64,000 nt of DNA, from contig JAACJP010000061.1 of assembly GCA_013368375.1 (NCBI GenBank), forward strand, positions 120,154-184,153. Direction: 5' to 3'. Within the stretch, counting starts at the first letter, position 1; each line of letters opens with the position of its first letter. This DNA comes from Tricholomella constricta. Its lineage: Eukaryota; Basidiomycota; Agaricomycetes; Agaricales; Lyophyllaceae. Position numbers and translations under genes: made by a program. The notes under the pieces are model-generated. The model saw only the letters and a program-made list of their open reading frames with translations, did no database searches and was not told the origin of the DNA. Positions 1 through 64,000 of the stretch are shown piece by piece.

Positions 1-830
1 CAACTTGCATATACATCAAGTGCTGCATAGTTTTTCTGAGCGTCGGTGAGCTTTGGCGTGGACCATTGAGAGCATCGGATTGAGTCAGCTTTGCTAAGTC
101 GTTTCTGCAAAATGATGGCCGAGAGGGCTGCGAGTCCCGTAGAAGCATCGGAAACCTTTCCTTTGAGCTTCGCCATCATACCCAGATCGATCAAGCAGGT
201 GTCAGGAGTTTCGAGAAGTGCACCAAGCTCAAAGATTGACCATGCTTCTGCCACTCTTTGCAAATCGGCCTTGATAGCCCGACCAGCCTTGATAATCTGG
301 TCAGACGTAAGGACTGAACGAAGGCATGGAGGAACAGATGTCGGTAACTTGAATTGTGTGACCTTAAAATATTTGGGTCAATTTTGTAATGATTGGCATA
401 AAATAAAGACATGCCTTGAAGACATAAATAATGTCCAGCGTAGCAATTTGAATGACATCAACCTGGCCAGTTCGAGCTCGAGGCTGGGCTCCAGGACCAC
501 CTTGCCCAGTAGTCTCAACCTGATATTCAATATCGAGCCCAATAACAATGCGAGAGCCATCTTCGGGAACGCTCTGCAGAATTGCAAGACACGCACTATC
601 GATGAGGTCAGAACTGTCATACACAAGAACTCGAATGTCAGGCGGGATCGCAAGAGCAGGGAGCGTGATGTGTGGGTCAATTTCACGATGAACGACATTG
701 TTTGCCAACGAGGGGGTGGTCGATTCATGGAAAGCAAGTTCTCCTACGTATATTTAATATCAGCTTATGAAAATAAAAATGAAAGGCCTTACCTGAGGCA
801 TTATCAGTATACATAAGAGCAGTCGGAGAA
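1..830 (-). pseudogene. 3' part of split transposase/exonuclease fusion gene (DEDDy exonuclease exons)
   Basis: Minus-strand exons at 830-793, 743-415 and 362-1; the gene runs off the left edge. Seen: exonuclease motif I (LDIEY, then VDVIQIAT) near 530-430, motif II (GRAIKADLQR) near 280, and motif III (YAALDVYAS) near 20, so the acidic residues and Tyr of a WRN/RNase D-like DEDDy 3'-5' exonuclease are all present. The exon at 830-793 reads MYTDNAS, the second Asp of a transposase-like core. Intron 792-744 is GT-AG. Intron 414-363 has a GC donor (AAG then GCATGT) and an AG acceptor. The reading frame joins that of 11731-12204 once element 1 and one GAGAA copy are ignored, so this was one gene before insertion. 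Resemblance to the DUF6729/exonuclease fusions of Agaricomycetes is from memory and needs a profile search. Confidence 0.75.
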
Positions 831-1051
831 TGTAACGGAGTTACAAGATTGGGGACCTTGCTGTGCACGCTAGACGTAAGCTTGACAAGTCTGTCGATTG
901 CTACGTATAGGTGTACAAGGTCTACTATTTAATTATGTAATGTAAAGGATTAAATAGGCAACACCGGAAGGTGTTGCCAAACAATAGCATAATCGTGTCG
1001 ATAAGATACGATTAGATCAGATTAGTCGATACGATAGTAAGCACCCTTACA
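831..1051 (-). repeat. 3' LTR of element 1
   Basis: Begins TGTAAC and ends CTTACA. It contains a perfect hairpin: 9-bp arms GGCAACACC (957-965) and GGTGTTGCC (970-978) around GGAA. One mismatch to the LTR at 11510-11730. Confidence 0.95.
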
Positions 1052-1062
1052 TACCCCCCTTT
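1052..1062 (-). promoter_or_regulatory. Polypurine tract of element 1
   Basis: On the minus strand this reads AAAGGGGGGTA directly against the 3' LTR, the expected place for plus-strand DNA priming in a Ty3/gypsy element. It confirms the element's orientation. Confidence 0.85.
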
Positions 1063-1426
1063 AAGATCGCTAGTAGCGATCTTCACCAGGGAGTAATGCA
1101 ATAAGTAATAATAAATTAAGGCAAGAGGGAGGGTGTAGGTCCCGGCGACCTACACCCAATATCGCCTGCACAGAAATACATATTACTGGTACGTATTCAT
1201 GACCGAATACATAGTGGAGACAATAGTTCCACTACACGGCCTCCAAGTGCCGCTCGAGGTGGCCTGGGATTGAGGACATCCGGTGTTGCGTATATTTGAG
1301 TACGCGACCTGCGGTTTGCTCCTCGGGAGTAAGGTGGTCTACACCTGACAATGGCGGTCGTCCCGACGATACCTCCTGCGTGTCGAGGTCGGTTCGTTGA
1401 CGGGGGGATTAAGTTGTCTCCCCGAC
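1063..1426. other. Non-coding 3' internal region of element 1, rich in hairpins
   Basis: No ORF of note. Perfect inverted repeats follow one another: 10-bp arms at 1063-1072/1074-1083 (1-nt loop), 11-bp arms at 1131-1141/1147-1157 (5-nt loop), 6-bp arms at 1193-1198/1205-1210 and 7-bp arms at 1212-1218/1228-1234. Confidence 0.8.
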
Positions 1427-2554
1427 CTATGACTCCATCACTGTGTCGGGGTCGGTGGGGTTGGATTCCACCGGACCCTGGCTAGTGGTAATCACTGCCA
1501 GTGATAGAGGCCCTGTGAGGGCCGACACGGGGTCCACTTGGGTTTCGGTAGCTCCTATTGGAGCTGCCACGACTGTGGAGGGTGTCGCGGGGGCAGGTGT
1601 GAGTGCCGCCGGGTCCGCCATTTCGACGTTGGTAGACGTCGATCCCGATGGAGCGGGAGTGTGCAGGTCCGGAGGGGGAAACTCCCCTCTCCGAACACGG
1701 AGTTCTCGGAAATGTGGGTCTTCACCCACAAACATCCATTCCACGCTGGATAAACAATCCAGCCCCTCGTTCTGAAACTCCAAGCGCATTAACGTTTGAA
1801 TGCGCGTGATGTCGTCGGTGGTGGGATGGTACCACCCGTCCCATTCCGGAATGGCGGGTGGCACGCCCAATTGATCGAGTCGACGAACGCGATCGTCGTC
1901 AACATTGTGGAACAGGTCCTTATGAGGACCTGCAGTAGAGTAGTTATGGTCTAAATAGTGTAGACCATAAGTATAGCTGTGGTTTATCCAACTAATTGGA
2001 ATACCACTGTTAATAAGGTGTTGTAGGACACCTTGTTCAGTGATCCGCACCTCCGGAGGGATCACTTGGATGCGAGGTATGGTAACCTCAGGGCCTTCGA
2101 TCGGTGTGAAAGGCCGATCTGGGTTGGCCTCGTTATAGGCAGCCACAGCCTCTGCGTAGAGGTATGGCCGCGCAGTAATGGTCGCGAAAAGTCGCATGAA
2201 CCATGACCGCATGCTGTGGGTAGTTGGCGCTAGTACATTCGCCAACAAGTATCCCCAAGTTCCGCGCCTATGTACGCGGAACCGGTAGTCCATGACGATT
2301 CCTCCGTATTGGTTCTTTGAACCAATACGCCCATGGTGAATCATATGTCGGCACCAGTGCTCGACATCGAGGGCATGGTCGGGGCCTGGCTGAGGCAGGC
2401 CAGCGCCTCGTGTAGGCTTGTCCGGCCTATATTCGAATGCCCTCCCAGGCCGCCTAATTGGCGCGGCCTGCCAAATGGGTGACCGTGTATCGAACGGTCG
2501 GTTGACGCTTCTAAATTCATCCATGGCTGCTCGAGCCATGGATCGGTCGCGCAA
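1427..2554 (-). CDS. Element 1 ORF4, unknown function
   Basis: A 375-codon frame between pol and the 3' LTR, same strand as gag-pol. It overlaps the end of the 664-codon frame upstream by about 214 nt in the -1 frame. The body has a Trp/His/Tyr-rich segment (HALDVEHWCRHMIHHGR; later WGYLLANVLAP) and a Pro/Thr/Ser-rich acidic tail. No transmembrane helix or signal peptide is visible, so it does not look like an envelope. Text near the overlap reads most naturally if the upstream frame switches into this one near 2555-2570, suggesting that the two are halves of one protein separated by an indel, a frameshift or an unrecognised intron. I found no classic slippery heptamer in the overlap. Confidence 0.55.
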   Translation of the reverse strand: MRDRSMARAAMDEFRSVNRPFDTRSPIWQAAPIRRPGRAFEYRPDKPTRGAGLPQPGPDHALDVEHWCRHMIHHGRIGSKNQYGGIVMDYRFRVHRRGTWGYLLANVLAPTTHSMRSWFMRLFATITARPYLYAEAVAAYNEANPDRPFTPIEGPEVTIPRIQVIPPEVRITEQGVLQHLINSGIPISWINHSYTYGLHYLDHNYSTAGPHKDLFHNVDDDRVRRLDQLGVPPAIPEWDGWYHPTTDDITRIQTLMRLEFQNEGLDCLSSVEWMFVGEDPHFRELRVRRGEFPPPDLHTPAPSGSTSTNVEMADPAALTPAPATPSTVVAAPIGATETQVDPVSALTGPLSLAVITTSQGPVESNPTDPDTVMES

Positions 2555-4335
2555 ATGGGATCAACTTCACGGGGGTTCATTGGGAACCCACGTGGTGCGA
2601 CGGCATACAGCCGTCCATCTGAGGGACGGGAGTTTTGTCCCGTCCCTAGCTCGCTCTCTGAGACGCGAGCTGCTGTGCCTAGCGCAAAGGCACGATTCTG
2701 GGCGGACGACACATATACCGTCCGCGACACCATATCCCAGAAGCGGTTGTCCCGCTCGTGGCGGCCGTTGGTAAAGACCACCCCAAGCTCTTCAGGGATC
2801 CGTCCCGGCGCCTCCTTCTCAGCTTTGCGAGCCATATTCTCGCGATGCTGCTTTTGCCCGGCAGCCTTCTTCTTGCTGACGAGTTTCTCGTCGTCGGAGG
2901 ACTCGCCGTAGTCCGACTCGTCCATAAATTCGGCGTACGGGTCAGACGCCTTTTGTTTGCCTTTGCCCTTTGGCGGAGGCGATGGGGGCTGCACCATCGT
3001 AGTGGGTGGTGCAGGCGATGGTGCCGGCAAGGTATACTTGCCAACAGGTTCCTTCTTTTGGGAACCTCTCTCCGGGTTCCGTACCCGGCTTTCTCCCGGG
3101 GTCGGTAGTGGGAGTAATGCTCCCGCTATCTGTTGCTGTTGCGGTGCCTGCACCGCGGATGTCGACGATGTCGACGCCCTTCGCTCGACTTCTCGAGCCG
3201 GTAAGGGACGCACTTCGCGCGTCCCTTGGTCCTCGCGACGCTCCTCTCGTTGAGGACCATAATCAAGTGGGCGCTCATCACGCCACACTTCTTGGTCGGG
3301 ATGGCGGTCGAACCGCCGATACTCTTGTTCCGGGCGTCGTTCCTGACGCCTGGGTTCATATAAGGTGCGTTCTTCTCGCCGCACCTCGGTCTGCTGTCTT
3401 TTCATGGGTCGGGACGATGGTCCCTCCCCGCGATCTGGCGACGCCACTGCCGGTCGCTTTTTTGCCAGGCTGAGTTGCTCAGCCATGGCCGACTCTCTCG
3501 CCTTCACGCGTCTCAAGTCCGCGCGAACTCCATCGTACGCATCAAGCAGCTGGGTTACAACCAGCTGCGCCATCCCGTCGTCCAAGGAATCACAAAACTC
3601 GCGGTGAATACCCGCGTCTTCCAATCGGTCCAAGATAGACGAAAGGAGACCATCATCTGCGAATGGTCTCCCCGAACTTGATGCAGACGACGCTGCGCGG
3701 TCGTCTGCCGGCCTCCGCGAACTCGACGCAAACGAACCTCTTTGTTCGTCTGCATATGGCGCGGCATATTGCCGCGCCGGTTCGCTGCGCGCCACTTGCG
3801 CCGGTGGAGTAGGTGTTTTTTGACGACTTTGGTCGTCCACCTCCATTTTCTCTGACTCGTTGTACCGCGTATTTTGCGGTACGATTGGGGCGGGCATTTG
3901 GGGGTACCACGTCGGTGGTGGGTACCCCATGAAGCTCTGCATTGATGGCATATGTTGATATGCCATCGACGGTGGGTAGAACCCACCCGTCTGTGGTTGT
4001 TGCCCCTGCTGGGGCGGTTGGCTCATGTGGCCAACCATAGGGTATAGTTGTTGCCCCTGATGGGGCGGTTGCCCCTGGTGGGGCAGTTGGCTCATGTGGC
4101 CAACCGATGGGTATTGAAATGTTTGGGGCTGCACGCCCATATAGGTTGGGGGCGGGGGCGCGCTTTCCGCGCGTCCCTGCACCTCCTCCCCTTTTGGACT
4201 CGATCCCGAGGCCATATTTTGATAGTCGGTGCGGCTGTCGCCGCCCCGAGTCGCGTCGTTGCTTGAATTTGCTCCTGCGGTTGGGTACATGTTGTGGTTG
4301 TTGGTTGAAAATTTGGTTGCGCGTCCTAGCGCCAA
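2341..4335 (-). CDS. Element 1 ORF3, Pro/Gln-rich protein with coiled coil
   Basis: A 664-codon frame just after the chromodomain end of pol, same strand. The N-terminal 170 residues are Pro/Gln/Met/Tyr-rich with a repeated GHMSQxPxQGQ unit. A predicted helical segment follows (ILDRLEDAGIHREF to about LSLAKKRP, residues 240-310), then long Arg/Glu-rich and Lys-rich disordered stretches. There is no enzyme motif. The DNA of the repeat is itself made of small hairpins (GCCCC arms near 4050-4085). The last 70 codons overlap ORF4 in another frame and may be out-of-frame text. I do not recognise a named family; it could be an accessory structural or chromatin-targeting protein, but that is a guess. 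Confidence 0.55.
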   Translation of the reverse strand: MALGRATKFSTNNHNMYPTAGANSSNDATRGGDSRTDYQNMASGSSPKGEEVQGRAESAPPPPTYMGVQPQTFQYPSVGHMSQLPHQGQPPHQGQQLYPMVGHMSQPPQQGQQPQTGGFYPPSMAYQHMPSMQSFMGYPPPTWYPQMPAPIVPQNTRYNESEKMEVDDQSRQKTPTPPAQVARSEPARQYAAPYADEQRGSFASSSRRPADDRAASSASSSGRPFADDGLLSSILDRLEDAGIHREFCDSLDDGMAQLVVTQLLDAYDGVRADLRRVKARESAMAEQLSLAKKRPAVASPDRGEGPSSRPMKRQQTEVRREERTLYEPRRQERRPEQEYRRFDRHPDQEVWRDERPLDYGPQREERREDQGTREVRPLPAREVERRASTSSTSAVQAPQQQQIAGALLPLPTPGESRVRNPERGSQKKEPVGKYTLPAPSPAPPTTMVQPPSPPPKGKGKQKASDPYAEFMDESDYGESSDDEKLVSKKKAAGQKQHRENMARKAEKEAPGRIPEELGVVFTNGRHERDNRFWDMVSRTVYVSSAQNRAFALGTAARVSESELGTGQNSRPSDGRLYAVAPRGFPMNPREVDPICATDPWLEQPWMNLEASTDRSIHGHPFGRPRQLGGLGGHSNIGRTSLHEALACLSQAPTMPSMSSTGADI

Positions 4336-4415
4336 AACATATTTAACCTTCTGTCATAACTTTTGATGGTTATGTAATTTTTCTGATCGCCGTGATCACA
4401 TGACCGCGCCACATT

Positions 4416-7400
4416 CTAGGTTCGTCGCGGCAACCTCGATGCGCTGCCCACCCCTTGCAATTCCAAGTAGCGGTCCAATGCCGCTAACTTGTTACAATTG
4501 TTGTGCGATTCCCAGGTGGTGTCACCTAGACTCCACCTAACTTGGTATTCCACTTTATTATTTTGGGTCCATCTATGGCCCAAAATCTCTTCGACAAACC
4601 ATTCGTGATCGTCCGGCGCCCCAAAATCATAGGGCTCCGGGTGAGTTCTATTCGGGAACATTGCATCGTTTGTTGCGTAGTATGGGCGCAACAGCGATAT
4701 GTGAAATGTTGGATGTATTCGACGCTCCATAAGCGCCGTAGGTAATTCCAGCGTATAGTTCGACGTGTCTGGCATGGCCTTCAATACTTTGTAGGGCCCG
4801 ACGAATTTCGGACATAATTTCCGGGCGCGTCCCTTGGGGAGGTTCAAGTTGTTGGTAGATAAATATACCAAGTCACCCCCCTTTATTTCCGGACCAGTGG
4901 ATCGACGCCTGTTTGCCTCGCGCGTTTGAAATACGCGTGTTTCGATTATAGCGTCATGCGCCTCCGCTATGTTCTGCAATGCGCGTTCAGCGTATTCCCG
5001 AATTCCCTTTGGTATTACGCTGTCTGAGCGTATCTCTTTCAACATGGATGGCATGTATCCACCATTCAACTCAAATGGAGCGAACTTGGTGGTAGCCGAT
5101 ACGCTCGCATTTATCGCAAACTCGGCCATGGGTATACGATCTACCCAATCCTTTTGGTCATGCCGTACAACGGCGCGAAATATCTGGCCAATACTACGAT
5201 TGGCTCGCTCCGTCTGTCCATCCGTCTGAGGGTGGAAAGATGTCGACATTAGAAGCTTAGCTCCTAATAATTTATGTAGTTCGCGCCACCAGCGCGAGGT
5301 AAACTTAGAGTCTCGGTCGCTTACGATCGAGCTTGGCAGGCCATGTAACCTGACGATTTCCCGTAGGTATACCCATGATAATTGGGCTGCCGTCATCGTC
5401 ATATGTATGGGTATCATATGCACCATACTCGTCATACGACAAATTACTACCCATAGGTAGTTATATCCCTTTGATTCTGGAAATGGACCGATAAAGTCCA
5501 TTCCGATAGAATCCCAAGGCTTAGTGGGTACTGGCAGGGAATGTAGTTTCCCTAATGGTTTCTGATTTGACGTCTTGACCTGTTGGCAATACTCGCACGT
5601 TTTACAAAACGTACGAACAGTCGTGGCTAGTGATGGCCACCAATACCATCGTCGAATATATTCAGTAGTCCGTTCGGCACCGAAATGGCCCATAGTTTTA
5701 TGGGCTTGCTCAACAATTGACGTGATGATCTCGGGTTCTCGCGGTATGCATAGAACGCTATCATTTATAGCGTTCGTGGTCCAAATCAGATTGTCTTTCG
5801 TAGTGAACGTACGAAAGTCCGTTGGGTTAGTGAGAATCACTGAAAAAAGTTTATCCTTTGGGTATCCCAGGATAACGTCGTTACGGATCTTTTCGTCCGT
5901 TTTGTCTGGGGGAGGGGCAACTGTGTCCCTTCCGAGGACCATATCTCCAACCGTACGTTCCAGTTCGGTTGGCCTCTGGCTTTTTTGAAGGTGTGACGAT
6001 GGTCCGGATGCGATACTTGGTGCCGCAGCCTCCATTATCTGGGCTTCTACATCTCGATCCTCCTGGCGTTCTTGAAGACGCTTGCTTCGACGTATTTCTA
6101 CGTCCTTCATCGCTCGAATTTCAACTACTTTTTCCACGATTTCATGGTATCGTGGTACTGGTAAATCTTCACCAGTAGGATCGATTCTAGCATCGGCAGC
6201 TACGAAGTCGTGGACGTCGTAACGATCGTGATGGTTATCGCTCTCGAAATATCGCGATAGGCAGTCGGCGACTTTATTCAGTTCGCCTTTCACATAGGTA
6301 ATGTCGAAGTTAAATCGCGACATGTATTCCATCCATCGACGCTGCCTAGGTGATAAATTCACCTGGGTCTTAAAGAATTCGAGGGCTTTGTGGTCGGTAA
6401 TGATGTGGATTTTATAGCCCACAAGTTTATCCTCCCACTTAAGTAATGCTTCGAGGATAGCTAAGGTTTCGAGTTCATGCACGGCGTAATTCTGCTGTGC
6501 ATTCGTGAAATTTTTGGACATGAATCCAGCCGGCTGAGCTTGGATCCACGTAGGTCCTTGACCATACATCGCACCGACGCCTGACTTGGAGGCGTCACAT
6601 ATAATCCAAATTGGTTCGTCTGTCTTCGGTTGAATAGGCCGAATAATTGGCGTCGTGCAACATATATGCTTTATCATTTCAAAGCATCGTTGATGAATTG
6701 GTCTCCAATAGAATGGCGACCCATTCTTGGTCATCGCCATTAGTGGCCCAGTGTACGCGGATATATCTGGGAGGAATTGACCCAGATAATTAACCAGTCC
6801 AACGAATCGCTGTATATCGTTGTAATTCCGTGGAACCCTCCAATCGCGAATCCGTGCCAATTTATCGGCGTCAGGGTGAATTCCTTGGTCGTCGATTATA
6901 TGACCAAGGCAATCGACGCGATCCGAATATAGTTCGCATTTCTTCCACTTCAAATAAAGGGACTGTTCGCGTAATCGTTCGAACACTACTCAAAGATGAT
7001 CTTCATGTTCTTCGATGGAGTTCGAAAATATGAATATGTCGTCCAAGTATACATGCATAAATTTCCCAATGACGTCCCGAAAAATTGACGTCATTAATCG
7101 TTGAAATGTTGCGGGGGCGTTACAGTCCCCGATCTGCATTATGTTGCTAACGTACGTTCCCGCTATCGTTGCAAAGGCGGTCTTGTGTACGTCCTTCTCG
7201 AGGATGCGTACTTGTTCGTACGCATCCGTTAAGTCAATCTTTGATCGTATCTTCCCTCTGGCAACATCCTCGCGAATGATTTCTTGGTCTGGCAAGGGCG
7301 TAACGTCCTTGATCGTATTGTCGTTACGCTGCCGTGCGTCCAAGGGTGTTCTCAGGGAGCCGTCTTTTTTCGGGATGCATAGCAGCGGCGCTGCTTGCTT

Positions 7401-8315
7401 TACCGAACGAGGCTCCCACCATTTAGAATCTGTATACCGATTGACCTTCGCGTAGAATTCCTCGCGAAGGGACATTGGGCACCTCGGCGCGTGGTACTGG
7501 TACTGTTTCTCATCGTCGACGAGAGTAATCTCGTGATTGACTTCCCGCCAGGGTGGTAGCTGTTGTTTCGTACCACCCACCATATCTTCGAATTCGTCAT
7601 GCCATTGCTGTCGAAGTCGTGGATAATCTTCCGCGGTAAGGCCTCCATTGGGTGCCTTACCTTTTCCGTTCACCGTTCTTGCAGCGCGAATGTGCGCTGT
7701 GTCTTTATTGCTGGGTTTAACATCAAATCTAGCTCGTAGTTTTACGAGAGCAAAGTCACTCTCATCCTTCACTGGTAACCGATACAACGGACGTTTAGCC
7801 CGTTGTATATTCACCGGAAAATTCATTTCCGTTGGCTCCGATACTTCCTCAGGCCGTGGATTTCGGTACGCTTGTCCTCGCGTGCCTACATTTCTTCCTT
7901 CGTGAGCCCGCATTGACGCTATTACTGCGTTCCATTCTTGCGGCATCCGTGGGTCGAACATCCACTCATATTGTGGATGTGGGTTTGGTCTATCCCAAAA
8001 TGATCGATTACTCGCATTCGTATACGGCTCTGATTCCGTATCCTTATCGGCCCCGCTCGTCTTACGCGCTTCATTATCGCGCTGGCGTTCTTCGCATGGC
8101 TCGTGAGTCCGTGCTCGTTCGTTCGAAGGCTTGTGTTGTGCCTTCTGCTGTTGTCGTTGGGGTTTTCTCTTCTTCGGAGGTGGCTTATCCCCCTCCTTAA
8201 GAGTTTCTTGAAACTCTTCATCGGATAATAGAAGTGCTGGGTGATCCTTTGGTAGGCTGTTTATCGGCCTACCCTCGTTATCAGGATCATCATCATCTTC
8301 TACTGTGACTTTTAG
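4416..8315 (-). pseudogene. pol: Element 1 pol (RT, RNase H, integrase, chromodomain) with in-frame TGA
   Basis: The pol frame continues without shift from the gag-protease stop at 8316. An acidic/Lys-rich linker leads into reverse transcriptase with the catalytic YLDDIFIF near 7055-7025. A TGA at 6992-6990, followed by GTA, then cuts the RT domain; by context it replaces an Arg codon (HL-R-VVFERL), i.e. CGA to TGA at a CpG. Downstream everything stays open: RNase H, the integrase HHCC finger near 5690-5560, DDE residues in MDFIGPF (about 5500), IVSDRDSKF (about 5330) and DGQTERANRS (about 5215), and a C-terminal chromodomain (EWFVEEILGHRW, WESHNN; about 4600-4440) that in relatives directs integration to modified histones. 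One base separates this pol from an open one, which fits the near-identical LTRs. Confidence 0.9.
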
Positions 8316-8318
8316 TCA
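8313..8318 (-). promoter_or_regulatory. UGA-CUA stop between gag-protease and pol (possible readthrough site)
   Basis: The gag-protease frame ends TGA CTA and continues in the same frame into pol with no other stop until 6992. UGA followed by CUA is a known efficient readthrough context. The stop lies after a complete protease and before RT, where such elements control the Gag:Pol ratio. The alternative is a CGA-to-TGA lesion like the one in RT. Confidence 0.5.
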
Positions 8319-11087
8319 TTCTCTTCGTTTCTCCAATGACCGATGGCGTCTAACTCGGCCATCGGTATCCTCCATTTTTACTTTAGTCGCTGGTGTAGCG
8401 ACTCCATTGACGACAACTTCGTCACGGTTAAAGTCCAGCACGACGTTGTTTGCGCGCATAAACGGCGTGCCTATAATCACGTCGTATCGATCAAAGTTAG
8501 CAAGGTCCATGTAAACCTTGCCTTTAAACCCTGGAAGAACGGCTTCCACCGTCGTGCCAAAATTTACTGTGGCCCGACTTCCTTTAGTTCCGAGCTGGAG
8601 GATTAATGGATCCTCCAACGGAAACACTCGAATATCGGCCACTTGAGCGAATGACGGCGTAAGTCCGGTAGTCGTACTCCCGGAATCCCAGAGGGTCCAA
8701 GCCTCATGTCCACCTACATTAATGTAGGTGACCAGGCACTCCTTGTCCTTTATCGGGACTACGGGACGAGCAATCTTGTCCCTACCCGTCCGCACTTTCA
8801 CTTTACGACTTGGTGGTTTATCATTGCGTTCTTCTGACGCAATGACTTCTGTCATTGCAAACATACGCTCGGTCTCATCGTCCCGAGCATAGTATTCATT
8901 TTCGTAGACCTCCATATCTACGAACTCATCGCCTTCGTCTTCATTGTCCGCCTCGGTCTCAGGGCGTCCATTGTCTCGCCCGTCCGGGTCCTCGGGAGAA
9001 GTATCTTCGTCGTCCGCCTCACTTGCTGCGTCAGGTGCCGCTGTACGTGCGGCCCGTAGGAACGCTCGCTGTTTCTTGGGCTGTTTGCAATCTTTTGCAA
9101 AATGCCCTAGTTTCCCACAATTAAAGCACACTTCCCCCGGGGGGTGGTTGTGATGACCGTGGTTTTTGGTTTGATCGTAATGCGGACGATCTCCCGTCTT
9201 CATCGCTGGTTTCTCGACGTGGAGCTTTTGCTCTCCACGTCCCGGTTGATCCTGATACGCTAGCTTGGCGTATGGTTTTTCATTAAGTGCGCCAAACACA
9301 CGTCGAGTCCTGTTGAAATTGTTTTGTGGGGTGTTCACTCGCCCCCCATCTGGTTTCCGCGGTTGACTCGGTTGATTTCGCTGAGCGGTTATGTTCCGCT
9401 CAAAGTAATCAGCCGTCTTCTGGGTGGCTTGGTGTGCTAAGCCCACCGCTAGGAACTCTTGGACCGTGTTGATTTCGGGTGATAGCCCGTCATCGAATAA
9501 TGCCTTCCGCATCTCACGCGGAAGTGTCTTGAGGAATTTCTCCAGGAACGTCCAATCGTCCGTTCTTGCTGCCATATTCATGGCATGGTCCACAAGGTCA
9601 TCATATAAACCTTGTATTCCTTTGCTCGCCGAGTAAGTAACGGCATTAAAGTCGTTACGAGCATCTTGCATGGTTGAGGGTAGCACGAACCGGTCATACA
9701 ATCCAAGTACGACGTCTTCAAACGTCCAGAACTGCTTCTCGCGGTTCACATGTATAACGTGGCGATTGTACCACTTTCGAGCTTCGCCATCGAGAAACTC
9801 GGATGTTATCAGAACGCGCTCTTGGTCGCGTTCTTCTCCTCCAAACTGGCTCACTGCCAGCATCACGACGAGGCTCGACAGCCATTCTTCAAGGTCGCCG
9901 AACTTTGCACTTCCACTATAAGTGCCTACGGACTTTGAGTCCGCACGCCGAGATTTCATCCCGTCCGGAAGCGACAGTCGTACCGACAAACGCTCGTGCA
10001 TTAATTGATGCAATCGCTCATGCATCTTAGTTTTATGCTGCTCTCCGGCAGCATGTATTCCGTCCGCAATTGATTGACTCCGGCGGATCGGAGCAGGCAT
10101 TGAATAGCCTCGAGTCTGAGCTCGAGGCTGCGCATATTCCGCGGGTTCACTTATTCGAACCCGCATGTCTCGACGACCGTTAGCTATCGCCGTCGAATTA
10201 TTCTTTTCGACGGCTTCCAATCCAGTTACTAACCCACCATCCGAACCTTGAGTTTGCGAGGCCCATTGCCTCGCCATCTCATCCACAGGCATATGTCCTT
10301 CAAAGACGACTCCTTGGTCGTCATAATTCGTGAACTTGCTCCGTGATAGATCAGCATTTCTCAGACGCTGGTAAGCGATCCGGTTGTTCCACTCTTTCGC
10401 TAATGGAACACGGCCATCCTTAGCCTCCGGAGGTACTTGAATAGCTGGCACGCTTTCAGTGCCAGCTAGTTGCGAATTCGTGTCCTTACGCTCAGTGGGT
10501 GGGTCTAATGTAGACTCACTAACAGGGGCCCATCGGGAACCTTGTGGTTGCGCAAGGTGCTCTTCGCGAGTCATTCTTTCGCGTTTCGCTGCCGCGGCCC
10601 GACGACGATAATCGTCGTCAGATTCTCCTAACTGGCGCGCTTGGTGCAGCGCAGATACTGCCATAGCAGCCTCATCAAGAGGCTGGTTCGATCCCGAGGC
10701 CACTGCTTGCGGGGTGAAAAGGTCATCCCAACGACCTTTTCCTTTGTTGAGCGGAGCTTTCTTAGGTATAGGAGTCCCAGCAATCGAGCTGACTGCTGAA
10801 TTCGAAGTTCCCTTAGGGTACTTCTTCCTGTATTCCGTAACTACTACGGACAGCGCTTCCAAGTATCGGTCGGCATACTCCTGTACGACCATTTCTGCAA
10901 CGGACTGTGCTCCGGTTGATCGTAGAACGAGCCTATCCGCTCGTTCCTCTAGTCGTCTTCGTCGATGTTCGCTAACAACATCGGTGGTGTCCCAGAATTG
11001 CTTCACTTTTAGCGCCAGCAATTCCCTATCGCTGGCTTCTTCTTCATTGGCCTCGGGGTCGGACAAGTCGTCTTCGTCCGACTCCAT
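8316..11087 (-). CDS. gag: Element 1 Gag-protease
   Basis: 923 codons from ATG at 11087 (ESDEDDLSDPEAN). The acidic/Arg-rich N-terminal third is followed by a retrotransposon Gag core (FLDGEARKWYNRHV, about residues 440-460), one CCHC zinc knuckle CFNCGKLGHFAKDC (near 9130-9088) for RNA binding, an acidic spacer, and an aspartic protease with catalytic LWDSGSTTTG (near 8700-8670) and the flap-side IIGTPF. The protease is complete before the stop at 8318-8316. The start follows a 422-nt hairpin-rich leader. Small perfect inverted repeats occur throughout the coding sequence. Confidence 0.9.
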   Translation of the reverse strand: MESDEDDLSDPEANEEEASDRELLALKVKQFWDTTDVVSEHRRRRLEERADRLVLRSTGAQSVAEMVVQEYADRYLEALSVVVTEYRKKYPKGTSNSAVSSIAGTPIPKKAPLNKGKGRWDDLFTPQAVASGSNQPLDEAAMAVSALHQARQLGESDDDYRRRAAAAKRERMTREEHLAQPQGSRWAPVSESTLDPPTERKDTNSQLAGTESVPAIQVPPEAKDGRVPLAKEWNNRIAYQRLRNADLSRSKFTNYDDQGVVFEGHMPVDEMARQWASQTQGSDGGLVTGLEAVEKNNSTAIANGRRDMRVRISEPAEYAQPRAQTRGYSMPAPIRRSQSIADGIHAAGEQHKTKMHERLHQLMHERLSVRLSLPDGMKSRRADSKSVGTYSGSAKFGDLEEWLSSLVVMLAVSQFGGEERDQERVLITSEFLDGEARKWYNRHVIHVNREKQFWTFEDVVLGLYDRFVLPSTMQDARNDFNAVTYSASKGIQGLYDDLVDHAMNMAARTDDWTFLEKFLKTLPREMRKALFDDGLSPEINTVQEFLAVGLAHQATQKTADYFERNITAQRNQPSQPRKPDGGRVNTPQNNFNRTRRVFGALNEKPYAKLAYQDQPGRGEQKLHVEKPAMKTGDRPHYDQTKNHGHHNHPPGEVCFNCGKLGHFAKDCKQPKKQRAFLRAARTAAPDAASEADDEDTSPEDPDGRDNGRPETEADNEDEGDEFVDMEVYENEYYARDDETERMFAMTEVIASEERNDKPPSRKVKVRTGRDKIARPVVPIKDKECLVTYINVGGHEAWTLWDSGSTTTGLTPSFAQVADIRVFPLEDPLILQLGTKGSRATVNFGTTVEAVLPGFKGKVYMDLANFDRYDVIIGTPFMRANNVVLDFNRDEVVVNGVATPATKVKMEDTDGRVRRHRSLEKRRE

Positions 11088-11509
11088 CTTGACTATGCTC
11101 AGGGTGGACGCCCCGAACGCTCTACTTGACAGATGGCTGTCTGGCCATCTGCTTCCTGCCGTGGGGCCAGGTCAATATGACCTGGCCAATTCGTCGGCCA
11201 AGCTCCCCGGCACATTGGTGCTTGCTATCGGCCAAGGTTCCTCCGATTCTAATCCTAGTGTATTCTGCGCTGGTGGACTTTGTCCACCAGCGACTGATCC
11301 GACTTCCACTGGTTGCAGTGGAAGTTGTGATGGAGGATGCGCTGCGAGCGCATCCTCGAAGACCGGAGTTCGGCTCTTTCCGGATGTGGGAGTTGGTGTC
11401 ATCGGGTCTGGGTCTCGTGGGTTCTTTTGATGATGGTTGTTCTAAATGGAATGTGGTTCTGCGTATGTCGTGGGTACGCAGCAATAGAAAGCAAGGTAGC
11501 TTAAAAAAA
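11088..11509 (-). promoter_or_regulatory. Element 1 leader (5' UTR) tiled with perfect hairpins
   Basis: Perfect inverted repeats: 8-bp arms 11130-11137/11144-11151; 10-bp arms 11165-11174/11178-11187 (loop ATA); 11-bp arms 11268-11278/11282-11292 (loop TTT); 10-bp arms 11302-11311/11316-11325 (loop GTTG); 11-bp arms 11333-11343/11347-11357 (loop GCG); 7-bp arms 11459-11465/11475-11481. No TGG-type primer binding site follows the LTR; the minus strand begins with a T-run, then AGCTACCTTGC. ACCTTGCT is complementary to AGCAAGGT inside the LTR, a weak hint of self-priming. Confidence 0.75.
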
Positions 11510-11730
11510 TGTAACGGAGTTACAAGATTGGGGACCTTGCTGTGCACGCTAGACGTAAGCTTGACAAGTCTGTCGATTGCTACGTATAGGTGTACAAGGT
11601 CTACTATTTAATTATGTAATGTAAAGGATTAAATAGGCAACACCGGAAGGTGTTGCCAAACAATAGCATAATCGTGTCGATAAGATACGATTAGATCAGA
11701 TTAGTCGATACGATAGTAAGCGCCCTTACA
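11510..11730 (-). repeat. 5' LTR of element 1
   Basis: 221 bp, TGTAAC...CTTACA, identical to the left LTR except at 11722. The target duplication GAGAA follows at 11731-11735. Confidence 0.95.
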
Positions 11731-12204
11731 GAGAATGACCATGCGCTTTCAGCCCATCAGAAATATCTTCATACATCTCGCTGACATATGAGAGGCTTTT
11801 TGTGAGGGTAAAAGCTTGGTTGCGTGCTTCTTCCCACTCATTGACAACCGTGTACATAGCATCATGGGTGGGTTCTCCTAAAAGTCGGAGCATGTATTTC
11901 AGTAACTACAAGCTGATAAGCAGACAGAACAAAATTTCAAGGATTTTTAAACAAACTCACTTTGAATGCGTGGTCACCTTTTAAAATCTCTCCAGGCAGA
12001 GAAGCCATTGTTCGGTCCATGAACACACGGTGAGCTCTCATCCAATCTACAAAGATAGATTTGCAATACTGAGTTGAGGGTTGTGTTCCAGCATAGCGAG
12101 ATTTATCGTGAAACACCGAAAATGGTGCTGGAGGTGGCCGACTTGGTACAGTAGCGCAAGCAGCAAGGTACATCAGCTCACGATGAGCATGATGAAGATG
12201 ACGC
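11731..12204 (-). pseudogene. Middle exons of the split transposase/exonuclease fusion gene
   Basis: Exon 12204-11961 encodes RHLHHAHRELMYLAA through to KGDHAFK. A 54-bp intron (11960-11907, GTGAGT...GTAG) follows, then exon 11906-11731 encoding LLKYMLRLLGEPTHDAMY, TVVNEWEEAR and GLKAHGHS. The GDHAFK Asp and the later MYTDN Asp are spaced like the first two acids of an RNase H-fold transposase core. The frame is continuous with 37115-37003 across the outer element and with 830-793 across element 1 once one copy of each target duplication is removed. Confidence 0.7.
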
Positions 12205-13248
12205 TGATAGAGCTAGAAGGCCTGTAGGTGCTGTGCACAACAACAAAACAACTAACAACTATGGGGGGCGAGAAGTGTTAAAAGTTCCCAAACACGCGAG
12301 TGTGCAGGGCTTGTAAGGGTTGTTTGACGAAGGTAAGAGACGATCCGACTCGTAGTTAGTCGAGCCGACAACAACGCGACGGGGGCGATGGAACGCGACG
12401 TTTCCCGAGTGGAACGGGTCGGCGACGCGACTTTGGGTGTCGGTCGTGCGACAACGAGACGAACGAGGTTAATACGGAGAACTCACGGGTTCGGGCGACG
12501 AGTACGAGGCGGCAGAGACGGTAGTTACGAGATTTACGACAGTGGCGACGGTTTATACGATGAGGACGGTGCAGAGACGACAGAGACGACGGTTTCGAGC
12601 TATTCACTCTGAGTGTGAGGGAAAATACGGGCTGTAATTCACTGGGGGAAGTAGGTAATACATGGGTATGTTTTTATACAATACGACCGACTCGCCTCGA
12701 GCGAGCCGGCGAGGCAGGTGTTTTACTGGTTTATTGGGAGAAGCGCCGCCAAGCTTGGTACCGCGCGACGCTTTTTTAGAGAGTGTGGCGCTCTTTGGCT
12801 CGGCAGAGGGGCTTTTGATCGGCTCGCGGCGTCGGGTCGGATGTATGATCGGTGGTGGCTTTGCGATCGGTAGTGGCTCTTGGGTGCGGAGCTCCGTGGT
12901 ACGGCCGGATCCTTCCAGTGACTGCTGGGCAACGGCGTTTCCTAGGATCATTTCAAATCGGGTTTGGTTGTCGCCAGGTTGAGACCTTGGCATACCAACG
13001 TGCGCGGTCGTTGACAGGTTATACGGCGTTCCGTGCTCCGCGCGCCCAGAGAGGAGAACTGGCGTTCCAAGTTACTTTGTCTCTTGGTCGGTGCGTCGGT
13101 CGTTTGTCGTATTGTCGGTCGGTCGGTCGTATTGTCAGTCGGTCGGTTTAGCGCTTTGGTCGCATTTGGGACCGTGTTCGTCGTGGCGCAACGGTAGATA
13201 TCCGTAGAATGGGTTGGTTCAGTGTACAGCGCTGGACGGTGCTCATCA
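12205..13248 (-). repeat. 3' LTR of element 2
   Basis: 1044 bp, begins TGATAGAG and ends GCTCATCA on the plus strand. Only 44 bp separate it from the oppositely oriented LTR of element 3. It contains a stretch of repeated GGTC units near 13085-13145 and an AT-rich TATA-like run (minus strand TATAAAAAC) near 12680. Confidence 0.95.
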
Positions 13249-13292
13249 TCTCCTCCTTACTTGAAATACCGACTGTCCTCAGTCGGTCCCGC
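13249..13292 (-). promoter_or_regulatory. 3' PPT and adjacent hairpin of element 2
   Basis: The minus-strand PPT core AAGGAGGAGA (13258-13249) abuts the 3' LTR. Next to it is a perfect hairpin with 8-bp arms ACCGACTG/CAGTCGGT (13268-13275 and 13280-13287). Element 3 inserted five bases further on, duplicating CCGC. Confidence 0.85.
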
Positions 13293-14329
13293 TGATGAGC
13301 ACCGTCCCGCGCTGTACACAGAACCTGCCCATAATAGACAGCAACCGCTGCGCCACGACGAACACGGTCCCGGATGCGACCAAAGCACCGAACCGACCGA
13401 CCGACAATACGACCGACCGACCGACAATACGACCAAACGACCGACGCACCGACCAAGAAACAGAGTAACTTGAAACGCCAGTTCTCCTCTCTGGGCGCAC
13501 GGAGCACGGAACGCCGTACAACCTGTCAACGACCACGCACGTTTGTATGCCAAGGTCTCAACCCGGCGACAACCAAACCCGATTTGAAATTATCATCGGA
13601 AACACCTTTGCCCAGCCATTCGCAGAGAGGATCCGGCCGTACCACGGAGTTCCGCACCCAAGAGCCGCTACCGATCGCAAAGCCACCACCGATCATACAT
13701 CCGACCCGACACCGCGAGCCGATCAAAAGCCCCTTTGCCGAGCCAAAGAGCGCCACACTCTCTAAAAAGCGTCGCGCGGTACCAAGCTTGGCGGCGCTTC
13801 TCACCATAAACTAGTAAAAACACCTGCCTCACCGGCTCGCGAGAGGCGAGTCGGTCGCATAGTATAAAAACATCCCCATGTACTACCTACCTCCCCCAGT
13901 GAATTACAGCCCGTATTTTCCCTCACACTCAGAGTGAATAGCTCAAAAACCGTCGTCTCCGTCGTCTCTGCACCGTCCTCATCGTATAAACCGTCGCCAC
14001 TGTCGTAAACCTCGTAACTGCCGTCTCTGTCGCCTCGTACTCGTCGCTAGAACCCGTGAGTTCTCCATATTAACTTTGTTCGTCTCGTTGTCGCACAACC
14101 GACACCAAGAAGTCGTGTTACCGACCCGTTCCGCCTGGGAACGATCGTATTCTGTCGTATCGCCGTCGGTTCGACTAACTACGAGTCGGATCGTCTTTAC
14201 TTTAATCAAACCACCCCTTTCAAACCCTGCACACTTGCGTGTTTGGGAACTTTTAACATTTCTCGCCCCCCATAGTTGTTAGTTGTTTTGTTGTTGTGCA
14301 CAGCACCTACAGGCCTCCTAGCTCTATCA
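13293..14329 (+). repeat. 5' LTR of element 3
   Basis: Begins TGATGAGC and ends GCTCTATCA. TATAAAAA at 13863-13870 is a candidate core promoter element. The (GACC)n-like stretch near 13390-13450 consists of two near-identical tandem units. Confidence 0.95.
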
Positions 14330-14332
14330 TTC

Positions 14333-14349
14333 TGGAGCCCACCGCGAGG
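14333..14349 (+). promoter_or_regulatory. Primer binding site of element 3
   Basis: TGGAGCCCACCGCGAGG, three bases after the LTR, has the TGG start expected for pairing with a tRNA 3' CCA end. The same 17 bases occur at 35955-35939 in element 2. Which tRNA matches cannot be told from this window. Confidence 0.8.
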
Positions 14350-14814
14350 GTTTTAAAAGCCACCGCCGGACACGCAACCTCATTCCTCTTGTTCATAAAA
14401 ACCTACGACTCGTCGACCATTCCGCCCGCAACCCGACAAGAAGCTAAAGCCCGAACCCTCCGTGCCGAAATTCGCGCTGCTCTCGGACAAGCCGACACCG
14501 ACTCAGAATCGCTCTCCCCGTTCTTCCGCTCAGTAACCCCACACCGCGCGATCCATAACAACCTCAGCCCGCTCTTCTATAGCCCTTCGTCGACACTACC
14601 GTCGCCTACCCCGACCGATCAAACACCGATCCCCGAACCAACCGCGCAACCCGACCTAGCTTTCGACCCCTTTGCGTCGGAACCTCCTACCACTGATCAA
14701 GGAGTTGAATTTAGACTCCCCTATCTATCGCCCGCGACCCCGGAAATCTCAGATTCTTCTTCACCGTCGTATTCCCCCTCCCCGTCCCCTATCCCGAAGC
14801 CAATACCATCTATC

Positions 14815-16102
14815 ATGGCACAACCACCAATCATTATAAAGCCGATGCCCGCACGCGGACAAAGCTCGGCGCCGACGTTCGTGCCCGAACGCGCGCGTGA
14901 ACTGCGCCGATATTTCTCGGACTTAAATCATCTCTTCATCGAGTGTAACGTCGTAGATGAACAAGAGCAGAAAACGCACACTACACGATACACCGACATC
15001 GATACCGCGGATCTGTGGGAGCAACTTGACGAGTTCGCGGTCGGCACCACATACGACGATTGGCGAAAAGCGATAATGGCGCTTTACCCAGGCGCAAGCG
15101 AAGAAAGAAAGTATTCAATGGCCGACCTCGACTACCTGATCAGGGAACGACACCGACTCGGGATCCAGTCGAATAGCGACCTCGGGGAATATTACCGACA
15201 GTTCCTTTCTGTTACCCAGTTCCTTGTCAGCAAAAACCGACTTTCGATAAACGAACGCGACCGCCAATTCCGTCGCGCGTTCCAGTCAGATCTATGGTCA
15301 AGGAGCGCCCATTACAGATCCGACCAAATCAACGACTCTATTCGAACGCGCACTCGACGCCACCATACCGGTCACAGTTCGAGAACTCTGCGGGGTAGCG
15401 CCAGAGGTTCGCGGAAAGTTTAGGGAAGCTAATACCCCGAAGCGTATCGTCGCCGGCAACCTCACAACGGTATACCAAGAAGTCCCCACGTCGGCGTTCA
15501 TTGAGGAACTCGACGCACTACCTTGCGAATCCAACAGCGACAACGCGACGCCACCGCCCGGAGCGCTAGTCACCGGCGACATCTACGACACGTATTACCA
15601 GACACTACTACCTGGCGAGCATCCGGACCGACTGATCGTCGCAATGGAATCGCATGCACTCAGATCGATCATGATAATGGTCGACGCAAGAGAACAGATA
15701 GAAAGCATCGTCGACAGCGGGTGCCAGATCATAGCCATGTCGGAAGAAGTTTGCCATGGACTAGGGGTCAAATACGACCCAACTATAGTGCTACAGATGC
15801 AATCAGCGAACGGAACAACCGACCCGTCGCTCGGTCTAGCACGAAACGTACCTTGTACGATAGGAGAGGTCACGCTCTACCTCCAAATGCACGTCATTCG
15901 CAACCCCGCATACGATATACTCCTCGGCCGCCCGTTCGACGTACTTACTTGCTCTAACGTGAAAACGAGATCCGCCGACGATACAATCATAACCATCACC
16001 GACCCGAACACTCGAGAGGTCATCGCGATACCGACCTTCGCGCGCGGACAACGTCGCCGCCCCAAAACCGACGTAAATTTTCGTATACTCTCGAGGAAAT
16101 AA
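14815..16102 (+). pseudogene. gag: Element 3 gag-protease with internal deletion
   Basis: First in-frame ATG at 14815 (MAQPPIIIKP); the frame is open upstream through the PBS to 14296 but has no ATG there. The Gag core (RELRRYFSDLNHLF, DDWRKAIMALYPG, REFHR-like region) matches element 2 up to about 15303. The sequence then jumps to text that in element 2 lies 1013 bp further on (33983/34983 side to 33970), which removes the coiled region and the CCHC knuckle and shifts the frame. The protease half is intact in its own frame: DSGCQI near 15714, then ILLGRPFDV. It ends TAA at 16102. A ribosome starting at gag would stop near 15423. Confidence 0.88.
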
Positions 16103-19100
16103 GTCGAGATCACGGCGATCTTGCACTCCTCCTCGAGTACGACCCACTAAGCTATACCCCGACTGTCCTTTCTTTCTGCGAACTACCAACCGAATTTAAT
16201 AGCGACGCCACCTACGACGCGCAACTAGCCTCACTCTACGTCGCGGCATCCGAACTAACCACACCAGCAATCGCCGACAAATCCGTTAATACCAACTCTG
16301 CCCCTCTGGAACGAACGACCCTCTGCACTATTTTACCGAACAACGAGCGCCATAGTGGACGCCACACCCAATCCCTGACCAACGCCGCCACCGACGCCTT
16401 CGTTGTGAAAATCAAAGGCGTACAAACCAAAAAGAAGTACAAACCAGTAGCGCAAAAAGTGCGATCGATCATAGCAAGTTGTCCCGACCACTTCCGCATC
16501 GAGCGCAAAATATCGGGCGACCCTCTCGCCGACATGCCGACTCTGCTCCCCAACCCGCCACCTTTCCAACCCACCGGCCGCTACACTCTAGAGCGAAAAA
16601 ACGACTTAGACCGTGAACACCCAGACTTCTTAACGCCCTCCGAACGAGCAATTATGCACGACCTCATGTGTAAGCAGAATCTCGCTTTCGCATGGGACGA
16701 TTCCGAACGCGGTAGTTTTCGATCGGATTTCTTTCCCCCTATCGATATCCCGGTCGTTGCACATACACCCTGGATCGAACGAAATATCCCCATACCGCCT
16801 GGCATCTACGATGAAGTTTGCGACATTATCAAAACTAAACTCGCCGCCGGCGTTTACGAACCGTCCAACTCCAGCTACCGATCGCGTTGGTTTTGCACTC
16901 TAAAGAAAAATGGCAAATTCCGCCTCGTCCACAGCCTCGAACCGCTCAACCGAGTAACCATCCGACACTCGGGTGTCACTCCGATACCAGACCATGTCGC
17001 TGAACAATTCGCCGGTCGCATTTGTGGCGCAATGTTAGACCTGTTTGTCGGCTACGACGAACGGCTAATCGCACCGTCGTCGCGCGACCTTACCACTTTC
17101 CAAACACCTTTCGGCGCGTTACGCCTAGTCACCTTACCTATGGGCTGGACCAACTCCGTCCCAATCTTCCACGACGACGTCACTCACATCCTGCAACCGG
17201 AGATCCCGGACTATACACTGCCTTATATCGACGACGCTGCTATAAAGGGACCAGCAACTTGGTACCCCGACCCGGACACAGGATTGCCGAAAACACACCC
17301 CGACAATGCCGACGTGCGATTCGCGATCTGGGAGTTTTTCAACAACGTTAACCGAATCCTCCAGCGCATGAAGTACTGCGGCGGCACCTTCTCCGGCAAG
17401 AAGCTGACTTTATGCGCCCCACAATTTAAAGTCCTCGGACACGTCTGCACGCCCAATGGTCGCATACCCGACGCGGACCGACTCGCTTTACTACGTAATT
17501 GGAAGTCGTGCGCCACCCTATCAGAGTTACGCGCGTTTTTAGGAACGGTCGGAGTACTAAGGATATTCGTCAAAAACTTTGCTCATCGCGCACACCACCT
17601 CGTAAAACTAACCCGCAAGGATGCAGTCTTCGAGTTCGGCCCCGACCAGATCGCAGCGCAGCGCGACATCGTCGAGGCGATCGCAGAAGCGAAACCCCTC
17701 GTGCCCATCGACTACGCCTCGGACGACCCCGTCATCCTGGCCGTCGACACTTCCCACATAGCAGTCGGATTCTACCTCTGTCAAGCCGACCCCGTCGATC
17801 GGAAACGACGCAGATACAATCGGTTCGGTTCCATTACACTGAACGACCGCGAATCACGGTTCTCTCAACCAAAACTCGAATTTTACGGCCTATTTCGGGC
17901 GCTTGGCGCGTTACGACTGTACGTTATAGGCGTCCGCAACTTGGTCGTCGAAGTCGACGCGCGCTACATTAAAGGAATGCTCTCCAACCCCGACATCCAG
18001 CCGTCAGCTTCCATAAACAGGTGGATCGTATCTGTCCTCATGTTCCACTTCGAACTTGTCCATGTTAAAGGCACGTTCCATGGACCCGACGGTTTGTCCC
18101 GGCGCCCACGACAACCCGACGATCCAGCCGACAACTACGACGCAGAAGAAACCGACTTCGAAGATTGGGTCGACCGGATGCAAGGACTCATGCACATTAT
18201 TCAACCGCTGCCACAGCCGCCGTCGCCATTACATGTGTGCCAGATCTTCGCTATGGCTCAGGTCTCAAGTAAAGAGGAGATGGTGGCAGTATACACGGAC
18301 GCGGTACCACCAGACTCAACGACTCACGAACTCGCAACCGATTCCCCACAACAACCCAGAATCCGTACCGACGACGATACAGGAATAACCGACCCAAATG
18401 CGAATTCGACCGACATGTCATACGACGACGTGCCCAGGACCGACGCCGCTAAAGCCCAAGACCAACGCATAGATACGGTTAGACAATGGTTAACCAACCT
18501 CGAACGGCCAGAAGGCATGTCCGACGATCAGTACGCCACCTTCATCCGATACGCCACCGGGTTCTTCCTAGACGGAACACGACTCTGGAGAAGAGATAGC
18601 CAAGGCGCACATAAACTAGTCGCCCGCCCCAACGCACGACTAGAGATTCTGCGATCCGTCCACGACAACCTCGGACACAAGCGCTTCTACGCGACACGCG
18701 CAACCTTGCTCGAACGCTTCTGGTGGCCTAATGTTCGGGCCGACGTCGTGTGGTTCGTACAGACATGTCACATATGCCAGATCCAGCAAACGACCAAAGT
18801 CCTGATCCCCCCGGTCGTTGCGACACCCGCGCCACTGTTTGCAAAAATGTACATCGACACTATGCACCTACCGCCGTCGAATGGTTTCAAATACATTGTC
18901 CAAGGTCGTTGCTCCTTGATTCACTTTCCCGAATGGCGCGCGCTACGAAAAGAAAACAGTCGCACCCTCGGCGATTGGATGTATGAAGACATCATCTGCC
19001 GGTGGGGCGGACTGCGCGAAATCGTAACCGACAACGGTCCGGCCTTCATCAAAGCCGCTGAACACCTCACAAAGAAATACCACATACACAACATTCGGAT

Positions 19101-19845
19101 CTCAGGTTATAACTCCAGAGCCAACGGACTCGTCGAGCGGTCCCATTTCGACGTTCGACAGTCCCTTTTCAAAGCCGCCGACGGAAACGAAAGCAAATGG
19201 TCGCAATCAGCTTATACGGTTTTCTGGGCCGAACGGGTCACAATCCGCAAACGAATGGGATGCTCCCCCTACTACGCCGCGACAGGTACTCAACCCCTTC
19301 TGCCGCTCGATATCGTTGAAGCCACGTACCTCCAACCGCCACCCGACTCTATCCTATCCTCCACCGACCTCTTGACGCGACGCGCGATCGCCTTACAAAA
19401 ACGGACGACCGACCTAGAGCGACTACATTCAGACGTATACGCGGCGCGAAGACAAGCGGCGATTCGCTTTGAACTTAAACACGCCAGAACCTTGCGCGAC
19501 TATAACTTTAAACGCGGAAACCTCATCCTAATGCGCAACACGAAAATCGAGAAGTCGCTCAACCGCAAAATGCGATCTAGATACCTAGGACCGCTCGTCG
19601 TGATCTCGCGCAACCGCGGGGGCGCCTACATCCTCTGCGAACTGGACGGCACCGTCTTACACCGGCCTGTAGCAGCGTTCAGACTCGCGCCCTACTTCGC
19701 GCGAAACAACATCCTCCTACCCGACAGCGCTCTGGACATAGACACCAAGCGACTTAGAGAACTGGAAGCAACAACAATCACCGACGACGAAGACCGACCC
19801 GAAGTCGTAGACGACGACTCCGAATCGGAAAACGAGCAAAACTAG
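15958..19845 (+). CDS. pol: Element 3 pol (RT, RNase H, integrase)
   Basis: Frame -1 relative to gag-protease, open from 15958 and overlapping gag by 145 nt, hence expressed by frameshifting; the first candidate internal start is 16405. RT carries LPYIDDAAIKG near 17222. RNase H follows (VILAVDTSHIAVGFYL near 17736; VEVDARYIKGML; HGPDGLSRRP). The integrase has an HHCC finger (VHDNLGHKRF...CHICQ, 18658-18783) and catalytic acids in KMYIDTMHL (about 18850), VTDNGPAF (about 19027) and GLVERSHFD (about 19130). No chromodomain is seen; the C-terminus is an RYLGPL-type SH3-like segment plus an acidic tail. All motifs look intact, but the gag deletion upstream should prevent its normal expression. 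Confidence 0.92.
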   Translation, partial: RENEIRRRYNHNHHRPEHSRGHRDTDLRARTTSPPQNRRKFSYTLEEISRDHGDLALLLEYDPLSYTPTVLSFCELPTEFNSDATYDAQLASLYVAASELTTPAIADKSVNTNSAPLERTTLCTILPNNERHSGRHTQSLTNAATDAFVVKIKGVQTKKKYKPVAQKVRSIIASCPDHFRIERKISGDPLADMPTLLPNPPPFQPTGRYTLERKNDLDREHPDFLTPSERAIMHDLMCKQNLAFAWDDSERGSFRSDFFPPIDIPVVAHTPWIERNIPIPPGIYDEVCDIIKTKLAAGVYEPSNSSYRSRWFCTLKKNGKFRLVHSLEPLNRVTIRHSGVTPIPDHVAEQFAGRICGAMLDLFVGYDERLIAPSSRDLTTFQTPFGALRLVTLPMGWTNSVPIFHDDVTHILQPEIPDYTLPYIDDAAIKGPATWYPDPDTGLPKTHPDNADVRFAIWEFFNNVNRILQRMKYCGGTFSGKKLTLCAPQFKVLGHVCTPNGRIPDADRLALLRNWKSCATLSELRAFLGTVGVLRIFVKNFAHRAHHLVKLTRKDAVFEFGPDQIAAQRDIVEAIAEAKPLVPIDYASDDPVILAVDTSHIAVGFYLCQADPVDRKRRRYNRFGSITLNDRESRFSQPKLEFYGLFRALGALRLYVIGVRNLVVEVDARYIKGMLSNPDIQPSASINRWIVSVLMFHFELVHVKGTFHGPDGLSRRPRQPDDPADNYDAEETDFEDWVDRMQGLMHIIQPLPQPPSPLHVCQIFAMAQVSSKEEMVAVYTDAVPPDSTTHELATDSPQQPRIRTDDDTGITDPNANSTDMSYDDVPRTDAAKAQDQRIDTVRQWLTNLERPEGMSDDQYATFIRYATGFFLDGTRLWRRDSQGAHKLVARPNARLEILRSVHDNLGHKRFYATRATLLERFWWPNVRADVVWFVQTCHICQIQQTTKVLIPPVVATPAPLFAKMYIDTMHLPPSNGFKYIVQGRCSLIHFPEWRALRKENSRTLGDWMYEDIICRWGGLREIVTDNGPAFIKAAEHLTKKYHIHNIRISGYNSRANGLVERSHFDVRQSLFKAADGNESKWSQSAYTVFWAERVTIRKRMGCSPYYAATGTQPLLPLDIVEATYLQPPPDSILSSTDLLTRRAIALQKRTTDLERLHSDVYAARRQAAIRFELKHARTLRDYNFKRGNLILMRNTKIEKSLNRKMRSRYLGPLVVISRNRGGAYILCELDGTVLHRPVAAFRLAPYFARNNILLPDSALDIDTKRLRELEATTITDDEDRPEVVDDDSESENEQN
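16075..16137 (+). promoter_or_regulatory. -1 ribosomal frameshift signal of element 3
   Basis: Slippery heptamer A AAT TTT (16075-16081) in gag phase, an 8-nt spacer, then a 7-bp stem CTCGAGG (16090-16096) with CCTCGAG (16131-16137). A smaller AGATC/GATCT hairpin sits in the loop. After a -1 slip, reading continues as SYTLEEISRDHG into pol. The same arrangement is found in element 2. Confidence 0.75.
18271..18280 (+). promoter_or_regulatory. Internal (central) PPT copy in element 3 pol
   Basis: AAAGAGGAGA preceded by TCAAGT and followed by TGGTGG, coding for SSKEEMV. It matches the 3' PPT at 24286-24295, including the TCAAGT before it and TG.TG after it. It lies about 5.0 kb into a 12.0-kb element. 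Confidence 0.65.
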
Positions 19846-20316
19846 CCGCTCAACCTCTGACTACCCGTATACCCCCCCCTTTTTTTTTTTAATGATATTT
19901 CGACATCTATCCCTCTCCGGTTTCTACTTAAACGTCCCACGACCCGACCATTCGCGAAGTCCAACACCCCGAGCGACAGTTTTTCCATTCGTTCTTTTAA
20001 CCCCCACTCAATTTTCAGGATCACACACTTAATACCTGACTTCGCAGGAAAACAGCACGGCGTATATTACATTTTAGCCCATTTTACGGGCTCCGACAAG
20101 TCCAAATACAGAACAGAAAAACGCGACGCCTCTAGCGGAGGAACGACGCGGCCACAACACCAAGAAAAAACGCGACGCCTCTAGCGGAGGAACGACGCGG
20201 CCACAACACCAAGAAAAACCGACCCAACAACCACCGACACCATGCGACGCCTCTAGCGGAGGAACGACGCGACCACGACCCCAAGACAAACGACGCGACG
20301 CCACCGCCGACTACCT
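19846..20316. repeat. Spacer between pol and antisense gene B, with 48-bp tandem repeats
   Basis: About 48-bp units containing CCTCTAGCGGAGG occur at roughly 20120-20167, 20168-20215 and, more diverged and offset, 20244-20290. A T-run follows the pol stop near 19878. This is where the pol and gene B transcripts converge. Confidence 0.7.
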
Positions 20317-22430
20317 CTACTCCTCCACCAAGTCACCTTCCACCTCCTCTTCGTCGCCCTCTTCGCCAGTTTCCACCGCTTCTTCCTCCGACGCCGCGCA
20401 GCTGTCGCTTTCCGAAAACTCGACACCGTCCGCTCGCATTAACTGAGAACGTCGCCTGCGGAGCGCAGTGATCGCGTTTGCTGTACCAGCGAATTGTTCG
20501 CGCACTCGGATAAGGCTCCAACGGGCGATCTCCTGCCGCGATTCCCAAAGGTGCAGCTCCTGAATTAGCGAACGCAACATGGCGTTGCGCGACGTTAGAG
20601 CCCGGTCGACGTCCCCCAGGGGAAGCGAGGCGACACGCGACAAATCGGTGGCGTAGCCTAAGCCATCCAAATCACGGTTGCGTGGAAGACTGGTTCCTCG
20701 GGGTACACGACCACCGTGGACGGCGCTGGCGCCCATGCCCGACCCCTCAACGGTGTATTGAGCTTCCTGCAGAGCCCCTACAGTCGGCCCCCAGTCTTCG
20801 TCACTGAACGCAGTAAGGGCGCGCGCCCGGCGACGCGAGACGGAAGGCGACACGGTCTCCACGTCCTCCTCGGAGTCCTCCACGACGGGCTTGGAGGCGA
20901 CGCGACGACGACTCCGCGGACGCGCGTTCTTGACAACTGCCGCGTCGGACTTGTACTTCACGGTTTCGCACCGCTTGGAGAAGATTTTGCACCGCGCACA
21001 GATCCCGCCCTCAGGTTTCTGAAAGCAGTCAACGGCGGCGTCGGCACAGCGATCACACTACAGCGTCGTCAGAATGCGACCGACCCGACAGAACACACAG
21101 CGACTTACCGGCTCGTCACGGATGAAGTGGTTCGGGTGGGCGACTTTGAACTCCTCTAGCCGCTCCAACCACTTAAACTCGGCGGCGGCCTTCTTCGCTG
21201 CCGTGGCCTGCTCCCGCTTCTTGGCCGCCGTGGCCCCCTTCTTGCCAGTCGCCTTCCCCGCCTTGACCGCCCCCGGCACCTTCTCTGTCTTGGGTACCAC
21301 CTCCACAACCTCAGGCGCGGACCCCTCGCCTTCGTCGTCGACAGCGCGCTTCCGCTTGCGGCTAGATGACGCTGGTACCGTGTCGATGAGGACGATGGGT
21401 GGTCCACCTACCGAAGGTGTCAGAGGGAGCCCGTCGATCGGACTAAAAATGACGGGTGAAGCAAACGCGAACTCACCAGCGGCACCCGTTTTCGGACGTC
21501 CACCTCCGGCCGACATGTGGGGTAACGTCACCGGGCGATATGCAGGGTCGCGCACGCTCAACACCTTGGCCCTAGCTTTAACCTTCCCCTTTGGAGGAGC
21601 GGAAGCGACGGGCGACGCGGGGGGTGCCTGATCGAGCATAACGACGTCGGACGCCGGAGGTGAGCGCGACAGGAGGGGGGGTCGCATCGGCTCCAGGGCT
21701 TCCCGCCCCATCCGCTCCGCCATCGCCATAACTCTCGCCGCTTCCGCTTCCCGCACGACACCCGCTACAGTGTGGGTATCGCTACCAGCCGGGCCGGCGA
21801 TACCACGGGGTGGCGCACCCGACTCCGGATGAAGGGGCGCGTCGTCGACTGTCGCGGACACTGGGAGGACACTTTCAGTTCCCACAGGAACCCCTGCTAC
21901 CGTAGCAGCCGAACTCGGTGCAGCCGCAGTCGTAGCGGTAGTTTCGGCATCGGTCGTGGGCAGACGCGGGTCGGTTGGTAGGGCCGCCACAGCCGTTAAC
22001 GCTGGCAGGTCCTCGGGCGCCACCGACTGGGCGGCGCGTATGTTGGCCGCCGCACCCAAGCGAGCACGACGGGTGCGACGACGGCGCGCGTTTTCACTCT
22101 AGGAAGGCTGGATAAGCAGCCCACCCACGGACCAGTCAAAACAACTAAACCGCGACGCACCTCAGGTTCTAACCCACCAAACGGCCCCCTCCACTCAGCA
22201 TCCCCCCCTACGACAGCCCAGACCGCACGCAACGCGGATTCCTCCTCAGGCCATACCCAACGCGGTTCCTCGCCCCCCTGGGCACGTAATGCCGACACTC
22301 CCTCCAGCAACCCCTCGAGAATGGCGAGACGTGCTTCACGCGACGCATCGGCAGACAGCGCTCGCCAGTCGTCCCAGTCGCCCTGAAGGTCCTCGAGGAT
22401 GAGTGCATAGTTGGGTGGCAGGTCAGCCAT
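20317..22430 (-). CDS. Antisense gene B of element 3: Zn2Cys6-motif protein
   Basis: Three exons: 22430-22161 (270 nt), 22098-21109, 21057-20317; introns of 62 bp (GTGCGT...CTAG) and 51 bp (GTAAGT...CTGAC...GTAG), both phase 0; 666 aa. Exon 1 is a domain shared by four genes here (DWDDWRALSADASR ... EPRWVWPEEE ... LEPE). Exon 2 opens with an Arg-rich run (ENARRRRTRRARL), then a long Pro/Ala-rich disordered region, a basic SSRKRKR signal and a helix WLERLEEFK. Exon 3 begins exactly at the first Cys of CX2CX6CX8CX2CX6C (21057-20968), followed by a helical segment (LGDVDRALTSRNAMLRSL) and an acidic tail. The spacing fits fungal Zn2Cys6 clusters, but the usual basic residues between Cys 2 and 3 are missing, so DNA binding is only inferred. 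Confidence 0.82.
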
Positions 22431-22836
22431 GCCTGAAGACGGTGTGGGAGGGAAAAAGAGGGAGCCGAGAAAGACAGAGGGTCCTTGGGAAACTTGACGC
22501 GAGGTCAAATTCTGTTGCACCGCCACCGCCATCTCACGCCACACACGCGTCAGTTCTAGAATTCTCTCGACCGGTCTCCGGACCGACTGAGGACAGTCGG
22601 CATTTCAAGTAAGGCGGAGACGAACTACAGATGAAACGACAGCCGATACTAGCAACCGACACCGCCAACCACAAAACCGACCGACACAACGAACCGACCT
22701 GCGCCACTTAAAACACGAAAAAATTCGAGCTATAAAGAACAACCCAATTTGAAGGCCCGAACCATAAAATAGGTATATACGGGATACGCGACCGGTAACA
22801 AACGTGACCCGACCGCAACACACGACAAAACCAAAG
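22431..22836 (-). other. Inter-module region with a third PPT-like repeat (element 3)
   Basis: Contains the 7-bp hairpin CCGACTG/CAGTCGG (22583-22589, 22594-22600) followed by CATTTCAAGT and AAGGCGGAGA (22611-22620), a diverged copy of the hairpin plus PPT found at 24257-24295. It marks the boundary between gene modules A and B and is a likely promoter area for gene B. Confidence 0.7.
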
Positions 22837-24133
22837 TCAAGGCGACGAACCCTCGCCACGATCGTCGCGTACGCCACAGTCGACATCGCTCCCACTACCG
22901 TTGCCCCCACTCCTCGAATTAACCATCGCAGACGCACCAACTAACTCGGCGCGCCGGGCCTGAAGCAAGTCAAGGGCCGACGACGTAGACACGACCTGCT
23001 CGTAAAGCTGACGGGACGACGAACGCATGATCTCTTGGCGCGATTCAAGGACTTGAATTTCCTGGACCAAAGTGCGCAAGAAAACGGTGCGCGCCGATAG
23101 CGCCCGATCTACATCTGCAAGACCAAACCGCGAAATAACCGACAACGGCTGAGTGGAGCCCAAACCGCGCAAATCTTCGTTACGAAGGAAGTCCTCAGGG
23201 CGGAACACCGGGCTCTGATAAAGGGGACCCGCACCCCGGTCTACTGAACTTGCCGAACGAGTTACGACAAGGCGCGGAGCGGCCCTTGCCAGATCGGGCG
23301 AACGGACCTCGTCGAACAGCGGAGGGGGCATACACGCGTCGCAAGAGTGGCCCTCTACTGAACACGACACGAACTGGTGCGGAGCTGGCCGAAACGGCCC
23401 CACTTCGTTCGTCTCGCACCGTCTAGATTGAATCTCGCAAACCGCGTAAACCTCAATGTCGCTGCGCTGAATGCAGCCCAAGCCATAGCTCACACAACGA
23501 TCGCACTAGCCAATAGATGAACGAAAGAGTAAGGACGCAAGAAGACCGACGACTTACCGCTTCGCTACGAGTGTAATGCTCAGGGTACTCCTCCTTAAAT
23601 TCCTCGAGACGTGCCAGCCACAAGCGGTGTCGCATCCCTTGTGCCGCCAATACCGACTCCCCGGAGAGCTCGACGACAGACTCTTCTTGGTCCCCGTCTC
23701 CAACAGAGGAAGCGCACGAACGCTCCCGAACGACAGACCCTGCCTTTTCTTCAGCGAAGGTGGCGCGCGTACGGACGACCGTCTCTCGGCGAGGGTAATC
23801 GGACTACCAACTAGCGCGTTAGTACTCTGCAGAAACGACCAAATAACCAGCAAGCGAACGCACACTCGGTTCTAGATCCGCGAACCGCTCGGACCATTCG
23901 GGGTCGGACTCGATCGTAGACCATATGTTAGATAATGCCTCTTCCTCGTCGCCCCACATCCAACGCCAGGGACTAGCCACCGGCGACCTAAGCACTTCGA
24001 GGCTGTTCGACAAGTATTGTAGCACACGGGTGCGCGCGTAACGAGGGGAGTCGGCCGACAGCGATTGCCATTCGTCCCAGTCTCGTTCCAAGAAGCGGAG
24101 AGTGCGCTGAAGATCGACAGGAGGTCTCGACAT
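22837..24133 (-). CDS. Antisense gene A of element 3: Zn2Cys6-motif protein, one Cys replaced
   Basis: Exons 24133-23864 (270 nt), 23803-23558, 23505-22837; introns of 60 bp (GTGCGT, TACTAAC branch, GGTAG) and 52 bp (GTAAGT...GCTAG); 394 aa. Exon 1 starts MSRPPVDLQRTLRF and keeps the W/EE pattern of the family. Exon 2 is short and holds WLARLEEFKEEYPEHY. Exon 3 starts CDRCVSYGLGC; at the fourth zinc-ligand position a Tyr stands instead of Cys (EVYAVC), so the cluster is probably broken. The C-terminal helical part (LADVDRALSARTVFLRTLVQ, ESRQEI) and Gly/Ser-rich tail are intact. Gene A is a paralogue of gene B, lying nearest the 3' LTR and transcribed away from it. Confidence 0.8.
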
Positions 24134-24256
24134 AACGATGGGTAAACCAATCAAGAACCCGAGTATATATATAGGTCGCCAGCGCACCGGCACCGCCACT
24201 TCCTCCTACCCCTGCCCCTCTTTTCCAAGACGAACGCCCCCTGACCGATGCACGGG

Positions 24257-24295
24257 ACCGACTGAGGACAGTCGGTATTTCAAGTAAAGAGGAGA
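24257..24295 (+). promoter_or_regulatory. 3' PPT and adjacent hairpin of element 3
   Basis: Hairpin ACCGACTG/CAGTCGGT (24257-24264, 24269-24276; loop AGGA), then PPT core AAAGAGGAGA at 24286-24295 directly before the LTR. Confidence 0.85.
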
Positions 24296-25332
24296 TGATG
24301 AGCACCGTCCCGCGCTGTACACAGAACCTGCCCATAATAGACAGCAACCGCTGCGCCACGACGAACACGGTCCCGGATGCGACCAAAGCACCGAACCGAC
24401 CGACCGACAATACGACCGACCGACCGACAATACGACCAAACGACCGACGCACCGACCAAGAAACAGAGTAACTTGAAACGCCAGTTCTCCTCTCTGGGCG
24501 CACGGAGCACGGAACGCCGTACAACCTGTCAACGACCACGCACGTTTGTATGCCAAGGTCTCAACCCGGCGACAACCAAACCCGATTTGAAATTATCATC
24601 GGAAACACCTTTGCCCAGCCATTCGCAGAGAGGATCCGGCCGTACCACGGAGTTCCGCACCCAAGAGCCGCTACCGATCGCAAAGCCACCACCGATCATA
24701 CATCCGACCCGACACCGCGAGCCGATCAAAAGCCCCTTTGCCGAGCCAAAGAGCGCCACACTCTCTAAAAAGCGTCGCGCGGTACCAAGCTTGGCGGCGC
24801 TTCTCACCATAAACTAGTAAAAACACCTGCCTCACCGGCTCGCGAGAGGCGAGTCGGTCGCATAGTATAAAAACATCCCCATGTACTACCTACCTCCCCC
24901 AGTGAATTACAGCCCGTATTTTCCCTCACACTCAGAGTGAATAGCTCAAAAACCGTCGTCTCCGTCGTCTCTGCACCGTCCTCATCGTATAAACCGTCGC
25001 CACTGTCGTAAACCTCGTAACTGCCGTCTCTGTCGCCTCGTACTCGTCGCTAGAACCCGTGAGTTCTCCATATTAACTTTGTTCGTCTCGTTGTCGCACA
25101 ACCGACACCAAGAAGTCGTGTTACCGACCCGTTCCGCCTGGGAACGATCGTATTCTGTCGTATCGCCGTCGGTTCGACTAACTACGAGTCGGATCGTCTT
25201 TACTTTAATCAAACCACCCCTTTCAAACCCTGCACACTTGCGTGTTTGGGAACTTTTAACATTTCTCGCCCCCCATAGTTGTTAGTTGTTTTGTTGTTGT
25301 GCACAGCACCTACAGGCCTCCTAGCTCTATCA
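24296..25332 (+). repeat. 3' LTR of element 3
   Basis: 1037 bp; no difference from 13293-14329 was seen on reading. Followed by the CCGC target duplication. Confidence 0.95.
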
Positions 25333-25450
25333 CCGCGCATTGGTCAGGGGGCGTTCTCCTTGGAAAAAGGGGCGGACATAGGAGCGAGTGGCGGTGCCGA
25401 CGCGTTGGCGACATATATATTTCCTGGTTCTTGTTTGTTTTCCCATCGTT

Positions 25451-26749
25451 ATGTCGGGACCTCCTGTCGATCTTCATCGTATTCTCCGCAATTTGGGACG
25501 AGACTGGGAGGAATGGCAGTCGCTGTCGGACGACTTGCCTCGTTACGAGCGTACTCGCGTGCTGCAATATTTGTTAAACGGCGTCGAAGTGCTTAGGTCG
25601 CCAGCAGCTGAACCCTGGCGCTGGGCGTGGCGCGACGAAGAATATGCTTTGCTCGACGTATGGTCTACGGTCGCGTCTGACCCTGAATGGTCCAGACGGT
25701 TCGCGGGTCTACAGCCGAGTGTAAGTTCGCTCTTCGTTGGCTTGATCGTTCCCGAGGGTTAACGCGCTAGTTGGTAGTCTGACTACCCTCGCCGACGGGC
25801 GGTCGTTCGGGAGCCTGCTCGCGTCGCCTCTGCTGGAGAAGAGGCAGAGCCTGTCGTTCGGGATCGTACGTGCGCCTCCTTGGTTGGGGACGGGGACGAA
25901 GAAGAGTCTGTAGTCGAGATCTCCGGGGAGTCGGTATTGGCGGCGCAGCGGAGGCGACACGATTTGTGGCTGGAGCGTCTTGAGGAGTTTAAAGAGAGTA
26001 CCCGGAGCATTACACTCGTAGTGAAGCAGTAAGTCGTCGGTTCTCGTGCGATCTTGTTCTTCCTCTCATTTGTTGGCTAGTGTGACCGTTGTGTGGGCTA
26101 CGCTTTGGACTGTGTTCAGCGCAACGGGATTGACGCTTGTGCGGTTTGCGAGATTCAGTCGAAGCAATGTGAGACGAGCGAGGTGGGGTCGTTTCCGCCG
26201 GCTCCGCACCAGTTTGTGCCCTGCTTAGCAGAGGGACGCTCTTGCGATGCGTGCGCGCCACCTCCGTTGTTCGTCGAGGTCCGTTCGCCCGACCTGGCGA
26301 GAACTGCTCAGCGCCTTGTCGTGACTCGTTCTGCGGGTTCGGCGGACCGGGGCGCGGGTCTCCTCTATCAAGGGCCGGTGTTTCGCCCTGAGGACTTCCT
26401 CCGTAACAAAGATTTGCGCGGTCTGGGCTTCATCCAGCCGTTGTCGGTGATTTCGCGGTTCGGTCTTGCGGATATAGATCGGGCGCTATCGGCGCGCACC
26501 GTTTTCTTGCGTACTTTGGTCCAGGAAATTCAAGTCCTTGAATCGCGCCAAGAGATTATGCGTTCGTCGGCCCGTCAGCTTTACGAGCAGGTCGTGTCCA
26601 CGTCGTCGGCCTTTGACTTGCTTCAGGCCCGTCGTGCAGAGCTAGTTGGTGCGTCTATGATGGACAACTCGAGAAGTGGGGGCAGCGGCAGTGGAAGCGG
26701 TATCGATGGTGGCGTACGCGACGGTGGTGGCGAGGGTTCGTCGCCTTGA
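25451..26749 (+). pseudogene. Antisense gene A' of element 2: Zn2Cys6-motif gene with 1-nt deletion
   Basis: Exons 25451-25720 (270 nt), 25778-26028, 26081-26749; introns 57 bp (GTAAGT...GGTAG) and 52 bp (GTAAGT...GCTAG). The product would start MSGPPVDLHRILRNL, closely matching gene A. Near 25991-26001 exon 2 reads AAAGAGAGTACC where gene A has one more base (AAGGAGGAGTACC). This throws the remaining frame off, so splicing into exon 3 reads VTVVWATLWTV and stops near 26228. Exon 3 itself still encodes an intact six-Cys cluster (CDRCVGYALDC ... CAVC ... C) and the helical C-terminus. Confidence 0.8.
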
Positions 26750-27143
26750 CTCCGGGTTTGTCGTGTGTTTGTGTTCGGGTTGCGCTCGTTGTCGGTCGCG
26801 TATTCCGTCTATACCCGTTTTGTCGTGCGGGCCCTAAAATTGGGTCGTTCTTTATAATCTGGACTTTTTCGTTTCGAGCGGCGCATGTTAGTTCGCATTG
26901 CTCATCGGCGGTGTCGGTTTATTGGCGTCGGCTTCCGCTCAACCCACAGGTCGTGTCTCCTCCTTACTTGAAATGCCGAGTGTCCCCAGTCGGGCCGGAG
27001 TCCAGTCGAGAAAATTCTAGAACTGGCGCGTGTGTGGCGTGAGATGTCGGTGGCGGTGCAACTAAATTTGGTGGCGCGTCCTGGTTCTTGCTTTTAAGTG
27101 ACGGCTGCCTGTTCGGTTCCCTCTCGTTTCTTGTTCAACCAAC
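26750..27143. other. Inter-module region of element 2 with PPT-like repeat
   Basis: The minus strand carries AAGGAGGAGA (26965-26956) after TTTCAAGT and a decayed copy of the ACCGACTG hairpin. It corresponds to 22583-22620 in element 3. No ORF; presumed promoter area of gene B'. Confidence 0.65.
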
Positions 27144-29033
27144 ATGACCACCGTCGTGTCGGACTTCAAGCGCGTCCTCCGATATCTGACCACCGATTAC
27201 ATTCGATGGTGTCAACTCCCCGACGACGCCACCCGCGCCGAGCACTTCGAGGCGCTCGAGGATATTCGGGACGGCTTGACCGCGCTTCGGAAACAAGAGG
27301 CGGGCCCCGGGCGTTTGGAATGGCGTGAGGAGCAGGAGGCGTTGTCTCAAATATGGGCGCGCATCAAGGACGACGGGGAGTGGTCGGAGAAATTCGCGGA
27401 TCTGGAGCCCGAGGTGCGTCCGTTTTCCGACTTCTGGTATGCAGATGACCGACGTGGCCTTGTCCGTCTTCAGGACGAGTATACCCGTCGACGCCGTGAA
27501 CGACGTCTTCAATCAGGAACATCTCGAGGCGCCGGAAATGCGCCACCGGTCGTATCTGGCGGGCTTGGGGGGGAATCGCCGGTCGAGCAGGGTCCCCGGT
27601 CGGATGTTGGCGGCATCGAAGTGCGTGACACGGAATTGGTGGCGGAGGCGGGGCAGGGGCACGGTAGCGTGGGCGCAATCCCGCCGCCGGTCGTGGGGGC
27701 ATCGTCCGGCGTTCTCGTGGCGCCATCGCCCCAGGGGAAAGGCAAATCCTCGCGGCCTCCTATTTTTGTGCCTCGTATGTCGGTTGGCGGCGGGTCGCGT
27801 GCTGGCAAAGGCGCTGTAGCCGACGTGCGTATCTCACGCGATTTTGTCCTCCCCCGGTTGCTAACACATTTTTTTTTTTTTTTTTTTGAACAGGCTGCGC
27901 CGTCCACTTCGCGATCGCTTCGTACGCGTGAGTCCGCCTTCCGATCGGGGCCTATCTTTAGCGCTGTGAGTGGTCTGCCCCTAACTAGTTTGGTAGGTGC
28001 GACGCCTGCCGCCACTGGGTCCGACGAGGCGACGACTTCGAGTCGTAAGCGCAAGCGCGACATCGTAGATGAAGGGGAAGGGTCGGTCGTGGAGGTCCCC
28101 GAGGAGGAGTTAGGGAAGGGCAAAAGGAAGCGGCGCACGACCGACAAGTGGCTCGGGCGCCTCGAGGACTTCAAGAAGGAGTGTCCTCACCACTTGGTGC
28201 GCGATGTGGCGGTAGGTCATCGGTCGGGTCTTGGCGTCTGTCAGCGCTGACTCTTCCACTAGTGCGATCGGTGCGTGGACGCAGGCGTCGATTGTCTGCA
28301 GAAGCCCGGCATCAGTCCTTGCGCGCTCTGCAAGATACATGCCAAAAAGTGCGAGACGACGCGCGACGGCGTCCCCCTCGTCGTTCCGAAGGCATCGGGT
28401 TCGCGATCGCGGCGCCAACACATCTCGCGCGCGGTCGTTGAGGATGTGGAGGAGGAAAAGCCCCACGTTGCGCCCATGTACCCGGTGCACCGCTCTCCCC
28501 CACCGTTCATGGCGGATCCCCGGGAGCGCGAGCGCGAACTGGCTGCGGTCGCACACCGCCTCGCGATGTTCCAGTCCGCCGGCTCTGCTGGAATGGGCAC
28601 GAGCTTCTTGCTTCAGGGATCGCTTCCTCAAGCCGAAGCCTTGCTTCGGAACGAGGACCTCGAGGGCTTGGGCTACATGGCGTCGACTTCGATGATCGAC
28701 AACTTCAGCCTCGCCGATGTGGACCGCACCCTCTTTTCTCGCAACGCCTTCCTCCGGACCCTGGTGCAGGAAGCGCAGGTCCTGCAGTCCCAACAAGAGA
28801 TAACGCGGTGGTCGCTGCGACAAATCTACTTGCAAGTCGAAGGTACGGTGGACGTGTTGAGGATGCTGAGAGAGCGGCGCTCGGAGGTGGTGGATGAGAT
28901 GGCGGCCGGGTCCGAGTCTAGTGAGGGGAGTGCCGTTAGCACCGACGATGAGGATGCCGAGGGTGAAGGCGAGGGCGACGTAGACGGGGAACAAGGCGAC
29001 GAGGGCGAGGGCGGGGATGTAGTGGTGGGGTGA
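27144..29033 (+). CDS. Antisense gene B' of element 2: Zn2Cys6-motif protein
   Basis: Four exons: 27144-27413 (270 nt), 27474-27824, 27894-28211, 28263-29033; introns 60, 69 and 51 bp, all phase 0; 569 aa. The 69-bp intron (GTGCGT ... GCTAAC ... a run of 19 T ... CAG) is absent from gene B, so it was gained or lost since the copies diverged. Domains: the shared W/EE N-terminal domain; an Arg-rich start of exon 2 (DEYTRRRRERR); a disordered Gly/Pro region; SSRKRKR; WLGRLEDFK. Then comes the cluster, starting at 28263 with CX2CX6CX8CX2CX6C, all six Cys present. The helical SLADVDRTLFSRNAFLRTL segment and a long acidic tail follow. No defect seen. Confidence 0.82.
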
Positions 29034-29427
29034 ACGAGCGTCGTGGGGGGGTGTCGGTTGGTCGGAGCGCGCTTGGTATCTTGGTCGCGCGCCCGACCTT
29101 TGTGTATATATTTTCTTTTTGATGTGGTCTGCGCCTGGGCGGTTCCTAAGTGGGACCGCCATATAATCTGATACCAGTGTTCGGCTTTGCGCCCGTTTTC
29201 TTGTGCTAAGTTGCGGCAGAGCCTGAGAAAGAGATTGAGTGGAGTGTTGTGAATTCCGACCCTAAGGAATCGGGCACCCGACGGATGGTCAGTAATAGGT
29301 CGGAACTGAAAAAGAAAAAAAAAGAGGGTTTGCATAGGCCGTCCGTATATTCGGTCGGTCGAACGGGGTGTGTCAGTGAGAAAGGTGCTGATTAAAAGAA
29401 AGGGTATACGGTTTCGCAGGATGGCGA
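29034..29427. other. Spacer between gene B' and the pol end of element 2
   Basis: No ORF or clear repeat beyond an A-run near 29311-29323. The tandem repeats of element 3 at the matching place are missing. Confidence 0.6.
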
Positions 29428-30994
29428 TTAGTTTTGCTCTTCTTCCGAATCGGAGTCGTCGCCTACGACTTCGGGTCGGTCTTCGTCGTCGGTGATCGTC
29501 GTTGCCTCTAGTTCTCTGAGTCGCCTGGTGTCTATGTCCAGAGCGCTATCGGGTAGGAGGATATTGGTTCGTGCGAAGTAGGGGGTGAGTCGGAATGCTG
29601 CTACAGGCCGGTGTAAGACGGTGCCATCCAGTTCGCAGAGGATGTAGGCGCCTCCGCGGTTGCGTGAGATCGCGACGAGTGGTCCTAGGTATCTAGACCT
29701 CATTTTGCGGTTGAGCGACTTCTCGATTTTCGTGTTGCGCATGAGGATGAGGTCTCCGCGTTTAAAATTGTAGTCGCGCAAAGTTTTGGCGTGTTTAAGT
29801 TCGAAGCGAATCGCCGCTTGTCGTCGCGCTGCGTATACGTCTGAATGCAGTCGTTCTAGGTCGGTCGCTCGTTTCTGCAGGGCGATCGCGCGTCGTGTCA
29901 AGAGGTCGGTGGAGGACAGGATAGAGTCGGGCGGTGGTTGTAGGTACGTGGCTTCGACGATGTCGAGTGGGAGAAGGGGTTGGGTTCCTGTTGCGGCGTA
30001 ATAGGGAGAGCATCCCATTCGCTTGCGGATCGTGACGCGTTCAGCCCAGAAGACTGAATACGCGGATTGCGACCATTTGCTTTCGTTTCCGTTGGCGGCT
30101 TTGAAAAAAGGGATTGCCGTACGTCGAAATGGGATCGCTCGACGAGCCCGTTGGCTCTAGAGTTATAGCCCGAGATTCGAATATTGTGTATGTGGTATTT
30201 CTTTGTGAGGTGTTCGGCGGCTTTGATGAAAGCTGGACCGTTGTCGGTTACGATTTCGCGCAGTCCGCCCCACCGGCAGATGATGTCTTCATACATCCAA
30301 TCGCCGAGGGTGCGACTGTTTTCCTTTCGGAGCACGCGCCATTCAGGAAAGTGAATCAAGGAGCAACGACCTTGGACAATGTATTTGAAACCATTCGACG
30401 GCGGTAGGTGCATAGTGTCGATGTACATTTTTGCAAACAGTGGCGCGGGTGTCGCAACGACCGGGGGGATCAGGACTTTGGTCGTTTGCTGGATCTGGCA
30501 TATGTGACATGTCTGTACGAACCACACGACGTCGGCCCGAACATTAGGCCACCAGAAGCGTTCGAGCAAGGTTGCGCGTGTCGCGTAGAAGCGCTTGTGT
30601 CCGAGGTTGTCGTGGACGGATCGCAGAATCTCTAGTCGTGCGTTGGGGCGGGCGACTAGTTTATGTGCGCCTTGGCTATCTCTTCTCCAGAGTCGTGTTC
30701 CGTCTAGGAAGAACCCGGTGGCGTATCGGATGAAGGTGGCGTACTGATCGTCGGACATGCCTTCTGGCCGTTCGAGGTTGGTTAACCATTGTCTAACCGT
30801 ATCTATGCGTTGGTCTTGGGCTTTAGCGGCGTCGGTCCTGGGCACGTCGTCGTATGACATGTCGGTCGAATTCGCATTTGGGTCGGTTATTCCTGTATCG
30901 TCGTCGGTACGGATTCTGGGTTGTTGTGGGGAATCGGTTGCGAGTTCGTGAGTCGTTGAGTCTGGTGGTACCGCGTCAGTGTATACTGCCACCA

Positions 30995-31004
30995 TCTCCT
31001 CCTT
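30995..31004 (-). promoter_or_regulatory. Internal (central) PPT copy in element 2 pol
   Basis: The minus strand reads AAGGAGGAGA after TCAAGT, in the SSKEEM codons, at the position equivalent to 18271-18280. It carries the same G variant as this element's own 3' PPT (13258-13249), whereas element 3 has A at both sites. Confidence 0.65.
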
Positions 31005-33137
31005 ACTTGAGATCTGAGTCATAGCAAAGATCTGGCCCACATGCAACGGCGACGGCGGTCATGGCAGCGGTTGAATAATGTGCGTGAGTCCTTGCATCCG
31101 GTCGACCCAATCCTCGAAGTCGGCTTCTTCTGCGTCGTAGTTGTCGGCCGGGTCGCCGGGTTGTCGTGGGCGACGGGATAAACCGTCGGGTCCGTGGAAC
31201 GTGCCTTTAACGTGGACCAGCTCGAAGTGGAACATGAGAACAGATACGATCCACCGGTTTATGGAAGCTGACAGTTGGATGTCGGGGTTGGAGAGCATGC
31301 CTTTAATGTAGCGCGCGTCGACTTCGACGACTAGGTTGCGGACGCCTGTAACGTACAGTCGTAGCGCGCCAAGCGCCCGGAATAGACCATAAAATTCGAG
31401 TTTGGGTTGGGAGAATCGTGATTCGCGATCATTCAGTGTGATGGAACCGAACCAATTGTATCTGCGTCGTTTCCGATCGACGGGGTCGGCTTGACAGAGG
31501 TAGAATCCGACTGCGATGTGTGAAGTGTCGACGGCCAGGATAACTGGGTCGTCTGAGGTGTAGTCGATGGGTACAAGGGGTTTAGCTTCTGCGATCGCTT
31601 CGACTATGTCGCGCTGTGCTGCGATTTGGTCGGGTCCGAACTCAAAGACGGCATCCTTGCGAGTCAGTTTTACGAGGTGGTGTGCACGATGAGCAAAGTT
31701 CTTGACGAATATCCTGAGCACGCCGACCGTTCCTAAGAACGCGCGCAATTCCGATAGGGTGGCGCACGACTTCCAATTACGCAGCAAAGTGAGCCGGTCC
31801 ACGTCGGGTATGCGGCCGTCGGGCGTGCAGACGTGTCCGAGGACTTTAAATTGCGGGGCGCATAAAACCAGCTTCTTGCCAGAGAAGGTGCCTCCGCAGT
31901 ACTTCATGCGCTGAAGGATTCGATTGACGTCGTTGAAGAATTCCCAGATCGCGAATCGTACGTCGGCATTGTCGGGGTGTGTTTTCGGCAGTCCTGTGTC
32001 CGGGTCGGGGTACCAAGTTGCTGGTCCCTTTATAGCCGCATCATCGATATAAGGCAGTGTATAGTCCGGGATCTCCGGTTGTAGGATGTGAGTGACGTCG
32101 TCGTGGAAGATTGGGACGGAGTTGGTCCAGCCCATGGGTAAGGTGACTAGGCGTAACACGCCGAAAGGTGTCTGGAAAGTGGTAAGGTCGCGCGACGATG
32201 GTGCGATTAGCCGTTCGTCGTAGCCGACAAACAGGTCTAACATTGCGCCACAAATTCGACCGGCGAATTGTTCAGCTACATGGTCTGGTATTGGAGTGAC
32301 ACCCGAGTGTCGGATGGTTACTCGGTTGAGCGGTTCGAGGCTGTGGACGAGGCGGAACTTGCCATTCTTTTTCAGAGTGCAAAACCAACGCGACCGGTAG
32401 CTGGAGTTGGACGGTTCGTAAACGCCAGCGGCGAGCTTAGTTTTGATAATGTCGCAAACTTCTTCGTAGATGCCAGGTGGTATGGGGATATTGCGCTCGA
32501 TCCAAGGCGTGTGCGCCACAACCGGTATGTTGATGGGGGGAAAGAAATCCGGCCGAAAACTACCGCGCTCGGAATCGTCCCATGCGAACGCGAGGTTCTG
32601 TTTACACATGAGGTCGTGCATAATGGCGCGTTCGGTGGGTGTTAGGAAGTCCGGGTGTTCGCGGTCTAGGTCTTTCTTTCGTTCTAGGGTGTAGCGGCCT
32701 GTGGGTTGAAAAGGTGGCGGGTTAGGAACCAAGGTCGGCATGTTGGCGAGAGGATCGCCTAATATTTTGCGTTCGATTCGGAAGTGGTCGGGACAGCTCG
32801 CTATGATCGATCGCACTTTTTGCGCTACTGGTTTGTACTTCTTTTTGGTTTGTACGCCTTTGATTTTTACAACGAAGGCGTCGGTGGCGGCGTTGGTCAG
32901 GGATTGGGTGTGGCGTCCACTATGGCGCTCGTTGTTCGGTAAAATAGTGCAGAGGGTCGTTCGTTCAAGAGGGGTAGAGCTGGTATTAGCGGGTTGGTCG
33001 GCGATTGCTGGTGTGGTTAGTTCGGATGCCGCGACGTAGAGTGAGGCTAGTTGCGCGTCGTAGGTGGCGTCGCTATTAAATTCGGTTGGTAGTTCGCAGA
33101 AAGAAAGGACAGTCGGGGTATAGCTTAGTGGGTCGTA

Positions 33138-33200
33138 CTCGAGGAGGAGTGCAAGATCGCCGTGATCTCGACTTATTTCCTCGAGAGTATACGAAAATTT
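33138..33200 (-). promoter_or_regulatory. -1 ribosomal frameshift signal of element 2
   Basis: The heptamer A AAT TTT (minus strand, 33200-33194), 8-nt spacer and 7-bp CTCGAGG/CCTCGAG stem are preserved base for base relative to element 3. Confidence 0.75.
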
Positions 33201-35473
33201 ACGTCGGTCTTGGGGCGGCGACGTTGTCCGCGCGCGAAGGTCGGTATCGCGATGACCTCTCGGGTGTTCGGGTCGGTGATGGTTATGATCGTATCGTCGG
33301 CGGATCTCGTTTTCACGTTAGAGCAAGTAAGTACGTCGAATGGGCGGCCGAGGAGTATATCGTATGCAGGATTGCGAATGACGTGCATTTGGAGGTAGAG
33401 CGTGACCTCTCCTATCGTACAAGGTACGTTTCGTGCTAGACCGAGCAACGGGTCGGTTGTTCCATTTGCTGATTGCATCTGCAGCACTATAGTTGGGTCG
33501 TATTTGACCCCTAGTCCATGGCAAACTTCTTCCGACATGGTTATGATCTGGCACCCGCTGTCGACGATGCTTTCTATCTGTTCTCTCGCGTCGACCATTA
33601 TCATGATCGATCTGAGTGCATGCGATTCCATTGCGACGATCAGTCGGTCCGGATGCTCGCCAGGTAGTAGTGTCTGGTAATACGTGTCGTAGATGTCGCC
33701 GGTGACTAGCGCTCCGGGCGGTGGCGTCGCGTTGTCGTTGTTGGATTCGCAAGGTAGTGCGTCGAGTTCCTCAATGAACGCCGACGTGGGGACTTCTTGG
33801 TATACCGTTGTGAGGTTGCCGGCAACGATACGCTTCGGTGTATTAGCTTCCCTAAACTTTCCGCGAACCTCTGGCGCTACCCCGCAGAGTTCTCGAACTG
33901 TGACCGGTATGGTGGCGTCGAGTGCGCGTTCGAATAGAGTCGTTGATTTGGTTGGATCTGTAATGGGCGCTTGTGTGCGGTACGCACTGTCGGTTTTCGC
34001 CTTCTCCGTGGCGGCTAAGTTTCGCGTGGTAGGGGGGATGTATCGGTTCTCAGGAATGTTAGAGAAAGGGTGTACTGGAGTCTGGTCGCGGGCATTGCCT
34101 GTGGCGTCGGTCTTGGTACTGGGGATCAGAGGTATGTTGGACGGTGGGGGAGCCTTGGCGTGGCCTTTCGTCGCATCCGAGGCGGGCTGCGACGCGGGCG
34201 CTGACTTGTTGACTGGTGCGATCCTTGGTTGGTCGGCGTCTTGAACGGTTTCGACCGTGACGGGTCGTTTTTGCGGTGCGCGGCTAATAAGTTCTACGCC
34301 GTCGAACACCTCTTTCCTTGCATGCAGGGTGTTGAGTTCTCGTTCTAACACGATCATGCGATCCTCGATTTTCAGGTTATGGTCGGTGACGTCGTTAAAC
34401 TGTAGTATTTCCAACATCATGCTTTCGGTCGGGTTCGCATTCGCTGATAGCTGTCCTGTCGCCATTTGGCCGGGGTTGCGTCTGTGCCACTCGTCTAACT
34501 TGTCTTTTATGTATCGACCTGGAGTTCCCGCCGGTATGCGCGCGCCGCTTGGTAGGCCTATCTTGTTGTCGTCGGTTCGTCGGCAGCGTCCTTCGGTCGC
34601 GTATGTTTGATGTATGGGACAGTTAGGAATATAGTGTCCTTCACCACCGCAGAAGTGGCAGTTGTCATTAGGTGACTGATTCGGTCGGCCGCCGTCGCCT
34701 CCTTTGTCTTGTCCTAAGCGTTGGATATGTTGTTCCAACAGGTTGATTCTTTCGTAGAGCTCTTCCAACTTGAGGGGCTGTCCCGTGCTAGGCGACTTGG
34801 TCGCGCCCGTTAACGACCCGCTTGGCGCGATCGTAATTTGTGGGGGCGCGCCCGATGGCGCTTCCTGTCGTTGGCCGGCGTTTGTTCCGTGGAGGATATG
34901 TTCAGCCGCAGCGCGAACGGTTTCCGTGGCGTAGGGGTCGTCGGGGTGGTGGTTCGGGTTTAGGATCTCGAGCCTGCGATGGATCCTTGACCATAGATCG
35001 GACTGGAACGCGCGACGGAATTGGCGGTCGCATTCGTTTATCGAAAGTCTGTTTTTGCTGACAAGGAACTGGGTAACAGAAAGGAACTGTCGGTAATATT
35101 CCCCGAGGTCACTATTCGACTGAATCCCGAGTCGGTGTCGTTCTCTGATCAGGTAGTCGAGGTCGGCCATTGAATACTTTCTTTCTTCGCTTGCGCCTGG
35201 GTAAAGCGCCATTATCGCTTTTCGCCAATCGTCATATGTGGTACCGACTGCGAACTCGTCAAGTTGCTCCCACAGATCCGCGGTATCGATGTCGGTGTAT
35301 CGCGTAGTGTGCGTTTTCTTCTCTTGTTCATCTACGACGTTACACTCGATGAAGAGATGATTTAAGTCCGAGAAATATCGGCGCAGTTCACGCGCGCGTT
35401 CGGGCACGAACGTCGGCGCCGAGCTTTGTCCGCGTGCGGGCATCGGCTTTATAATGATTGGTGGTTGTGCCAT
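33173..35473 (-). CDS. gag: Element 2 Gag-protease (intact)
   Basis: 766 codons from ATG at 35473 (MAQPPIIIKP); the frame is open upstream into the LTR but without ATG. The Gag core (RELRRYFSDLNHLF; YSMADLDYLIRERHRLG; QFRRAFQSDLW) is followed by a coiled segment (LEELYERINLLEQHIQRLG), one CCHC knuckle (CHFCGGEGHYIPNC) for RNA packaging, a Pro/Ala-rich linker, then an aspartic protease (SIVDSGCQI; ILLGRPFDV). It supplies the sequence deleted in element 3. The end overlaps pol, with the slippery site 22 nt before the stop. Confidence 0.9.
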   Translation of the reverse strand: MAQPPIIIKPMPARGQSSAPTFVPERARELRRYFSDLNHLFIECNVVDEQEKKTHTTRYTDIDTADLWEQLDEFAVGTTYDDWRKAIMALYPGASEERKYSMADLDYLIRERHRLGIQSNSDLGEYYRQFLSVTQFLVSKNRLSINECDRQFRRAFQSDLWSRIHRRLEILNPNHHPDDPYATETVRAAAEHILHGTNAGQRQEAPSGAPPQITIAPSGSLTGATKSPSTGQPLKLEELYERINLLEQHIQRLGQDKGGDGGRPNQSPNDNCHFCGGEGHYIPNCPIHQTYATEGRCRRTDDNKIGLPSGARIPAGTPGRYIKDKLDEWHRRNPGQMATGQLSANANPTESMMLEILQFNDVTDHNLKIEDRMIVLERELNTLHARKEVFDGVELISRAPQKRPVTVETVQDADQPRIAPVNKSAPASQPASDATKGHAKAPPPSNIPLIPSTKTDATGNARDQTPVHPFSNIPENRYIPPTTRNLAATEKAKTDSAYRTQAPITDPTKSTTLFERALDATIPVTVRELCGVAPEVRGKFREANTPKRIVAGNLTTVYQEVPTSAFIEELDALPCESNNDNATPPPGALVTGDIYDTYYQTLLPGEHPDRLIVAMESHALRSIMIMVDAREQIESIVDSGCQIITMSEEVCHGLGVKYDPTIVLQMQSANGTTDPLLGLARNVPCTIGEVTLYLQMHVIRNPAYDILLGRPFDVLTCSNVKTRSADDTIITITDPNTREVIAIPTFARGQRRRPKTDVNFRILSRK

Positions 35474-35938
35474 GCTAGATGGTATTGGTTTCGGGATAGG
35501 GGACGGGGAGGGAGAATACGACGGTGAAGAAGAATCTGAGATTTCTGGGGTCGCGGGCGATAGATAGGGGAGTCTAAATTCAACTCCTTGATCGGTGGTA
35601 GGAGGTTCCGACGCAAAGGGGTCGAAAGCTAGGTCGGGTTGCGCGGTTGGTTCGGGGATCGGTGTTTGATCGGTCGGGGTAGGCGACGGTAGTGTCGACG
35701 AAGGGCTATAGAAGAGCGGGCTGAGGTTGTTATGGATCGCGCGGTGTGGGGTTACTGAGCGGAAGAACGGGGAGAGCGATTCTGAGTCGGTGTCGGCTTG
35801 TCCGAGAGCAGCGCGAATTTCGGCACGGAGGGTTCGGGCTTTAGCTTCTTGTCGGGTTGCGGGTGGAATGGTCGACGAGTCGTAGGTTTTTATGAACAAG
35901 AGGAATGAGGTTGCGTGTTCGGCGGTGGCTTTTAAAAC

Positions 35939-35955
35939 CCTCGCGGTGGGCTCCA
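35939..35955 (-). promoter_or_regulatory. Primer binding site of element 2
   Basis: The minus strand reads TGGAGCCCACCGCGAGG three bases inside the 5' LTR, identical to element 3. Confidence 0.8.
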
Positions 35956-35958
35956 GAA

Positions 35959-37002
35959 TGATAGAGCTAGAAGGCCTGTAGGTGCTGTGCACAACAACAA
36001 AACAACTAACAACTATGGGGGGCGAGAAGTGTTAAAAGTTCCCAAACACGCGAGTGTGCAGGGCTTGTAAGGGTTGTTTGACGAAGGTAAGAGACGATCC
36101 GACTCGTAGTTAGTCGAGCCAACAACAACGCGACGGGGGCGATGGAACGCGACGTTTCCCGAGTGGAACGGGTCGGCGACGCGACTTTGGGTGTCGGTCG
36201 TGCGACAACGAGACGAACGAGGTTAATACGGAGAACTCACGGGTTCGGGCGACGAGTACGAGGCGGCAGAGACGGTAGTTACGAGATTTACGACAGTGGC
36301 GACGGTTTATACGATGAGGACGGTGCAGAGACGACAGAGACGACGGTTTCGAGCTATTCACTCTGAGTGTGAGGGAAAATACGGGCTGTAATCCACTGGG
36401 GGAAGTAGGTAATACATGGGTATGTTTTTATACAATACGACCGACTCGCCTCGCGCGAGCCGGCGAGGCAGGTGTTTTACTGGTTTATTGGGAGAAGCGC
36501 CGCCAAGCTTGGTACCGCGCGACGCTTTTTTAGAGAGTGTGGCGCTCTTTGGCTCGGCAGAGGGGCTTTTGATCGGCTCGCGGCGTCGGGTCGGATGTAT
36601 GATCGGTGGTGGCTTTGCGATCGGTAGTGGCTCTTGGGTGCGGAGCTCCGTGGTACGGCCGGATCCTTCCAGTGACTGCTGGGCAACGGCGTTTCCTAGG
36701 ATCATTTCAAATCGGGTTTGGTTGTCGCCAGGTTGAGACCTTGGCATACCAACGTGCGCGGTCGTTGACAGGTTATACGGCGTTCCGTGCTCCGCGCGCC
36801 CAGAGAGGAGAACTGGCGTTCCAAGTTACTTTGTCTCTTGGTCGGTGCGTCGGTCGTTTGTCGTATTGTCGGTCGGTCGGTCGTATTGTCAGTCGGTCGG
36901 TTTAGCGCTTTGGTCGCATTTGGGACCGTGTTCGTCGTGGCGCAACGGTAGATATCCGTAGAATGGGTTGGTTCAGTGTACAGCGCTGGACGGTGCTCAT
37001 CA
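35959..37002 (-). repeat. 5' LTR of element 2
   Basis: 1044 bp, near-identical to 12205-13248 (differences seen at the positions equivalent to 12369, 12639 and 12700). Followed by the ACGC duplication. Confidence 0.95.
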
Positions 37003-37580
37003 ACGCATCTCCCCAAGGAGCGTGGAAAATGGCTCAGGGCCAAATCGGCTGGCAAAGAGGGTGCGCATAACTGCCATGAGCCGTTTATCAATTGCACCGC
37101 GAGCCGTGAGATATGCTTACAAGAAATCAGCAAGCAGAAAATATATACCAGCTGAAATACTTACCAGGAAATGACTCTTGAATATGACGTGGGAGTTGAG
37201 CAAGAATTTCCTGGCTAGTCCCCTGATATGACGCTCCGCACCCCGGGTTTGAAACTCGATCCTTATTGCAATTTAATCGCCCAGTCAAGCAGAAGTAATC
37301 GTTATGCATGTCACGAACTCGTCGAGCAATTGGATCACTGTTCCATCCTAGTATCAGGTCATGATTAGTTCGTAAATTTAATTGTCATCATCGTGAGTAC
37401 ATACCATCTCGAGTAAGATGTCCAAAGCATTTCGGGCACCGGAGGCAGTCTGGTCGTCCAGGAAGAAATTCGGGAAGCCATACAAAAATAGGAAGATGAT
37501 ATAGGTCTGTCGGTGAGTAACCAGAACAACTTGGGTCCGTGGGCCGTTAAACGGCAGATCCGAGTTCTAAAGGCTCTCAA
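37003..37580 (-). pseudogene. 5' part of the split transposase/exonuclease fusion gene
   Basis: Exons, minus strand: about 37515-37405 (reads LYHLPIFVWLPEFLPGRPD, then CLRCPKCFGHLTRD, a CxxC finger), 37347-37165 (GWNSDPIARRV to HIQESFP, with paired Cys), 37115-37003 (AYLTARGAIDKRLMAVM to LLGEMR). Introns are 57 bp (GTATGT...CTAG) and 49 bp (GTAAGT...AAG). The frame resumes at 12204 as HLHHAHREL. The N-terminus is not found: a Helitron lies directly upstream. The combination of CxxC finger, transposase-like acids and C-terminal exonuclease recalls an expanded Agaricomycete family often annotated DUF6729 or 3'-5' exonuclease protein. Confidence 0.7.
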
Positions 37581-37589
37581 GATCAGCCA

Positions 37590-40500
37590 TCACAATTGCA
37601 GATCTCGACGGCCATATACAACCATGATTGGGATACGCGTGTCTAAGACATGTAAGTCAACATCCGCAAACCGACCCTCGTAAATCATCAACCCACTCGC
37701 AACCATACCGTCGTGCTTCCATACGGAGCCCGCAGGCGAAAACACTCGACAGGTAAAGTGATATTCGCCGTGATAGACAATACCCACCAGCCAATACTCA
37801 ACGTTGCGTTCGCCATCCTGCGATTCAATAGGCACAGACAGGTTCAAACTGATATGAGGGCTCCCCCTTACTACGTCAAATGCCAAAAGAGGTGGCCCAT
37901 CTAAAAACGTATGTACTCTAGTGAGCCACCTCTGACATACTCGACACTTAGAGGCAGATTGGACATGAAAACGGCGAACATAGCTTTGAAGGGTAATATT
38001 TGCCCTGGCAGGTAGGACAGGAATCAGCGCACTTGACAGCGAGACACGTTGAGAGTTACCATTATTACAGGCTCTTAAGCACACCTTCGTGGAAGTCATC
38101 ACAGGCTCAGAAGTTTTCAGGAGATGGTCAAATATAGCATGAACACTTGTGTACTGCCCCCAAGGAAAGGATGTTCTTGAGAGCGAGAATAATTCACGGC
38201 GTAAGTTGTCTCGGACACTCTCCAAACCAGCCTCATTGAGAGCTGCATATTCTGTAAAGCCTGCCGTCAGGAGCCCGAGACTTCCCGGATTTAAGTCCTT
38301 CAGCGCCGCAGTCTGCACCAAGGGATTCCGTCTCCATACATTGTGCAGTATTGCTACGGTTGCATCATACGCACAGCTATTCTCTCTCCACGGAGTACCC
38401 AACGGTGTATCTGCTGCTCTCTCCTGTTGTTGACCATGCACGTTTGCATTGAGCGTAAGTTTGACTTTCTTCTGACTTGGCATTTCATCAGACGCAGAAT
38501 CAGTCCCTGATAAGTCTCGTTTAGGTTGGCGACTATCGGCGACATGGGTGCCAGGAACTGTGCCTCTTGCAGGGACATAGTTGTTTTTTGGCTGCAGAGC
38601 AGCTTTCTCGCTCGCCTTTGTCAATACCATCCAATCTACATCCTCAAGAACCCAGGGAAGAAAGGGACGTGCATCGTCCCAGCGAATCGCAGCAGCAACA
38701 GTCAACGGCATATAGTCCAAGCCTTTACAAGCTCGGAAAGAGTCTATCAGTGTATTTCTTCTGCCTGCATCATGCATCCCTTTTGGGAGCTTACCAACAT
38801 ACCGTAGGCTGGTTATGTCATCAAGCAGCTCTAACTCACGGAACTCCTGTCGCAGGGCTCCAGAAGCTCCTCCTGTTATAATGTTCTGGGAAAAGCCCTG
38901 CAGCGTTATTGTGCCCTTAGCGCAAATTCCTCTTGACAGAGATGTGTACATCGCATGATGGGAGGCACAGTTACTGATATGGACCACATTCCATTCCCTT
39001 GTCTTGCCCTGTGATGCATACTCTGTCATGGAGAAATTCGGCAGCACTTCTACTTGTGTCCGGGACACATTTAGCGAGGAGTCATCTGGCAGCACGCAGA
39101 CAGTGCCCACCGTAGTTTTAGTAAGTGGAACCACGTTCTCCGGTAATGCAGGCAATTGAACTTTCTTTGGCGGATCTTTCAAGCGTACGAAGAGAGTATC
39201 AAGTATCCTCTGTCCTCTCGCTCCCTGTGCAGACTGCCACGAGTGAACATATCCCTCTTGGCCACGTGTGATACATAGCTCTGTCGCAGAGTTTAGGCGA
39301 ATCATGACGGGCATACCGATGCACAAGGACAACTTGCCAGGAATTATATTTGAATTCGAGCTGTGAGGAGCATCCCACAGGTCCTTCTGTACCTTTACGG
39401 ATACTTGCTGTTTTTTGACTTTAGTCTTATTTCCGGCCGCCTTCCTTTTTGCCCTTTCTTCTACAGCTTCAGGAGGTGTCACAAGATCTTCCGAGAAAAA
39501 ATCTGTCAATGTTTGGTTGGTCTCCGCCGCAAATCTCTTAGAGCCAACCATGTTAATTGCGTCTTTATCAGCATTGAAAGACGTAATTATAGAGACATTC
39601 CGAAATTGCTTTTCAGTAACAGACTGACGGCCAAGTGAGTCACTTGACTGCAAGGAACGTAGGAACACCAGATCACCAGGGGTACATACTTTGTACCGCA
39701 TGTTTTCCAATGCGGTGCATAATTTTCTGTCGTCAACAGAGTTGTGCGTCTGACGCATGTTTTTACGCAAGATAACTACAACAGTCACTTGGTGCCAAAG
39801 GGCCTTACCGATCGCGGCCTGCTGATGGATCAATTTATTTCCTTTTGTACCTACTTTCCGGCTATATAGTGAGATATCTTCGCCACCCATTACCGGAGGA
39901 AGCTGCGCAAAATCCCCCGCAAATATCATATTCATGCCTCCAAACGGTATTTCTGGATTTCCTAGCACCTGCGCAAGTCTAGCACTAATCTGATAGAGGT
40001 TATTACAAGATAACATTGACACTTCGTCAAAAAACACATAATCTACTCCGGTCAGCCGTGACTTCACCTGTGAAAGCTGATTCTTGGTCTGTTCATACAT
40101 ATCCGAAATTCCAAACATGTAATGGTAGGTCGACCCTCCCAATAATGCAGCTGCTGTACCAGTTGGGGCAACCACCACAAAGCGGTGGGTCTCGCCTCTT
40201 GCCTCGAAGAACTTGATCAAAGCTTGCAATACCTGTGATTTTCCCGTACCCCCCATTCCAGCAATGTACATTTTTAAAGGTTCAGCATATAGATTCACTG
40301 CATGGTTTGCCACGATTGAGTATGCTCTATGTTGTTCCTTGTTTAGCTGAAAGTCTAAGGCGATACGGCTGATGGTCTTCTTCCACTTCCCAGTCTGGCA
40401 TTTTTTCTCTAAGTAAGATCGATCAACCACTTCAACAACATTTGGATCTGCACCTTTCCAGAATATAGGTGGTTTGTCAGCTGGTATGTTCTTTGTTCTT

Positions 40501-43500
40501 TTATCTAAAATCGCGGCCCTCGCTGACACCACAGACGCTTTCCACTTTGTTCCAGGCTGATCAAGGCTTGGTGGCTCCGGCGTGAGGTCAGTATCCTCAG
40601 GAAGCAAATCAGCCTGCGGCTTGCCCCAATTAGCGCTGTTCACAATGTTAACCATATCCCGCATTATGGCATCTCTCCTGAGATATCGCTTTCCAACATT
40701 TTCTGAGATGCCAAGAGATTCATCATCCACAACGGCACCCTCGTCATAGGTGTAATCGTCAATCTGCTGGTCTTGCTGCGAGTCAGCGATGAAAGATTGG
40801 TCTAAGTTCATCCAGCTCGGAAGGTGAGCAGTGTTATTACCCTTCTTTAGTTGGGCATGGAAGTCATCCTGAGCATCCATGCACTCATATTGAATGTTAA
40901 AATTTTTCATGTATGTCTGATGTCTGAGGGAAAAATTGGCTGCTAGAAACGCCTCCTCCCAGGAACCGTGATTGCCCCTCAAATCAAGGCCAGATCTCCA
41001 TGGCTTAAACAAGGTGAGCATGGTAGTGCAGTAATATTCACGATCACCTCTGTCATGGCGGGGTAATGCCTGACCAACTAAATTAGGCACAGATCTACGC
41101 TCTGGATACACGCATAAAATGTTATGCGTGGATGCTAAGGGATGGCCATCCTCAAAACGATGAACAGTGTATTCACCATGCCGTTTCTTGATGCCTGCAC
41201 CACCGCCCTCAGGGAACGTCTGATGTTCTACTTCATGTACCGCTGCATCGTCAAGATCATCAGAAACGTCCTGATCAGTTGAGGTAGGCTCTGCCGGTTC
41301 TCCCTTGATTCGTGTACATTGAGAGATCCAGTCATACAGTGACATTGATTCAAGATCTGCAGAACGATAGATATAATCATACACAGGTGAAAGACCGACG
41401 ACACGTCCATTGCGCTGTATCAGCATAACCTTCTCTGGTAGGCGATTGCTGTTGCCTGTATCATCTGGCCAAGCTGACAATACTTCAGAGACGTAACTCT
41501 GCCAGTAGAAGGTTTGAAATTTGTGACTTGTATAGTGATCAGGATTACCCAGAAGATACATGCATATCATCGGAGAACCCATTTCCATCTTCACGCCCAA
41601 AAGATTAACAATTTTTGTCATGAGGGATCTCGCCTTCTCTTGGTGTGGCGCACTTCCACCCAAAATTTCAGTGTTTTTGTGAAAGATAGACCGCACCACA
41701 TCAAAAATAACGTGAGTTTTCAAAGACGTTTTAGTAACATATTTTGTGACATAATACATCACACCCTTTATAGCTGTACCTGAGCGCAGACTTGTCACGT
41801 CCGTATTACAGCGAAATAGGTATGTAAGCGGAGCAGAGACTGTATTAATCCACCCCTCAAGTTTTTTTATATTGAGGGACCCAGTAGCAGGATCAACCTC
41901 CGTCTGCTGAAAAAGTGGGCGGGGAAAACGACCCCGACACGTTCCCCGATCATTATCCAGGCATCCGGCATATTGCCTTTGCTTGTTCTGGGTTCCATCC
42001 TTGTTGATGTTTGACCTACACGTGTGGACATTTGACCTCAAAAGTATGTCATCAACAGTGAACATGAATCGAGACCACCACGATTTTAGCTGCATACAAC
42101 GATCACATGCTGTGCATCCATCAAGGCATATATCAGGAGGTGCTTCAGGTAATGTTTCTGTCGGCTTTTTATATCCTGGCGCTTCTTCTGCAGTGGCTAC
42201 AGCCCCGCGCACTTCATCCATTGTGCCGGTACAGAATTCTCCTTGATGAGCAGCCTCTAGATATTGCACAAGTGAGCGTTGGAATGGGGAGGTGGGGTCC
42301 ATAATTGCTTGACGAGCTTCATCTGGAGTCAAGCCATTCCTGATCCACAGCAAAAGATGCAGATGTAGTGTCAGCCGCCCCTGCTGTTCAACTGTCCCAT
42401 AGTACGCTGCCGTGTCACCATACAATCCTGAATGATCTGAGCTAAAACCCAGAACATGCTCAATGAATTGCTTTACCATGAAGTCAAAGAACCGCGCTGC
42501 TGCCACTGGATTTTTGGAAATGAGTCGGAAGCGTTCGTCGCTCGATCTGATAATGTCAGGTTCAAACTTTTCCTTGGAATCAGCGAAGTAAAGGCATATA
42601 GGATTACATATGTCAGCAGGCGACAAAGTTATATACCATGATGGTGCGCCTTGGTTAGCCACTAGAGACCATATCTCATTTCTCATATATTTCTTACTTG
42701 TGACAGACCCATCAACCTTGCCGCCAATGTGATCCAGGTCTCTAATAATCTGAAAGCAATTCTTCTCATCTTGTGTCACTGGTTTTACTACTTCGCCTTG
42801 CGCCATCCTCTTAGAAATATCCGCAAGGACATCCTGATTGACATTCAGAAGACGCTCTGTGATATCGTGGAATTTAGTCTTATCTGCTAACAAATAGCCC
42901 CCTGTGTTACTGGCCTTTATTTGGCGATGGCTGAAGGCTGCAAATGGGAACGCAACGTCATTCTGAAACCTTTTATCGTGATACATCAAGAGGTGTTTCT
43001 TATGCGCATCGTCAGAACGGCCTGTAGATCCTATACCACCCAAGCCGTAAGGAAATAGCCAAGGAAACATCTGGGGGTAAAGTTCCGGGTTTTTATAAAT
43101 AGACTCTGGGGTACCCATGTGGCCCACCCGAAGTGCCCTACCTCCAGAATTCCAATGATTCATGGCTATCCCCTTCAACTTCTCAACTGACTCCGTTCCC
43201 ATTTGGTCACCGGTCAGACCATGGACAATAAATGGACACTCGCCCACATCTATGCCTTCTTCATCACCGTTATCATGAACACTGATGCCCTCGGGAACCT
43301 TAGTCATAAGGCTCTCCTTGTATATGACAGAAACGAGCGGCATATCCTCCGGATATTTGGATAGGTTCTCGTCAGAAATACCCACATCAGCATAGTCTGA
43401 GTGGTTGAGGACGAGCCATTCAAGAGCTTCCCTCACAGCAGCGCGTCTGACTAGGACTGGAGTACGTTTGAATTCTTCAGTAGTAGGTACGACAGGACCG

Positions 43501-44654
43501 GTGAATAAGATAGCCAGAACATCATCCAAGTCTTCAACAGGTGGTGGTAGAAAGTCGTACAATTTTGGGACCGGTGATTCAAAGGCTACAAGGTGTGCCC
43601 TCATCGTATGGCGACCAGAGGAGGCTACACGGACAAAATTACAGTTGTGGCGTACCCGAGCAATCAAGAGTTTCTCCATGAAATTAAGACTTGACAGCGC
43701 CTTTGGAACATCGCCCAGCCAAAAGCCATTTGCAAGTGCAAAGGAAGGTACATTGCCTTTTCTGATACACGCCCTACAAGTGAAGCAAACTCTATCACAA
43801 GAGGAATCCAACACTGGACCTTTTCGCTCCCTTATTGGTTCTGATGCAGATTTTCTTTCAACTCTCGTTACGCCTGGTGTCTCCAGAACATGAAGCATGC
43901 GTTTGATATTTTTGAGAGGGCTCAGCATACGAACAGGAACCAACTGACCGCATACAGCGCAGCCTCCCTCCTCTAACACCTCAGGCGAAGAAGCTGCGCA
44001 GAAATCTTTAACAATTTTGTAAGAAATTTCAGGCGTCAATGGAGGGGGAGGAAAGGGTATATTGTCATCAGGAGGGCACACTGGGACACCGGCGCTGGCA
44101 GACTCTTTTGCTTGTGATATAGCTGCCCTCTTATTTTTTTCAGCCCTCTTATTTTTTTCAGCAATTTTAGCTTTGAGATTATGGGATGGCTTCAGAATTA
44201 AAACGCTTGAGTAGATATTGCATGCAATACAACTGTGGCCGTTTAGCGCCGAAAGCATGTCCTCTCGATAGGGCCGCTTTGGCAGAGATATAGAGTGAAT
44301 CCTTGCGACCCATTTCATATTGGCAATTGATGCACGTTGCACAAGTAGTTGGAGAGGGACATTTGCGTGTACAAATCCTTCCGTAGGTGGGTACTGTAAA
44401 AGACCGCGACTATCAACATGATCGACAAATTTCAAGGTATAATCATCTGGTGAACCGTTGAAGTCGCTGGTCATGAACGGATCAATCTCTTCAAAGGTGA
44501 AACCACGCGGATTTTTGGCCAAACATACCCCTCCCCCTACAGGCAAAGTAGAAGCTAATGGTATGGATGGAGAGGTGGTACGCCGCCGGTACATATTGCA
44601 AGAGAAACGAAATTTTACAAAAGAAAATGTGGTTACATTGGTAGGTAGTTGCAT
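37590..44654 (-). CDS. Helitron Rep/helicase with C-terminal cysteine-peptidase-like domain
   Basis: A continuous frame; first ATGs at 44654 and 44594, with non-ATG reading open up to 45296. About 2350 aa. In order: a Cys-rich region (CAVCG; CFTCRACIRKGN) like the DUF6570 part of Helitrons; Helitron-like N domain (YPQMFPWLFPYGLGG); a Rep HUH motif LTLHLHLLLW (about residue 760) and a two-Tyr motif YYVTKYVTK (about 965) for rolling-circle nicking; PIF1-type helicase with GMGGTGKS (about 1463), FFDEVSML and FAGDFAQLPP. The last 300 residues form a separate domain with WRENSCAYDA (Cys, about 2090) and GEYHFTC (His, about 2293), as in ubiquitin-peptidase-like domains. A tandem duplication encodes AEKNKR twice (44123-44165). 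No stop or frameshift, so it may be active. The element's ends are not resolved. Confidence 0.88.
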   Translation of the reverse strand: MQLPTNVTTFSFVKFRFSCNMYRRRTTSPSIPLASTLPVGGGVCLAKNPRGFTFEEIDPFMTSDFNGSPDDYTLKFVDHVDSRGLLQYPPTEGFVHANVPLQLLVQRASIANMKWVARIHSISLPKRPYREDMLSALNGHSCIACNIYSSVLILKPSHNLKAKIAEKNKRAEKNKRAAISQAKESASAGVPVCPPDDNIPFPPPPLTPEISYKIVKDFCAASSPEVLEEGGCAVCGQLVPVRMLSPLKNIKRMLHVLETPGVTRVERKSASEPIRERKGPVLDSSCDRVCFTCRACIRKGNVPSFALANGFWLGDVPKALSSLNFMEKLLIARVRHNCNFVRVASSGRHTMRAHLVAFESPVPKLYDFLPPPVEDLDDVLAILFTGPVVPTTEEFKRTPVLVRRAAVREALEWLVLNHSDYADVGISDENLSKYPEDMPLVSVIYKESLMTKVPEGISVHDNGDEEGIDVGECPFIVHGLTGDQMGTESVEKLKGIAMNHWNSGGRALRVGHMGTPESIYKNPELYPQMFPWLFPYGLGGIGSTGRSDDAHKKHLLMYHDKRFQNDVAFPFAAFSHRQIKASNTGGYLLADKTKFHDITERLLNVNQDVLADISKRMAQGEVVKPVTQDEKNCFQIIRDLDHIGGKVDGSVTSKKYMRNEIWSLVANQGAPSWYITLSPADICNPICLYFADSKEKFEPDIIRSSDERFRLISKNPVAAARFFDFMVKQFIEHVLGFSSDHSGLYGDTAAYYGTVEQQGRLTLHLHLLLWIRNGLTPDEARQAIMDPTSPFQRSLVQYLEAAHQGEFCTGTMDEVRGAVATAEEAPGYKKPTETLPEAPPDICLDGCTACDRCMQLKSWWSRFMFTVDDILLRSNVHTCRSNINKDGTQNKQRQYAGCLDNDRGTCRGRFPRPLFQQTEVDPATGSLNIKKLEGWINTVSAPLTYLFRCNTDVTSLRSGTAIKGVMYYVTKYVTKTSLKTHVIFDVVRSIFHKNTEILGGSAPHQEKARSLMTKIVNLLGVKMEMGSPMICMYLLGNPDHYTSHKFQTFYWQSYVSEVLSAWPDDTGNSNRLPEKVMLIQRNGRVVGLSPVYDYIYRSADLESMSLYDWISQCTRIKGEPAEPTSTDQDVSDDLDDAAVHEVEHQTFPEGGGAGIKKRHGEYTVHRFEDGHPLASTHNILCVYPERRSVPNLVGQALPRHDRGDREYYCTTMLTLFKPWRSGLDLRGNHGSWEEAFLAANFSLRHQTYMKNFNIQYECMDAQDDFHAQLKKGNNTAHLPSWMNLDQSFIADSQQDQQIDDYTYDEGAVVDDESLGISENVGKRYLRRDAIMRDMVNIVNSANWGKPQADLLPEDTDLTPEPPSLDQPGTKWKASVVSARAAILDKRTKNIPADKPPIFWKGADPNVVEVVDRSYLEKKCQTGKWKKTISRIALDFQLNKEQHRAYSIVANHAVNLYAEPLKMYIAGMGGTGKSQVLQALIKFFEARGETHRFVVVAPTGTAAALLGGSTYHYMFGISDMYEQTKNQLSQVKSRLTGVDYVFFDEVSMLSCNNLYQISARLAQVLGNPEIPFGGMNMIFAGDFAQLPPVMGGEDISLYSRKVGTKGNKLIHQQAAIGKALWHQVTVVVILRKNMRQTHNSVDDRKLCTALENMRYKVCTPGDLVFLRSLQSSDSLGRQSVTEKQFRNVSIITSFNADKDAINMVGSKRFAAETNQTLTDFFSEDLVTPPEAVEERAKRKAAGNKTKVKKQQVSVKVQKDLWDAPHSSNSNIIPGKLSLCIGMPVMIRLNSATELCITRGQEGYVHSWQSAQGARGQRILDTLFVRLKDPPKKVQLPALPENVVPLTKTTVGTVCVLPDDSSLNVSRTQVEVLPNFSMTEYASQGKTREWNVVHISNCASHHAMYTSLSRGICAKGTITLQGFSQNIITGGASGALRQEFRELELLDDITSLRYVGKLPKGMHDAGRRNTLIDSFRACKGLDYMPLTVAAAIRWDDARPFLPWVLEDVDWMVLTKASEKAALQPKNNYVPARGTVPGTHVADSRQPKRDLSGTDSASDEMPSQKKVKLTLNANVHGQQQERAADTPLGTPWRENSCAYDATVAILHNVWRRNPLVQTAALKDLNPGSLGLLTAGFTEYAALNEAGLESVRDNLRRELFSLSRTSFPWGQYTSVHAIFDHLLKTSEPVMTSTKVCLRACNNGNSQRVSLSSALIPVLPARANITLQSYVRRFHVQSASKCRVCQRWLTRVHTFLDGPPLLAFDVVRGSPHISLNLSVPIESQDGERNVEYWLVGIVYHGEYHFTCRVFSPAGSVWKHDGMVASGLMIYEGRFADVDLHVLDTRIPIMVVYGRRDLQL

Positions 44655-45703
44655 GGTTCTATAAGCCTTCGAAAACAAGCAGGAATAAAGGGAAAAACAA
44701 TTCATAAATAACAATACAAAAGGCAGTTGTGCTTGACACGTACAAGGTGACCGATGCGAGCAGAAGGGACTGGCAAAAATGCTGTAGTCACCGCTTGCAC
44801 GACTGACTCTTCTGTCTAAACCGGCTAGAAAATCGTGCTTGTAAAGAAATCCACGCTGCATGAGCCACCAAACGATAGAACAAGATCGACGAACATTGCT
44901 TCCTCGCAGGGAGGATGCAAAAACTGACCAGTTGAGGAGACTACGATGGTACCACGACAATGAACTAGAGTAATGACTACGAGACCAGAGCTTGGCAGCA
45001 TGATATAGACGAAGACGCTGTCGCAGTATGTTCTGAGCCAATATTAAAATATGGGGCCTTAAAAGCACTGAAAGTTCATGTGATGGGACAGCTGACGTGC
45101 TCTCAGTGAAATGCGGGGCCAAAAAGCAGGACGTGGGTCGATATGATGTATATGTTAATGATATGCAAGAATGCATGGAGGGTACGTGGTAAGCTGAAAG
45201 CTTAGAGGCGGGGATAAGGCCTGTGTTACACCCAATGTGGGCAGGGCTGTCATAGTGGGACAACCCGATTGAAGAACTGCGTGAGCAGCAGTGCAAGCTT
45301 GAATTACGGCGGGCTGGGATCTATAAAAAATAGCGTTTGAATAAGGCTTTAAGTAGACAAGTTCATAATACACACACCTCGATAGGCGCAGGGAGGCTGA
45401 AAATCCCGTGAGGGAACCGGTGCACGGCAAGACTGCGCAATGAACTGTCAAATCTCACATACAACGTTATGATCATTAGAATGTACGTGGAAAGCCTCTT
45501 ACTCTGATCCAGGCGAATAGACCACGGAAGTATGAGCAAACCAACGAGTGCAATAATCTCGAAGAAAAATGATATGCTGGAGCGACGGCGTTTTTGCATT
45601 GTGGGAGATGACAAGGGACGCGAAAAAAGAAGCCAGGCTTCAGAATCAACATTTTCCACGTGACAAAGTATATGGAATCGTCTGCTGGAAGCCCACAACA
45701 TCT
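44655..45703. other. Region between Helitron gene and TET/JBP gene
   Basis: Open minus-strand reading continues to 45296 without ATG or recognisable domain. The Helitron 5' end (TC...) probably lies here but cannot be fixed from one copy. Confidence 0.4.
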
Positions 45704-46968
45704 CTAGACACGAAATCCTGGGATTCCATGTAGCGCTTCGAAGTCGGATTGCCTAACCCAACCTGATTCACCAAACCCGAGGAAATCCAACACATCCCTA
45801 CGCAGGTAGTGCGCCACGCACACGCGCTCCCCACCACTCCAATCCATCATCTCATGCTTTAAAGTGTTACCGCAAAGGTTCACTACTGTGCAAGGGTCGT
45901 AGGACAGACGAAGCCGGATATCCGGGAAATCGAGGTAAGCTGTGCTGAATGGACCAACACTAGCGAGGGAGTCATACCAACACCGGCTACTGCGATGGTC
46001 AACGTGAGATGGGGTGAGACGATTAGCTATTACAGATATGCCGCTAAAAACAGACGTCCATTGAGAAGCTATTTCTTGCGTCGCTGGGAGTGCACGGAGC
46101 CTGGATAGGGCAGCAGCAGCATCGTCATAGAGACGGGGATGGGTAAGAGCGAGAATGCTGTTAATAACAACCTCGGGAGCAGTGATTTGAGACAGCCATT
46201 CTCCGGCCAAAGAAAACTCTCGGAGATTCAGCGAGGGTTTCAAGGTGCAGCAGTTCGACTGTAACTCCCGTGGCATGAGTATTGAGACTCTACACGGTAA
46301 GACATACGCACTGAATGGCCTTGCGCGTACCAACCCGAGGATAAATTTACAGAGCCGGGCGTAACTGACGGGTCCAAGATAGGAGGGTAATATGCTGGCG
46401 CAACTCGCCAGCTAGTTGATGAGCCGTTACTGACACTCTTGTATAAGAGGTCGTTCAGAACTGACGATGCGTCGAAAAGCTGCTGCTATATTAATGGGCA
46501 CTAAGCAGAATAACTAAAAAATCAAGAGCAACGTACCTGTAATCGCACAGGCAAAATATTCGGTAAATACCAAATTACGATAATGCCCGTTGAGTCAACA
46601 ACGGTAGCAGGTACGTCAATGTGACCAAGTTCACGGGGTGGAAACAAGGATGATCTCTTTGCACGTGGCGTGTCAGCATAATTTTCGATACTCCATTCAA
46701 GATAAACTAGAACGTAAATCAGCCTCTCAAATCAGCAGGGCTCCTTGAATTGAGACTTACTTGGGTTAAGGAGCGCCTTTGTAACAACTTGGAGCACCCG
46801 ATGCTCACAATCCTGGTACTCCGAACGACGCCTAGGTTTGTTTTTTGGAGCAGAGCCAGGTACCTTTTTCTGCCCTGCAGATGGATGGGGTTGTGTTTTA
46901 TCAGGCGATGATAACATAGTGGAAAGGCGTTTGACAAAGCGCGCTCGCAATTGGTCCAAATTTTCCAT
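45704..46968 (-). CDS. TET/JBP-type 2-oxoglutarate/Fe(II) dioxygenase
   Basis: Four exons join cleanly: 46968-46761, 46706-46537, 46437-46312, 46258-45704 (introns 54, 99, 53 bp; GT-AG), giving 352 aa without stops. A basic N-terminus (QKKVPGSAPKNKPRRRSE) precedes TVVDSTGIIVIWYLPNIL, typical of basidiomycete family members as I recall them. The catalytic fold shows iron ligands HVD (SHVDHRSSRCWYDSLASVG) and a distal His (NTLKHEM), and a 2-oxoglutarate-binding Arg candidate in ERVCVAHYLR. Such enzymes oxidise 5-methylcytosine or thymine, and in Agaricomycetes they expanded together with KDZ transposons. It lies just upstream of a Helitron on the same strand. Substrate is inferred, not shown. 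Confidence 0.75.
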
Positions 46969-47128
46969 GCTTGAGGACTACTAAAGTAGCGGGAATTGGG
47001 CGCTCATGAAACAAACGTTCCCTCACGTGCTTCACGTGCAGATTTTACTCACCCCTAATCGTTGGAGTCTTCCGGCCTTTCATCTCTTTCCATGTCTCGA
47101 TCTACCTTTCATTTGGTTCTACTCAATG

Positions 47129-47905
47129 TCACCACCTCGCACTCGTGCGACCGTAAAGAGAGGAAAGGCCAGCAGCGGTCCAAATTTCGTTACAGCGTTG
47201 GATGAAGGTATGACGAGATAATGGCTGCCAGCCATCAGAGGTTTCGAAGGCAAAGAGTGGGGCGTTGGGAGGGATGTTGGGGTTGACAGCAAGATGGTGT
47301 TCGAGAGCCGCAACTGGATTGACGTGATCATTAGTGGCAAAGGAGAAAATCCAATCGCCGAGATGTTTTGTCGTTTTGGTCCAAGGAATGCGGAACTTGA
47401 TGAAATTGGAGTTGTTGGGAGCGGTGCCTCGTGAGAAGTCACAGTTGCGAGAGACGTGGAAGGCTGGATTGAGGGTTGTTAACAAGGGACAAGGAGTTTC
47501 ACCAAGGCGACAGCAACTGCGAAAGGCAATGGAGGCTACCGCCCATATAGCAGCATCACGGGTGTTGGATAGATCAAGGAGGGCGCGAAGGATAGACATA
47601 TGTTTAAGGGTAACCGGGTTGCGGGGGGGAAGGTGGCTGGAGGCCGGGGCAAGGTTTGCGATTCCCGTTTTAGTGCGTTTAAGGAGGCGAGAGCCAAACC
47701 AGGGGGCACCATTGACGGCATGCCATAGTTCTGAACCAGCTAACCAGGACGACACAGTAGAGCACGCACGGCGGCGGCCCCCATCTCAGCTGCAAAAATA
47801 GAAAGGAGGGTTTCACTGGCAGGCATACGGCAAGGTTCGGGAATATGATGGCGGTCGCAAAACTGAGTAAATCGAAGAAGCCCAGCACCGTAATTTTACT
47901 GAGAC
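47129..47905 (-). pseudogene. Truncated fungal tyrosine recombinase (DNA breaking-rejoining type)
   Basis: Minus strand: NYGAGLLRFTQFCDRHHIPE and RMPASETLLSIFAAEMG, then a one-base frameshift at a G-run near 47790, then STVSSWLAGSELWHAVNGAP, PRNPVTLKHMSILRALL, and the catalytic-core start CCRLGE (Arg candidate) with FIKFRIPWTKTTKHLGDW. After WTAAGLSSLYG the frame becomes unrelated and stops at 47129, so the HxxR and Tyr boxes are missing. An in-frame TAA also lies just before NYGAG. Inactive remnant. Confidence 0.7.
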
Positions 47906-48780
47906 TTTCACCAGACCTGATAATTTGGTGCAAATCAGCTGTGGATTCCGAGTAGGTTCACCTCACATTCGATCCCAGGTGGGCAAATGCATCGCGTACC
48001 TTCCATTGGCTACGAGGAACAAAAATATCAATCTCATGCCCCTTAAGACGTTACGGTGTACCTCCATAAAGATATAGCTGGAAAACAATGAGTGAGCATT
48101 AAGATGCCTGGCGTGACGGAACATACATTTCGTTGAAGTCGGGTGATATCGCATCGACGTAGATCAAGCCAGTGATGTTCTCGTGGTCTGCAAAGTGGCG
48201 TAACAATGTAATTTTGCGAACAGCTCACTTTGCTAGCTGGACTTTGTCAAATACATGCGTAATCTAAGTTGATGGCAACTGTTTCTCGCTTGACGTTGTA
48301 CATGTCTAGTTGCGAAGTAGCGGGCTTTGCGGTCGTCAGAGCGCCCTTCCGGTGTTATCAAATAAGAGCAACCAGATCCGGCTTGTTGATCAAAGATCGA
48401 CACGTGGGAAAATTCACGATCACGTGCTGTAAGGAAGGCCACGTCAAACGAACTGGTCGAAATGCTGCTTCTGTCCCCCCATCATCTGCAGCGAACTGTA
48501 CGCCCATGCTTGAAATGAAGGCTCAGGCCATAGGGGGTGTGTTTTTTTTCTCATAAGGCAGATTTTGCTCACTAGTTACCCTACAGCCTGGATACCAATA
48601 GCGAAGCTACTTGCATACTCATATCACAGACGCAACGCCGTATGTTTGTATTGCTGTGGTTGTCTTTACTAATACTACGTAGTGCACAGGAATCAACACC
48701 TCTCGGTTGACCCAGAGGGCAAGCAAGTCGTCGACAGGCATCTTTCTCTAGGAACAGCCAGTTTGGGGACTGCCAAACCC
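47906..48780. other. No recognisable gene
   Basis: Only short frames without domain features on either strand; no clear repeats. Confidence 0.5.
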
Positions 48781-49712
48781 TAGCGCGCCCAGTTATGGGT
48801 GCACAGAGTCGTGAGCCGGTTGAGGCTAGGGCATTGCATCAGATGTTGGAGCGGACGCGCTTCAACAACTCGAAGCCAGTTTAGGGTCTGCCAAACTCTA
48901 GCGCGCCCAGTTATGGACGTGCGCTCACGCAGGTCAATTAAGACCTTGTGTTATCCAGCGCCCAGTTAGGGGTGCGCAGAGCCGCGAGCCAGTTAAGGCT
49001 AGCGCGTCCAGTTGAGGACGTGTGCGCACGCAGGTCAGTTAAGACCTTGCGTTATCCAGTGCCCAGTTAGGGGTGCGCAGAGCCGCGAGCCAGTTAAGGC
49101 TAGCGCATCCAGTTATGGATGTGTGCTCATGCAGGTCAATTAAGACCTTGCGTTATACAGTGCCCAGTTAGGGGTGCACAGAGTCGCGAGCCAGTCAAGG
49201 CTAGCGCGTCCAGTTATGGATGTGTGCTCACGCAGGTCAATTAGGACCTTGCGTTATCCAGTGCCCAGTTAGGGGTGCGCAGAGCCGCGAGCCAGTTAAG
49301 GCTAGCGCGTCCAGTTATGGACGTGTGCTCACGCAGGTCGATTAAGACCTTGTGTTATCCAGCGCCCAGTTAGGGGTGCACAGAGTCGCGAGCCAGTCAA
49401 GGCTAGCGCGTCCAGTTATGGACGTGTGCTCACGCAGGTCAATTAGGACCTTGTATTATCCAGTGCCCAGTTAGGGGTGCGCAGAGTCGCGAGCCAGTTG
49501 AGGCTAGCGCGGCACAGTTAGAGGAGTACGGACGTTGCTGGCGGACCCTGCCCAGCGGACGTGCTCCAACAACTGATAGCCAGGGTTAGGGCCTTCCAAA
49601 CCCAGCGCGTCCAGTTATGAACGTGTGCTCACGCAGGTCGATTAAGACCTTGCGTTATCCAGCGCCCAGTTAGGGGTGCGCGGAGTCGCAAGCCAGACGA
49701 GGCTAGCGCGGT
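48781..49712. repeat. 101-bp satellite made of mini-hairpins
   Basis: The motif CCCAGTTAGGGGTGC recurs at 48961, 49062, 49163, 49264, 49365 and 49466, exactly 101 bp apart, and again at 49665 after a diverged stretch; looser copies start at 48788. Each unit holds four short inverted repeats with near-identical 6-nt loops: CCC/GGG, AGCC/GGCT and CGTCC/GGACG around AGTTAN, and AGGTC/GACCT around AATTAA. No ORF. Confidence 0.9.
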
Positions 49713-49759
49713 ACACATGTCCAACCTGCATGTCTATGCAGGTTGGTTGTGGCGTTGAA

Positions 49760-50090
49760 CGCTGTAAAGTACCTAGGTATTAGATTGCCAAGTTTCCCGT
49801 GCCTTCGTGCTCCACAGATCGCCCAGATAATGGGATGGACCTGCTGGTGTTTATTTTTCACGAAAAGGCCAGTCATCGAAGGACTACAGGCGAGTAGGCA
49901 TTAGATTTCCAAGCCTCCGGCCCCTTCGCGCCCCGGAGATCCCCCAGAAAATGGGATGGTCCTAGTGGGATTTCATTTTCAATTTTATACATAGTATTTA
50001 TACCGTACGCTACGAATTGCTGAGCTGGGTACTTCGATGACAAGGTCAGTCGTCGAAGAACCACAGGCGAGTACCCTTGATTTCATATCC
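49760..50090. repeat. Diverged tandem duplication of about 103 bp plus a partial third copy
   Basis: ATTAGATTGCCAAG...ATGGGATGGACCTG (about 49778-49858) reappears as ATTAGATTTCCAAG...ATGGGATGGTCCTA (about 49900-49965). The GTCRTCGAAG...CAGGCGAGTA segment occurs at about 49872 and again at about 50047. It lies directly upstream of the H3-tail-like gene. Confidence 0.7.
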
Positions 50091-50182
50091 GACGCGTCGA
50101 TGACACGATCACGTGATATAAATGATAATTTCTGGCCATGTGAGCTGGCAGCTGCTGGAGCTGGACCACGACACTGTTCGTC

Positions 50183-51881
50183 ATGCCTAGGACGAAGCAA
50201 ACCGCTGCACGGTCCACAGGGGAGCCAGCACCGCGCAAGGCACTTGTCGTCCCACCATCCAAAATGCCCGCGACGAGCAGGAAGCGCAAGGCCCCGGCTG
50301 ACGAGGCAATGAGCAAGAAGCGCAAGGCCCCGGCTGACGAGGAGACTGAAAGTAGACGTTCAGCCCGGCTCAACAAGGCAACCGTTGAGGCAGTAGAGGA
50401 TGTGGGCGTTGCAACCTCACAGGATATGGTCGAAGTTCGGCAGGACGGCCACAATGAAGTACGTTCTCCCAACTCACGGTCCGTAAATTCAGTGTTAATC
50501 CCCCCGGCAAAGTTTTGCGCTGGCTGCAGGAATGGAGGCACGCTCATTAAGTGCTCCACCTGTGTAAGGGTTATCTGTGGAGATTGCATTACATTTCCTC
50601 AGACCTTGAGCGAAGATGAACCGTTCCAGTGCCCACCATGCCACCTTGAGTCGCGCCAGAAAAATGACAAGGAGATGGGGCCCTACCGCGTGAGTTCGTC
50701 ACGTTTACACATAATCGGACGTGTCCTAAATTCGTTGATGCAGGGATTTCCTAATGCGAAGGAAGCTACGCGTTTAAAGGCGACGCCCACCACTCGCGAG
50801 GCCTTTGCGTTCTGCAGCTCTCCAGCTCTTGTGATAATTTCTGTGCGGCTGGCGTCCGTAGATCCCGTCGGCGATTCCGCTAGGACAGTGTATCATAACA
50901 TTGCCCCGTTCCTTCCCAAGAACGTTGCCTTCGTGGACTTACCCTGGGACCTCGGAGAAGACCAAGGGTTTGAGGACTATAACAAAAAAATCGACAGGCT
51001 CGTGCTTCGGTTGAAGGAAGGAGATCTGAAGAAGTGAGCCGCAATGACAAGTTCGCGAGGACGTGCTAAATACAATGAGATGATAGGTTCCGAAACTTCG
51101 CCGTATACTTCACGGATCATAGCGATCCAAGTCGTGGAGACCTTCATTTCACCGTTGGCTGCGGGGGGGCGACGGATGTATCCTCGGTATACATGCATAT
51201 TATTGGAAAGATAGTCGGAGGTTACTGAAATAATATTTCAGGTACTAAAACAACTGTTTCCGTCATCTCTGACCGCATTCTTCGACGAGGGAAAGCGGAA
51301 TACTTTAACCATGTTAGTCTGCGGGGCTATTGTTACCAACAAGGATGCCTACAAGGACCTGAAGGCATTTGCGGACCTGTAAGTCTTTGTATTTACGTCA
51401 TATGCCCTAGCTAAACGACTACAGCGGACACTTCTCCTGGGTTATGGCCTTTGGCCAGAAAGTCCTGCAGCCCGCGCTCACCAACCCGCTCCTTCAAACT
51501 GCGTCGATTTCGTGGTTTATCCATGAACGACGATGGGATGCGGTCCTTGACGATCTCCAGATCGTTGGCGCTCACACTGACGTATACAAGCTCGAAAAGG
51601 ACAAGCCCACCATTCGGTACGTATGGGCCCATCAGGGAATCAAACCGTTTGGCGAGCCCGCACCGTATAGCTGCCCCGCTTGCAACACGTTCAAAGCATG
51701 GGGCAAGCCCGTCGATGTAAAAATGCGCAACAAGAAACAGGCAGTGCAGCTCTCCCACAAATGCGGCTACTGCCCGACCCGCATCAAGTATACTCTCAAG
51801 AACACACTTGTAAAGCATACGGTTGGAACTCGTACAGCGGTCGTAGCACGGGGCGAATGGTACCGGGAGGAAATGAATTAG
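50183..51881 (+). CDS. Zinc-finger protein with histone H3-tail-like N-terminus
   Basis: Five exons: 50183-50689, 50744-51033, 51087-51186, 51242-51378, 51425-51881; all joins keep frame; 496 aa. The product begins PRTKQTAARSTGEPAPRKAL, matching 14 of the first 20 residues of histone H3, with R2, T3, K4, S10 and K18 kept but K9 replaced by Arg and K14 by Pro. Then a duplicated KRKAPADE (25-bp DNA repeat) and a basic stretch, a PHD/RING-like finger with eight Cys (CAGC...CSTC...CGDC...CPPC, about residues 110-152), a globular middle (LVIISVRLASV, FAVYFTDHSDPSRGD, LTMLVCGAIVTN) and a C-terminal Cys4 ribbon (CPACN...CGYC). The middle and C-terminus resemble an expanded Agaricomycete family of unknown function. 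A histone-mimic or chromatin role is inferred. Confidence 0.75.
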
Positions 51882-52180
51882 ACTTGTGGACATTGCGCTA
51901 GAATACATGCTCTGACAATATATCGTACATTCAAAGAAAGAAATGGGAAGAAAGGAGTCATAGTCAATCGGAAACTTCATGCATGTCGTGCCTACGGCGC
52001 TGATGTCAAAGGTGATGCAATTTTTGAATCACAAGAGAAGGCGCCGCTACAGGCACAGCAGACTATGATACAAGTGACGACAAGGCACGTAAACTAGCAG
52101 GAGTAACGCTAGAAGAACGACATGCAGTCCTCGCCAACTGAATCCCACCGTGCCCGAAGGAGCCCTTGCCAAACCACCCA

Positions 52181-55100
52181 TCAACCAGACTCCGCCCCGC
52201 GCTTTCTAGCAACAGCCTTCTCCGAGCCCGATGCAGGATTAAAGCCAGGGGCGCTGAGGACAATGACGAACTGGACATTCGACGAAAGGTAAACGGTACC
52301 AGAACCGTAGGTCTTGACAGTATAGCCTACGGCGACCACCGAGTCATTGGGCAGCTCAGTATCGTTGTTGAGGAAGCGGGGCCACTTCGCAAGGGCAAGG
52401 AAGTCCGCGTCTGTGAACGCAAATCCCTTGTTGGTCTTGCTGGGGCGTCCATCATACACAGGCACTGTAACCACATAGTTAGCCCAACTCAGAGAGCTGC
52501 AAAAAAATGTCACTCACCAGTGTCTTCATATGCGATTGGATTTGCTGAGATGGCCATCGCTTGGGCAGCCACTGGAGACTTTACAGAAAAGGTGATAGAT
52601 GACTTCTTCTTCTGAGGAGTGGTAGGCGCGTTGGTGGCTGTAATGGAGAATATAGAGTGAGAACAGTTGAGAACGAGTAACGATTAACTTACAGCTAGCA
52701 GCCCGCGCAGTCTGGAAAGACTGAGGACCCCTCCCCTCCCCATAGGTAGAGAAACTAAAGCCAAGACCAGACGTAGGGCCCATTATGACAGGCTGAGGGA
52801 ACTTGAAAAGGAGCCCCCATACCGAGGTGTCGCGGCGGAATTCCTGGCTCATGGGGGCGATGGAGATGCGATGAATATTGGTGGGCGTGCGTGCAGTGTT
52901 CATCACGGGTGTGAACAAGGAGCTCTCAGAAACAACACCCATCATAATACCAATCGCAAGGGGGCGGCGGCCGTCCGCAATCCTGAGGCGACCTGCGGGG
53001 TCAACGACAAGTTCGCGGGGGTCGACGCGGGCCGTATTCACGTAGCAGCCTGAGCGCACGAACTTTAGACCCGCAACGAAATACCTGAGATGGGTCATGG
53101 TCAACGGGCATCAGCAACAGGGAGAGGTTTCGCGCACGCAATAGCCGCAACAGGCATTTCCTGGGAGACGCTCTCAAGCGAGCAGCGCTGGGATTCAACG
53201 TCGCCTCGGCCGCCATCGCTATACGGAGCGATATCGTAGAAAGTTCTGGTCGGGCCTTAGTTAGATTCAATGGAAAGGACAATAGAAACGTACTTGAGGA
53301 ATGGGAGCTGCTTGTAGTCCTGGATCAAACCGGGCTGGTCGTCCCATAGGGACGGCTGCATGACTGCGTCGAAGTCGACATCGTCGGCGGTCTGACTGAC
53401 CGTAGCGTTGCCAACGCTGGCGTCACTACCCGCATCCGAGGCACCAACGTCTGACTGCGACTGAGCGTCGCTGGCGCCTTGAGCGCTATCGGCTTCGGAC
53501 AGGACCTCATCGCCCGAGCGACCTTCCTCGGAATTGCCATCCGATTCCTGCGCCTCGACATCCATGAATGGGTTTATGTCAGCTGCAGGCCTATATGATG
53601 CCACAATATATTGAAAAGGTGTCAGAGCCGAAGAACGATAAAGTAGACTCACTGAGGAGCATCAACAATGCTCTCTTTGTCAGAATCAGGTAAATTGAAT
53701 CGAGACCCTTTGGCGCGGCTGGATCCAGATGATGGACTAAACATCCTAATTATAAGAACGTTAGGTAGATAGATGAAGGATAACAAAAACATACGTATTG
53801 ACGTCCGGGAGATCGTCTTCGGAATAGCCAAAAGAGGGATCGTCGGACTTCATCGTTACCATGTGTTCAATGTTAGTCCTTGCAAGAAGTCAGAAAACCG
53901 AACTCAAAAGGGTCGGTAGACGTACACACCCTGGATAAGACTCCCGTTCCGCTGCCATGAGAGCAGCTTTGGCTTGGACTTGTTCAAGCGTTTTCTTGAC
54001 AGGTTTACTTAAGTAAAAGGTTGATAAATAAAAGATAACAACAAACCGGTGAAAGAACGTACATAGGCGATGCTGACTGCTCAGCCAACCGTGCCTTCTC
54101 AGACTTTGACTTTAAGCGACTGGTTATATCAACAGGTAAAAGTTTAGGAATAGAGAGGCGGAAACGAATGCAGAAATTCTTACATGGGGCGTCCTGCAGG
54201 GCTGAAGCCCAGAGAGAAGGGAAAATCAGTGCCCATAACTTGTGATCGTACGACAGAAGCTGGTATTACCTAAGAAGTGCAGGCGCGGACTCCAATGGCG
54301 ATTCGGCATCCGCAATGGTCAGGGGAGCACTGGGCAAGGTAACCATTGTAAATGTACGCATAAAACTTAGAGCCGAAGGAGCATACCCCAGGGTCGAGGC
54401 TTCGAGGCTCCCATGCGGCTGCGCATTCCTGGTCTGTTTTCCTTTGGGACGGCTGAAACCCAGAGTAAATATACAGGGACCTGGAATAATATAAATATGC
54501 ACTTACAGCGACAGGCGAGAGCTGAAGCGAGGAGTCAATACAGCCTGCCGGGAAATGAATAAAAATGCCAACCTAGCAGAAGGAGGATCAACACCAGTGC
54601 CCATAACGACAACACTGTCGATCATCTCGCTATATAGCTCGTTAGTGAGATAGAGCTGCACGAAGTAGAACAGCATGCGTACAGAAGTGTAGCCATTTTG
54701 GGTGTGGCGCGCTTTGTGGCGCCAGCGGGGGCATCAGGATTACCTAGTATCTCCCTTTTTTTCTTTGACGGAGAAGGAGTGGCCGGGCCCTCCACGATCT
54801 CACTATAACGACATGTAAGTGGACGGGTCAAAACAGTGTCAGAGATGGGGCTTACATGTCGCTATCCGGTTCAAGGTCACTAGGTTTGCGTTTTTGTCTT
54901 TTAGATGGAACATGAATCGCGCTATTAAAATGGGTGAGAAAGATAGGTGGAGGTGGAGGTGGAAGACGTACCTAGGCCCAGAGGAGAAGGCGCGCTCGAT
55001 AGCCCTGAAGCGGGACGAGTGGAGATGGATAATTAAATTACAATAAGGCCATCGGACGAATAACATACGCAGCAATGTCTTGGGACGATCTAACAGGACG

Positions 55101-55271
55101 ACGTTGAGAGAGCTGGGAGCAGGGGGAGTAAGAGAAACACATACTCAGTGACCATCTTGTCGACCTTATTTGCAGATCGACTACAAAAATGATAGTAGAT
55201 CAGGGAAGCGTATATAGAGGGAAACAATGGACGTACTTGTTACTACTCGATTTTCCATTCTTGGGAGGCAT
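52181..55271 (-). CDS. Multi-exon gene of unknown function (partial model)
   Basis: A likely ATG at 55271 (MPPKNGKSSSNK) is followed by several tiny exons (one at about 55185-55150 encodes RSANKVDKMVTE) that I could not chain fully. Well-supported 3' exons: up to 53294 (acidic DINPFMDVEAQESDGN to DYKQLPFLK), 53084-52693 (YFVAGLKFVRSGCYVN to SFQTARAAS), 52637-52518, 52464-52181 (VPVYDGRPSKTNKGFAF to an Arg/Lys tail). The last intron (52517-52465, 53 bp) has GTGAGT, a GCTAAC branch and TTACAG. No enzyme motif is visible. The DVPIYDGR / VVAVGYTV pattern is one I associate with a lineage-expanded basidiomycete family without assigned function. Confidence 0.55.
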
Positions 55272-55664
55272 GACGAAGAAAGAGTTGAAAGGGGGGACAG
55301 AAGTGCATATTGGAATACCGAAGATTTTATACGAGTCCAGGAGAGGAGCAAACAAGGCATAAGCCATGCAATCCTATGCATCGTGAAAGCACAAAAGAAG
55401 CTCAGAACCTTGAACACGATGCAGAAGGCTTGCAGACCTTCTGATCTCAATTTGGCACAACCCCTGATTAGGCGCGTCAATTTCATGCAACAGCATAGCA
55501 GATGGGAAGAATACCTATGCAAAACGAGCCAGCGAAAGAAGAGAAGTTAATAGGACCGAACAGATGGATCGAAATGAACCAGGCAAGGAATGATTAAGGA
55601 GACACTCTGACGGGAGACGATCGTTCGGGGAAGAGAAGCGACCAAGCCAAAGCCAGATGACCAA
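55272..55664. other. No recognisable gene
   Basis: Upstream region of the minus-strand gene at 52181-55271; only short frames. Confidence 0.4.
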
Positions 55665-55880
55665 TTGCATCATTGGTTGAAGGGCAAGCATCTTCAGCAG
55701 AAGGTGGAGTTGCGTGGTGCAGATATTCAAGCTACAGAAAAAGAAATGGTGTCAGCAATTAGAAAACGGACGAAGCATTTGGCCGAGGAGATGGCTCAAA
55801 ACAAGGCAAGAGATTTGGCCGAGGAGATGGCTCAAAACAGGGCAAGAGACGCGATTCTGTCAAGTGATCCTGTCGTCTGA
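55665..55880 (+). other. Short ORF with two 36-bp direct repeats
   Basis: Two near-perfect 36-bp units (about 55778-55813 and 55814-55849) encode LAEEMAQN(K/R)ARD twice within a 71-codon frame of helical, charged composition. No homologue recognised; it may be an exon or chance reading. Confidence 0.35.
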
Positions 55881-56243
55881 GCGATTGGGAAAAGGGACCA
55901 CATTTACATCAGTCAGACACGACAGAAGCAATCTCGAACCTCATAGAAAGAAAAACAACATATCCAGGCAATGGAAAGGCCAACAGCAGGTGCGACGTTC
56001 AATTATGAGCTTGGACGCACACCCACAGCCAATTTATAGCACAATATCTGGAGCAATCTTCGATTACAGCCATTGGCGGGGTTGATCGACGCTTATCGAG
56101 AATTGTCCAGGTGGGAAACTTCAGAGCTCAGCGCAGGTATCATGCTCACCTATAGTCTGAATTCAGATGCCAGGCTGGGCTGACGGTATCAAGGTGCAAG
56201 CGATGGAAAGACCGAAGACTTGGAGACTTGTAGGCGAAGCTGA

Positions 56244-57141
56244 GGATGGACAGAAGGAAGAGATAGTGTTTTCTTTGCAAGGAAGCTTGTTAGACAAGGA
56301 TTTGCCGCCAATTCTCACAAAACCCCGGTGAGTGAGCAGCCAATTAAGACATGGGAAACGATTGGCCTAACAGCGATCCAGCATAGCAAATGCAAGATAC
56401 AAATACCTTCGCCAGAGTATCAAGCTCGCGGGGCTTGGGACGACGGCATTCAGCGCGGCACTATGTTCGATTGGCGAAATATACGGTTACTTCGATAGAC
56501 ACTTCCCGCAGGGCGCACTCGAATGCTGGACCGCCACAGCAAGTGACGGAGTTGGTAACGACGTACTGGAGGCATCAAACCGCTACATGTCACCCAAAAA
56601 CGAAAGTCAGGACGACGAGGTTCCTTTCGGGAACCTTGTAGACCCTAAGCGCGTATTAGAGAAAATGGCACAAGAATCACGACATATCCATACCGACGAC
56701 AATGAGGTCATGTATTTCAGGCGACGCACCACTGAAGACGGTAAAACGACGTGAGTGCTACGAGACTTCCGGATATGCATCAGAGCTCAAGGATATATAG
56801 GCATGAGAAAGTAGGGCCGCAGATGTTCCGCATTGGCGACATCATCGAGATTCAAGTCTCGTTTGTCGTGGTTCCTTTGAAGGGTGACAGATATAAGATG
56901 ATTACAGTGCTGCGCTCAATCGCACTGATAAACGGAGCCTTCAGTCAGGTGCGTTGATGACGGAAGCCAAAATAATGACAACTCACAAGATCGAAACAGA
57001 AGGCTCCTGGTACGAAAAATTCACGTCGCTCCGCAGACATCAAACTCCGTGCTGAAACGCAAAGTTATGTATGACGAGGTAGACGACAATGAAGGGACAC
57101 AAGGAAGTAAGCGAAGCATGGATATAGATAGAGTTAACTAA
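56244..57141 (+). CDS. Spliced gene of unknown function (3' part)
   Basis: Exons about 56244-56328 (FARKLVRQGFAANSHKTP), 56374-56750 (RSSIANARYKYLRQSIKLAG to EDGKTT), 56801-56948 (HEKVGPQMFRIGDIIEIQVS, FVVVPLKGDRYKMITVLRSI) and 56990-57141 (NRRLLVRKIHVAP, VLKRKVMYDEVDDNEG, stop). Introns are about 45-50 bp with GTGAGT donors and a CCTAAC branch. The last junction does not keep frame with the GTGCGT donor at 56949; it needs a weak GTCAGG donor or carries a one-base lesion. The FRxGDIxExQVSFVVVP pattern recurs in a large Agaricomycete family of unknown role. The 5' exons are not resolved. Confidence 0.55.
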
Positions 57142-58079
57142 GTGCCGGCATCAGAAGGTTGACCGACAAATTGGCATTCACAGTATATATTTGTACTATG
57201 TCCAGCGTGATAACCACAAACAAATGACCGACTTTACCTAAATGTTGATGTTGTCCTCAGTATCTTGAGCTGCCCAATCAGAACTAGTAATGCATCGGCG
57301 ATGCGCCAATTGACACTCTCATGCACAACACCCCTTGCCGTGTCGATCGAGAACATGGCAACGACTAGGCCTGTCGCGTTCGGGAAGCGTGGTATCTTGC
57401 CGTCTACGGTGTCGTAGTCCAGGCTACCAGAGGACAATCATTGGAACAGCAGAGGCCCTCTGGTACCCTAGTGCACCAGACACCTTCACCTCGAGCTGCG
57501 AGCCAAATCGCGTACAACGCGATGGTCACCGACACGACGATTGTGGTCTGAACGGTCTTAACTGAATCCCGAGTCTTTTGCACCTGGCTCACTCCACAAC
57601 ACAAATGAGTAAACTGCGCCTTCCATCAGATTTCTTCCAACATATCTACAAGAATCTATATCAGGTGCCTATAAAGCCATTCCCATAGCACGGGAAGCAC
57701 GCGCACCACAGCCAGCATGGGAATGGGCAACGAGTATCCACATTGACACCAAATTTGGCATGGACTACCAAGACATCTACGACGACCACCAGAGGGAGCT
57801 CTCTCGCTTTCAAGCTCATATGATCAAGCATGATCTGCCATTCTAGCCATAAACTGTATATACCGAGCGCCGCGATACACTAGTCACCGATAAACTGCGA
57901 CGATGCTCCCTGATTCCCGCCCAATGCTCCCTCACCTTCTGTCCCAAGACCAGGTGATGTTCGGACAGGCTCACATGAAATGCAGGTGAAGTCGGAGTTG
58001 GTGCGCAGTCCCTACCAGAAGCAATGGATGTGAGGGCGGAGAGTGCAGTCTGAGTGGTAGAATTGTTCTTACATACCTC
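57142..58079. other. No confident gene
   Basis: Weak plus-strand coding look near 57610-57846 (AIPIAREARAPQPAWEWAT, IHIDTKFGMDYQDIYDDHQ) without visible start, partner exon or known domain. Confidence 0.35.
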
Positions 58080-58706
58080 TCAAGCACCCAAATCGAAGTC
58101 ATCCCTCACCATCGCGTCTAGTAACCCTTTGAGAACAACAGTTGTGATGGGCCAGAAGTCGCGCGGCCAGTCAAGCGTAGAGATTAAAAAGGTGTTGAAC
58201 CCGTCATCAAATTTAGAAGGGTCAGCAGGTGGAGTAGGAGGATTGGTTTTGTTCAGAGTGATAAGAAGTCCTATGTTGAAGCCATCCTGAGAGCAGAGGC
58301 TGGACGGATGATAATATCGACCTGGATAATATCCATTTTTGGCGTGCAATGAGAGGCCTGCGTAGGAGATGTTGGACAATGCAGGAGGAAGGTTCGTAGC
58401 ATTGCGTGCAACAACCGTGATATCAGCATAATGCGTAGCACAGAAGGAGACGCCGTCACTGTGTGGATGGTGGAGACGAGCTACAATGAAGATGATGCCT
58501 GCCAAGAGACGGCCATGCTTTCGGCACCACTGTAAGAGCATAAATCCCTGTGGCGTCTTTGGCATCAAATAGAAACATTTCATGTTGCCAGCTTTGAGGT
58601 GAGAGGCGAGGCAGCTGTGGCTCTGTGAACAATCACAGAAATCAGTCAGTACGGGGTTCAGCGTGCAGCACAAGGGGATCAGACTAACGCAAAAAGCCTT
58701 GGTCAT
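58080..58706 (-). CDS. Gene of unknown function, partial model
   Basis: A minus-strand frame with coding character: CFYLMPKTPQGFMLLQWCRKHG, GYYPGRYYHPSSLCSQDGFN, NKTNPPTPPADPSKFDDGFN and WPRDFWPITTVVLKGLL. Upstream text VVCECAADVKLPNAIWCPHC suggests a Cys-rich segment in a preceding exon near 58770-58700, and the first 30 residues here may be intronic. No family recognised. Confidence 0.4.
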   Translation of the reverse strand: MTKAFCVSLIPLCCTLNPVLTDFCDCSQSHSCLASHLKAGNMKCFYLMPKTPQGFMLLQWCRKHGRLLAGIIFIVARLHHPHSDGVSFCATHYADITVVARNATNLPPALSNISYAGLSLHAKNGYYPGRYYHPSSLCSQDGFNIGLLITLNKTNPPTPPADPSKFDDGFNTFLISTLDWPRDFWPITTVVLKGLLDAMVRDDFDLGA

Positions 58707-59291
58707 GCAGTGTGGGCACCAGATTGCATTTGGTAGTTTGACGTCGGCGGCGCATTCACAAACGACGGTCGTCCTAACTGATAGAAATAAAGAACAATAT
58801 TAAATGCAATACATGCGGGCACTGAGAGGAAAGGAGTAGGAACGTACGTAACTCAACAGCCTTTTACCAATGGTGCCTGGGAGATGTTTTTCAATGTACT
58901 TTGAGGTCAAAGGTCCTACCAAAGAGGAAGCCATAGTGAAGGCCACAGGCAAGTTGTGCAGCAAAGAAAAGCAGGTGGGTGCAGACCACACACAACGCAA
59001 TGACCAAATAGTATGTAACAGAGCGAGTCACGGGAAAAGATACGTGAAAGGTCATCTCACTGCAGCCAAAGTGCAGCCAAACACTTTACAATGTTCCACC
59101 GTTATCGCCCCAGCATCCACGCAAATCAACCTTGAAGAATGGTTGCAGACGGTGAAGGCAGGCCAATGCACCAAAACTGCATGCATGGTCCTGAGAGTGA
59201 AGAAAGGATTTACAGATAAGGAGATTTGGGCAATGGTGCATTTACAAAATGACAAAACACCCATGCTAAATGCTCACCACAATTTGCTCAG
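58707..59291. other. Possible 5' exons of the MYND gene; not resolved
   Basis: A plus-strand frame 58870-59295 (EVKGPTKEEAIVKATGKL, NLEEWLQTVKAGQCTKTACM, KKGFTDKEIWAMVHLQN) is partly coding-like but stops just before the MYND exon and is out of frame with it. Confidence 0.35.
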
Positions 59292-59668
59292 CTAGCCAAA
59301 GAACATTGTGCCGGATGCGGAAAGGCGAACAGTCTCCGCAACACTCGGTGGTGTAACAACTGTCGAGCCATGGGATACTGTGTCAGTGAACGGTCGTGTT
59401 AGACCTGCTGAGTGTTAACCGTCTCACATGTTTCCTGTAGGACAAGGACTGTCAAGGAAAACACTGGAGCGCACATGCCCCTGTCTGCAAAGATGTTCGG
59501 GAGAATCCAGCACGCCCGTGGAAGACATGTTATTTCGATGGAACCAACAATACGCCTGGGACCTTTGCGGGAATGTACTGTGTGCTGGCGCACATGAACA
59601 CTGGCCCTCCCGCGATCCATCGAACATCTCACTACATCACGAGGCGTGCTAAGGGTCTTGGTCACTAG
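59292..59668 (+). CDS. MYND-type zinc finger protein (3' exons)
   Basis: Exons 59292-59381 and 59441-59668 around a 59-bp intron (GTCAGT ... GTTAAC ... CTGTAG). The joined product reads LAKEHCAGCGKANS, RWCNNCRAMGYC, DKDCQGKHWSAHAPVC: the CxxC...CxxC...YC...C...H...C order of a MYND finger, a protein-interaction module. It then runs about 50 residues (PWKTCYFDGTNNTPG, MYCVLAHMNTGPP) to a TAG at 59666. The N-terminal part is not resolved. Confidence 0.7.
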
Positions 59669-59907
59669 CAAGACCGCTGGAAAGCCGGCTTCCAGTTATC
59701 ACGAGCTAAAATTTCTGAGGTGCGACATCATCGACCGATACGCACCCATACCTCACGTCACTAAGCGCAAAGTTGGACGCCTCGGAGAAGAAAAATCAAT
59801 GAACTCTACAGAAACGACGATCCAGCGTGCCCACGACACACTAGTGGGCTTTCCAACTGTTAGTCAACGTCCATGACGTTGAACGATTTCCAAACACCGA
59901 AGACACC

Positions 59908-60159
59908 GTGATATGTAGCACCATCGTATTGAATCAGATTCCAAAGAACGAACTAGCGCGGAGCAGAGATGGCTACCAGACCAGGATCACAATTGATGAT
60001 GCGCAGATGCTATTCGAGGCGCATATGAAGGATGATGACAAAGCGTATGAGGAACGACAGCGACGACGAGGGGCCGGGCCAAGCACAGAAAAAAAAGGTA
60101 CAGACAAGGCCGCGGAAGACTATGAGGATAGGGCAAGGAGGCACCACAGGAATAAGTAG
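59908..60159 (+). CDS. Hypothetical C-terminal exon
   Basis: An open frame ending in a charged helix (DDAQMLFEAHMKDDDKAYEE, RQRRRGAG) and a Lys/Arg-rich tail with TAG at 60157. STIVLNQIPKNELARSRDG looks coding. Start and upstream exons unknown. Confidence 0.35.
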   Translation: MICSTIVLNQIPKNELARSRDGYQTRITIDDAQMLFEAHMKDDDKAYEERQRRRGAGPSTEKKGTDKAAEDYEDRARRHHRNK

Positions 60160-60352
60160 GGGCGCTACGCAGCGATAGCTTTTTTTATTGTTGGTAACGA
60201 GCATACATAGTACATAGAATATCAGCGCTTAGAACTTGTTAAATATGTTATGAATAACTCGGAAAAGAAACAATTCACATCGCCGTGCGCCTCCACCATG
60301 TACAGACCCGGGCCCGGGGTAGATGATAAGCGGAACGGAAAGATCACGTGAT

Positions 60353-60393
60353 GTGATAGGATCAGTTGATGCAATCATAAATGATCCTATCAC
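60353..60393. repeat. Perfect 12-bp inverted repeat
   Basis: GTGATAGGATCA (60353-60364) and its complement TGATCCTATCAC (60382-60393), 17-nt spacer. ATCACGTGAT lies just upstream at about 60343. Confidence 0.85.
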
Positions 60394-60440
60394 TTGATTT
60401 TGCCAACTGTCCCACGCACCGAGGCAAAATACAAAACCTC

Positions 60441-60456
60441 GTTCTATAAATAGAAC
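60441..60456. promoter_or_regulatory. Palindromic TATA-box candidate
   Basis: GTTCTATAAATAGAAC is a perfect palindrome that contains TATAAATA. It lies about 50 bp from the 12-bp inverted repeat and 70 bp before a plus-strand ATG at 60515. Confidence 0.4.
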
Positions 60457-60594
60457 TCGGAACTATTCTTCGTCGCATCGAGCGCAAATAACGGATCCTT
60501 CGGATAAATCCAAAATGTCCCGCTTTTGTAGCATGTCGGCTGGCCTGAGGATGCAATTTGAGCTTCAGCATATCTCTAACACCACGAAGGTAGG

Positions 60595-61076
60595 CATCAT
60601 GTATTCCTCCGATTTATCTTCTTCCTTGGATTCCTGTTCTGCTTGTCTCATCGCGTCAAGCAGATCATCGTCGTTCTCATTATCAAAAAGGCTTTCTTCA
60701 ACCTCAGCATCTCCTTGTCCTTCATTTGTCTCGAGTTCTTGAATATCATTCCATTCCGATTGAAAACGAGTGTACTCATCGGGCGTAAGAACATTTGGAT
60801 CTAGTACACGCGAGATTGCATCAGTTCTGTCAACGTGAATGATGATATCAAAGCTACATTACCTGATTCGTCTACAGGGCCGTGGCCATCCCTTCAGCTG
60901 ATCTCTCAGAAGCAGGGTTCGTGTTTGAGCGCCTTGCAAAAAAACGGGCTTGGACGACCAGGTGTTCCAGCCACAGAGTTGCTCTCGAAAAGATTTTTGT
61001 TTGCATTTGGGACAGCTTGGATTTTTCGGCCTGCACCAACCCGAGCACCACCATGCTTCGATGTAGATTTAGACAT
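60595..61076 (-). pseudogene. N-terminal remnant of a GGARxGAGRK-type gene
   Basis: The minus strand from ATG 61076 reads MSKSTSKHGGARVGAGRK, then SPFFCKAL; further on (60800-60600) VLTPDEYTRFQSEWNDIQEL and an acidic ESLFDNENDDDLLDAMRQAE. This opening is one I associate with the same transposase/exonuclease family as the split gene at the left of the window. No later domain follows here, so it appears to be a fragment of another, or relocated, copy. Confidence 0.4.
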
Positions 61077-61555
61077 AGATGTGAATATGGGAGCAGAAGC
61101 GAGCACGTTGTTGAGGACGATGACCAGAAGATATACGTCTTGCAGATTTCGCGTGAGGGTCACATGACAACAGGCACTTCCTGGAGGAAGTGCGAGGATA
61201 TACAGAAAAACAGGAGGTTTTACATATTGTACAAAACATACTTATGTGTGCATAGAAGCTGGTCCCAAAGTTTCAAAGACTAGCAAGCCATACTGAATGC
61301 GCTGTCGATACTCGAGCCAAGGATTCTGAAGTCACATGACATGAAGGCAGTCATCGTGTTGCCATAGTTGGCGGCAGTCAGCGTAGCGTCTGGTCATGGG
61401 ATGGCATTCGAGAGTAGTCAATGTCTGATGGAGTGTTCGTTAGAGTGCGTACCTTGTCCTCTTCACGACTTCCGATCTCATCGTCCTTTGTCGACTCCGA
61501 TTTCTCCATCTACCAACTCTCCATCGAGGAGCTCTGGAAAGGAGTGGGAAATGGA

Positions 61556-61850
61556 CAGAGCGATTCCGGGGCGCCAGGAGCTCGTCGATTATTTCGCGTA
61601 CGTCGACAAGAAGCTCGACCTGAAGCGCGACATGTCCTTCGACACGCGCGTCACCGGCTGCTTTATTTTCGACAGCCCCACAGACCGCTGCGTCGTCTCG
61701 ACGTCTCGACACAGAACGGGCATACCGTCCGCCCCCGCTTCCTTCTTCCTCTGCACCGGATTTGCGTCCAAGCCCTCTACCCGAATACAAGGGGCTCGAC
61801 GCCTTCCAAGGCATCATCCACCACACAGCCCAATGGCCGTGAGACCAATC
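61556..61850 (+). pseudogene. Baeyer-Villiger-type flavin monooxygenase fragment
   Basis: RQELVDYFAYVDKKLDLKRD, MSFDTRVTGCFIFDSPTDRC, then FLCTGFASKP and, after a one-base frameshift near 61785, EYKGLDAFQGIIHHTAQWP. This is the stretch around the CTGFAS box and HHT motif of FAD/NADPH monooxygenases. The N-terminal FAD-binding GxGxxG part and the C-terminal half are absent. Relic only. Confidence 0.6.
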
Positions 61851-62019
61851 CGTCGCATCTTGTTGCTATCAGAGCGCATCGCCAGATTTGCCACCGTCGC
61901 CGAGCTGTCGCATTGAGTAGAAGCACATAGGCACCGTTTTCGGCAACGTAGGATGTGGATTGGCGGATTCTGGCAACATTGATATTGGTATGTCCCTACC
62001 GCGGGCTCGTCTCGTCCTT

Positions 62020-62545
62020 CTCTGCTGATTCTCAGTCTTCAGGTGACACCTTCCATCGTTTGGAGCAGCGTTGACGCTGCTTGAACCCCCGCAGCGAATG
62101 CTGGCATAACGAGATCTTGTCGACATCGTGTTCTGGAAGGGTTGAGACTCAGTGCGTGCCGTAGTGTTGTGAATGTATGTTACGCACCTGTACCTTGTCC
62201 TTGTCATGTTTAGGTGACGCCTCCCATCATGTAGAGTAACGTCGGCGCTGCCTGAGCCCTCGTAGCGAATAATGGCGCAAATGATAGCCTGTCGCCGTCG
62301 AGTTCTAGAAGGGTTGAGACAGTGTGTGCCGTGGTGTTGCGAAAGTATATTACGCACCTATATCCTGTCCTCGTCATGTTCAAGTGACACCTCCCATCGT
62401 GCAGAGCAGCGTCGGCTCTGCCTGAGCCCTCGTATCGAATGCTGGCGCCAACGATAGCTTGTCGCGTCGAGTTCTGGAAGGGTTGGGACCCGGTATGTGC
62501 CGTGATAACGCGGAGGTACATTACCTTGTCCTCATCGTATTCTCT
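62020..62545. repeat. Three diverged tandem repeats of about 171 bp
   Basis: RAGTGACRCCTYCCATC occurs at about 62041, 62213 and 62383. Each is followed by a GTYGRCRCTGCCTGA segment, a GTTCTRGAAGGGTTG segment and RTACCTTGTCC. Confidence 0.75.
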
Positions 62546-64000
62546 CCACTGATTCTATGAGGATATGTAGCCCGTAGATGTAGTTAGGCCTGCAGTAGGT
62601 TTAGTGAGTAAAAGTGAGCAAGAGGATATGTACAAGGTACGCACCATCTCGCACCATCCTTGCTACGACGTGCAGCTCAGAAATAAACAATTTGAGAAAC
62701 TAATGACTGTGATAACTTAAGATGACAAGCCGCAGAGTAGAGAATGGAAATCAACCAGGAGAGGCGGCCATCGACGTGGTGAAAGTTGCGAAGATGATCC
62801 CCAACGATGAGAGATGGGAATCCCTAGCCAAATCGGTCAGTGGCTGTACGCGTTATGTGTTATGTCCTGTTATGTGGACATAACAACCGACAGGCATAAG
62901 CAATGAGCCCCGAAATGGGCTTCTCCTCCTCCGTTCGTTGCAAGCCTCGAGCTGATCATACTTGGAAGGTAGGGCCAAAACTTCCAATTTCTTGTCATTC
63001 CACCTCCTACCTCCCTTACAATTTCTAAACCAGTGCGCCTCCGGTTATTGAATTGAACGACGTGATAGTCTAGTGGATGCATTCTCACTGGTCTCAGACA
63101 CGGCTGCAGAAGGGGGCCAGTGGTTGCGACCCCATGACCCCAAGGAACCTCTTGGCCCTCATGTCCTCTGCAGAGCTCAGAATTCACAGCATAATCATTG
63201 TTTGCTTGATCATTTCATCTTAGAATATCTGACACGCGGAGTGCTCCTTCCTGACCTCGAGGCCTCCAATGTTCAGTGGATGCTCCCATGGTATTGTTAG
63301 ACATCGAGGCTCGGGAAAACAGTGGCTCGCGAAGGCTTGTCCTGACGCCGTTGTTTTGCAGTAACCAAGTAGTCCTTGGGCGCTATAGAACGACAACAAC
63401 GAAAGCAGATGGTCGTGAGGAGAACAAAAGAGGCGAAGCAGTCCGGTGGCAACATTGAATACAAGTTTAGCAGTACTGAGAGAAAAACGAGGATCAACCC
63501 TGGAACAATGGTGTGGCTGGAATATTGATACATTGGCCGAGACGTTATTGGTGCGAGCGATTCCAGTTCCCAGAGAGAGGTCATAAAAATACTCGATGCT
63601 GCCGAAACGAACATGGACGACGGACAGCAGAGGGCGCTCCGGCAGACATTGACAACGTGAGATATAACTAGGCCAGCCCATGGATTTGACCTCGGTAAAT
63701 CATCAAGCCAACGGTGCGCATGTGAAGCACAAAAGATAATGATCGATGATGGTCGAAAGCTCAGTTACTCATCGTATGAGCGCAGCAGAGTCCAGGTCGG
63801 TCGCCCTCCAATACATCATATCACATTGGGTTCTGAGCAGTAAGGAGTGACGAGAGAATCTCGCCACAATTCGACCGATACCGGGCTTACGAGACAGGCT
63901 TGTATGAGAGGTCCCGAAGAGCAAGATGAGGCGTCGAGGGAATCGAAGCTAAGAGTGTCGATTCAGAAGGTCATCCAGGCACCGAATGATGTTGTACGTT
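62546..64000. other. No recognisable gene
   Basis: Short frames only, no domain, no clear repeat. A tRNA-like A-box (TAGTCTAGTGG at about 63068) and a loose B-box follow but do not fold as a tRNA. Confidence 0.45.

Follow-up and report, generated by a model that had tools for sequence, protein, structure and literature searches.

Analysis of a 64,000-nucleotide stretch of the Tricholomella constricta genome (hereafter the window) revealed two tandem paralogous genes, B (24133-22837) and A (22430-20317), which lie in a retrotransposon, in the interval that separates pol from the 3' LTR, on the strand opposite to pol. They may mark a Ty3/gypsy lineage that carries such an antisense pair. The preferred reading, to which a probability of about 0.45 is given, is that the pair is encoded by the element, transcribed inside it and spliced, and that its products would regulate the element's own promoters, similarly to HBZ.

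The carrier is the inner of two elements in the window (Table 1). Its LTRs, target duplication, protease, RNase H and integrase, arranged in the gypsy order, place it in Ty3/gypsy. The target duplication is 4 bp long (CCGC, at 13289-13292 and 25333-25336) and is backed by a natural insert-free copy of the same junction, L051. A second nested insertion had been suspected for the head-to-head copies on contig C2; the L051 junction proved uninterrupted.

Table 1. Features of the inner and outer elements (positions in the window)
Feature	Position	Strand	Remarks
Inner element 5' LTR	13293..14329	+	100% identical to 24296-25332
Inner element pol open frame	15958..19845	+	RT portion assigned through homology with pol relatives; Pfam domains: RNase H, integrase zinc-binding
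Gene A exon 3	20317..21057	-	six-Cys cluster, basic patch, acidic tail
Gene A exon 2	21109..22098	-	linker with basic runs
Gene A exon 1	22161..22430	-	90 aa domain, paralogous to gene B exon 1
Second copy of CCGACTGAGGACAGTCGG palindrome and polypurine-like stretch	22583..22622	+	upstream of gene A
Gene B exon 3	22837..23505	-	Cys cluster (Tyr in place of Cys 4) followed by a long helix region (predicted in outer copy)
Gene B exon 2	23558..23803	-	gene model
Gene B exon 1	23864..24133	-	90 aa helical domain
TATA-like sequence	24164..24173	-	36-40 nt upstream of B start codon; in 27 of 28 copies
Palindrome CCGACTGAGGACAGTCGG and polypurine stretch	24258..24295	+	adjoins 3' LTR, upstream of gene B
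Inner element 3' LTR	24296..25332	+	100% identical to 5' LTR
LTR palindrome CCGGCT-N11-AGTCGG	24835..24857, also 13832-13854	.	just upstream of LTR TATA
Outer element 3' LTR	12205..13248	-	99.7% identical to its 5' LTR at 35959-37002
Outer element gene B	25451..26749	+	opposite to outer pol; exon 2 length not multiple of three
Outer element gene A	27144..29033	+	different type from inner A

As the initial annotation had described, each gene has three exons, and its two introns are in phase 0. Every junction is GT..AG. The product of gene B is 394 aa long and that of gene A 666 aa. Without splicing the inner frames would be incomplete, because of intron stops and intron lengths: in gene B, intron 1 (60 nt) has an in-frame TAA and intron 2 measures 52 nt, while in gene A intron 1 measures 62 nt and intron 2 (51 nt) ends with an in-frame TAG. 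Exons 1 and 3 can be aligned between A and B, and the intron positions correspond. By the preferred reading, the pair arose via duplication within the element, along with the palindrome and polypurine-like stretch. The predicted layout of the proteins starts with a helical domain of 90 residues, followed by a linker, a cluster of six Cys and, as predicted for B, a long helix, possibly dimerising.

The genes had been taken to be an integral part of the element, and their distribution bears this out. Opposite-strand A/B genes were found 3' of pol at 73 of the 80 pol places of the family in the same genome, compared with 1 of 14 places of distant gypsy elements. Conversely, pol lies on the opposite strand at 130 of the 156 gene places and, within the limit applied, on neither strand at the remaining 26. 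The possibility that A and B are host genes was examined at two places outside a pol context, of which L037 is a degraded element that retains pieces of LTR and pol, and L038 is an isolated exon-3 fragment. That the pair represents captured host transcription-factor genes, passengers useful to the host or to nobody, is very improbable. Their intron-bearing structure is host-like and gene transduction has precedent (PMC7264820), but the distribution just described speaks against it, as does the failure to find any A/B relative in a large protein collection that yielded 1506 relatives of pol.

The introns were kept in the 28-30 copies surveyed. This fits the earlier suggestion that antisense introns escape loss: if replication proceeds via the sense RNA, and only this RNA is reverse transcribed, antisense introns would persist. 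A stop just ahead of exon 3 blocks read-through of gene B in 30/30 copies. In gene A, three of the 28 copies (L014, L022 and L023) have an intron 2 that stays open in frame, and the same holds for intron 1 of the outer copy, so the long A frame does not depend on splicing everywhere.

Comparison of the copies indicates that the antisense genes are under purifying selection. Pooled over disjoint pairs, dN/dS was 0.19-0.42, against means of 0.75-0.82 in neutral reassignment controls; the ORFs are conserved across copies rather than drifting at values near 1, the outcome that the initial annotation had named as a refutation. Median dN/dS was 0.28/0.32 for gene B and 0.16-0.19 for gene A. For pol it was 0.05, and the antisense proteins thus evolve faster. 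The other reading frames gave medians of about 1 to 2.8, except for frame -1 (0.28-0.39), whose low value is put down to coinciding third codon positions. Judged by dN/dS and splice-site conservation, the A/B gene models exceed what chance would produce. The same two features disfavour a role of the region as antisense RNA that triggers dsRNA formation, with the reading frames as by-products. Antisense transcripts that overlap the genomic RNA in its 3' portion would yield dsRNA, and this has been discussed for plant elements (PMC7264820), but for A and B such an explanation seems extremely improbable.

The third exon of both genes starts at the first Cys of the cluster, as originally noted, but the full pattern CX2CX6CX8CX2CX6C does not hold for inner gene B, where Tyr replaces Cys 4 (CX2CX6CX8-Tyr-X2CX6C). 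Related copies do contain the pattern: all six Cys are present in 28/28 A genes and 27/30 B genes surveyed, the exceptions being the B genes of the inner copy, L027 and L028. The Zn2Cys6 consensus is CX2CX6CX5-12CX2CX6-8C, and the genes with all six Cys conform to it in their spacing. Assignment to this family did not receive profile support, since Pfam PF00172 (Zn_clus) was unmatched at E <= 1 in 20 exon-3 proteins. Zn2Cys6 clusters usually carry a basic stretch between Cys 2 and Cys 3, which the A/B cluster does not have. The proteins resemble the Gal4-type regulators of fungi in the spacing of the cluster and in a predicted long helix further on, but differ in the mid-protein position of the cluster, the few basic residues among the first Cys and the lack of a Zn_clus match.

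Gene A occurs as at least four divergent types on nearly identical pol. Four A types are 36-51% identical in exon 1, and their pol copies are at least 91% identical where compared; mosaic combinations of A and B also occur among copies. This divergence, together with protein evolution faster than that of pol, is what would be expected if A and B shielded the element from host silencing, such as chromatin or small-RNA pathways, and the A types reflected an arms race. Such a role is nevertheless unlikely, as dN/dS calculated over whole genes stays far under 1 within types, and we know of no host target.

The palindromes point to a candidate regulator site, found upstream of both A and B and beside the LTR TATA. 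With regard to the zinc and CGG-triplet binding of Zn2Cys6 proteins, the CCG..CGG palindrome ahead of each gene would be suggestive. The degenerate pattern CCGRCT-N4..14-AGYCGG occurs 7 times in the window, always within the two elements and at either the LTR TATA or the antisense-gene motif. The inner element contains 3 occurrences against 0.08 expected, for a pattern picked after the palindrome had been seen, and two of the three palindrome sites per element correspond to the duplicated upstream motif. The internal site of the outer copy does not match the pattern. When the inner element is scanned for hexamer palindromes in strict form, none occurs three or more times and two occur twice, so the excess depends on the degenerate pattern. 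The LTR palindrome sits in a region conserved throughout (93%, vs 92% overall). A more elaborate scheme, in which A and B form an immunity cassette that can be exchanged, comparable to the repressor region of temperate phages, is quite improbable. Binding of the two proteins to the CCGACT/AGTCGG palindromes at the LTR TATA and at the genes' own upstream regions would repress sense transcription of copies with the same specificity, and recombination at the duplicated palindrome/polypurine motif would swap A types, allowing copies to escape each other's repression. Among the copies compared, how closely an LTR matches that of the inner copy is not related to gene A type, which counts against strict recognition of the LTR by A, also under the preferred reading.

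According to the preferred reading of A and B as regulators of the element itself, transcripts of each gene would start inside the element and be spliced before translation. The products, chiefly protein A, which is basic and often has an acidic tail, would move into the nucleus and tune sense transcription at the promoters of the element, as HTLV antisense proteins do; the transcription of A and B, their entry into the nucleus, the binding of zinc and DNA and the regulation itself are all inferred here. A and B might instead act post-transcriptionally as particle accessory factors, binding RNA or cDNA, bringing the integration complex into the nucleus or helping to assemble the capsid, with the Cys cluster and long helix providing nucleic-acid binding and oligomerisation. 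This seems possible, though somewhat unlikely. No Pfam family was above its cut-off for the inner gag frame and a zinc knuckle was not found there, basic runs, which count for the preferred reading too, are present in exon 2 of 28/28 A genes (longest open frame taken; gene B, 1/27), and selection indicates that the proteins matter for persistence. However, the genes are encoded on the strand opposite the genomic RNA, with a separate TATA-like sequence ahead of B, which would suit a regulator better than an abundant structural protein.

The initial annotation had seen here a candidate for an undescribed system. Antisense ORFs at the same position are in fact known, from Grande, RIRE2 and Retand and as brtn in Boty, and the apparent novelty lies in the intron-bearing duplicated pair. 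Plant ORFs of the aORF-3R class (Grande gene23, RIRE2, Retand TRP28, PvRetro13) are located between pol and the 3' LTR in opposite orientation, and they are conserved in a large share or the majority of copies; gene23 is driven by a promoter of its own and its product is nuclear, and DNA binding is predicted for TRP28 (PMC7264820, PMC11963269). A and B share this position and orientation, opposite gag-pol, and likewise occur in most family copies, but by the published descriptions they are set apart by two introns per gene, the tandem paralogous arrangement and the six-Cys cluster. The word intron is absent from the main texts of these two sources. The gene brtn of Boty-like elements in Botrytis (Zhao et al. 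2011) is an additional antisense gene of a fungal LTR element, but as cited (PMC7264820, PMC8365987) it is a single gene of an ascomycete element, with no Cys cluster or introns mentioned; the comparison is by description only.

Retroviral HBZ of HTLV-1 and APH-2/3/4 are antisense genes read from the 3' end through spliced transcripts, whose products lower 5' LTR transcription (PMC10186651). The likeness is that of a retroelement antisense gene; for A and B, splicing is predicted from conserved splice sites. Theirs are single genes with a promoter inside the 3' LTR, encoding bZIP or unrelated proteins, and homology is not claimed. A nuclear group I intron of Didymium, likewise a mobile element, carries in antisense orientation a homing endonuclease gene that is spliced, its intron being spliceosomal (PMC9548176); element and protein are different, and all that the case shows is that genes arranged in this way are capable of expression.

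What appears to be new is an intron-bearing duplicated antisense pair without relatives in a large protein collection, combined with the multiplicity of A types, a modularity for which no counterpart was found in the literature searched. The plant literature plainly calls the role of antisense ORFs in LTR retrotransposons an open question (PMC7264820, PMC11963269). Selection maintains A and B, perhaps since Cys-rich proteins help the element's self-control. Their introns allow antisense RNA to be distinguished from sense read-through and, together with measurable purifying selection, many copies in one 44 Mb genome and a candidate binding site, make the function directly testable.

Among distant gypsy elements, the stretches examined of L039 and L040 contained no relative of the A/B exons; L040 has a 555-codon ORF opposite to pol.

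The window (bases 120154-184153 of contig C61, in a genome of 44 Mb and 118 contigs) contains two related Ty3/gypsy elements, one nested in the other. The inner element adjoins the 3' LTR of the outer one and has CCGC on either side of its insertion, while L051, a copy elsewhere in the genome, has the identical junction without the insert. In both elements the interval between pol and the 3' LTR is occupied by two genes, A and B, on the strand opposite to pol.

Coordinates of the repetitive elements and their parts in the window
Feature	Position	Strand	Remark
Outer element, LTRs	12205-13248 and 35959-37002	minus	99.7% identical
Inner element, LTRs	13293-14329 and 24296-25332	plus	100% identical
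Inner gag and protease	14257-16102
Inner pol	15958-19845
Direct repeats	20120-20275		about 29 bases
Second, internal polypurine region	22583-22622
Further LTR-type element	829-11730	minus	223-base repeats at 829 and 11508
Tandem array	48797-49710		unit of 101 bases

Each of the two copies looks damaged in a different gene, since the inner gag and protease are split into two overlapping frames, which are one continuous frame in the outer element, and the outer pol carries an in-frame stop. A protein search with pol found relatives including one named Meripilus lineatus, and judging by these relatives the genome is probably that of a basidiomycete. The reverse transcriptase part of the inner pol had no match to Pfam RVT_1, RNase H and integrase zinc-binding domains being matched, and PF00078 is absent from most of the 120 pol relatives among the matches listed; this reverse transcriptase perhaps represents a divergent clade. 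Direct repeats (gcgacgcctctagcggaggaacgacgcgg) were spotted by eye between pol and gene A. The window also contains a tandem array and a further LTR-type element, the latter with a 951-codon ORF bearing a CCHC zinc knuckle between its repeats.

The initial annotation described A and B as three-exon antisense genes with phase 0 introns and a third exon opening at the first Cys of a CX2CX6CX8CX2CX6C cluster, and these models could be rebuilt for both inner genes. Inner B encodes 394 amino acids and has a 60-nt intron 1, with TACTAAC near its 3' end, and a 52-nt intron 2; inner A encodes 666 amino acids, its introns measuring 62 and 51 nt. Left unspliced, both genes run into an in-frame stop or a frame shift. 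The first Cys opens exon 3 as proposed, but the six-Cys pattern is incomplete in inner B, which has Tyr in place of Cys 4. This position is Cys in L009, a copy 99-100% identical to the inner one over the segments compared. In the outer genes, B exon 2 is shifted (its length is 2 modulo 3), intron 1 of A is open in frame, and an additional intron of 69 nt may interrupt A exon 2.

Searching the genome with B exon 2 yielded 79 matches. Twenty copies (L009-L028) were taken at about 10 kb, L024 reaching only 1.9 kb at a contig end, and eight more divergent copies (L029-L036) at 4 kb; together with the two window copies, the survey covers 30. The B start codon is ATG in all 28 copies with exon 1 read, this exon being damaged in the remaining two, L013 and L015. 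A GT donor follows exon 1 in 28/28 B genes and, in register, in 27/28 A genes, L033 being one base off. AG directly precedes exon 3 in 30/30 B and 28/28 A genes, and GTAAGT lies 52 nt before B exon 3 in 29/30, with GTAAGC in L032. An open frame of 90 codons is found in B exon 1 of 27/28 copies and in A exon 1 of 25/28. Exon 3 is open for 200 codons or more in 27/30 B genes and for 240 or more in 22/28 A genes, two of the short ones being cut by a contig or locus end (B of L024, A of L032). A stop directly upstream closes the B exon 3 frame in 30/30, and that of A is closed within 18 codons in 25/28. Intron 2 of A is open in frame in three copies (L014, L022 and L023), where a retained-intron form of the protein is possible. 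No intron loss was seen among the 30 B and 28 A genes surveyed.

Selection was assessed by Nei-Gojobori dN/dS for pairs with dS of 0.05-1.2. The median for B was 0.28 in exon 1 and 0.32 in exon 3 (27 copies each), and that for A was 0.17 (13 copies) and 0.16 (14 copies); the outer type of A, one of its divergent versions, gave 0.17 (6 copies) and 0.19 (5 copies), and two further types yielded two pairs (0.00, exon 1) or none. In each set the share of pairs below 1 was 1.00. Because pairs share ancestry, disjoint pairs were also pooled: the B values, from 13 pairs each, were 0.31 and 0.42, both A values were 0.19 (from 5 and 7 pairs), and the outer type of A yielded 0.27 and 0.20 from 2 pairs each. 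When the same substitutions were placed at random sites, the mean was 0.75-0.82, and the observed value was reached in 0 of 100 runs per exon. The pol median was 0.05 (109 pairs, 16 copies); the antisense proteins are therefore constrained, less so than pol.

The genes are integral to the element. With 94 of 146 reverse transcriptase matches used as pol places (those at 24-29% identity and fragments being left out), an antisense gene lies within 13 kb on the 3' side in 73 of 80 places of at least 65% identity, and in 1 of 14 at 42-46%, this single gene belonging, by its coordinates, to a neighbouring element of the family. Conversely, 130 of 156 gene places, drawn from the matches listed with some fragments left out (for one of the two gene searches the listing covers part of its 184 matches), have pol on the opposite strand and the expected side. 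The remaining 26 have no pol on either strand within the limit applied; several are near contig ends by coordinates (C12, C33, C57, C58 and C108), others are in L013, L015 and L027, where the stretch covered lacks pol or has a broken one, and two further places proved to be a degraded element and an isolated fragment. A distant gypsy element (L040:7067-8731) has a 555-codon ORF opposite to pol, with no match to A or B exons.

The position of A and B is that of a class of antisense ORFs described for plant elements and Boty of Botrytis, which likewise lie between pol and the 3' LTR (PMC7264820). The class is already known, and a duplicated intron-bearing pair appears to be a variant without precedent in the literature search, which found none in a fungal element, subscription papers being mostly outside its reach and absence not proven. 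For HTLV, the antisense RNA is at least partly spliced and the antisense proteins lower 5' LTR transcription (PMC10186651). The most likely, though unproven, role of A and B is regulation of the element's own transcription.

A TATA-like sequence precedes B in 27 of 28 copies (all except L014), mostly 36-42 nt from the ATG; no such sequence was seen up to 120 nt from gene A. The window has seven sites of the palindromic pattern CCGRCT-N4..14-AGYCGG, all inside the two elements and none in the 39 kb outside them, with four just upstream of an LTR TATA and three at the antisense-gene motif. The inner element (one LTR plus interior) has three sites, a number not attained in any of 300 shuffles, which averaged 0.08. 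Since the pattern was defined after the sites had been seen, two of these three sites are a duplicated motif, and the outer copy's internal motif departs from the pattern, this excess is a lead, not a test. Of 22 sequences, 21 could be aligned over the LTR region, L008 having no match; the palindrome arms, 96% and 99% kept, slightly exceed the spacer at 89% (12 sequences), within a region conserved as a whole.

A and B are interrupted by introns at corresponding points, one following codon 90 and one preceding the first Cys, and they share exon 1, with 19 of 90 columns invariant in 22 sequences, and likewise exon 3. A motif of 30 bases (CCGACTGAGGACAGTCGG, then TATTTCAAGTAA, then a purine run) stands before the 3' LTR without mismatches in the 20 copies where the stretch is present and was found, and in the outer copy at 13286. 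All 29 copies that include the region have it again upstream of gene A (up to 8 mismatches; L032 has a variant only), about 150 bases from the A start in most, and L016 and L019 have three motifs in all. The simplest reading of these sequences is that the pair arose by within-element duplication of one gene and its upstream region. The internal copy of the polypurine region could serve as a central polypurine tract in reverse transcription.

Gene A comes in four types, whose exon 1 identity is 36-51%, and pol of elements with differing types is at least 91% identical in the six copies compared (L032 not being among them). L020 combines an A of the outer type (identity 97% for exon 1 and 91% for exon 3) with a B that is closer to inner B in exon 1 (97% versus 70% to outer) and exon 3 (82% versus 78%). 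L016 and L032 have identical A exon 1 and B exon 1 only 80% alike. Exchange of cassettes by recombination or template switching would be the natural explanation, with the repeated 30-base motif a plausible crossover site.

No Pfam family scored above its cut-off with the A and B pieces. Exon 1 is confidently modelled as five helices (pLDDT 91.9), and outer B exon 3 mostly with low confidence, the exception being a long helix at residues 129-198. A basic run is found in A exon 2, read as the longest open frame between exons 1 and 3, in 28/28 copies, and in B in 1/27, L033 being unreadable by the rule used. The C-terminal 40 residues of exon 3 include at least 12 acidic ones in 21 of the 28 A genes and no more than 6 in any of the 30 B genes.
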